Below the pieces are notes generated by a model. It made no database searches and had not been told where the DNA came from. It worked only from the letters and a program-made list of their open reading frames with translations. A stretch of DNA of 34,003 nucleotides, taken from Candidatus Shapirobacteria bacterium. Lineage in GTDB: Bacteria; Patescibacteriota; Microgenomatia; UBA12405. A program made the position numbers and the translations under genes. Below, in pieces: positions 1 to 34,003 of the stretch; position 1 is the first letter of the stretch, and each line of letters begins with the position of its first letter. Where the stretch lies: the NCBI GenBank assembly GCA_017991615.1, contig JAGOQF010000008.1:1-34003 (forward strand). Reading direction: 5' to 3'.

Positions 1-80
1 GTTTAACATCTTGGCTAATTCTTGGTGTCTAGAGTTAGTTGGTGGCTTTTTTGCCATATTTTTAAATCTTTAAAATTCAT
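1..80 (-). pseudogene. Broken 5' end of a four-helix-bundle (S23/IVS-type) protein gene
   Basis: Reading the minus strand from the ATG at 78-80 gives MNFKDLKIWQKSHQLTLD, then T-K-N, a TAG stop (15-17), P-R-C and a TAA stop. The first 18 residues closely resemble the conserved N-terminus of the four-helix-bundle family first known from 23S rRNA intervening sequences (F-x-D-L-x-V/I-W-Q-K-x-H-x-L-x-L). Family members usually continue roughly IYK-x-TK-x-FP, so here a short stretch seems lost and the TAG sits where Phe is expected before Pro. I infer a decayed copy rather than a working gene. A second ATG in another frame (55-57) opens a short reading frame running off the window edge (starts MAKKPPTNSRHQ); it resembles nothing I know and is probably spurious. 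The rest of the locus lies outside the window. Confidence 0.5.
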
Positions 81-100
81 TTTATTTTTTTTCTAAAGCT

Positions 101-910
101 CTATATATTGTCGGCGAAGACTTTTTCCCGAGATTTAAAATAAGAAAAACCGATAAACAAGGTAATCAAAGAAACTATGAGAGCAATACTTAAGCTGAGA
201 TAATTAGGATTGCCGCCGCCTAGAATGGTTTGACGGTAAGCATTGATAATAACTGCCATAGGATTGAGTTGAAAGATGAAACGGTATTGTTCAGGAACCA
301 TTTCCATGGGATAGATAACCGGAGTAAGATACATCCAAAGAGTTAGAATTAAACTTAAGAGATACTGGATGTCGCGGTAAAGAAGATTGGCGGCAGAAAA
401 GAATAAAGCCAGACCTAAGGTAAAAATTTGTTGAATCAAAAAGATGGGAATGATCCACAAGACATTTAGATTGATACTGAGGCGATAGATAATTATATAA
501 ATAATCAAAATTAGGCTGGCAAAGAGAAAATCAACGATTTTGGCGAGAATAGTGGCAATAACTAAAATAGTTCTGGGAAAATAGACTTTAGTGATCAAGG
601 AGCTGGAGTTGACCAGGGAGGAAGCAGAAGCATTAAGGGAGGTGGCAAACAAATTCCAAGGAAGCAGGGCGGTAAAAAGAAAAATTGAATAAGGGATATT
701 AGCGCTGGAATTGGTAGGAATGCGCAGGATTAGGGAAAAAGCAAAGCTCATAACGATCATTTGAGCTAGAGGGTTTAAAATTACCCAAAAATAGCCAAGA
801 ATCGATTGTTTATAACGGGCTTTAATTTCTCTGGCAACCATTTGCCAAAGGAGTTCGCGCCAACGGTAGACAGAGCGGACTTCTTTTATTAGAAGTGAAA
901 ACATAATCAT
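101..910 (-). CDS. ABC-2 type polysaccharide/teichoic acid export permease (Wzm/TagG family)
   Basis: Membrane subunit of an ABC exporter that moves lipid-linked polysaccharide across the cytoplasmic membrane. The 269-residue length is typical. A cytoplasmic amphipathic N-terminus (residues ~15-35, with W-x-M-V-A-R-E-I-K-A-R-Y-K-Q-S-x-L-G) precedes about six hydrophobic segments, and the C-terminal half holds the family-like L-N-P-M-A-V-I-I-N-A-Y-R element near residue 220. The first ATG is 908-910; a second in-frame ATG at 902-904 (M3) is equally plausible. It is divergent from the YvcK-like gene across 32 bp. The ATPase partner (Wzt/TagH) usually encoded next to it is not in the window; a decayed four-helix-bundle gene follows instead. 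Family assignment is firm; the exported substrate is unknown. Confidence 0.88.
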   Translation of the reverse strand: MIMFSLLIKEVRSVYRWRELLWQMVAREIKARYKQSILGYFWVILNPLAQMIVMSFAFSLILRIPTNSSANIPYSIFLFTALLPWNLFATSLNASASSLVNSSSLITKVYFPRTILVIATILAKIVDFLFASLILIIYIIIYRLSINLNVLWIIPIFLIQQIFTLGLALFFSAANLLYRDIQYLLSLILTLWMYLTPVIYPMEMVPEQYRFIFQLNPMAVIINAYRQTILGGGNPNYLSLSIALIVSLITLFIGFSYFKSREKVFADNI

Positions 911-930
911 AGTTTACCATTTGAGTAGGA

Positions 931-936
931 TATAAT
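931..936 (+). promoter_or_regulatory. Perfect -10 hexamer six bases before a GTG start
   Basis: TATAAT occupies 931-936 in the 32-bp divergent gap and ends six bases before the GTG at 943. A transcript starting the usual ~7 bases downstream would begin at or next to the start codon, giving a leaderless mRNA. I see no convincing -35 box at 16-18 bp and no Shine-Dalgarno sequence. Confidence 0.5.
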
Positions 937-942
937 GGTTCT

Positions 943-1917
943 GTGAATAAGAATATTAGGATTTGCACTATTGGCGGTGGCACAGCCATGCCGATTATAA
1001 ACAAATCTTTGGTAAAGTCCGGATTTGAACATGTTGACTCGATAGTGACAACTTTTGACAGTGGTGGTGATACTGGTAGGATTCGGACTGATGAAAGGGG
1101 GCAGGTGTTGGCATTTTCTGATTATTGGCGATCATTAATTTCTTTATGGGATGATGGTAATCAAAGGGAAATTTGGGAGGAGATGTTGAGATATAGAGAT
1201 GGTCGGGGTAGAAATTTTGGTAACATTTTTTTTCAATTTTTATCGGAGAAGAAGGGTAATCTAGGTGAAGTGGATGAACTTTTTTCTCGATTGACCGGGG
1301 CGAGGTTGAAAGGTAAAGTGGTTCCGGTAACGTTGGAAGTAGCTAATGTGTGTCAGAAAACTATCAGTGGTAAGGAATATAAGGGAGAGAATTTTGTGGA
1401 TGAGTTAAGGATGTCTGATGATAGGATTAAAAAAATATGGCTGGAACCAAAGGTAAAAGCCAATAAAAAGGCTATAGAGGCACTGGATAAGGCTGAGGTG
1501 ATTATTATTGGACCAGGGACGACGTATGGATCGGTATTACCAAATTTTTTACCACAAGGGATGGTGGAGGCTTATAAACAAACAACAGCAAAAAAAATTT
1601 TTATAGTAAACATATTTTCGCCGGCAAATGAAGTTAAAAGGCCATCACAATTAGCTTATAAAAAAATATTTAGTCGGTATTTAAAAACAGACTCCCCTTT
1701 TGATATGATGGTAATGGCGGATTTGACAGTCTTGGATGAGAAAAAATTAAAGTTGGCGATGAAATATTATAAATTGGAGCATGCCAGATTGGTAAAATAT
1801 GAAAAAACAACAGATGATGTAGTAGTGGCGGATATTGCCGTAATTGAGGAAAAAAATGTCAGATTGAGGCATAGTGAAGAAAAATTGGGTAAATTTTTTG
1901 AGGAACTTAAAATATAA
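943..1917 (+). CDS. YvcK/CofD-like protein (gluconeogenesis factor family)
   Basis: Member of the Rossmann-like CofD/YvcK superfamily. YvcK proteins bind UDP-GlcNAc and influence cell-wall precursor supply and cell shape; they are not the F420 enzyme CofD. Visible motifs: the N-terminal nucleotide loop GGGT (residues 11-14), D-S-G-G-D-T-G-R-I-R (39-48, matching the D-D-G-G-S-T/S-G-R-L-R of YvcK), G-R-N-F-G-N (89-94, equivalent to G-H-x-L-G-N) and G-P-G-T-T-Y-G-S-V-L-P-N (190-201). At 324 aa it is a normal length. The start is GTG at 943, since the next in-frame Met would remove the GGGT loop. It runs alone with the TMTC-like gene 16 bp downstream, and that pairing suggests envelope work. Whether this divergent clade shares YvcK's exact role is inference. 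Confidence 0.82.
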   Translation: MNKNIRICTIGGGTAMPIINKSLVKSGFEHVDSIVTTFDSGGDTGRIRTDERGQVLAFSDYWRSLISLWDDGNQREIWEEMLRYRDGRGRNFGNIFFQFLSEKKGNLGEVDELFSRLTGARLKGKVVPVTLEVANVCQKTISGKEYKGENFVDELRMSDDRIKKIWLEPKVKANKKAIEALDKAEVIIIGPGTTYGSVLPNFLPQGMVEAYKQTTAKKIFIVNIFSPANEVKRPSQLAYKKIFSRYLKTDSPFDMMVMADLTVLDEKKLKLAMKYYKLEHARLVKYEKTTDDVVVADIAVIEEKNVRLRHSEEKLGKFFEELKI

Positions 1918-1922
1918 ACTGA

Positions 1923-1928
1923 TAAAAT
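1923..1928 (+). promoter_or_regulatory. Putative -10 element five bases before an ATG
   Basis: TAAAAT at 1923-1928 lies five bases before the ATG at 1934, inside the 16-bp gap after the YvcK-like gene. A TTGAGG at 1898-1903 could be a weak -35 box with a long 19-bp spacer. The AT-rich context raises the chance of coincidence. Confidence 0.35.
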
Positions 1929-1933
1929 AAGCT

Positions 1934-3637
1934 ATGTCACAAAAGAAACAACGTTTAAAAAGGAAGTTGTTGGAAACCTCGGTAGAAAAAAAACCGGAAG
2001 TAAAATTTGAGGGAATATGGCGGGTAATATTTAAGAATTGGAAATTTTTACTGATTTTGATTTTAGGAACAACAGCGTTGTATTTTAATTCACTAAACGG
2101 AGCCTTTGTATCGGATGACTATGCCACAATTCCCCATAATCCGAAAATAATGGATTTTAGACATGGATTGTCGGGGTGGATGGGTGGATTGATTAATTGG
2201 GGAACAGCAGTGGTGTTTGGAATAGAAAATCCCCTTCCCTACCATATAATCAGTTTGTTATTTTATTTGGGAACGATAGTATTGGTGTTTGTATTGACAG
2301 AAGTTTTGTTTGATGATGAGAGAATTTCATATATAACTTCGATTTTGTTTGCGGTGATGCCGGTACATGTGGAATCGGTGTCATGGATTTCGGGAAAGCC
2401 ATATTTATTGAATGCGTTTTTTGTATTGATATCTTTTATATTGTTTATTTGTTTTTCAAAAACTGAAGAAAAAAAATATTTATGGCAATTTTTGATATCT
2501 TTATTGTTTAGTTTTGCGGCAGAAAGGGTGAGATTTTTGGCGTTGATATTTTTGATACTGATTTATTGGGTTAGTTTTGAACATGCACTTAAAGATAAAT
2601 TGAGTTTGAAGAAGTTGATTTTGTGGTTGGGGTTGGCAACGACAATAACATTAATAACACTTTGGCCGCAAATAATGAACAGGATTAATACGGTGAATTC
2701 GGGAACTAATGCTTCTGGGAGTGTATTTAGTAATCCTTTTTATCAGTATCCAACTTCGATGGCAAAATATTTGCAATTGCTGGTATTTCCGGTGGATTTG
2801 ACTCTTTATCATACGATGTATACTTTTCCGGTATGGTTTAACTGGTTGATTTTGCTGGTGTATATAGCTTGTTTGGTTTGGTTTTGGTTTAAAAATAAAA
2901 AGTATTTTTTTGCGTTGGCATTTATATTTGCGGCGACGGCACCGTCGATGGCACCAGTTAAGGTTAGTTGGATGGTGGCGGAAAGATATTTGTTTTTAGG
3001 GTCGGTAGGGATGGCAATGTTGGGAGGGTTGTTAATTAAAAAAATTTGGAGCAAAAAAGTAGCAACTGTTTTATTGATGACATTTTTGGTATCGGTGTAT
3101 TCAATTAGGGTTTACCAACGGAATATAGATTGGCAAACGAATCATAATTTATGGGTAAATACTTGTTGGGTGTCACCGAACAGTCACAATGCTTGGAATA
3201 ATATTGGCGATGACTATGATAAGTTGAATGATCCGGAAAACGCGATCAAGGCTTTTGCTCAATCTTATGCGGTTAAGACTAATTATGCTGATGCTTATCA
3301 TAATCAAGCAAACATATTTTTTAAGATGGGACGGTTGGATTTGGCGCGGGCAACATACGAAAAAGGGTTGAGTATCAATCCGACAATGTATGCCAGTTAT
3401 ATTGCTTTGATACAAATAGATGTGCAGGAGAAAAATGTGGCGGTCTTAGAGAATGATTTAAAAAGATTGCAGGCGTTGAAACCAAATGATTTGCAGGTGA
3501 TTTATCTTACAGCTCAAGCGTATGTTCAGGTAGGAAAAATTGACGAGGCAAAAAAAATAGCAGAGATGATGTATAAACAGTTTCCGGCGATACCAGAGAT
3601 AAAAGCATTGTATGAGCAGGTGAGTAAATTAAATTAG
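1934..3637 (+). CDS. TMTC-like GT-C membrane protein with C-terminal TPR repeats
   Basis: Polytopic membrane protein resembling TMTC/PMT-type O-glycosyltransferases, which transfer sugars from polyprenyl phosphate to proteins outside the membrane. After a basic N-terminus (1-33) and a first membrane span (~37-52), the first outer loop carries V-S-D-D-Y-A-T-I (D61, D62), the acidic pair expected of GT-C catalytic loops. Then comes the TMTC-typical P-V-H-V-E-S-V-S-W-I-S-G-K-x-Y-L-L (143-159). About ten membrane segments follow to ~400. Residues ~415-567 are TPR-like helical repeats (A-W-N-N-I-G-D-D-Y, A-Y-H-N-Q-A-N-I-F-F-K-M-G-R-L-D-L-A, Q-A-Y-V-Q-V-G-K-I-D-E-A). It could act on surface proteins, with the TPRs as acceptor-binding arm. 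The stop TAG (3635-3637) overlaps the TAA of the convergent GT4 gene. Confidence 0.75.
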   Translation: MSQKKQRLKRKLLETSVEKKPEVKFEGIWRVIFKNWKFLLILILGTTALYFNSLNGAFVSDDYATIPHNPKIMDFRHGLSGWMGGLINWGTAVVFGIENPLPYHIISLLFYLGTIVLVFVLTEVLFDDERISYITSILFAVMPVHVESVSWISGKPYLLNAFFVLISFILFICFSKTEEKKYLWQFLISLLFSFAAERVRFLALIFLILIYWVSFEHALKDKLSLKKLILWLGLATTITLITLWPQIMNRINTVNSGTNASGSVFSNPFYQYPTSMAKYLQLLVFPVDLTLYHTMYTFPVWFNWLILLVYIACLVWFWFKNKKYFFALAFIFAATAPSMAPVKVSWMVAERYLFLGSVGMAMLGGLLIKKIWSKKVATVLLMTFLVSVYSIRVYQRNIDWQTNHNLWVNTCWVSPNSHNAWNNIGDDYDKLNDPENAIKAFAQSYAVKTNYADAYHNQANIFFKMGRLDLARATYEKGLSINPTMYASYIALIQIDVQEKNVAVLENDLKRLQALKPNDLQVIYLTAQAYVQVGKIDEAKKIAEMMYKQFPAIPEIKALYEQVSKLN

Positions 3638-4785
3638 TTTGGTTGGAGTTGAGAAAGGATGTTAAATTCTGTAAGGGCAACTTTACGCCAAGAAAATTGA
3701 CGGATAAACTTTGTATTATCTTGACCGAGGCGTTGAGCTGTTTTGGGCTTATCAAGTAGTTTAATTATTTGGTGAGAAAATTTTGAATAATTATTCAAAG
3801 GTGCGGTGAAAATATGTTGTTGATAGATAGATTTTAGGTTTTTAAGGTTCCAACAGACAACTGGTAGTTGATGAAACATGGCTTCAGCAATGGCAATTCC
3901 CCAACCTTCTTCGTGTGAAGGAGTGATAAATATTTGAGAAGAACTTAAAATATGTTTCATTTTTTGGTCGTCTAGATATCCCAAGACATCGATATTTTGT
4001 TGAAGGTGATTATTTTTGATTTGAGATTTGAGAGAGGAGATATTGTCTGGGTTGCTGCTACTGCCAATTAGAGCAAGTTTGGCTTGAGGGTAAATTTGAC
4101 AGACTCGGCGCCAAATAGGAACAAAATCGTTTAATCCTTTGGAATGATCAAGTCGACCAACACAGACAGCTTGATATTTAATTGGATTTTTGGTTACTTT
4201 ATTTAAATTAATACCATTTGAAGATAAAAATATTTTTTTAGGATCAAAATGATATTGTTTAATTAGTTTTTGTTTGACCAGCGGGTTGATAACAATAATT
4301 AAATGGGCGTTTTTGATTAATCTCAGAGAAAATTGTTGGAGATAGAAACCAAAAAAATTATTGAAAAAACTTCCTGGTCGTTTTTTCCAATCGGGATAGA
4401 GATGGTGGATAATTTGAACCCAATGATTGTGTTTTCGATTTAAAAAGGCGGGGATGGTTTCCCAAAAAAGATCAGAGGTGGAATAAATAAGATAATTTTT
4501 CGGTTTGAGGATGAATAACAGTTTAAAAATATTTATAAGGGCGATGAAGCTGGTAGAAAGATTAGTGTCTGATTTTTGGGAGTTAATTTTTGTAAAATTG
4601 AATTTAATTTTGTTTTGTTTGAGTTTTTTGGCAATGTTAGTAGTACCAATTAGAGTTAAATCAAACTTTGATGAAGGAATATTTTTAAGAATATTGATGA
4701 AACGAACGTCACTACCACTGATACCATGGTTGGATTTGGTGGGTGGTATTAGTCCAAAAATCAGTAATTTCAATTTAGAATTCAT
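3634..4785 (-). CDS. GT4 family glycosyltransferase
   Basis: GT-B fold retaining glycosyltransferase acting in the cytoplasm on a nucleotide-sugar donor. The N-terminal domain starts K-L-L-I-F-G-L-I-P-P and has the G-x-S-G-S-D-V-R-F acceptor-side loop (residues 21-29). The C-terminal domain shows G-R-L-D-H-S-K-G (210-217) and the donor-binding EX7E element in H-E-E-G-W-G-I-A-I-A-E-A-M (291-303, E293 and E301). The 383 aa length is normal. It is the last gene of the minus-strand block, starting six bases after the stop of the preceding GT2. A TATAAT in that junction could give it its own promoter. Sugar and linkage cannot be read from the sequence. Confidence 0.85.
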   Translation of the reverse strand: MNSKLKLLIFGLIPPTKSNHGISGSDVRFINILKNIPSSKFDLTLIGTTNIAKKLKQNKIKFNFTKINSQKSDTNLSTSFIALINIFKLLFILKPKNYLIYSTSDLFWETIPAFLNRKHNHWVQIIHHLYPDWKKRPGSFFNNFFGFYLQQFSLRLIKNAHLIIVINPLVKQKLIKQYHFDPKKIFLSSNGINLNKVTKNPIKYQAVCVGRLDHSKGLNDFVPIWRRVCQIYPQAKLALIGSSSNPDNISSLKSQIKNNHLQQNIDVLGYLDDQKMKHILSSSQIFITPSHEEGWGIAIAEAMFHQLPVVCWNLKNLKSIYQQHIFTAPLNNYSKFSHQIIKLLDKPKTAQRLGQDNTKFIRQFSWRKVALTEFNILSQLQPN

Positions 4786-4790
4786 TTTAG

Positions 4791-4796
4791 ATTATA
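4791..4796 (-). promoter_or_regulatory. Perfect -10 hexamer five bases before an ATG
   Basis: On the minus strand TATAAT (4796 to 4791) ends five bases before the ATG at 4785. The hexamer also contains the TAA stop of the upstream GT2 gene (4792-4794). The spacing matches the plus-strand sites at 931 and 1923, suggesting an internal leaderless promoter for the terminal GT4 gene. No clear -35 box is seen. Confidence 0.4.
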
Positions 4797-5793
4797 TTTT
4801 GTAGGTAAAATTGATTTTTTTAATAAATTTAGAATTGATTTTGTTTTTGTACCAATCAACTAGAGGAATTAAAATTTGGGCAGGAATGATGAGAGTCCCT
4901 AAAGAAAAAAAATAAAATTGGGGAGAAAATAAATTTTGGGGACGGAATTTGATTAGATAAAGGATTTCTCTAAAAAGATTTTTAAGAGTGGAATAATTTT
5001 TGATTTGAACTAAGCCAATATAATTTTTGGCAATAAAATTGGAGATTAAAGAATGTTTTATTTTTTGATATTTAGGTTTATCAAAAATATAATTGACCAT
5101 TTCAACCCAACTTAAAAGTGGAGATTTTTGATAAATTGAAGACAAAAAGCGAGTTTGACTACTAGCGATACGAACGGCAATAGTGTAATTTTTGAGGAAA
5201 ACAATGGGGTGATTTTTAAAAATGGAAGCGAAGGGATAAATATGACAAGGAAAAATGTCAGGGTGAAAGGAAACTTTCATAAATTTTTTTCTAAAGGCCA
5301 AACCAGAAAGTTGGTCAAGAGTCTCAAAAACTTTGATAACTGTTGAAGGCGAATCGGTAATTTTGACAATAGTATCTTTTTGGGAGTCTAATTGATGTTT
5401 GGTTCTAACGGGCAGATTGATTTCTTTATCAAACCAAAAATAGGGACGAGTGACGGCACCAATATCAGGTGATAAATTAAAGGCTTGAATAGTTTCTTTG
5501 AGAGCATCTTTAGCCATAATATCGTCTTGACCCATGAGGTAAATATATTTAGCAGTGGCATAACTGCTGGCTCGTTTTAAATTTAGAGAATAACCTAAAT
5601 TATTTGAATGGGAATAAATTTTTATTTTGGGATGATGAAGTTGACGGATAAGTTTGAGGGTATTGTCGGTGGAAGCATCGTCGCAGACGATAATTTGAAA
5701 GTTTTTATATGTTTGATTTAAGATACTTTTGATGGTGGGTAAAATATATTTAGCCCCATTGTAAGTAGGGATTAAAATGTCTATTGTTGCCAT
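4792..5793 (-). CDS. GT2 family glycosyltransferase with C-terminal membrane segment
   Basis: GT-A fold inverting transferase. It opens with I-D-I-L-I-P-T-Y-N-G, followed by the nucleotide-binding C-D-D-A-S-T-D (37-43) and the metal-site motif as Q-D-D (89-91), a common GT2 variant of D-x-D. N-x-x-N-L-G-Y-S-L-N-L (64-72 region) is also family-typical. A hydrophobic stretch at roughly 295-318 should anchor it to the membrane, next to lipid-linked acceptors. The start ATG lies inside the 3' end of the upstream GT2 (13-bp overlap), so translation is probably coupled. Specificity is not predictable. Confidence 0.85.
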   Translation of the reverse strand: MATIDILIPTYNGAKYILPTIKSILNQTYKNFQIIVCDDASTDNTLKLIRQLHHPKIKIYSHSNNLGYSLNLKRASSYATAKYIYLMGQDDIMAKDALKETIQAFNLSPDIGAVTRPYFWFDKEINLPVRTKHQLDSQKDTIVKITDSPSTVIKVFETLDQLSGLAFRKKFMKVSFHPDIFPCHIYPFASIFKNHPIVFLKNYTIAVRIASSQTRFLSSIYQKSPLLSWVEMVNYIFDKPKYQKIKHSLISNFIAKNYIGLVQIKNYSTLKNLFREILYLIKFRPQNLFSPQFYFFSLGTLIIPAQILIPLVDWYKNKINSKFIKKINFTYKI

Positions 5794-6797
5794 TGATTAC
5801 GATCTAAACCTTTTAATAAGCCTAATTTTTGTTTGAGAGTTGAAGTGGAATAGATAAAAAGAGTAATGAAACAAGCAAAAGGGTGAAAAAACCAAGCAGG
5901 ATCGGGAGTATGAATAAAACCAATAAACATATCGATAAACATGGGGAGGATTAAAAGAGTGTAAAGGATAAATTTGAGACTGGATTTTTGATTGGTTTGA
6001 GACCAATTAAAATGACGTAGTTTTTGATAAGAAAAATAATCAACAATTCGACGGCGTTGTTTTTTGATAAATTTTTTAACAGATGATTCACAAAAAGTAT
6101 GAATAATCCCCTGTTTGGTTTTGGCAAAAAAAATTGATCTTTTGGAGGATTGTAAGTGGCGGGAAATTATATCGATATCAAAAAAATAATCGGTATCTAA
6201 AAACGGTTTTAAAAAAGAGTGTCGAAAAATAGTGCCGTTGGCGCCAATAGTTGGGATTGGTTTTTGGGGTTGTAATTTGATTTTTATATATTTTTCTTTA
6301 TCGATTTGATCGATTTTTAGCCCAGTCCAGCGATAATTAATATGATTTTGACGGTCATAAACACCGGTAACAAAAGCATAAGGATCGTTAGCACCAATGA
6401 GAGCAGAATAACGCTCAATAAAACCAGCATTGGGTCGATAAGTAAAAGAGATTGGTTCGGTGCCAACTAGTTTTGGGTTGGATTCTAAAATATCAATGTT
6501 GTTTTGAAGCCAATCTTTGGTGGGGAGAATGTTGTCAGAATCGATTAGGGCAACATATTTAGTGGAGGTTTTTTTGAGAGCCACCATTTTGCCGGCTTCA
6601 GCAGTTTTGAGAGGATTTTTGATAACTTTGCAGTTATATTTTCGGGCGATTTGTAAAGTTTTGTCGGTTGAACCACCATCGGCAATAATTATTTGATATT
6701 TTTTAAAAGTTTGTTTTTTGATTGATTTAAGACAAGCAGACAAAACTTTTTGAGCATTGAGAGTGGGAATAATGATGGAAAGTTTAGGAAAAGTCAT
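5781..6797 (-). CDS. GT2 family glycosyltransferase with C-terminal membrane hairpin
   Basis: GT-A fold enzyme of 338 aa. Motifs: L-S-I-I-I-P-T-L-N-A (6-15), A-D-G-G-S-T-D (39-45), the metal-binding D-S-D (86-88) and an acceptor-side G-A-N-G-T-I-F-R element near residue 196. The last ~70 residues contain two hydrophobic segments (about 275-315), suggesting it works on a membrane-bound lipid acceptor. The start ATG at 6795-6797 overlaps the end of the radical SAM gene by 14 bp, and its own end overlaps the next GT2 by 13 bp, so it is translationally embedded in the block. No recognisable Shine-Dalgarno precedes it. Confidence 0.85.
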   Translation of the reverse strand: MTFPKLSIIIPTLNAQKVLSACLKSIKKQTFKKYQIIIADGGSTDKTLQIARKYNCKVIKNPLKTAEAGKMVALKKTSTKYVALIDSDNILPTKDWLQNNIDILESNPKLVGTEPISFTYRPNAGFIERYSALIGANDPYAFVTGVYDRQNHINYRWTGLKIDQIDKEKYIKIKLQPQKPIPTIGANGTIFRHSFLKPFLDTDYFFDIDIISRHLQSSKRSIFFAKTKQGIIHTFCESSVKKFIKKQRRRIVDYFSYQKLRHFNWSQTNQKSSLKFILYTLLILPMFIDMFIGFIHTPDPAWFFHPFACFITLFIYSTSTLKQKLGLLKGLDRNQWQQ

Positions 6798-8331
6798 GGA
6801 GTTTTTTGAGATATTTAATCGCGTAGGTAGATAAAAATTTAATATCGTCGAAATTTCTAATGGAAGTGACTTTTTTGAGTAAAAATTTTGGAGTCAAAAC
6901 ACCATAAAAAAGTTCTCTGATAATTTTTTTGATTTCTTCATCGGTAAAAGGAGATTTCATAACCGGTTGACGCATATCAAAATTATCCCAATTGTCGGTT
7001 AAAAGCCAATTATTGTCTAGGCATTGTTGAAAAAGAGGGGTACCGGGGTAAGGGATGATAATAGTGGCTTGTAAGCTGTCAGCCAAACCATCTTTGAAAA
7101 GTTGGCGGGCTTGATTGAGGGTTTTGAAGGCATCTGATTTGGTTTCCCAAGGATAACCAATCATGATGGTTAAATGAGGCTCTAAACCAGCTTTTTTAGC
7201 CATAATCAAAGTTTTTTTGGCATCGGCAACTTTGGTGTTTTTGTGGATTCGATCTAAAGTTTTTTGATTGGATGATTCAAGTCCATAAAGAACGAAGCGA
7301 AAACCGGCTTGTTTCATAAGGTGATATTGATCTTGATTGAGAGCGCCAAAACGCATATTGCATCCCAAAACAATTTTTTGGTTTAGTTTTTTGTCGATAA
7401 GTTGGTGGCAAAGTTCTGTTAACCAAGAACCAACGGGAAGAGTGCCACTGTCGTCAAAAATTTCTCTGACCCCTAAGGAAACCAGATTTTCAATTTCTTT
7501 GATGGTATGGTCAACAGAAAAAGTACGAAAAGTACCGGCAGGATGAGTGGTGGTCCAGGAGCAAAAAGTGCAACGTCCCCACCAACAATCACGACCGGAC
7601 ATAATGTAGGCGCCGGGTTTGTATTTAAAATTGGTGTTATTTTGACCATAAAGTTGCCATTTGGTTAGTTGACGGTCGATAATTGGGAGAGTGTCTAAAT
7701 GGTGATGTTTTAGATTGAACTTACCGGAATTTAGTACTTTAGTATTTTGGAGCTTTGGAACTTTGGAGCGGTAGTAGAAACCGGGTTCGAGTTTGGTGTG
7801 ATGAACTAAATGCTTGACTAAATTAATCATCATAAAATCATAATCACCACCGGTGATGACATAATCGACTTTAGAATTTGAAAATGACTCTTCAGGTAGG
7901 GCGGTAACATGGTCCCCCATCAAAGCAATAATGGAGCGAGGCAGAAATTTTTTAATATGATTGATAATTTGCCAATGTTTTTTGATGACTGGGGTTTTGG
8001 TTTCAATAAAAATGATTTTAGGTCTTCTTTTTAGAAGGCGGTGAAACCATTTTTGATAAGAAATTTTTTCAGCAATGGCATCATCCCAATAAACTTTAAA
8101 ACCCATTTGTTTGAGAGCGGTGGCGCCGTAGGCGGGGATGACCGGTAAAATAACGTTACCGGTATTAGTCCATTGGAATTGTCGATTTTGAGAAAGAAAA
8201 GGAATGCCTTTGTCGGAATCAAGCGGTGGAGAAGAAATAGAGATAGTAAAATTTTTGTTAGCCGCCGATGTAGTGACCGGTTTTAGGGTCGACTTGGTGG
8301 GCTTTGAAAGAGACGCCTTTTTTGGTGAGAC
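6784..8331 (-). CDS. B12-binding-type radical SAM protein
   Basis: N-terminal cobalamin-binding-like Rossmann domain followed by a radical SAM barrel; such enzymes often methylate or rearrange unreactive carbons in lipids, antibiotics or sugars. From the ATG at 8331 (515 aa), the first domain includes the Pro-Pro start of the B12 fold (~I-S-S-P-P, 32-36) and M-G-D-H-V-T-A-L-P-E-E (139-149), equivalent to the G-G-x-H-x-T-x-x-P-E-E of this class. The cluster motif is C-W-W-G-R-C-T-F-C (C249, C254, C257), CX4CX2C rather than CX3CX2C. G-Y-P-W-E-T is also typical. The start is uncertain: the frame stays open to 8418, and no standard start codon lies between 8331 and the second domain half, so it must overlap the upstream GT2 by at least 74 bp or use a rare codon. 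A five-copy octamer repeat encodes the interdomain linker. Substrate unknown. Confidence 0.8.
   Translation of the reverse strand, partial: VSPKKASLSKPTKSTLKPVTTSAANKNFTISISSPPLDSDKGIPFLSQNRQFQWTNTGNVILPVIPAYGATALKQMGFKVYWDDAIAEKISYQKWFHRLLKRRPKIIFIETKTPVIKKHWQIINHIKKFLPRSIIALMGDHVTALPEESFSNSKVDYVITGGDYDFMMINLVKHLVHHTKLEPGFYYRSKVPKLQNTKVLNSGKFNLKHHHLDTLPIIDRQLTKWQLYGQNNTNFKYKPGAYIMSGRDCWWGRCTFCSWTTTHPAGTFRTFSVDHTIKEIENLVSLGVREIFDDSGTLPVGSWLTELCHQLIDKKLNQKIVLGCNMRFGALNQDQYHLMKQAGFRFVLYGLESSNQKTLDRIHKNTKVADAKKTLIMAKKAGLEPHLTIMIGYPWETKSDAFKTLNQARQLFKDGLADSLQATIIIPYPGTPLFQQCLDNNWLLTDNWDNFDMRQPVMKSPFTDEEIKKIIRELFYGVLTPKFLLKKVTSIRNFDDIKFLSTYAIKYLKKLHDFS
7730..7769. repeat. Five-copy imperfect 8-bp tandem repeat inside the radical SAM gene
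   Basis: Five successive octamers fitting TTTRGNRC (one copy ends in T) fill 7730-7769: two A/T-rich copies, then three TTTGG-type copies. Forty bases is not a multiple of three, so gain or loss of one unit shifts the frame; three units would be neutral. It encodes the linker R-S-K-V-P-K-L-Q-N-T-K-V-L-N between the B12-like and radical SAM domains. Confidence 0.75.
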
Positions 8332-9241
8332 CATGTAGAAATAGTATACCGTAATAAAGGTGAGTGATAGGGATGGTAATGGTGGCCAACAAGACAGTTT
8401 GGAGGTGGTGTTTGTCAATAATAAATTTAATTGAGGTTATCAATAATATTGATAAATACAAATATAATGGCAAATAGAAAATTTGTTGATGAAGGGTAAA
8501 AAAAATAACAATCAAAAATAAACAATAAATAAAAAAAAGGCTGGGTAAAAAATAACCCAATTTAAGGCTGGTTTGAGGAAATTTTTTGACAAAATAACCT
8601 CTTTGAATAGCATAGCGGGTAATTTGTTGAAGATGAGGAATTAAGACCCGGCGGCGGTGGTGATAGACTCTTAGCGACGGATGATAATAAATTTTTTGAT
8701 GAAGTTTTTTGGTAAGGTTTAAACAAAGAACAGTGTCTTCGCCGGGCCAGTAATTGGTGTCAAATTTGCCGGCGCGATTAAAATCGGTTTTCTTGACAAT
8801 TAAGTTGACACTGGGATAATCATCGACAAACCTGGCAGAGCTGATTCGATTGCGATAGACACCGGCTCCGCCACTACCCAAATAAGATGACCAAACCAAA
8901 CCAGAGGCTTGTTGATATAAATCATCTTGTTTGGGAGTCAGACAGGGACCGCAGAAAGCGGCATAATTTGAGTATTTTTTGACTAATTTGGTGGCATTTT
9001 TAAAATAGTTGGCGGTGGGAAAGGAATCATCATCAAAAAAAACCAGATATTGGCCACGGGCTTTAGCGGCGCCCAAATTTCTTTTTTGAGAAGGGTTGGC
9101 GGTGCCGGAAAGGCGGTCATCAATAACCAAGATTTCAAAATTATGAAGCGATTGAGTTTTTAATTTTGATAGAGTTTCTTGCAAATAAGGATTTGTTTGA
9201 CGAACAGGAATAATGATGGAGAATAGAGGAGTTGAGGTCAT
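8258..9241 (-). CDS. GT2 family glycosyltransferase with C-terminal transmembrane region
   Basis: GT-A fold enzyme of 327 aa. F-S-I-I-I-P-V-R (7-14) leads to V-I-D-D (39-42); the usual S-T-D that follows in GT2 proteins is replaced by R-L-S-G-T-A. The metal site is an F-D-D-D triplet (69-72), and the base-like motif is W-P-G-E-D-T (165-170), followed by Y-H-H-R-R-R (193-198). Residues ~230-310 form two or three membrane segments. This layout resembles membrane GT2s that extend glycans on lipid carriers. Its ATG forms a 4-bp ATGA overlap with the stop of the DPM-like gene, tying the two together. Its own 3' end lies under the ambiguous start of the radical SAM gene. Confidence 0.83.
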   Translation of the reverse strand: MTSTPLFSIIIPVRQTNPYLQETLSKLKTQSLHNFEILVIDDRLSGTANPSQKRNLGAAKARGQYLVFFDDDSFPTANYFKNATKLVKKYSNYAAFCGPCLTPKQDDLYQQASGLVWSSYLGSGGAGVYRNRISSARFVDDYPSVNLIVKKTDFNRAGKFDTNYWPGEDTVLCLNLTKKLHQKIYYHPSLRVYHHRRRVLIPHLQQITRYAIQRGYFVKKFPQTSLKLGYFLPSLFFIYCLFLIVIFFTLHQQIFYLPLYLYLSILLITSIKFIIDKHHLQTVLLATITIPITHLYYGILFLHGLTKKGVSFKAHQVDPKTGHYIGG

Positions 9242-10041
9242 TGTCCGGTATTGATCCGCATAGAAAGTTCCGGATCATAAACCCATTTACGATTATTTTT
9301 ATCGTCATAATAATGTAGAATTCTGAGACGATAAAAAACGGCCAGAGCGTCAATTAGGGATTGATAAATAATTTTAAGGCCTTTGGCATGGGTCAGACTG
9401 TCAAAATCATAATTAAGTTTGATAGGAGCTTCATAAATTTTAGTAAAACCGAGATGATTGGCAACGGAAATAATTTCCAAATCAAAAGCATAACTTTTTA
9501 TAAGTAGACGGGGTAAAACTTTTTGAAGGACTTTACGTTTGAAAATTTTGAGACCGGCTTGAGTGTCGCGAATATTGATACCCAATAGGTATTTGGCAAT
9601 TAGATGACCGCCAAAACTGATTATTTTGCGATCGAGAGGATATTTGACTTGGGAGGCGGGATGATGTTTGGAGGCAGCAATAATATCGGCATCATACCAC
9701 TCCATATGTTCTAAAACCAAAGAAATACCATTGGGATCTATCTCCATACCAGCATCAATAAAGGCGATATAGTCGCCGACAGATCTGGCCATGCCATAGC
9801 GGACGGCATAACCTTTGCCGTGATTGTTCGGATAGCCGATGACGGTAATGTTTTTGGATTTAACTTTTTTGGCAAGACGGTAGGAATTGTCAACTTTGAT
9901 ACCGTCGACGACAACAATCAGTTCATAGTCGTAGCGAATTTGGTCAAGGACGTTGATAATATTGGCTAGATCTTTGACAATGGTTTTTTCTTGTTTATAG
10001 ACAGGAACGATAACAGAAAGGAAATGCTGGTTATTTTTCAT
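9238..10041 (-). CDS. DPM1/ALG5-like GT2: polyprenyl-phosphate sugar synthase
   Basis: Predicted to move one sugar from a nucleotide donor onto polyprenyl phosphate, making the donor used by GT-C enzymes. From the ATG at 10041 (267 aa; a TTG two codons earlier is less likely): V-I-V-P-V-Y-K (10-16), V-V-V-D-G (43-47), H-G-K-G-Y-A-V-R-Y-G-M (74-84), R-D-T-Q-A-G-L-K-I-F (158-167) and F-D-L-E-I (186-190), all characteristic of the DPM1/ALG5 branch. The metal motif reads D-A-G-M-E (96-100) where D-A-D is usual. There is no C-terminal membrane pair, so it is the compact DPM1 form rather than the GtrB form. It lies downstream of five GT-C genes in the same transcript, fitting a donor-supply role. 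The sugar (Man, Glc or other) is not decidable. Confidence 0.82.
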   Translation of the reverse strand: MKNNQHFLSVIVPVYKQEKTIVKDLANIINVLDQIRYDYELIVVVDGIKVDNSYRLAKKVKSKNITVIGYPNNHGKGYAVRYGMARSVGDYIAFIDAGMEIDPNGISLVLEHMEWYDADIIAASKHHPASQVKYPLDRKIISFGGHLIAKYLLGINIRDTQAGLKIFKRKVLQKVLPRLLIKSYAFDLEIISVANHLGFTKIYEAPIKLNYDFDSLTHAKGLKIIYQSLIDALAVFYRLRILHYYDDKNNRKWVYDPELSMRINTGQ

Positions 10042-11122
10042 GAGCAAGAAGGGATTGATAAACCGCCAGAGTTTGTTTGGCGGTATCAGACCATTTGAAC
10101 AATTTGGCTCGATTCAAACCCAACTGACGGTATTGATGACGAAGTTTGGGATTCAACCAATATTTTTTGAGCACCGAAGCAATGTCGGGAATGGATCGAG
10201 GATTGAAGGATAAACCAGCTTCACCAACAACTTCAGGTAGACTGGTGTCGCGACTAAAAGCAACCGGACAACCTGATTGCATGGCTTGGACCAAAGGCAA
10301 GCCAAAACCTTCGGCAAATGAAGGTTGACAATAAATGGTGGCCAGATTGTAGATGACGGGCAAATCCTCGTCGGGGACAAAACCGGTTAAAATTAGAGAT
10401 TTTGAGTAACGGCGTTTTTTGGCTTGAGTTTGAAGCCAACGGATGTCTTTGGTCCAAGGATGATTAGGAACATCTTTTTTGACAGCTGAAGAACCGACAA
10501 TAACCAGAGGGTATTTGAGGCGACGACAGGCTTTGACTAAGTTGGGAATATTTTTGTTCCAGTTGATATCACCGACAAAAAGGATAAATTTGTTAGGGAG
10601 AGAATATTTATTTTTAACAGTTTTAAGGGTTTTAGTGTGGGTAATGGGTTTGAAACTATTGTCGGCACCTTCGTAGATGGGAAAGATATTTTCTTGGGGA
10701 TATTTTACAATTTGAGAAATAATTTTTTTAGAGTAGTGAGAGACGGTAATAATACTATCAACTTGCTGGAGAGATCTTTTTTGAATTTGCCATTTTAATT
10801 TACCTCTTAGTCCGGGAGGAAACTGATTTTTGAATTGAATTGGAATCAGATCATGGACGGTAACCACTACCGGTTGGGAGGATCGAGGCAAGGTTAGTTT
10901 GAAAGGATCAAAATAGGGATAGTGAACTAAATCATATGATTTTTGTTTTAGTTTGGCAGGGTCAGTGACAAGATCGATTTTGAGATGACTGTAAGAGCGG
11001 TGTTTTTGAGTGTGTTGTTGAAGAGATTTGACCAGATTTGAAGTATAGTAACCAACACCTCTAACAGCGTTACCATCAACAGTGGGAGAAATATCAATAG
11101 CGATTTTGTATTTTTTTGCCAT
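10031..11122 (-). CDS. GT4 family glycosyltransferase
   Basis: GT-B fold retaining enzyme, 363 aa from the ATG at 11122, which overlaps the TAA of the upstream gene by one base (TAATG); an upstream TTG is disfavoured. Motifs: R-G-V-G-Y-Y-T (21-27), V-H-D-L-I-P (89-94), the domain-2 opening F-V-G-D-I-N-W-N-K-N (182-191) and S-F-A-E-G-F-G-L-P-L-V-Q-A-M (268-281). In the last, the first Glu of EX7E is present (E271) but the second is Gln (Q279), a change in the donor-ribose/phosphate pocket. This pattern is frequent in mannosyltransferase B-like GT4s. It lies between a WaaE-like GT2 and the DPM-like gene. Specificity unknown. Confidence 0.85.
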   Translation of the reverse strand: MAKKYKIAIDISPTVDGNAVRGVGYYTSNLVKSLQQHTQKHRSYSHLKIDLVTDPAKLKQKSYDLVHYPYFDPFKLTLPRSSQPVVVTVHDLIPIQFKNQFPPGLRGKLKWQIQKRSLQQVDSIITVSHYSKKIISQIVKYPQENIFPIYEGADNSFKPITHTKTLKTVKNKYSLPNKFILFVGDINWNKNIPNLVKACRRLKYPLVIVGSSAVKKDVPNHPWTKDIRWLQTQAKKRRYSKSLILTGFVPDEDLPVIYNLATIYCQPSFAEGFGLPLVQAMQSGCPVAFSRDTSLPEVVGEAGLSFNPRSIPDIASVLKKYWLNPKLRHQYRQLGLNRAKLFKWSDTAKQTLAVYQSLLAHEK

Positions 11123-11952
11123 TATTTTTTGTCCCAATCTTGGGATAAATTTATATCCCGATTGGTTTTGGTTAACTCATAATATTTGGTGTAGGCGATA
11201 GGAAAACGAAGGGCTGAATAAAAAGAAAAAACGAATCCTGGAAAACCGTCAACGTAACCGCGATGACGGAAATAAGTTTTGAGAAACCAGAAAAGCGGTT
11301 TGAATAAATAGTAGTTGATAAAGCTAGTAAACCTAAGAGGAACTTGTTTGGTTTTTAGTTCTTCTGCCAAAAGAGTGGTATAGCGGTTGGCACGAAGCAG
11401 ATAAAGAGAAAATGAGGTGTCGGCGTAGTGTTCCAGATCATTTTTAAGCCAGCCGACAGGGCCTTTGACGACAGCTTGTTCGTGAACATCTTGACATGGC
11501 AAATAAGCAGTACCGTTTTTGTAAAATCTGATGGTGGGATCGGGGTATTGACCGCCTTTGGTAAGGAAAGTACCCAGGAAATAGTTTTTTCGGGGAATCC
11601 AAAAACCATTTTCAGGAACAGTGGAAGGATCTTTTTGAAGATAAGATTTGATTTCGGCTTTTAATTTGTCGGTGACAACTTCATCAGCGTCTAATTGAAG
11701 AATCCAATCGCCTTTTGATTTGGAAATACCCATTTGTTTGTTAAGATGAAACATGGGTTTGTTGGTAGTGGAGATGACTTTGGCTTGTTTAAACTTTTTA
11801 ACCAATTCAGCGGTATTATCTTGCGATTGACCATCAACTACAATAATTTCGTCGGCAATATCGGCAATGGCGCTAAGACATCTGACAATATTTTTTGATT
11901 CGTTGTAGGTGGCTAGGGTGACTGAGAGAGTGGCAATTTTTTTTGAGGTCAT
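11122..11952 (-). CDS. WaaE/KdtX-like GT2 glycosyltransferase
   Basis: Member of the GT2 group that includes LPS-core WaaE transferases. It begins A-T-L-S-V-T-L-A-T-Y-N-E (7-18), then I-I-V-V-D-G-Q-S-Q-D-N-T (36-47) and the metal motif D-A-D-E (88-91). The typical tail is present: R-H-R-G-Y-V-D-G-F-P-G-F-V-F followed by an aromatic amphipathic helix ending K-Y-Y-E-L. At 276 aa the length is normal. Two relatives occur at 28125 and 29831. Its ATG overlaps the TGA of the last tandem GT-C gene (ATGA). Probable cytoplasmic-face peripheral membrane enzyme; sugar unknown. Confidence 0.85.
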   Translation of the reverse strand: MTSKKIATLSVTLATYNESKNIVRCLSAIADIADEIIVVDGQSQDNTAELVKKFKQAKVISTTNKPMFHLNKQMGISKSKGDWILQLDADEVVTDKLKAEIKSYLQKDPSTVPENGFWIPRKNYFLGTFLTKGGQYPDPTIRFYKNGTAYLPCQDVHEQAVVKGPVGWLKNDLEHYADTSFSLYLLRANRYTTLLAEELKTKQVPLRFTSFINYYLFKPLFWFLKTYFRHRGYVDGFPGFVFSFYSALRFPIAYTKYYELTKTNRDINLSQDWDKK

Positions 11953-13577
11953 ATTTTTTGATAAATTTTGAAGGCGGGCGACCCATTGGAAAAATAAATA
12001 ATTTTGTCCGGTTGGGTGGGGATATTTTCGTCGGCGGCGACAACCAGAGATCCGAGAGGAATATCATCCCAATTAATTTTACCAAAATGATAGTTGTCGT
12101 AACCTAAAACAGTGGAAAAACCAAAATTATCGGGCGGGGTCAGTTGAATTTGAGATTGAATTTTGGCGGGAGGATATTGGGAAAAAAACAAAAATAAAAT
12201 ATAGGGTTGATCATATTTGTTGGTGACATAGATGTTTTGATATTGAGATTTTTGAGATTCCAGATAAGGAACCAATTGATCAAATTGATATTGCCAAGCA
12301 AAAGGATAACGTTTGGCGTAATGAAAGAAATAGGCATCAAGATAATAGACAAAGGAAAACAGATAGATAAAGATAAGGAAAACAGATACCAGCTTAGAAA
12401 TAAAATATTGGCGGCGCAATTTAAATAAATTAAAAAGGCTGTAAATACCAAGAGAAATAAGCATAGAAATAGGAATAACCAAGGGTAGTGATCTAAGAGC
12501 CGACGGCGCCTGAAAGGTCAACGATGAGGCAATGGGGGCGATTAGTAAAAAGGAAATAATAAAAGACTTGGTTTTGGAAGAATAAATTTTGGTTTTGAAA
12601 AGAAAGATCAGACCCAAAATTAACAAAGGTACTTCTATGAGATAGATTTGACCCATTTCCGGAACCTTGGAACGAGGAACTTCATCACCGTTGATGGCGA
12701 GAAAATTTAAGTCAAAATGAGAGGTATATTTTTGGGCCCAAGAAATGAGATAAAGCAAGCGTTTGTTGTGAATAAGGCGATTGGTCAGTTTGACACCTTG
12801 GTGTTGGTTTAGAAGTTCGTTTGAACGCCAAATGGGTCCTTGGTCGGCAGTCAAACCAACTCCACCAAATCTGGCAGTACCGCCATTGTGAAGAAAAGAA
12901 AATAAGACTGGTAGAGCTAAAATAGCGCCAAAAAAGACAGGAATAAGAATTTGAGGCAGTTTTTTGATTAAAAATTTAAAGTAAATAATGACCAGGGATA
13001 GCGCCAAAAGAGGGGCGACCAATCGGACGGAATGATAAAAATAAAGAGACAGGACGTAGAAAAAAACAAATAAAAAGAAATTGGGTAAGAATTTGGATGA
13101 CTTAATTGACTTGAAAAAATAGTAACTGCCGATAACGATAAAACTAAGAGCAGTTTGACTTTCCCAAGCGCCGCGACTGAAATGAATGTGCCAAGGAGAG
13201 ATGGCTAGCACGATAGAACTATAGAGCGATAGAGTTTCAGATTTGGAGAGAATCAAAACCAGTTTGTATAAAAACAAAATGGTCAGCAGAGAAAGGATGA
13301 GATTGGGGAGTCGAACAGACAAAGGATTGAGACCTAAAAGTTTGATAAAAGGGATGGTCAGATAAACATAGCCGCCGGGTTTGTAGTCGCCAAAGGACTT
13401 AAAATGGAGTGGCCAAGAGATACCGTGTTCGTCTTTGCCGGTTTGAATGAGGGAATAGGCATTGTAACCGAGAGCGGCTTCGTCGGGATTGAGAGCTGGG
13501 GTGTGAGCCAAATCAATAAATCTGACCAAAAAAGCCAGGATTAAAATAAGATAGAGAGAATATTTAGGGATTTTCAT
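11949..13577 (-). CDS. GT-C membrane glycosyltransferase, tandem paralog 1 (ArnT/PMT-like)
   Basis: Polytopic GT-C protein, 542 aa from the ATG at 13577 (another ATG lies two codons earlier). One span (~7-22) is followed by the first outer loop with P-D-E-A-A-L-G-Y-N-A-Y-S (31-42), whose D32-E33 correspond to the catalytic acidic pair of ArnT-like enzymes. Then come T-G-K-D-E-H-G (46-52), S-F-G-D-Y-K-P (61-67) and V-R-L-P-N (88-92), all shared with the four neighbours upstream. About ten further spans precede a ~100-residue outer C-terminal domain ending Y-Q-K-I. It probably uses polyprenyl-P-sugar outside the membrane. Two octamer-type micro-repeats lie within it (12661-12680 and 13211-13234). 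It overlaps paralog 2 by 14 bp. Confidence 0.8.
   Translation of the reverse strand: MKIPKYSLYLILILAFLVRFIDLAHTPALNPDEAALGYNAYSLIQTGKDEHGISWPLHFKSFGDYKPGGYVYLTIPFIKLLGLNPLSVRLPNLILSLLTILFLYKLVLILSKSETLSLYSSIVLAISPWHIHFSRGAWESQTALSFIVIGSYYFFKSIKSSKFLPNFFLFVFFYVLSLYFYHSVRLVAPLLALSLVIIYFKFLIKKLPQILIPVFFGAILALPVLFSFLHNGGTARFGGVGLTADQGPIWRSNELLNQHQGVKLTNRLIHNKRLLYLISWAQKYTSHFDLNFLAINGDEVPRSKVPEMGQIYLIEVPLLILGLIFLFKTKIYSSKTKSFIISFLLIAPIASSLTFQAPSALRSLPLVIPISMLISLGIYSLFNLFKLRRQYFISKLVSVFLIFIYLFSFVYYLDAYFFHYAKRYPFAWQYQFDQLVPYLESQKSQYQNIYVTNKYDQPYILFLFFSQYPPAKIQSQIQLTPPDNFGFSTVLGYDNYHFGKINWDDIPLGSLVVAADENIPTQPDKIIYFSNGSPAFKIYQKI
12661..12680. repeat. Short GGAAC repeat (spacing 8 then 7 bp)
   Basis: GGAAC occurs at 12661, 12669 and 12676. 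On the coding strand it yields V-P-R-S-K-V-P; the octamer repeat in the radical SAM gene also encodes R-S-K-V-P. It may be a degraded relative of that repeat, though the paralogs carry ordinary sequence with a similar N-P-R-H-S-x-P at this alignment position. Confidence 0.3.
13211..13234. repeat. Three-copy 8-bp tandem repeat (CKATAGAR)
   Basis: Three octamers, each fitting CKATAGAR, run from 13211 to 13234 within GT-C paralog 1, encoding L-S-L-Y-S-S-I at a loop before a membrane span. Like the repeat at 7730 it has an 8-bp period and contains GAAC-NNNN-GAGC spacing. The paralogs lack it at the matching place. Confidence 0.6.
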
Positions 13578-15198
13578 AGGCATAAAAAGTAGAGATTTGA
13601 CCAATGGGACTTAGGGGGATAAATTGACTAAATTCAGATTTTTGATCGATCCCCTGCCGATAAATTTCTTCTTGAGAAAAGATACCCATGGTGCCGGGAT
13701 TAGATTTGATAAATTCAAAACTGGGGGTGGAAAATTTGATGTTATCAATAGACTCAACTTTGCCGGTATCTAGAAAAGCTTCAGTCAGATGAGCTTTTTG
13801 TTGGTAATTTGTCGGTGAATAATGAGAATAAAAAAGGTAGAAAATATAGGGTTGACCATAAAAATCACTAAAGATAATTTGGTTATATTTTGACTGAGAA
13901 TTAATAACATAAGAAATGGCTTGTTTGTAACCATAAAGAAAATCATATGGTGATTTTTGGACCATATGGTTAAGATAAAGATCGCTGTAGTAAATGAAGG
14001 AAATAAGATAAACAAAAATTGTAAAAGTTAAGATCAGTTTTGAGGGGTATTTTTTTAGAAAGGCAAAAATCCCTAAGGAAATAAAATAAACCAAGGGGAT
14101 GGAAAGCGACATAGCTCGGACTGACTGGACTGAATCGCGAGTAAGAGCGGAAGGAATAGGAGCGACCAACAACCAAAGAAGAAAAAATAAATTTATGGGA
14201 GCGATTTGGGAGCGACTAAAACCAAAAACTAAACCGATAATGAGGAAAATTAAACTAGGATATAAAATAACACCGATGTAAGGAGCAGAGTGGCGCGGGT
14301 TTTGCCAATCACCTTCGAAGGCCAAGAATCGAGGTGAGAAATGGTTAAAATATCGGGAAAGAAAATTTCTAATAAAAAATGATGGCTGACTGTGAAAGAG
14401 TTGATAATCGAAGCGGTTGGTTTCGTTGATGATAGTTTCGGTTTCAGCTGGAGACCGAGGGTAGGAAAAGAGACTGACAACTTGAAGACGATTGGCGTTA
14501 CTATTGAAAAATAAGCCGTAAGCTACCGGTAGAGTCATAATACCTAAAGGGATAATAAAACTGAATAAAAGTTTTTTGAATTGAAGAGATTTGAAATTTA
14601 AAATAAACAAAATAATGATTAGAAATAAACTAATCATTTTGCCGGCTTGGTAAGTAAAAAGAGATAAACCAAAAATAATGGCGGAGAAAAGGAGATATTT
14701 TGATTGTTGGTGGTTTGTATATTTGTAAAAGAAATATGAGGCTAAAATAAGTTCAAAGGTGAGAATATTGGTTTCCCAAGCTCCCCGACTAAAATGGATA
14801 TTGTAGGGATTGAAGGCACAAACCAAGGCGGCGATATAGGCAATTTTTTTTGATTTAGGAGAAATTTCTATGATTAAAAGAAAAAGTAGAATTGGCGATA
14901 GAGCGCCTAGGATAATTGAGGGAAGTCTGACGGAAATTTCATTGAGACCGAATATGGTTACAAAAGGAACAGCCAGATAAACATAGAGTCCGGGTTTATA
15001 GTCGCCAAAGGATTTGAAAATAAGTGGCATAAATTGACCATATTCATCTCTGAGGGTTTGAGAAATAGAATAAGCGTTGTAGCCGAGAGCGGCTTCATCC
15101 CAGAGGAGAGGGGTTTTTTGCCAAAAGACAAATCGGATTAAAAAACTAACAATAAAGATTGAAAATAAAAATAATTTGGATGAAGTTGATTTAGTCAT
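13564..15198 (-). CDS. GT-C membrane glycosyltransferase, tandem paralog 2
   Basis: 544-aa polytopic protein of the same subfamily as its neighbours. The first loop carries L-W-D-E-A-A-L-G-Y-N-A-Y-S (32-44; D34, E35), then L-R-D-E-Y-G (49-54) and S-F-G-D-Y-K-P-G (63-70). A mid-protein loop reads A-P-I-P-S-A-L-T-R-D-S-V-Q-S-V-R, the P-x-x-S-A-[LI]-T-x-x-x-x-x-x-x-R signature of this group. The C-terminal outer region has Y-G-Y-K-Q and F-Y-G-Q-P-Y-I-F-Y-L-F-Y. The closest relative by eye is paralog 1. Its ATG overlaps the TGA of paralog 3 by 4 bp (ATGA). Donor probably polyprenyl-P-linked; acceptor unknown. Confidence 0.8.
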   Translation of the reverse strand: MTKSTSSKLFLFSIFIVSFLIRFVFWQKTPLLWDEAALGYNAYSISQTLRDEYGQFMPLIFKSFGDYKPGLYVYLAVPFVTIFGLNEISVRLPSIILGALSPILLFLLIIEISPKSKKIAYIAALVCAFNPYNIHFSRGAWETNILTFELILASYFFYKYTNHQQSKYLLFSAIIFGLSLFTYQAGKMISLFLIIILFILNFKSLQFKKLLFSFIIPLGIMTLPVAYGLFFNSNANRLQVVSLFSYPRSPAETETIINETNRFDYQLFHSQPSFFIRNFLSRYFNHFSPRFLAFEGDWQNPRHSAPYIGVILYPSLIFLIIGLVFGFSRSQIAPINLFFLLWLLVAPIPSALTRDSVQSVRAMSLSIPLVYFISLGIFAFLKKYPSKLILTFTIFVYLISFIYYSDLYLNHMVQKSPYDFLYGYKQAISYVINSQSKYNQIIFSDFYGQPYIFYLFYSHYSPTNYQQKAHLTEAFLDTGKVESIDNIKFSTPSFEFIKSNPGTMGIFSQEEIYRQGIDQKSEFSQFIPLSPIGQISTFYAYENP

Positions 15199-16784
15199 GG
15201 TTTATTTTTAAGAATTTCAAAAACCGGAGAACCGTCTGGATAGTAAACAGTGGTCAAGAGTTGAGTGTTATGTTGATTATAATTGTGGGGAGAAGTAATT
15301 AAAAGAATTTTTTGATTTGAAGGTAAAGATTGGATGACAGTTAAAATATCCCAATCGTTGATAAATCGAAATTTATCAAACTTATCGACCCAATACCAGT
15401 TGGCGTGGTAATCCCAAACTTTGGTAGGATCGGTGTGGTATTGATGTGGCGACCAGGGCCAATAAAAAAGGAAAAATTCATGGGGTTCACCATATTTTTT
15501 GGTAATTAAAATTTGATCATAATCGGAATAGACCGATTTGACATAGTTGACGACTTGTTGATAGCCATACTGCCATGAGGAGGCATAAGTTTGACTGTAG
15601 GTAATGTATTTGGGCCAGAATTGGATTTGACTGATAATTAGGACAACAATTAGATAGACGGCAGACAGTTTAGGTTGAAAACGATTGAGGTAAGTAAAGC
15701 CAATGGCAGTGATAATAATGACAATGGGGATAAAAATAATACTTCTAAGGACGTGGGGAGCATCGCGGGTGATGGCTGAAGGCAAAGGGGCAACTAACAA
15801 CCAAAAAAAGAGTAATTGGTATTGAGGATTTTTTTTGAAATGTTTTAGGAGATAAACTAAACCTAGGATTAAAAATGGAATCAATAGAGGTGAGAGAAGG
15901 TAAAAATGAGGAATATTAAATTGATAATGAGAACCACCGTGAAAGAAAAGATAAAGAGGATTAAAGTGACTAAGATAATTTTTGCCGGTTTGATAGATAA
16001 AAAAAGTAAGTTTGTTGACTAAAATTCGGGGGTAGGTTTGTCGAAGTTCGTTGATGCGGTTGACAGAACCGCTGTCTAGTAAAGATACCCATTGATAACG
16101 AGCCTGACCGGACTGGTTTAACATTTGCCAAGCGGTCAAGATGATAAAAATTAAAAATGGTAAAAAATGAAGTAAATTTTTTTTGAGGGGATATTTATTT
16201 TTGACCAGAAAATAAATCAAGGAAATAATAAAAAAAGGTAAAAGAGCTCGACTGCTATTGTAAGTAAAAAGGCTTAAACCATAAATGAAGCTGCTAAAAG
16301 AATATTTTTTGGTAATTAAAAAATAAAGGCTGAGACAAAAAAGAAAAGCAAACAGATTGGCTTCCAAGGCAATCCGAGATAAAAATAAAGTGCCGGGAGA
16401 GAACAAACAAATAAGGGCGGCAAACAAGGGTATTTTGGTATCTTTGGGTAAGATTTTGCCAACAATTAGATAAATTAAAACCGGAAGAAGAGAGCCGGCA
16501 ACAATGGAAACCAATCTGACGGAAAATGGAGTTAGTCCAAAAATAAGAACTGAAGGAATGGTTAAATAAATATAAAGAGGCAGTTTGTAATCACCATAGG
16601 CTCTGAAAATCAGAGGCAAAAAACTCCCCCACTCATCTCGACCGGTTTTAAGGAGAGAATAAGCGTTGTAACCATGAGAAACTTCGTCCCAATTGAGACT
16701 GGGAGGAAACTTATCGATATAAATTGATCTGAGAATAAAACCAAAAATAAAGATAAGAATTAATACTAATTTACGGGGCTTCAT
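15195..16784 (-). CDS. GT-C membrane glycosyltransferase, tandem paralog 3
   Basis: 529-aa polytopic GT-C protein. Residues 32-43 read W-D-E-V-S-H-G-Y-N-A-Y-S (catalytic-type D33, E34), with T-G-R-D-E-W-G (47-53) and A-Y-G-D-Y-K-L-P (62-69) following. The mid-protein signature is A-P-L-P-S-A-I-T-R-D-A-P-H-V-L-R. The C-terminal soluble part contains Y-G-Y-Q-Q-V-V-N-Y-V and K-Y-G-E-P-H-E-F-F-L-F-Y. The acidic and aromatic motifs match paralogs 1 and 2, while many other positions differ, suggesting different donor or acceptor sugars. It is coupled to paralog 2 by an ATGA overlap and to paralog 4 by a 14-bp overlap. Confidence 0.8.
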   Translation of the reverse strand: MKPRKLVLILIFIFGFILRSIYIDKFPPSLNWDEVSHGYNAYSLLKTGRDEWGSFLPLIFRAYGDYKLPLYIYLTIPSVLIFGLTPFSVRLVSIVAGSLLPVLIYLIVGKILPKDTKIPLFAALICLFSPGTLFLSRIALEANLFAFLFCLSLYFLITKKYSFSSFIYGLSLFTYNSSRALLPFFIISLIYFLVKNKYPLKKNLLHFLPFLIFIILTAWQMLNQSGQARYQWVSLLDSGSVNRINELRQTYPRILVNKLTFFIYQTGKNYLSHFNPLYLFFHGGSHYQFNIPHFYLLSPLLIPFLILGLVYLLKHFKKNPQYQLLFFWLLVAPLPSAITRDAPHVLRSIIFIPIVIIITAIGFTYLNRFQPKLSAVYLIVVLIISQIQFWPKYITYSQTYASSWQYGYQQVVNYVKSVYSDYDQILITKKYGEPHEFFLFYWPWSPHQYHTDPTKVWDYHANWYWVDKFDKFRFINDWDILTVIQSLPSNQKILLITSPHNYNQHNTQLLTTVYYPDGSPVFEILKNKP

Positions 16785-18435
16785 ATTTGGTGTGGTAAAT
16801 ATAAATAGCCGGTTCTTGCTTGGAGTGATTGGGGTAATAAATTATATGATCCGGTTTGATATTTCTAAATTCTTCTGGGCGACCAACGATAATAGTATTG
16901 GGAATTTGACTGTCACTGGGAATATTGATTTCTTTAAAAATAAATTTGCCTAGTTTATATTCACCCAATTGATCTAAAAACATAAGATTTTTAATTTCGT
17001 AATCAAGCCAATTGGTAGATTCTGATTGGGTAATCTTGGGATTGATTTGATTAAAAAAGGTAACATAGGCTTGAGGTTCGGAAAGTTTTCGAGAATAGAT
17101 GATTTTGTCTGCGGAGTGTTGGCGGAGGTAATCGTTGGCTTGTTGATGACCATAAAGCATACCGTGAGCCAAGATTTGATTGGATTGATAAAAATATCTG
17201 GTTAAGAAAGTACCGGTAGTCAGTCCAAAAATTGCAGTTAGGATTAAAAGGGCACTTTTTGAGAATTTTGATGGAATTTTGGTAAAAAATAAACCCAAGC
17301 CGGCGGCTGAAAAAATTTGAATAAAAGGCATCATCAGAGAAACTCTGTTGGCAGAATATTGACCTTTGGCAACAGCGCCGATGGTTGGGGGAATGAGAAA
17401 AATAACCAGCAACAGCAGAAGGGGTTTAAATGAGACGGATTTTGGGGAGGATTTGAGAAGATAAATGATACTCAACACCATACCGAGGGTAGGGATAATA
17501 CCTAAAACTCCATAACCGGGAATCATGCCATAGGTGGTCTCGCCGGCGCCATTGGTGACCAAAAATTGAGGCGAAAGATAGGAAAAATAATTGTGAACAA
17601 AAGTTTCGAATAAATAAGTGATTTTGTTGTAAAAAATTCTGGAGAGATGCGGTTGAAGACCGTTTTGGCGAATTTCATATTGACTATTGGAGACAGATTG
17701 CCATTTGTCGGTGGGGTTAAAAATAGCAATATCGCCAGTTCGAGCTGATTTGATTTGACTATTGAGGTAAAAATTAAACAAAAAGAAACTACCAAAAACG
17801 ATTATGAGACCAATAAAATATTTTTGTTGTTTATAAATAGTAAAATAGATTGTTAATATCAGGATTAATAAAGGAGTGAATATTTTGGCGGAGTGATAGG
17901 TAAATAAACTTAAACCAAATAAAGCAACAGAAGTTAAAAATAGAAAAAATTGTTTGTCTTTGACGGATTTGATAAATAAAAAAACAGCCAAGCTGATAAT
18001 AAAAACAACCAAATTGGCTTCTAGGGCAATGCGGGACATAGGTAAGCTCCAAGGAGAAACACTCATAAACAGGCTACTGAGAAGTGAAATAAGAGTGTTG
18101 TCAAATAATTGTTGGGCAATAAGATAGGTGATTAAAACAGTGGCAATACCAAAAATGGCATTGGGGAGTCGGACGGCAAACGGAGTCAGACCGAAAATTT
18201 TGATGCTGGGAATCATCAGCAAGGTTTGAAGTGGGGGTTTGTAGTCACCAAAAGATCGGAGATTTAGCCAATTTTGACTCCCCCATTCGTCTCGACCGGT
18301 TTGAATAATTGAATAGGCAGTATAGCCTTGAGCCAATTCATCGGGAGTATAAGAATTGGGAAGAGAACCTAACTTATATAATCTTAAAAAGGCGGCTAAG
18401 ATTAGAATTATGGCTAAAAAAAACTTGTTTTTCAT
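16771..18435 (-). CDS. GT-C membrane glycosyltransferase, tandem paralog 4
   Basis: 554-aa polytopic protein. Motif series: T-P-D-E-L-A-Q-G-Y-T-A-Y-S (30-42; D32, E33), T-G-R-D-E-W-G (46-52) and S-F-G-D-Y-K-P-P-L (61-69). The mid loop is altered to P-P-T-I-G-A-V-A-K-G-Q-Y-S-A-N-R, lacking the S-A-[LI]-T-R-D of paralogs 2 and 3, so it is more divergent there. The C-terminal domain has Y-G-H-Q-Q-A-N-D-Y-L. Overlap with paralog 5 is 4 bp (ATGA). Same inferred role as its neighbours, probably with changed specificity. Confidence 0.8.
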   Translation of the reverse strand: MKNKFFLAIILILAAFLRLYKLGSLPNSYTPDELAQGYTAYSIIQTGRDEWGSQNWLNLRSFGDYKPPLQTLLMIPSIKIFGLTPFAVRLPNAIFGIATVLITYLIAQQLFDNTLISLLSSLFMSVSPWSLPMSRIALEANLVVFIISLAVFLFIKSVKDKQFFLFLTSVALFGLSLFTYHSAKIFTPLLILILTIYFTIYKQQKYFIGLIIVFGSFFLFNFYLNSQIKSARTGDIAIFNPTDKWQSVSNSQYEIRQNGLQPHLSRIFYNKITYLFETFVHNYFSYLSPQFLVTNGAGETTYGMIPGYGVLGIIPTLGMVLSIIYLLKSSPKSVSFKPLLLLLVIFLIPPTIGAVAKGQYSANRVSLMMPFIQIFSAAGLGLFFTKIPSKFSKSALLILTAIFGLTTGTFLTRYFYQSNQILAHGMLYGHQQANDYLRQHSADKIIYSRKLSEPQAYVTFFNQINPKITQSESTNWLDYEIKNLMFLDQLGEYKLGKFIFKEINIPSDSQIPNTIIVGRPEEFRNIKPDHIIYYPNHSKQEPAIYIYHTKYEAP

Positions 18436-20084
18436 ATTTTTTGGATGATTTGAGCCAAAATGGTATGGTTGGGGTTGTAAACGGTTTTGACGGTGGTAAA
18501 GCCGGAAACCGGTTGTTGAGAAAGATCCATATCACCGGGAATATCTTTGCCTTGAAATAGAACAAAAACATTCTGGCTTTGAGCGTTGGTTTTAATGTCA
18601 TTAAGATGATCTGGGGATGACCAGTCGTTGATAAAAGTAATTTGATGATTTAAGTTAAATTGAGGACCGTTATCAACCACTTGGTCATTTATAAATTTTT
18701 GAGGTGGATATTTTTGATAAAAAAGATAAGGCAGAAGTGAATTGTATTTAGCATTGCTGATGTAAAGATGATTAAAGTCTTTGGGAATATTTTCAAATAT
18801 TTGCTGATAGCCATAATTCCAATTTTCAAATGAATCTTTGGGATAATGAACAAAATATTCGTGAGCAAAAGCAGCAATTTGGAAGATTAAAATAGCAGTT
18901 AAAGGTAAATAAAGAACAGGAGATATTTTTGATTGAAATAATTTAACAATACCTAAGGCAATAAAATAAGCTAAAGGAATTACCATTAAAAATAGTCTGG
19001 TGGCATGAGTGCCGCCATTGGTGGTTAAACTTGAGGGCAAAGGGGAAAGAAGCAGCCAAAACAACATTAAATTGTTTAAAGAGTTTTTGAAATCGAGACC
19101 AAAGAATCCAAAAATTAAAAACGGCAAAAAAACAATAAAAATTTGACCAAAACCAGGAATAGAGTGGCGAACATTAAGGGTATCTCCGGTTAAAAATAAA
19201 AAATCAAGAGAAAAAGATTTGATGTAATTTCTTGAAATTTCGGCTAAATATTTTTGAGGTTTATTATGAAAAACAGATTCAAGTTGAGGATTGGCGGCAG
19301 AAAAAGTGGTTCGTTTGATAACAATTTGATCAATTATTTGAGGGTTGTTAATAACACTGAGAGAAGAAAACCTAGTGGCGGCTTGACCATAAAGAATTTC
19401 TTTGATAAGGGGTAAAATAAACAACAAAGTCAAACCTGAAGCGGTTAGAAATAATGTTGGTTTAAGTTTGGTTTTAATGGTTTTGAAGTTGGTAAAAATC
19501 AAAAAAATAACCAAGAGAGGGACAAATATATTAGCGGTATTGTAGGTATAAAAACTGAGGCCGAAAAATATAATTGAAAGATATAAAAATTTATTTTTGA
19601 GATAGCGGACAAATAAATAAAAAAAGTAGGTGCCAGCTAAAATCAAACTAATTAACAAGGTAACTTCGAAAGCGGCGCGGCTATAGTGAAAATGCCAAGG
19701 CATCAGGCTTAAAACGGTGGCAGAAATCAAGGATAGCGGTTGAGATTTGGAAAGAAGCAAAACCAGTTTGTAAATCAAATAGATACTAAGAACACCAAAC
19801 AGGACCGGAGCTAGACGAACTCCAACTTGATTGAGACCAAAAAGGCTAACAAAAGGAACGACGGTATAGATTAGAAACGGAGCTCTGGATTCGGCCAAAG
19901 ATTGGATATAAAACGGTAAAAAATTACCTTTGTAATCACAACCGGTTTGAGATAAAGAATAAGCTTGGTAACCGACATCAATTTCATCACCAAATAAACT
20001 GAGATTGTCCAGTCGCCAAACTCTAACTAAAAAAGATAAAATTATAAGAATAATTATTCCCCAAGAAGCTGGTTTAAGTGTCAC
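18432..20084 (-). CDS. GT-C membrane glycosyltransferase, tandem paralog 5 (divergent motifs)
   Basis: 550-aa polytopic protein, first of the tandem series to be translated. It starts at GTG (20084); no ATG is available before the first membrane span (~8-22). F-G-D-E-I-D-V-G-Y-Q-A-Y-S (31-43; D33, E34) is conserved, but the next motif is T-G-C-D-Y-K-G (47-53) instead of T-G-R-D-E-W-G, and F-G-D-Y-K-P has become L-A-E-S-R-A-P (63-69). The mid loop S-P-L-P-S-S-L-T-T-N-G-G-T-H-A-T-R keeps the signature. The catalytic pair is therefore retained while the flanking pocket changes, suggesting a different sugar or acceptor. It overlaps the Gpi18-like gene by 11 bp. Confidence 0.8.
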   Translation of the reverse strand: MTLKPASWGIIILIILSFLVRVWRLDNLSLFGDEIDVGYQAYSLSQTGCDYKGNFLPFYIQSLAESRAPFLIYTVVPFVSLFGLNQVGVRLAPVLFGVLSIYLIYKLVLLLSKSQPLSLISATVLSLMPWHFHYSRAAFEVTLLISLILAGTYFFYLFVRYLKNKFLYLSIIFFGLSFYTYNTANIFVPLLVIFLIFTNFKTIKTKLKPTLFLTASGLTLLFILPLIKEILYGQAATRFSSLSVINNPQIIDQIVIKRTTFSAANPQLESVFHNKPQKYLAEISRNYIKSFSLDFLFLTGDTLNVRHSIPGFGQIFIVFLPFLIFGFFGLDFKNSLNNLMLFWLLLSPLPSSLTTNGGTHATRLFLMVIPLAYFIALGIVKLFQSKISPVLYLPLTAILIFQIAAFAHEYFVHYPKDSFENWNYGYQQIFENIPKDFNHLYISNAKYNSLLPYLFYQKYPPQKFINDQVVDNGPQFNLNHQITFINDWSSPDHLNDIKTNAQSQNVFVLFQGKDIPGDMDLSQQPVSGFTTVKTVYNPNHTILAQIIQKI

Positions 20085-21360
20085 TTTTTAGATATTTAAC
20101 AAAATAATCCAGACAGATTATTAATAGTATAAACGATAACAGTCGACAAGTAAGGAAGTTGAAGCCAATAAGGAAGGATTTGAGCGGGGAAATTAGTGGA
20201 TAAAACCAAAGATTGTAAAGATTTAAGAAATGAATAAGCGACAAAACCAAAAGATGTTTAAAATTGAAATTTGATTTGGGGAGAAAGATAAGCATAATTA
20301 GCAGTGGAAAAACCGGATAAAGATAACGTTCGTGCATATTGGTTAGAAAGATAAAACTACCAAAGGCGGATAACATTAGAGCATAAGAAAGATTGGTTAG
20401 AGTTAGCTTGGATTTAATAAATTTAAGCCAAATTGGAAGTAAAAATAACAAATAAAGCAGTCGACCCCACCATTGGTAGGTAAGACCGGCAAATTTAGTA
20501 AATTCTGATAAGGATAAATTTATACCAAACAGACCAGCCCAGAGATTAAAGGCGTTACCATTGAGCATACTCCCCTGCCGGACTAAAACTCGGTTGGTAT
20601 ACATATACCAGAGCCATTGGAAGGGATTTTTATCACCAAAAGTGAAAGGGATGGCTAAAAGAAAAATAGCAAGAGTAAAAATAAGCGTTGGGGCGATGAA
20701 TTTTTTCCAATCAGAAATTCTTTTGAGAAATAAAAGCCCAAAAATAGGCAAGTAAATAATCAAGGATAATTTAAATAAGAATCCGGAAAGGAAAAGAAAA
20801 ACTCCAGAAAAATATTTTTTTTGATAAACAAGATAAATACCGGCAAGAGCCAAAAGATTTATAAGAGAATCAGTTTGGCCCCAAATAGCGGAATTGTAGA
20901 TCAAGACAGGATTAAATAAAAACAAAATAGTGGCAAGAAGAGCTTTTTGGGGTCGATATTTTTGGATGATTTTGTAAATCAAATAACCAAGACCAATATC
21001 AGCGAGAATAAAAGGCAGTTTGACTAACCAAGGGTGAAGGTTGGTTTCTAAAATGGGAACAATAAAAGATGGAAAAATAGGAATAGTGTGGTTGAGGAAA
21101 AGAATAAAATTGAAAAGGAATTTATGAATAACGGCGATGAGAGCAAACAAAAGAATAGATCCAAAAGGTTGATTGGGCCAAGAAACTCCCCAAATACTGT
21201 GTTCATAAAAATCACGGGAACCATAAATTAGAAAACGATTACCCCAGTCGGTATGATTGGGAAGGTCGGGGTGCCAACCGGAGATGAGAACCAAAATCAA
21301 TCTTAAGCCAAAAGCCAGCCAAAGAATGGTTTTTAGATTGATTTTTGAAGTTTTTGCCAT
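20074..21360 (-). CDS. Gpi18/ALG6-like GT-C mannosyl/glucosyltransferase
   Basis: 428-aa polytopic protein of the Gpi18/PIG-M/ALG6-related GT-C group (distinct from the five paralogs beside it). The first outer loop has H-P-D-L-P-N-H-T-D-W (30-39). The hallmark N-S-A-I-W-G-Q-T-D-S (156-165) follows a run of membrane spans, and N-M-H-E-R-Y-L-Y-P lies near residue 325. Both motifs are characteristic of bacterial Gpi18-like mannosyltransferases. The start is the ATG at 21360; an in-frame TTG five codons upstream is less likely. It overlaps the preceding GT2 by 28 bp. Expected donor: polyprenyl-P-hexose. Confidence 0.8.
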   Translation of the reverse strand: MAKTSKINLKTILWLAFGLRLILVLISGWHPDLPNHTDWGNRFLIYGSRDFYEHSIWGVSWPNQPFGSILLFALIAVIHKFLFNFILFLNHTIPIFPSFIVPILETNLHPWLVKLPFILADIGLGYLIYKIIQKYRPQKALLATILFLFNPVLIYNSAIWGQTDSLINLLALAGIYLVYQKKYFSGVFLFLSGFLFKLSLIIYLPIFGLLFLKRISDWKKFIAPTLIFTLAIFLLAIPFTFGDKNPFQWLWYMYTNRVLVRQGSMLNGNAFNLWAGLFGINLSLSEFTKFAGLTYQWWGRLLYLLFLLPIWLKFIKSKLTLTNLSYALMLSAFGSFIFLTNMHERYLYPVFPLLIMLIFLPKSNFNFKHLLVLSLIHFLNLYNLWFYPLISPLKSFLIGFNFLTCRLLSFILLIICLDYFVKYLKSDT

Positions 21361-22133
21361 TTTTGTCCTGACCAAATTATAAAATTTATAAGGTAATGTT
21401 TAAAGCAACCATGAAATTTAATACTGCTGGGGATAAGACGACGCCATTGATGTTGAGAATCGGCAAGATTTTGACCACTAAAACCATGACGATGAATAAC
21501 TCGACAGTTGGGATAATAATAAACCTGTTTGCTGGCGCGCCGGACAGCGCGACAAAGATCCAAATCCTCATAATAAAAGAAATATTTTTGATTCCAGCCG
21601 CCGATTTGATTGAAAAGAGATTTGGAAATTAGCAGAGCGCCACCGGAGATATATTTAACCGGTAAAGGAGAAGTAGATGATGGTAGATATTTGGAATAAG
21701 TGTTTTGACCCAACCAAAATTCTTTGAAAGCATTGACGATGGTTTGGGGTGGAAAAACTGAAGCCTGAGGAGTAAGATCGGGATTTAAAAATTTGGGGCC
21801 GATGCAACCAATGTGGAGATTTGATTGAAGATAGTCAACCATATCAATAAGACTTGAATCGACAAGTTCCATATCGGAATTTAAAAATAGAAAATAATTG
21901 CCTTTGGCCACTTTGGCGCCTTGATTGTTGGCAACAGCAAAGCCTAAATTTTGTTTATTTTTGATAAGGCGAACACCGGTTTTTCCGAGAGATTTGACAG
22001 TGTCATCAATGGAACCATTGTCGATAACAATAATTTCGTAGGAATAGTTTTTAAGATGTTTTTTGATAGTTTTGACACACTTGAGGGTGACTTTGGCAGT
22101 ATTCCAGGTGGGGATGATGATAGAAAGATTCAT
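21333..22133 (-). CDS. Rhamnosyltransferase-like GT2 (WbbL type)
   Basis: 266-aa GT-A enzyme of the branch containing WbbL-type rhamnosyltransferases. Motifs: S-I-I-I-P-T-W-N (4-11), V-I-D-N-G-S-I-D-D (36-44), N-L-G-F-A-V-A-N-N (62-70), N-S-D-M-E (85-89) as the metal site, a G-G-A-L-L element near 156 and Y-Y-E-D-L-D-L-C (~177-184), which holds the likely catalytic base. It has no strong membrane segments. Its ATG overlaps the TGA of the YfhO-like gene by 4 bp. The true sugar may not be rhamnose, since this branch is broad. Confidence 0.83.
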   Translation of the reverse strand: MNLSIIIPTWNTAKVTLKCVKTIKKHLKNYSYEIIVIDNGSIDDTVKSLGKTGVRLIKNKQNLGFAVANNQGAKVAKGNYFLFLNSDMELVDSSLIDMVDYLQSNLHIGCIGPKFLNPDLTPQASVFPPQTIVNAFKEFWLGQNTYSKYLPSSTSPLPVKYISGGALLISKSLFNQIGGWNQKYFFYYEDLDLCRAVRRASKQVYYYPNCRVIHRHGFSGQNLADSQHQWRRLIPSSIKFHGCFKHYLINFIIWSGQKWQKLQKSI

Positions 22134-24466
22134 ACCTTTAAATCTTTTTTTAGTAAAAATAGTAAAACAATAGCACTACTAATTGAAAGTATTATATATA
22201 AATTAAAATTGGTAGGATAATAAACCAATCTAATTTCATGTTCACCAGGTTCTAATAAAATTGCTTGAAACATGTGATTCGCTTGAAAAATTTCACTAGA
22301 ACTATTATTTATATATGCTTTCCATCCTGGATAGTAACTGTTGGAAATAAATAGTATTTGTTGATACCTACTGTTTGAACGTAAATGTACACTGTTGTTT
22401 TTTTCGCTAATCAAAGTTACGTTTGAATCTTTATCTTCACATGGAGAGATGTTAATCTTTTCGTTGTCTTTGGAGTAGAAAATAGTTGTAGATGAAAAAT
22501 CTGTATTGGATGCTGTTTTAACAAATTCATTTTTATCATTTACAAATACAATTTTATTTGTAAGTCTATATTTTGGTAATACATCAAGAATTTCTTCTAT
22601 ATATGTGTTTTCTTCATTGGAAATTGTGTGTATTTTTTTTTCTTTCGAAGTTGTCTTGATAGGTTGATTACCTAAAGCAAGATTATATTTGACGGAAAAA
22701 TTTTGATATAGATTAGAATCTAAATTTGTGAGATAAATTGCTCTGCTAGCACTCTCAGAGAATCGGTTGTTTTCGACAAAAGAAAAGTATTCGTAATTTA
22801 AATAAGGAAGGGTGGCATCATAACCGTTGGGAGAAGATAAACCATAGGGTACCCACATATTAGGAGGTATTGTGTTTACAGTACTAACTCGATAGTCATT
22901 TGAATTATTTTTTAAAAATTCTATAGAATTGGTTTTTGGAAATAAAAATTCCTTGTTTGAAAAAGGAGTATATTTCAACCCATAATAAATAAGTTCGAAA
23001 CTACAAGTAAATAGTAATACTAGACTGAAAAGTTTTTTAAAATTCTTAGTTCGTTTATATAAAAAAAATGATAGAAAAATGGGTAGGGAAATTATTACTG
23101 AGTATAAGCTGTTTTTAAGAGAAACAGGGGAAAAAATAAAGAAATTATGTTTTGAAAAAATAATAAGTGTGAATTGCCAGACAATAAATAAAATTAATGA
23201 CTGATAAATTATTTTTTTGTTTATATTCTTAATATTATTAACAATAAAAGCTGTAATAAATGAAAAAGAAAAATTACCTAGCAAAAATATTCTAGTAGCT
23301 ATACTATTGCCAGCAAAAATAAAACCGAACTTTTCTTTTAAGATTATAGAGATAGGGTTTTTTATAGAAATAATGAAAGATAGGATGATGGTTAATAAGA
23401 AAAAGAGAGTTTTGTGGTCTAATTTTTTTTTAATTAATAGGAGTGAGGCAATAATTAAACTAAGAATTGCAATAGAACCAGGAAAAACAGCATTATTGTC
23501 ATAAAAACCTTCTCCTTGATAATCATAGGTGGCGGGATTACCAAAAAAATTAGGAACTGGTAATGTAAATAAATTTTTAGCTGGTAAAAACCCTTTTGTT
23601 TCACCCAATGAACTTTGATCAATAGAATGTATAGATAGTTTGACTAGCTCATATCCTGTCATTAATAAAGGTAAAGTAAGAAATAGACCCAAAATGACAT
23701 AAATACTAATTGTTTTAATTTTGTTTTTTAGATTTTTATCTTGAAAAAACAAGAAGTATAAACTTGTAAAAATGAGTGTATATATAGAGTATTGTGGGTA
23801 GCCACCATAAAATTGAAGAGCTATTAAAAAAGAAATAAAAACTAAAAATTTTGTTTTTTTAGTTTGCCCATATTTTTCAATACATAGAATAATTAATGGC
23901 AAAAACGCGGCTACATAGGTATGAATCCCATATTCAAGCCAGACAATACTAAATAAAGAAAAAGAATAAACACAGGAAGCAATTAAAGAAGAAATTTTAT
24001 TGAAATTAAAAACTCTAAAGCATTGATATGAGGCATATAAGGAAAACAATAATTGCAAGAATACCATTAAAGTCCAACCTATTCCTTGGTCTTTGATTAA
24101 AAAAAGCGGAATATTTGTTAAATTAATGAGTGAATTTTGAAAGTTTGCAAACAGAGGCATACCGACAAAATATTGTCTTTGCCAAAATGGGAATGAACCA
24201 CTTTTTATACTGTTGATTGCCATTATTCTCCATTGATAGATAATTGAAACAATGTCAGACATTAGAGGGTTTTTAACAGGAACGTTTGTTTGATATCCAC
24301 CCCATTTATAATTTAACCAAGGGTAGTACATACCGACAGTAATATCTGCAGGCATAGCAATTTGTCCTTTCAGAAAAAATTTCCAGAAAAAGATAAAGGT
24401 GGAAAAAAGTAAAAATAAATAAGGCCAAATATTTTTTAAAAAACCTATTTTTTTTGATTTATTCAT
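22130..24466 (-). CDS. YfhO-like GT-C membrane glycosyltransferase
   Basis: 778-aa polytopic protein of the YfhO family. In Bacillus, YfhO works with a DPM-like CsbB and the flippase GtcA to glycosylate lipoteichoic acid. Visible hallmarks: the first outer loop with P-A-D-I-T-V-G-M-Y-Y-P-W (39-50), S-G-S-F-P-F-W-Q-R-Q-Y-F-V-G-M-P-L (89-105), and the C-terminal outer domain with Y-Y-P-G-W-K-A-Y-I followed ~25 residues on by E-P-G-E-H-E-I-R-L-V-Y-Y-P, then a last span and basic tail. Length is usual for the family. Base composition is clearly more AT-rich than most neighbours (22141-22200 is 10 G+C of 60), hinting at separate acquisition. A 26-bp gap separates it from the GT39-like gene upstream. 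Confidence 0.85.
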   Translation of the reverse strand: MNKSKKIGFLKNIWPYLFLLFSTFIFFWKFFLKGQIAMPADITVGMYYPWLNYKWGGYQTNVPVKNPLMSDIVSIIYQWRIMAINSIKSGSFPFWQRQYFVGMPLFANFQNSLINLTNIPLFLIKDQGIGWTLMVFLQLLFSLYASYQCFRVFNFNKISSLIASCVYSFSLFSIVWLEYGIHTYVAAFLPLIILCIEKYGQTKKTKFLVFISFLIALQFYGGYPQYSIYTLIFTSLYFLFFQDKNLKNKIKTISIYVILGLFLTLPLLMTGYELVKLSIHSIDQSSLGETKGFLPAKNLFTLPVPNFFGNPATYDYQGEGFYDNNAVFPGSIAILSLIIASLLLIKKKLDHKTLFFLLTIILSFIISIKNPISIILKEKFGFIFAGNSIATRIFLLGNFSFSFITAFIVNNIKNINKKIIYQSLILFIVWQFTLIIFSKHNFFIFSPVSLKNSLYSVIISLPIFLSFFLYKRTKNFKKLFSLVLLFTCSFELIYYGLKYTPFSNKEFLFPKTNSIEFLKNNSNDYRVSTVNTIPPNMWVPYGLSSPNGYDATLPYLNYEYFSFVENNRFSESASRAIYLTNLDSNLYQNFSVKYNLALGNQPIKTTSKEKKIHTISNEENTYIEEILDVLPKYRLTNKIVFVNDKNEFVKTASNTDFSSTTIFYSKDNEKINISPCEDKDSNVTLISEKNNSVHLRSNSRYQQILFISNSYYPGWKAYINNSSSEIFQANHMFQAILLEPGEHEIRLVYYPTNFNLYIILSISSAIVLLFLLKKDLKV

Positions 24467-24492
24467 CTTCTTAACTATTTGATCTTAGTGAT

Positions 24493-26043
24493 TTATCGAA
24501 CAAATTCGATTTGATTAAATGGTTTTGTAAGTTTTCTTTTTTGAACGATAATACCGTTAAAATCCTTTTCTTCAACGACTTTGCTAAAACTGTCTTCATA
24601 AGCAATAGCATCCGTAATCAAGGTAGGATAAGTTCTAGTATGCGGTTCAATAATCAAAAAAAAGTTTTCTGGTTCAATTATTGGAGATTTAAGGTAGCTT
24701 AGATGACCCGATTGGTCTCGACCATGAAATGAAGGCTGGTACCCATAATTGTTTTGACCATACCATTGATATAAATATGACCATAAAGTATTAATCCAAA
24801 AAGGAGTGGTAATGGTGTTTATGGAAAATGAACCGCCTTTGGATTGTTGGTAAGTATAATCAAGTATATTGAGTTGGTTTTTTAAATTTAAAGAGGATGG
24901 AATATCATTTAAAATTTGAGTCTTGGGATTGTATTTGATGTCAGTAATAAGAGAAGACAGGACAAGAATAATTACAATTGTAGAAAATAAAATTTTATTA
25001 CCTTTAAAAAAATTAATTAGAAAATAACTACTGATTATGATAATTGGTAATTGTAACCCTACGTTGATGTAGGGAATATTATTTCCGCCGAAAGGTAAAA
25101 TCAATATCTGAGAAATTGGAAATGTCCATAAAAAAAGGAGTTGATTTTTTTTAACTTTTTGTTTGATGGAAAATAGAAATGAACTTAAGGTAAAAATAAA
25201 TGCAAAAAAACTTTTGAAAGGAAAAATATTTCGATAAAAATTTTCTACTAATCGTACAAAAAATAATTTGAGAGTGATAAAAAAATCAACATCTTGACTA
25301 CTAAATTTGGTTGTACCTTCAAACATATTTTTAATTCCTTCAATAAAGGTAAAACCAAATTTAAAATAAGAAATTATCATAGAACTTAAGATAATAAGAC
25401 TAATGAAGACAAATATAAATATCTGTTTTGGATTAATTTTATTTTTGGAAACTAAAACTAAAAAAATTATTGGAATTATTAGATAACCTAAAAAAAACTC
25501 ACTTTGAAAACAAAAAGAATAACCAATTGCAGACAATACTAAACCTAAATTTTTGGATTGGGTAAAAAAATATAGAGAAAGGCCAAAATGTAAAATGACG
25601 GAAAATGGTACAGCTAAAGATGGATTACTGAGCCAGTTACTATATTGGATAACATCAAAAGAGATTGTATAAAAAAGCGCTGAAAGTAATCCAACTTTGT
25701 CATTGAAAAGAATTTTTCCAGTTAAATAAACTAGTGGTAAAACAGAGATATTTAATATGGAAATAAAAATTATAGGTAAAATAGGATTGCCATGAGAAAG
25801 ATAATAAGGCAGGGCAATGAAGTAATAATAGAAAACACCATGATAGAAACCACCTATGGAAACAGGAGGACCGAGTATTTTTAAATCACCTTGGGCTATT
25901 TCAGAAGCAATATAAGCATCGCGGGCCTGATCATAACCAAAGAGAATATTATTTTGATGCAGATAATAAGTCCTCATTAAAAGTCCTATTATCATTAAAA
26001 ATAAAATTATAAAAAAATTTTTACTGAATAATTTTTTAGGCAT
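24493..26043 (-). CDS. GT39-like GT-C membrane glycosyltransferase
   Basis: 516-aa polytopic protein, PMT_2/ArnT-like. The first outer loop has F-G-Y-D-Q-A-R-D-A-Y-I-A (35-46), where D38 and D42 are the likely catalytic acidic residues. A second conserved element, G-P-P-V-S-I-G-G-F-Y-H-G-V-F-Y-Y-Y (58-74), is typical of many bacterial GT39-like proteins and absent from the five tandem paralogs. About ten spans and a C-terminal outer tail follow. The ATG at 26043 starts one base after the upstream stop; an upstream in-frame TTG (26055) is less likely. Like the YfhO-like gene it is AT-rich (25381-25440 has 12 G+C of 60), so the two may have arrived together. Confidence 0.8.
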   Translation of the reverse strand: MPKKLFSKNFFIILFLMIIGLLMRTYYLHQNNILFGYDQARDAYIASEIAQGDLKILGPPVSIGGFYHGVFYYYFIALPYYLSHGNPILPIIFISILNISVLPLVYLTGKILFNDKVGLLSALFYTISFDVIQYSNWLSNPSLAVPFSVILHFGLSLYFFTQSKNLGLVLSAIGYSFCFQSEFFLGYLIIPIIFLVLVSKNKINPKQIFIFVFISLIILSSMIISYFKFGFTFIEGIKNMFEGTTKFSSQDVDFFITLKLFFVRLVENFYRNIFPFKSFFAFIFTLSSFLFSIKQKVKKNQLLFLWTFPISQILILPFGGNNIPYINVGLQLPIIIISSYFLINFFKGNKILFSTIVIILVLSSLITDIKYNPKTQILNDIPSSLNLKNQLNILDYTYQQSKGGSFSINTITTPFWINTLWSYLYQWYGQNNYGYQPSFHGRDQSGHLSYLKSPIIEPENFFLIIEPHTRTYPTLITDAIAYEDSFSKVVEEKDFNGIIVQKRKLTKPFNQIEFVR

Positions 26044-26044
26044 A

Positions 26045-26923
26045 TTATTTCTCAAAAAGATTTAAGATTTCCTGATCGGTGAGTTTGGGAAAGATGATGG
26101 GGGCGGGGTGGGTTTTGAGTTTCTTTTTAGCGGCGCGAATAATTTTGAGGTAATTGGGACCAGAAAGAACACGGCCAACGAGGGCAAGTTTATTTTGAAC
26201 CAAAAGATCAGGATCGGTGATGTTACGCCAAGTACTGAGGAGTCGATTTCTTTCTTTGACATAGTTGAGTAAGGAAAGGGAAAATTTAGACATAGTCGAT
26301 TCGTGATGATGTTCGACTTGGCTTTTTGGTTCCCAAAGGAGAGTGTAACCTGATTTCCAAGCTCGATAGCCTAAATCCAAATCTTCGGAATAAAAAGGAT
26401 GGTAAATAGGATCAAAACCGCCTAGTTTTTGAAAAAGACTTTTGCGGATGATAGAACTGCCACCGGAAACCCAACCGGAAATATGGGTTTTGTTTAGACC
26501 GGTGGTGCCGGGTTGATGTTGGAGATAGCCCCCTTGCCAAAAAAATCTGGCCCAGTTTTTGTTGTTGGTTTCACAAAAACCGACACCAAAGACCTTGGGA
26601 TCAGTAAAATGTTTGACAGAGTGAGCAATATAGTTTTTTTGAGGGATAATATCGTTGTTTAATAAAACAACCAAATCACCCTTGGCTTTGGAAACAGCAT
26701 GGTTAGAATTGGCGCCAAAACCGAGATTGCGAGAATGAGAAATAATTTTGAGATGAGGATATTTTTTTTGAAGAGATTTGGCAAATTTGAGACTGTCGTC
26801 TTCAGAAGCATCATCGGCAAGGATAATTTCGGAAGCCTGAGAACTGTGTTTAATAATAGTCTCGAGGTTTTTTTTGAGAAGTTTGAGACCGTTCCAATTG
26901 GTAACAATAACGGATATTTTCAT
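26045..26923 (-). CDS. GT2 glycosyltransferase (rhamnosyltransferase-like)
   Basis: 292-aa GT-A enzyme from the ATG at 26923, one base after the upstream TAA; an in-frame TTG four codons earlier is less likely. Motifs: I-S-V-I-V-T-N-W-N-G (3-12), A-D-D-A-S-E-D-D-S (36-44), N-L-G-F-G-A-N-S-N (66-74), metal site N-N-D (89-91), S-G-G-S-S-I near 157, F-Y-S-E-D-L-D-L-G-Y-R (~177-187) with the base Glu/Asp cluster, and a later H-H-H-E-S. The C-terminal ~60 residues are basic and may associate with the membrane. Composition returns to the block average here. Confidence 0.84.
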   Translation of the reverse strand: MKISVIVTNWNGLKLLKKNLETIIKHSSQASEIILADDASEDDSLKFAKSLQKKYPHLKIISHSRNLGFGANSNHAVSKAKGDLVVLLNNDIIPQKNYIAHSVKHFTDPKVFGVGFCETNNKNWARFFWQGGYLQHQPGTTGLNKTHISGWVSGGSSIIRKSLFQKLGGFDPIYHPFYSEDLDLGYRAWKSGYTLLWEPKSQVEHHHESTMSKFSLSLLNYVKERNRLLSTWRNITDPDLLVQNKLALVGRVLSGPNYLKIIRAAKKKLKTHPAPIIFPKLTDQEILNLFEK

Positions 26924-26924
26924 A

Positions 26925-28109
26925 TTATTTACCAATAATACCCATCAGTTTTTTCTCAAAATTGGCTTTAGAAAATTGTTGGCAATTGATGAGTGATTGT
27001 TGGGACATTAATTTTAAAATTTCCGGATCGTCAATTAATTTTTGGGTTTTGACTACCAATTCATCAATGGTTTTCCATAAAAACCCGCTGACACCGTTGT
27101 CGACAATTTCAGGAATACCACCTTGTTCGACTACCACCGGAACTAGACCGGAAGCCATAGCTTCAACAACGGTAATGCCAAAATGTTCAGTATTTTCGGG
27201 ATGAATGGTTTCGTCAACTTCAAAACCGGCAGCATGCCAATAAATTTTTGAAACCGAATAAAGTTCTTGAAGAATATTGAAAGGCGGGTTAATCATAAAT
27301 TCAATCGGTAGATTTTTGGCTTGTTTTTGGAGATGTTGAATAAAAGAGTTTTTTTCGGGTTCGGTAATACTGCCACCGGCCAAAACTAGTTTCCAATTGC
27401 CCAGGGGCGATTTTTTACTCAATTGACGGAAAGCATCGACTAAAACGTCTTGTTTTTTGGCATTAAGGATATTGTCAAAACGACCGACAGAAAGAATAAT
27501 ATTTTCTTTGCTTTTACTGGCATAAAATTTATCAACATCAACCGGCGGATAAACTACCAAAACTTTATTTTTAACAGCTTGATCTTGATATTTGGCGGTA
27601 AATTGAGAATTGCAAATAATGTTGGTAAACAGTTTCGACTTGAGACGGCGGGAAATTTGAGAAGGAAGGTTATAGTGACTAACAAAAGGGACTTGAACGT
27701 GAAGATAATTCTTTTTACCAAAAAGAAGAGGAATACTGCCGTCGCTAAGGTAAAAAATCACGTCGTATTGACGGTTATTTTTTATTTTTTTGGAGATGCT
27801 GCTGAGCTTAACTTTGAAACGGAGAGGGTCAGCAACCCGGTTGGTGAACTTAGATAAATCATCGTGAGCTTCGAGTAGGTTCAAATTTTGAGGTTTGATA
27901 CCAAAAATATCGGGGACTATATTTAAATCTTTTAAATCAAGAGAGAAACGTTTTTCAGCTTTTTCAATCAAAGTCTTGTCACCTGACCAAAAAATGTCAA
28001 CTTTATAGCCGTTTTTGAGGAGAATTTCGGCAACAGTCAGACAATATCTTTCACCGCCGCCCAAAGTATCTAAATAAGGGTCATAAATCGCTGCTTTTTT
28101 GATAGCCAT
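26925..28109 (-). CDS. ALG11-like GT4 glycosyltransferase
   Basis: 394-aa GT-B enzyme. The N-terminus K-A-A-I-Y-D-P-Y-L-D-T-L-G-G-G-E-R-Y (5-22) has the acceptor/donor loop G-G-G-E-R seen in ALG11-type mannosyltransferases. Y-L-H-V-Q-V-P-F lies near 140 and V-Y-P-P-V-D-V near 190, both ALG11-like. Domain 2 shows S-V-G-R-F-D and the complete EX7E in E-H-F-G-I-T-V-V-E-A-M-A-S-G. ALG11 adds alpha-mannose to lipid-linked oligosaccharide, so a mannan-type lipid-linked product is a reasonable but unproven guess. The ATG at 28109 is preferred over the adjacent upstream TTG; TATTAT sits seven bases before it in a 15-bp gap. Confidence 0.83.
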   Translation of the reverse strand: MAIKKAAIYDPYLDTLGGGERYCLTVAEILLKNGYKVDIFWSGDKTLIEKAEKRFSLDLKDLNIVPDIFGIKPQNLNLLEAHDDLSKFTNRVADPLRFKVKLSSISKKIKNNRQYDVIFYLSDGSIPLLFGKKNYLHVQVPFVSHYNLPSQISRRLKSKLFTNIICNSQFTAKYQDQAVKNKVLVVYPPVDVDKFYASKSKENIILSVGRFDNILNAKKQDVLVDAFRQLSKKSPLGNWKLVLAGGSITEPEKNSFIQHLQKQAKNLPIEFMINPPFNILQELYSVSKIYWHAAGFEVDETIHPENTEHFGITVVEAMASGLVPVVVEQGGIPEIVDNGVSGFLWKTIDELVVKTQKLIDDPEILKLMSQQSLINCQQFSKANFEKKLMGIIGK

Positions 28110-28124
28110 CAACTTAATAATACC

Positions 28125-28919
28125 TTAAATTTTTTGATTTTGCTTTTGTTGAAGTTCCCAGAGACGAGCATAAATAAGAAAAGTGTTGAAAACTTCAAAA
28201 ATGACGGAAACCCAACCGACTTGACCATCGCGCCACATTTGTTGTTTGATGAGACGCTCCCAAGCTTTGGTGAACATCATTCTAATAAAACGCCACCAGA
28301 CTACTGGTGGATGATCGGCTTTAAAGAGAGCTTTAGCTTCAGTATCGGTCCAAGCTAAGGTCTTGTTGACCATGGAAGTAAGATCGCGATGAGTGTAATG
28401 AAGGAGATCGATGTCGATATAACCTAAATCACCGGAGACAACCGGCTGTTCGTGTAAAACACCTTTGTAGCCGGCAAAAAAATCACGGTTAAATAAACGT
28501 TTGACGTAGTCGGGGTAAGATCCGCCATAACGGACTCGTTGACCCAAAAAGTGATTAGCTCGAGAAATGGCAAAATGAGTAAATTGGGATGATTTCGATG
28601 AGGTTATTTTAGTAATTTTTTTCCTAAGATTGGGGGTGACTCTTTCGTCGGCATCAACATAAAACAACCAAGGTTGAGTGCTGGACTTGAAACCTAAATT
28701 GCGCCATTTACTGAAATTTTTGTTGTATTCATCGTTGGTAACAACAATTTTAACGTGAGGAAAATGCTTTTTGACCAGAGGTACAGTTTGGTCGGAAGAA
28801 TTGGCGGCAACCAAAACTATTTCCTTGACCCAATCACAGGTTTTGAGACAATCCAAAATCATTGTCTGTTCGTTACCGGCAAGAATAATAATGGAAATTG
28901 GGGGTTTGGTTACTGCCAT
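28125..28919 (-). CDS. WaaE-like GT2 glycosyltransferase with altered nucleotide motif
   Basis: 264-aa GT-A enzyme of the WaaE/KdtX-like group. The start is I-S-I-I-I-L-A-G-N-E (8-17). The usual V-V-D-S/G-x-S-T-D is here V-A-A-N-S-S-D-Q-T (37-45), so the first nucleotide-contacting Asp is missing. The metal motif D-A-D-E (89-92) is intact. The tail has G-Q-V-G-W followed by the amphipathic helix ending L-W-E-L, as in its relatives at 11122 and 29831. The ATG overlaps the upstream GT2 by 10 bp. It could be active with different donor contacts. Confidence 0.82.
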   Translation of the reverse strand: MAVTKPPISIIILAGNEQTMILDCLKTCDWVKEIVLVAANSSDQTVPLVKKHFPHVKIVVTNDEYNKNFSKWRNLGFKSSTQPWLFYVDADERVTPNLRKKITKITSSKSSQFTHFAISRANHFLGQRVRYGGSYPDYVKRLFNRDFFAGYKGVLHEQPVVSGDLGYIDIDLLHYTHRDLTSMVNKTLAWTDTEAKALFKADHPPVVWWRFIRMMFTKAWERLIKQQMWRDGQVGWVSVIFEVFNTFLIYARLWELQQKQNQKI

Positions 28920-29827
28920 GAGCCTTTATAAAATTTTTTAAGATAAAAATCAATAATGCCGGTTTTTTGCCATTTAGCGACATTTGAGTCAAATAATTTT
29001 AGAATTGATTCTTTAAAAAGAGCTAGTTTGGTTTTGAGTGAGGCATAACGAAAACCGAACAATAAACGATTGCGAGTAAGAAAATAATTATGAAGATCAC
29101 CACCACTGCTAGAAGAACCAGCATTAATATGCCATATTTTTGAATCAGGAATATAGGCTTGACGAAAACCGGCCAATTTGGCTCGGTGACAGAAGTCAAC
29201 ATCTTCAAGATACATAAAATATTTGTCGTCTAAAAGACCGATTTTTTGAAAAACTGAGGCTTTAACCAAAAGACAGCAAGCAGTTAGAAAATCGACTTGA
29301 GAATTGATGGTGTCAAACTGACCGGAATCGACTTCGTCAACACCAATATGGCTGCCGTAGATATTGTTCCAATCAAATTGACCGCCGGCCGACCAAATGA
29401 CTCTACCGCGATCTTTTTTGGCATACCTGTTGGAATGAAATTCAAATCCGGGAGCAAAATAAATTTTGGGGCCTAAAAGGTCATAGTCTTTGGTGTGACG
29501 GAGAAGATTGATAAGGAAGTCGGGGTCAACCAAAACATCGTTGTTGATGAGTAAAATATAGTCAAAATTGTTTTTGAGAGCATATTGGATACCGAAATTG
29601 TTGCCACCGGCAAAACCTAAGTTGGAATTGGTAGTGATAATTTTTACTTTAGGATGAGTTTGATAGTGTTTATTGAAAATTGCCAAGGAATCATCGGAAG
29701 AACCATTGTCGATAATGATTATTTGATAATCAATTTTGCGAGAATTGATTTTAAGAATAGAATTGACTGAATCCAGGGTCAAATCGGGCTTGTTCCAGTT
29801 GAGAACCAAAATGGCAGTTTTGTACAT
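28910..29827 (-). CDS. Rhamnosyltransferase-like GT2
   Basis: 305-aa GT-A enzyme. A-I-L-V-L-N-W-N (5-12), I-I-D-N-G-S-S-D-D-S (38-47), N-L-G-F-A-G-G-N-N (69-77), I-N-N-D (94-97) as the metal site and F-M-Y-L-E-D-V-D-F-C (~200-209) place it with the WbbL/RfbF-like enzymes. The long insertion between N-N-D and the E-D motif (residues ~110-185) is typical of that branch. No membrane spans. It starts three bases after the stop of the WaaE-like gene at 29831 and overlaps the next gene by 10 bp. TDP-rhamnose is the classic donor, but no rml genes are in this window. Confidence 0.84.
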   Translation of the reverse strand: MYKTAILVLNWNKPDLTLDSVNSILKINSRKIDYQIIIIDNGSSDDSLAIFNKHYQTHPKVKIITTNSNLGFAGGNNFGIQYALKNNFDYILLINNDVLVDPDFLINLLRHTKDYDLLGPKIYFAPGFEFHSNRYAKKDRGRVIWSAGGQFDWNNIYGSHIGVDEVDSGQFDTINSQVDFLTACCLLVKASVFQKIGLLDDKYFMYLEDVDFCHRAKLAGFRQAYIPDSKIWHINAGSSSSGGDLHNYFLTRNRLLFGFRYASLKTKLALFKESILKLFDSNVAKWQKTGIIDFYLKKFYKGSWQ

Positions 29828-29830
29828 AGA

Positions 29831-30766
29831 CTAGAAGTTTTTGGTTAAACGGTTGAGTCGATGTCGAAATTTGATGAGTCCGGTTTTGAAAATTCCGGGT
29901 TTGTATTCATTTTTAAAAAATCGAGTAAACCAGTGATCATATTCAAAAACTGATTCCTGACTGGCAGAAACAAAAGATTCTTTGGGCAAAGGTTTGTCTT
30001 GAGAACCTTGAAGCTCCCAAAGTTTCATATAGATAAGAGCAATAGCAAACGCCTGGAGAAGACAGAAAATGAGTCCGTGAAGTCCATCTTTGAAGCCTTC
30101 ACCAAAAAAGAAACGGCTATTGAATTCTTGAACCGGCTTGAGTAAAAAATCGCTAATTTTGACTTTATAATCTTTACTTTTAAGTTCTTCGGCTTGGATA
30201 CTGCTGTAGCGCAGAGCTCGGAGAACAAACTGATTTATACTTTGATAATTATTGTGTTTGATGGCTAGTTTTTCGGAATCAAGCAAGGTGAGACCGTTGC
30301 CTTTGGTGACTGGTTGACTATGAATTTCTTTTTGCCAAGTGACGGCCCCCCTTCTAAAAAAACGAATCAAGTAGTCGGGCCAAGAGTTGGCATGACGAAT
30401 CCATTTGCCAAAAATCATGTTGGCACGGGGAATTTTAACATAATCAACGTCGGAGCGGAGAGTGATTTTTTTGAGTTCTTTTTTGAGAGTTCTGGAAAGA
30501 TATTCGTCGGGATCAAGAAGTAAAATCCACTTGCCTTTGGCCTTGGAGAGAGCAAAATTCCTGGCAGGTTCGACATATTTCATGGGTCGATAGGAAAAAA
30601 CTTTAGCACCATAACTTTTGGCGATATCAACACTATCGTCTTCGGAATGCATATCGACAACAATAATTTCATCGACAAAATCTTTGATAGATTTGAGACA
30701 TTTGGAGAGATGTTGAGCTTCGTTGCGGACGTTGATAACTGCAGAAATATTTATTTTTAACTTCAT
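29831..30766 (-). CDS. WaaE-like GT2 glycosyltransferase
   Basis: 311-aa GT-A enzyme. I-S-A-V-I-N-V-R-N-E (7-16), I-V-V-D-M-H-S-E-D-D-S (35-45) and the metal motif D-P-D-E (85-88; D-A-D-E in its relatives) mark the WaaE-like group. The tail carries E-G-F-K-D-G-L-H-G-L-I-F, then a hydrophobic helix ending K-L-W-E-L. An extra ~50 residues follow, longer than the relatives at 11122 and 28125. A 16-bp gap upstream contains TATCAT five bases before the ATG. Specificity unknown. Confidence 0.84.
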   Translation of the reverse strand: MKLKINISAVINVRNEAQHLSKCLKSIKDFVDEIIVVDMHSEDDSVDIAKSYGAKVFSYRPMKYVEPARNFALSKAKGKWILLLDPDEYLSRTLKKELKKITLRSDVDYVKIPRANMIFGKWIRHANSWPDYLIRFFRRGAVTWQKEIHSQPVTKGNGLTLLDSEKLAIKHNNYQSINQFVLRALRYSSIQAEELKSKDYKVKISDFLLKPVQEFNSRFFFGEGFKDGLHGLIFCLLQAFAIALIYMKLWELQGSQDKPLPKESFVSASQESVFEYDHWFTRFFKNEYKPGIFKTGLIKFRHRLNRLTKNF

Positions 30767-30771
30767 AAATT

Positions 30772-30777
30772 ATGATA
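30772..30777 (-). promoter_or_regulatory. Putative -10 element five bases before an ATG
   Basis: On the minus strand TATCAT (30777 to 30772) ends five bases before the ATG at 30766, in the 16-bp gap after the fusion gene. The geometry equals the sites at 1923 and 4791. It is a weaker match to consensus and could be chance in AT-rich DNA. Confidence 0.3.
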
Positions 30778-30782
30778 GTTTA

Positions 30783-33779
30783 TCATTTTCTAACTTTGTA
30801 AAGGCGAGTTTGACCATTGTCATAGATTTGATCAATCTGGAGATCTTCAGGACTGAGAGGAAGTTTTTGATCATGAATTAAATAAATATAATCAATGTTA
30901 TGGTTAACTAAAAAGCCGCGAGCAAAAAATTTATCGTCGGTGGTAAAAAATTTATCAACTTGTTGACGACGATCTTGCCAATTGAAACCGGTGATATCAA
31001 GATTCATTTCATCTTCCAAAAATGATTGTTGATGACTGAAAGCGGAGACGTAGGCGGTGGTTTCGTAGGCATAGAGAGGAATGGGGGTGGACAGATTGTC
31101 TTTGATGTGGGGATCGTAAGGATAGGTTAAAACAACACCTTGAGGTTGGGTTTTAAGAAAATTTAAGGTTTGGATTTCATAGTGAGGCAAGGAAGCTGGT
31201 GGTGGAAAACCAAAATAGTCTTTGAGAGTGGCCAGACTGGTAAGACAAGTGATTATTAATAAAACAAGTGAATAAATTTTGTGTTTTTGCCAAAGATGGG
31301 AAATAAAAATAGCCAGATAAAAATTAGCAAAAAAGAGACTATAATAAAAAAATTGAATTGTGTTCCAAGCAGTCCCCTTTTGAACGAAAAATAAAGGAAT
31401 AATAAAAGCCAGGCCACAAGTTGATAAAGTCAAAAGTTTAAATGAGAATTTATTTTTAAGATGTTTGTGATTTATAGCAAAAAGTCCTAAAACTCTAGTA
31501 CCTAAATTACCAACTAAAAATATAAAAACCAGACCCAATTCAACAATTAAAGTAACCAATTTGCGGGGTTGATTGTAAAGAAAGGAAGCTAGCTTGGGCC
31601 AATAGAATTTGTCAATCGATTCAATCATGGAATGAGTAAACCAAAAAGGTTTAAATTCAATTAGAGAACCGCTTTTGAGAACTCCAAGTAAAGATAAAAT
31701 AAGTAAAGAAACAAAGGCCATAGTTAAACAAATGATCAAGTTAAATTTGAATTTGGATTTATCAAAAAAGAAACTATAAAAACAAACTAAACTGAAGCTA
31801 AGACCAAGCAAAATACCGGCATAAACCTTGACACCGCTTAAAAGTCCAAGAATAAGTCCAATAAAGACGGCATATTGAGGAGATTTGGTTTGATATTTTT
31901 GCCATAAAATCAGAGCAATAAGAATTATGATCAAAGACAAGGCAAAAGGAGGATTGAGCAGAGTGGAAACAGATTGCATCGACCAAAAAAGAGATTCTCC
32001 GCCAAATTGACGGTTGACTAGCAAGGTGTAGAGCCAACCAAAAGAACCGACAAAATAGTTTAAAATCACAAAAAACAGACTTGTTTGATGGTTTTTAGTG
32101 ATAACAAAGGCTAATTTGTAAGATAAAACACCGATAAGAACAGCAAAAATGGGAGGTAAAATTTGAAAATATAAAATTGAGGGAGATAAAAAAGTAAGCT
32201 TAGAGATAATGGCTACCAGCAGATCAAAACCCCAATGATACTGAGACAGAATAGTGCCAGAAAAAACTGGATTTTTGGGTGGAATACTTTGAGTCAGTTG
32301 ATTGATAAGACTGAGATGCCAAATGCCGTCGTGACCGTTTGGACCCCAAAAGCCAAGACCAAAATCATATTTTAGACCGCTTTTGATCATGGTGAAACTA
32401 AGAATTAGGCTGGAAGTTAAGATAATTGCTAAAGTTACTTTTCTTTTTTTAATTAATTTCATTAACAGTATTGTAGCTGTTAAAACTGAAACAGTTAAAT
32501 ACACTAGAGTTAAGTTAATTTCTTTAGGTGTAAGATTTTGATTTTGCCAAACTTGGGTAGTCCCAATACCAAAAACGTTATCTATTTGGGCTGGTATTCT
32601 CCAATAAAGATAATTATCTTTATTTCGGTAGTATTTATATGGATCAACACTGGCTAAGGTATAGTCGCGATAATCAATTAATTTCCAATCAGAATCAGAT
32701 GACTGAATTAAACCAATTCTTTTGTCGTTTTTATTAATCCATTTAAAATGGAAATTATCATTTAACGGATCAGTTCCCCAAACTTCAGTTTCAGCTGATA
32801 ATTTTGGAAATTGATTTAGATACCATTTAGCAAACTCGGCGGAATTTACAAATGAATAATTGTGTTTATGGAGAGATAAAACTTGATTAGTAAATTCTGA
32901 TTTATGTTTGGTGATGTCATTATCGTTTTCTAAACCAATGGTTAGTTGACCAAATTTATTTGAGGTTTGATTAAGATAAATATCAGCTAGTTTATAAAAG
33001 TAATTTGTATCTAACCCTAGCTGAAGATAATCGTTGGCTTGAACACTGTATAAACTATTTTTATCTTTACCATAACCATTTACTGGATCTCTAGCTGCCC
33101 ACCAAATTACAACTGCGTCTAATTTATCGTTTAATGATTGTGCTGGTATAAGTAAGTTATTTTTTGAAGGATAGTAAGGCACTCCCCACCAGCCACCCCA
33201 AATTTGGTAACCATCGGTAGAAGTTTGATCGGAGCATATTAAAAAATTATTAATTTTATATTTAGAGACTAAATATTCGGCTGTGTAAGGATCGATATGC
33301 CAGGCTCCAACACTTTTAGGATAAAAACCAAAAACCGTTTTAAATTTATTTAGAGCATAATCAATTAACTTAATCCTATCTGGTGGGTTATATCCAGAAA
33401 GAAAAATATTTTCGGAGTTGTACCAAGTCAATTTTTGATTGTAATTTACACTGACTTTTTCTGTCCAACTGGGGGTAACTTCTAAAAATATACCAATATC
33501 GTCTTTTTGGTAATCTTTCTTGATTAAAATATTTTCAGGATTATCAATAAAATAGTCAGGTCGAACCAACCAAGTAACAGAATAATTATTTTTGGTAGCT
33601 AATTCCTTCTGGAAAATTACAAAATCATTAGGATTTTGATGACTTAAATTCCAAAAATCTTTTCCTCTAACAGGATTAGTATTGATGATAAATTTTTCTT
33701 TCTCTTGAGCTAGTGAAGTAGATTTGTTTAAAAATAAAAATATTACAAAAAATAAAATTATTTTTTTTGCCTTAAACAT
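30783..33779 (-). CDS. Fusion: secreted deacetylase/hydrolase-like ectodomain plus GT-C membrane domain
   Basis: 998 aa from the ATG at 33779, chosen because residues 1-24 then form a clean signal peptide (basic start, hydrophobic core, T-S-L-A end); an ATG seven codons earlier is possible. Residues ~25-420 are an outer domain with strand-like blocks V-T-W-L-V-R-P-D-Y-F (68-77), I-G-I-F-L-E-V-T (95-102), S-V-G-A-W-H-I-D-P-Y-T (157-167) and W-G-G-W-W-G-V-P-Y-Y-P-S (194-205). These recall the beta/alpha barrels of NodB-type deacetylases and related glycosidases, but I cannot assign catalytic residues. From ~421 it is polytopic, with the GT-C loop G-H-D-G-I-W-H-L-S-L-I-N-Q-L (482-495) and Y-H-W-G-F-D-L-L (514-521). 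Base composition shifts near 32.4 kb, close to the domain boundary. It overlaps the flippase-like gene by 22 bp. Function of the pair is inference: glycan transfer plus trimming in one protein. Confidence 0.65.
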   Translation of the reverse strand: MFKAKKIILFFVIFLFLNKSTSLAQEKEKFIINTNPVRGKDFWNLSHQNPNDFVIFQKELATKNNYSVTWLVRPDYFIDNPENILIKKDYQKDDIGIFLEVTPSWTEKVSVNYNQKLTWYNSENIFLSGYNPPDRIKLIDYALNKFKTVFGFYPKSVGAWHIDPYTAEYLVSKYKINNFLICSDQTSTDGYQIWGGWWGVPYYPSKNNLLIPAQSLNDKLDAVVIWWAARDPVNGYGKDKNSLYSVQANDYLQLGLDTNYFYKLADIYLNQTSNKFGQLTIGLENDNDITKHKSEFTNQVLSLHKHNYSFVNSAEFAKWYLNQFPKLSAETEVWGTDPLNDNFHFKWINKNDKRIGLIQSSDSDWKLIDYRDYTLASVDPYKYYRNKDNYLYWRIPAQIDNVFGIGTTQVWQNQNLTPKEINLTLVYLTVSVLTATILLMKLIKKRKVTLAIILTSSLILSFTMIKSGLKYDFGLGFWGPNGHDGIWHLSLINQLTQSIPPKNPVFSGTILSQYHWGFDLLVAIISKLTFLSPSILYFQILPPIFAVLIGVLSYKLAFVITKNHQTSLFFVILNYFVGSFGWLYTLLVNRQFGGESLFWSMQSVSTLLNPPFALSLIIILIALILWQKYQTKSPQYAVFIGLILGLLSGVKVYAGILLGLSFSLVCFYSFFFDKSKFKFNLIICLTMAFVSLLILSLLGVLKSGSLIEFKPFWFTHSMIESIDKFYWPKLASFLYNQPRKLVTLIVELGLVFIFLVGNLGTRVLGLFAINHKHLKNKFSFKLLTLSTCGLAFIIPLFFVQKGTAWNTIQFFYYSLFFANFYLAIFISHLWQKHKIYSLVLLIITCLTSLATLKDYFGFPPPASLPHYEIQTLNFLKTQPQGVVLTYPYDPHIKDNLSTPIPLYAYETTAYVSAFSHQQSFLEDEMNLDITGFNWQDRRQQVDKFFTTDDKFFARGFLVNHNIDYIYLIHDQKLPLSPEDLQIDQIYDNGQTRLYKVRK

Positions 33780-34003
33780 ATCAGTTGTTGATAAAACCAT
33801 TTAATTTCGTCTTTGGAAACCAGAAAGTGAAAAATAAGATAGACTGAAACAGAAATAACGACTTTACCAATTAGATTGACCCAACCGTAAAAACCAAAAT
33901 TCTGGAAAATAAGGCTAAAAATAAGCATTAAAATAGTGGCTAAAAGTGGTTTGGAAATAGCTGACAAAACCCGGACACCAAATATTTTTTGGGCAAAATA
34001 CCA
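33758..34003 (-). CDS. C-terminal part of a Wzx-like (MOP family) glycan flippase, partial
   Basis: The minus frame is open from the window edge to the stop at 33758, giving the last 81 residues of a longer protein. It reads F-G-V-R-V-L-S-A-I-S-K-P-L-L-A-T-I-L-M, then two membrane segments separated by a short loop, ending in a basic tail. The S-K-P-L-L-A element before a final span pair is typical of the C-terminal region of oligosaccharide flippases of the Wzx/RfbX type, which move undecaprenyl-PP-linked glycans across the membrane. It sits directly upstream of the fusion gene (22-bp overlap), as expected at the head of a glycan cluster. Most of the protein is outside the window, so this rests on a short piece. 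Confidence 0.6.
   Translation of the reverse strand, partial: WYFAQKIFGVRVLSAISKPLLATILMLIFSLIFQNFGFYGWVNLIGKVVISVSVYLIFHFLVSKDEIKWFYQQLICLRQKK

Follow-up and report, generated by a model that had tools for sequence, protein, structure and literature searches.

A fixed-order array of five GT-C-type paralogs with class-specific loop residues in a glycan locus of Microgenomates bacteria

Introduction

In mycobacteria, EmbA/B/C, AftA-B and PimE are GT-C enzymes of related fold, and each extends an envelope glycan by a defined linkage. ALG3, ALG9 and ALG12 are GT-C enzymes that act stepwise with one polyprenyl-phosphate sugar donor. O-antigen and capsule loci rely mainly on cytosolic glycosyltransferases (GTs) and a polymerase.

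Here, a stretch of 34,003 nucleotides (the window) from a Candidatus Shapirobacteria bacterium was analyzed, which carries an array of five predicted GT-C enzymes. These resemble ArnT and the bacterial PMT-type GT-C enzymes (PF02366/PF13231) in their predicted GT-C fold, the D-E pair in the first outer loop and a length of ~540 aa, and a polyprenyl-phosphate donor is probable for them as well. Unlike the ArnT/PMT-type enzymes, they form an ordered set of several classes rather than a single gene, and the similarity to ArnT (GT83) is not full-length but limited to a partial match with an E-value of only 0.06 (profile positions 67–226). The mycobacterial arabinan and PIM enzymes, as well as ALG12 and ALG9, are among the fold matches of the array models. 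However, the Embs are about twice as large, and EmbA/B/C, AftA-B and PimE come from several families and do not constitute one collinear paralog array, whereas ALG3, ALG9 and ALG12 are eukaryotic, have dispersed genes and gave no sequence match in the search. Like O-antigen and capsule loci, the locus is a series of GT genes in which the core is conserved, the end is exchangeable and single genes are replaced between lineages, but its core consists of GT-C enzymes of one subfamily in an invariant order.

A protein census of CPR bacteria listed 35 families enriched in Microgenomates, mostly hypothetical, with 14 membrane proteins (PMC6744442). For the subfamily described here no characterized member was found, and no description of the array was found in the literature, the coverage of which was partial and is not proof of absence. 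New here is the invariant class order 5-4-3-2-1 across loci. Microgenomates genomes are small, yet the one analyzed here devotes ~1.2% of its DNA to the five genes, and such an ordered array is found in much of the class. The array has kept one order while its end can be exchanged, which suggests that these mostly uncultured bacteria carry a conserved surface glycan, of which no description was found. The array provides concrete genes and residues with which the building and variation of this surface can be tested, and this bears on host attachment and phage recognition.

Results

Array layout and genomic setting

Five minus-strand ORFs of predicted GT-C fold are located head to tail at 11949–20084, in the order g5-g4-g3-g2-g1 along transcription (Table 1). 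An earlier reading based on the sequence alone had described five head-to-tail proteins of ~530–555 aa joined by 4- or 14-bp overlaps, and ORFs, lengths, strand and overlaps were confirmed. The overlaps are 4 bp for g5/g4 and g3/g2 and 14 bp for g4/g3 and g2/g1, the last of these if g1 starts at the ATG at 13577 and not at the alternative TTG at 13604. A glycan-locus context was also borne out: the array is surrounded by GT2 and GT4 glycan-building genes and sits within a locus of roughly 20 genes. The host genome comprises 677 kb and is 95% complete; ~1.2% of its DNA encodes the five GT-C paralogs. When this genome was searched with the family profile, the five array genes were followed by two far weaker, short local matches (E 3e-8 and 4e-5).

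Table 1. Positions of the array genes and their neighbors in the window.
Feature	Position	Strand	EL1 sequence and motifs	Basis or remark
g1, class 1 GT-C, 542 aa	11949..13577	-	LNPDEAALGYNAYSL..TGKDEHG..GDYKP	AlphaFold, PDB fold matches
g2, class 2 GT-C, 544 aa	13564..15198	-	LLWDEAALGYNAYSI..TLRDEYG..GDYKP	Pfam, tree
g3, class 3 form a GT-C, 529 aa	15195..16784	-	LNWDEVSHGYNAYS..TGRDEWG..GDYKL	Pfam, tree
g4, class 4 GT-C, 554 aa	16771..18435	-	YTPDELAQGYTAYS..TGRDEWG..GDYKP	Pfam, tree
g5, class 5 GT-C, 550 aa, GTG start	18432..20084	-	LFGDEIDVGYQAYSL..TGCDYKG..AESRAP	Pfam, tree, AlphaFold
GT2 glycosyltransferase, constant 3' neighbor of class 1	11122..11952	-		PF00535; synteny
GT4 glycosyltransferase, constant 3' neighbor	10031..11137	-		PF00534/PF13439; synteny
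GT2, candidate polyprenyl-phosphate-sugar donor synthase	9238..10047	-		Dol-P-Man-synthase-like; synteny
GT2 glycosyltransferase, syntenic in many relatives	8258..9241	-		Pfam; synteny
433-aa polytopic protein, 5' of class 5	20074..21375	-		conserved with class-5/4/3a cassette
GT2 glycosyltransferase, 5' of cassette	21333..22133	-		Pfam; synteny

The nearest solved relative of the candidate donor synthase is the Dol-P-Man synthase of Pyrococcus (5mlz), followed by sll0501 and ArnC. The 433-aa polytopic protein gave a weak match to Mannosyl_trans4 of 15.8 bits, which is under the cut-off of 33 bits.

Between 3634 and 24466, ~17 mostly glycan-related minus-strand genes could be identified, nearly all of which overlap or lie a few bases apart, and overlaps of 4 bp and 13–17 bp keep recurring. 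This gene run suggests one very long translationally coupled operon. The promoter and terminator scan gave hits at chance level only, and the tRNA and Rfam scans gave no matches. The G+C content is 27–28% over a YfhO-like gene (22130–24466) and the adjoining PMT_2 gene (24493–26055), compared with 31–39% in most of the window, and this low-G+C stretch (22000–25000) was possibly acquired later. At 30783–33800, a protein of 1005 aa is encoded with a predicted soluble N-terminal part and a hydrophobic C-terminal part, which had no Pfam match even at E 1.

Family, fold and catalytic residues

As had been proposed, the five proteins belong to one paralogous subfamily: all five are clearly homologous, with pairwise BLASTP E-values of 1e-29 to 1e-84 and identities of 24–36%. 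The AlphaFold models of g1 and g5 had pLDDT values of 94.3 and 92.6, respectively. Using Foldseek, both models matched STT3/PglB, ArnT, ALG12 and Pmt4 in the PDB with a probability of 1.00, at query-normalized global TM-scores to full-length solved GT-C matches of only ~0.4–0.5. Sequence matches to solved structures were weak (best E 0.04).

GT-C enzymes are known to require an acidic pair just after the first transmembrane segment (PMC6801728). In ALG6, ArnT, PglB and PimE, the Asp in this position acts as the catalytic base (PMC12041525). In the family profile, D32-E33 of g1 aligned with the Asp-Glu of Pmt4 from yeast and Chaetomium. The conservation of D32, E33, D49, R236 and R362 was 1.00 in the rows counted, and the D-E pair, which had been reported as retained, is 100% conserved across the five classes. 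A positive charge conserved in one of the late outer loops has also been described for GT-C enzymes (PMC6801728), and R362, which is 100% conserved in the five classes, is a candidate for this residue. Based on the predicted fold and the acidic motif in the first outer loop, the five proteins are assigned to the GT-C superfamily.

Pfam scores for PMT and PMT_2 (PF02366 and PF13231) were weak to moderate over the five proteins. Both curated cut-offs were exceeded by g2 (48.8 bits for PF13231 and 42 bits for PF02366), g4 and g5; g3 exceeded that of PF02366 and was 0.1 bit short of that of PF13231, and g1 stayed under the PF02366 cut-off (19.5 vs. 22.7). For the protein O-mannosyltransferase equivalog NF058602, which has a cut-off of 800 bits, g4 reached 32.4 bits. 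The WWD (WWDxG) motif of oligosaccharyltransferases was present in 0/107 family rows, and the Agl23 cut-off of 126 bits (TIGR03663) was not reached by g2, g5 and g4 (40, 37 and 27 bits). Assignment to ArnT, PMT, OST or Agl23 was rejected, since the respective cut-offs were not reached or the motifs were absent.

Orthology and age of the five classes

Local duplication in this lineage had been suggested as the origin of the array, with a tree including homologs as the check. In a tree of 107 rows of family members, each window copy was found in its own starred clade, giving five separate placements that are all forced by starred branches, and each copy grouped with distant orthologs, which is the outcome that the sequence-only reading had named as contradicting local duplication. 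Besides orthologs from other genera of the family, the clades contain some from other families within the order; certain classes reach beyond the order. Identity to orthologs in other genomes was 35–83%, mostly at least 44%, compared with the 24–36% between neighbors. With the five copies dispersed over as many starred clades, recent local duplication was rejected. The duplications took place before several Microgenomates orders radiated.

Fixed gene order and distribution

Loci were selected by similarity from a GTDB-based collection, and each gene was assigned to its class from a 428-row tree, not from its position. The class clades had FastTree supports of 1.0, 0.99, 0.97, 0.98 and 1.0. The class order was 5-4-3-2-1 in the direction of transcription in each of the 51 loci in which three or more genes were classed; this sampling is biased to window-like arrays and, given shared descent, the 51 loci are not independent events. 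In the 56 loci with at least two classed genes, 350/350 classed pairs were in order, with no reversal and no duplicate. Represented among these ordered loci are Woese-, Shapiro-, Collier-, Ames-, Blackburn- and Daviesbacteria as well as other Microgenomates. The five genes represent an old array of distinct enzyme classes, the order of which was kept across much of Microgenomates.

A sample of 137 genomes from the class containing Microgenomates yielded g1 relatives in 117. In a sample of the phylum, strong full-length matches came from this class, and the outside matches listed cover mainly residues 1–250. Within the samples searched, the full-length subfamily is confined to the class containing Microgenomates. 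A recent acquisition from outside the phylum found no support in these searches.

Class-specific residues in the first extracytoplasmic loop

The motifs of the sequence-only reading were found as given, except that g3 reads GDYKL and not GDYKP. The second and third motifs had been assigned to separate loops; in the g1 model, both are located in the first extracytoplasmic loop (EL1, residues ~21–68). Across orthologs, and with few exceptions, this loop reads DEAAxGYNAYSL..DEHG in class 1, WDEAALGYNAYSI..DEYG in class 2, WDEVSHGYNAYS..DEWG in class 3a, WDEISHGYNAYS..DQWG in class 3b, PDELAQGYTAYS..DEWG in class 4 and GDEIDVGYQAYS..DYKG in class 5. Since each motif is fixed across the orthologs of its gene, the proposed drift of the motifs was rejected; they are long-held class signatures.

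Class-specific columns were defined as conserved within classes and different between them. Of the 32 such columns, 11 are located in EL1 (residues 21–68), to which only 47 of all 497 columns belong (Fisher p = 5e-5), and several of them adjoin the invariant D32-E33 and D49 in sequence. The systematic variation beside the catalytic pair that had been noticed is supported, with class-specific sites concentrated in the active-site loop. EL1 was also rich in invariant residues (7/23) and is best described as an active-site loop with both shared and class-specific residues. The copies may differ in donor or acceptor specificity.

Constant core and exchanged 5' end

Classes 2-1, followed by GT2, GT4 and the Dol-P-Man-synthase-like GT2, were present in most relatives with contigs reaching that far, and GT2 was located directly 3' of class 1 in nearly all loci of relatives with a long enough contig. 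The 5' part occurred in two forms. One consists of classes 5-4-3a with the 433-aa membrane protein and a GT2, the other, found in most other loci, of a membrane protein followed by class 3b. Both are present inside the genus of the window, the first in G000 and G002 (with G001 on split contigs) and the second in G003, G005 and G007; the locus of G011 is a hybrid of the two. The constant core thus comprises genes 2-1 and the downstream GT2-GT4-Dol-P-Man-synthase-like genes, and the 5' part is exchanged.

A conserved membrane protein of ~555 aa was observed upstream of class 3b in seven loci (L144, L145, L146, L150, L151, L156 and L158). It was identified as PF10131 (PTPS_related) in the two proteins tested and may be a further GT-C-like enzyme.

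Gene g5 was 83% identical to its copy in another genus of the family (G013) vs. 54–57% to the copies of its own genus, whereas g1–g4 of G000 and G013 were 51–62% identical. DNA identity between G000 and G013 was ~82% from ~18450 to ~20000 and mostly 50–70% on either side, and identity at fourfold sites was 58% for g5 vs. 28–45% for g1–g4. From these identities, g5 is best read as a recent single-gene transfer between lineages, in either direction.

A B12-binding radical-SAM gene at 6784–~8290 was 82% identical to the G013 copy vs. ~59–62% to copies of its own genus (G001, G007), and the DNA identity falls abruptly at the gene start. This pattern, which is like that of g5, suggests a second single-gene exchange in the locus. 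With the TTG at 8418 as its start, the radical-SAM ORF would share 160 bp with the upstream GT2, and this start is probably too early.

Discussion

It is considered likely that the array represents an ancient set, fixed in order, of five long-diverged GT-C classes of one subfamily, which depend on polyprenyl-phosphate sugars and extend an exported surface glycan, each by its own residue or linkage. Each enzyme would be membrane-embedded, would carry its D-E pair on the first outer loop and would take the sugar from a polyprenyl-phosphate donor, one of which is probably made by the adjacent Dol-P-Man-synthase-like GT2. The neighboring GT2 and GT4 enzymes would assemble the glycan, to which each class would add a different residue or linkage, and the finished glycan would be displayed on the cell surface. 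The acceptor could be a protein, a lipid or a polysaccharide. Catalytic activity, donor, acceptor, the difference in linkage between classes and the order of reactions are in this model deduced from fold, conserved residues and gene context. The array would have arisen by tandem duplication before several Microgenomates orders split, its order being fixed since. Classes 2-1 and the downstream GTs would form the constant core, while the exchangeable 5' classes would change the outer decoration.

Two other origins were considered. That the genes are tandem, coupled and homologous would fit a recent lineage-specific tandem expansion followed by a change of specificity, as the sequence-only reading had it. 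This origin is very improbable, as the copies are spread over five starred clades and are closer to their orthologs than to their neighbors, and a matching ordered array is present in Woese-, Ames-, Blackburn-, Collier- and Daviesbacteria. Equally far-fetched is an origin in which unrelated GT-C genes were acquired one by one from distant bacteria. Single-gene replacement between genera does occur at the locus (g5 and the radical-SAM gene), but the exchange is between close relatives and at the 5' side; moreover, all five proteins belong to one subfamily with full-length members seen only in this class, and the class order was conserved without exception in the 51 loci.

With regard to function, the array might instead act in protein glycosylation, with PMT-like O-glycosyltransferases or oligosaccharyltransferases that modify secreted proteins and not a growing glycan. 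The Pfam PMT/PMT_2 matches and the presence of STT3/PglB and Pmt4 among the best fold matches would agree with this. However, the scores are far under the NCBIfam protein O-mannosyltransferase cut-off, the WWD motif is missing from all 107 family members, and the genes lie among many cytosolic GT2/GT4 glycan-building genes, and such a function is regarded as unlikely. It is less likely still that the array encodes a hetero-oligomeric complex in which some of the copies serve as non-catalytic partners, comparable to PIG-U in GPI transamidase, or as Agl23-like translocators of lipid-linked sugars. The fixed order with one copy per class fits subunits, and weak Agl23 matches were obtained for three of the proteins, but these do not reach the cut-off, and full conservation of the D-E pair in five classes is unexpected for non-catalytic subunits. 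The stepwise decoration of a surface glycan by five distinct enzymes is preferred.

For such an enzyme set, gene order might mirror the order of enzyme action, or of complex assembly, on a surface glycan common to the class, with classes 2 and 1 making an invariant inner part and classes 3–5 an outer part that can be exchanged. This is put forward tentatively and is rather doubtful; if it were true, swapping the 5' cassette, or only one gene, for example g5, would alter the surface. The order could also have been conserved through coupled expression or through selection acting on the operon, and not because of the reaction order.

A second branch, comprising Gottesman-, Chisholm-, Beckwith- and Curtissbacteria, carries arrays of other classes, most with a fixed tail of their own. 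In Gottesmanbacteria and relatives (L103, L116–L120 and L122), a second ordered GT-C array was observed, with the order d-g-e-a-b and the constant tail a-b.
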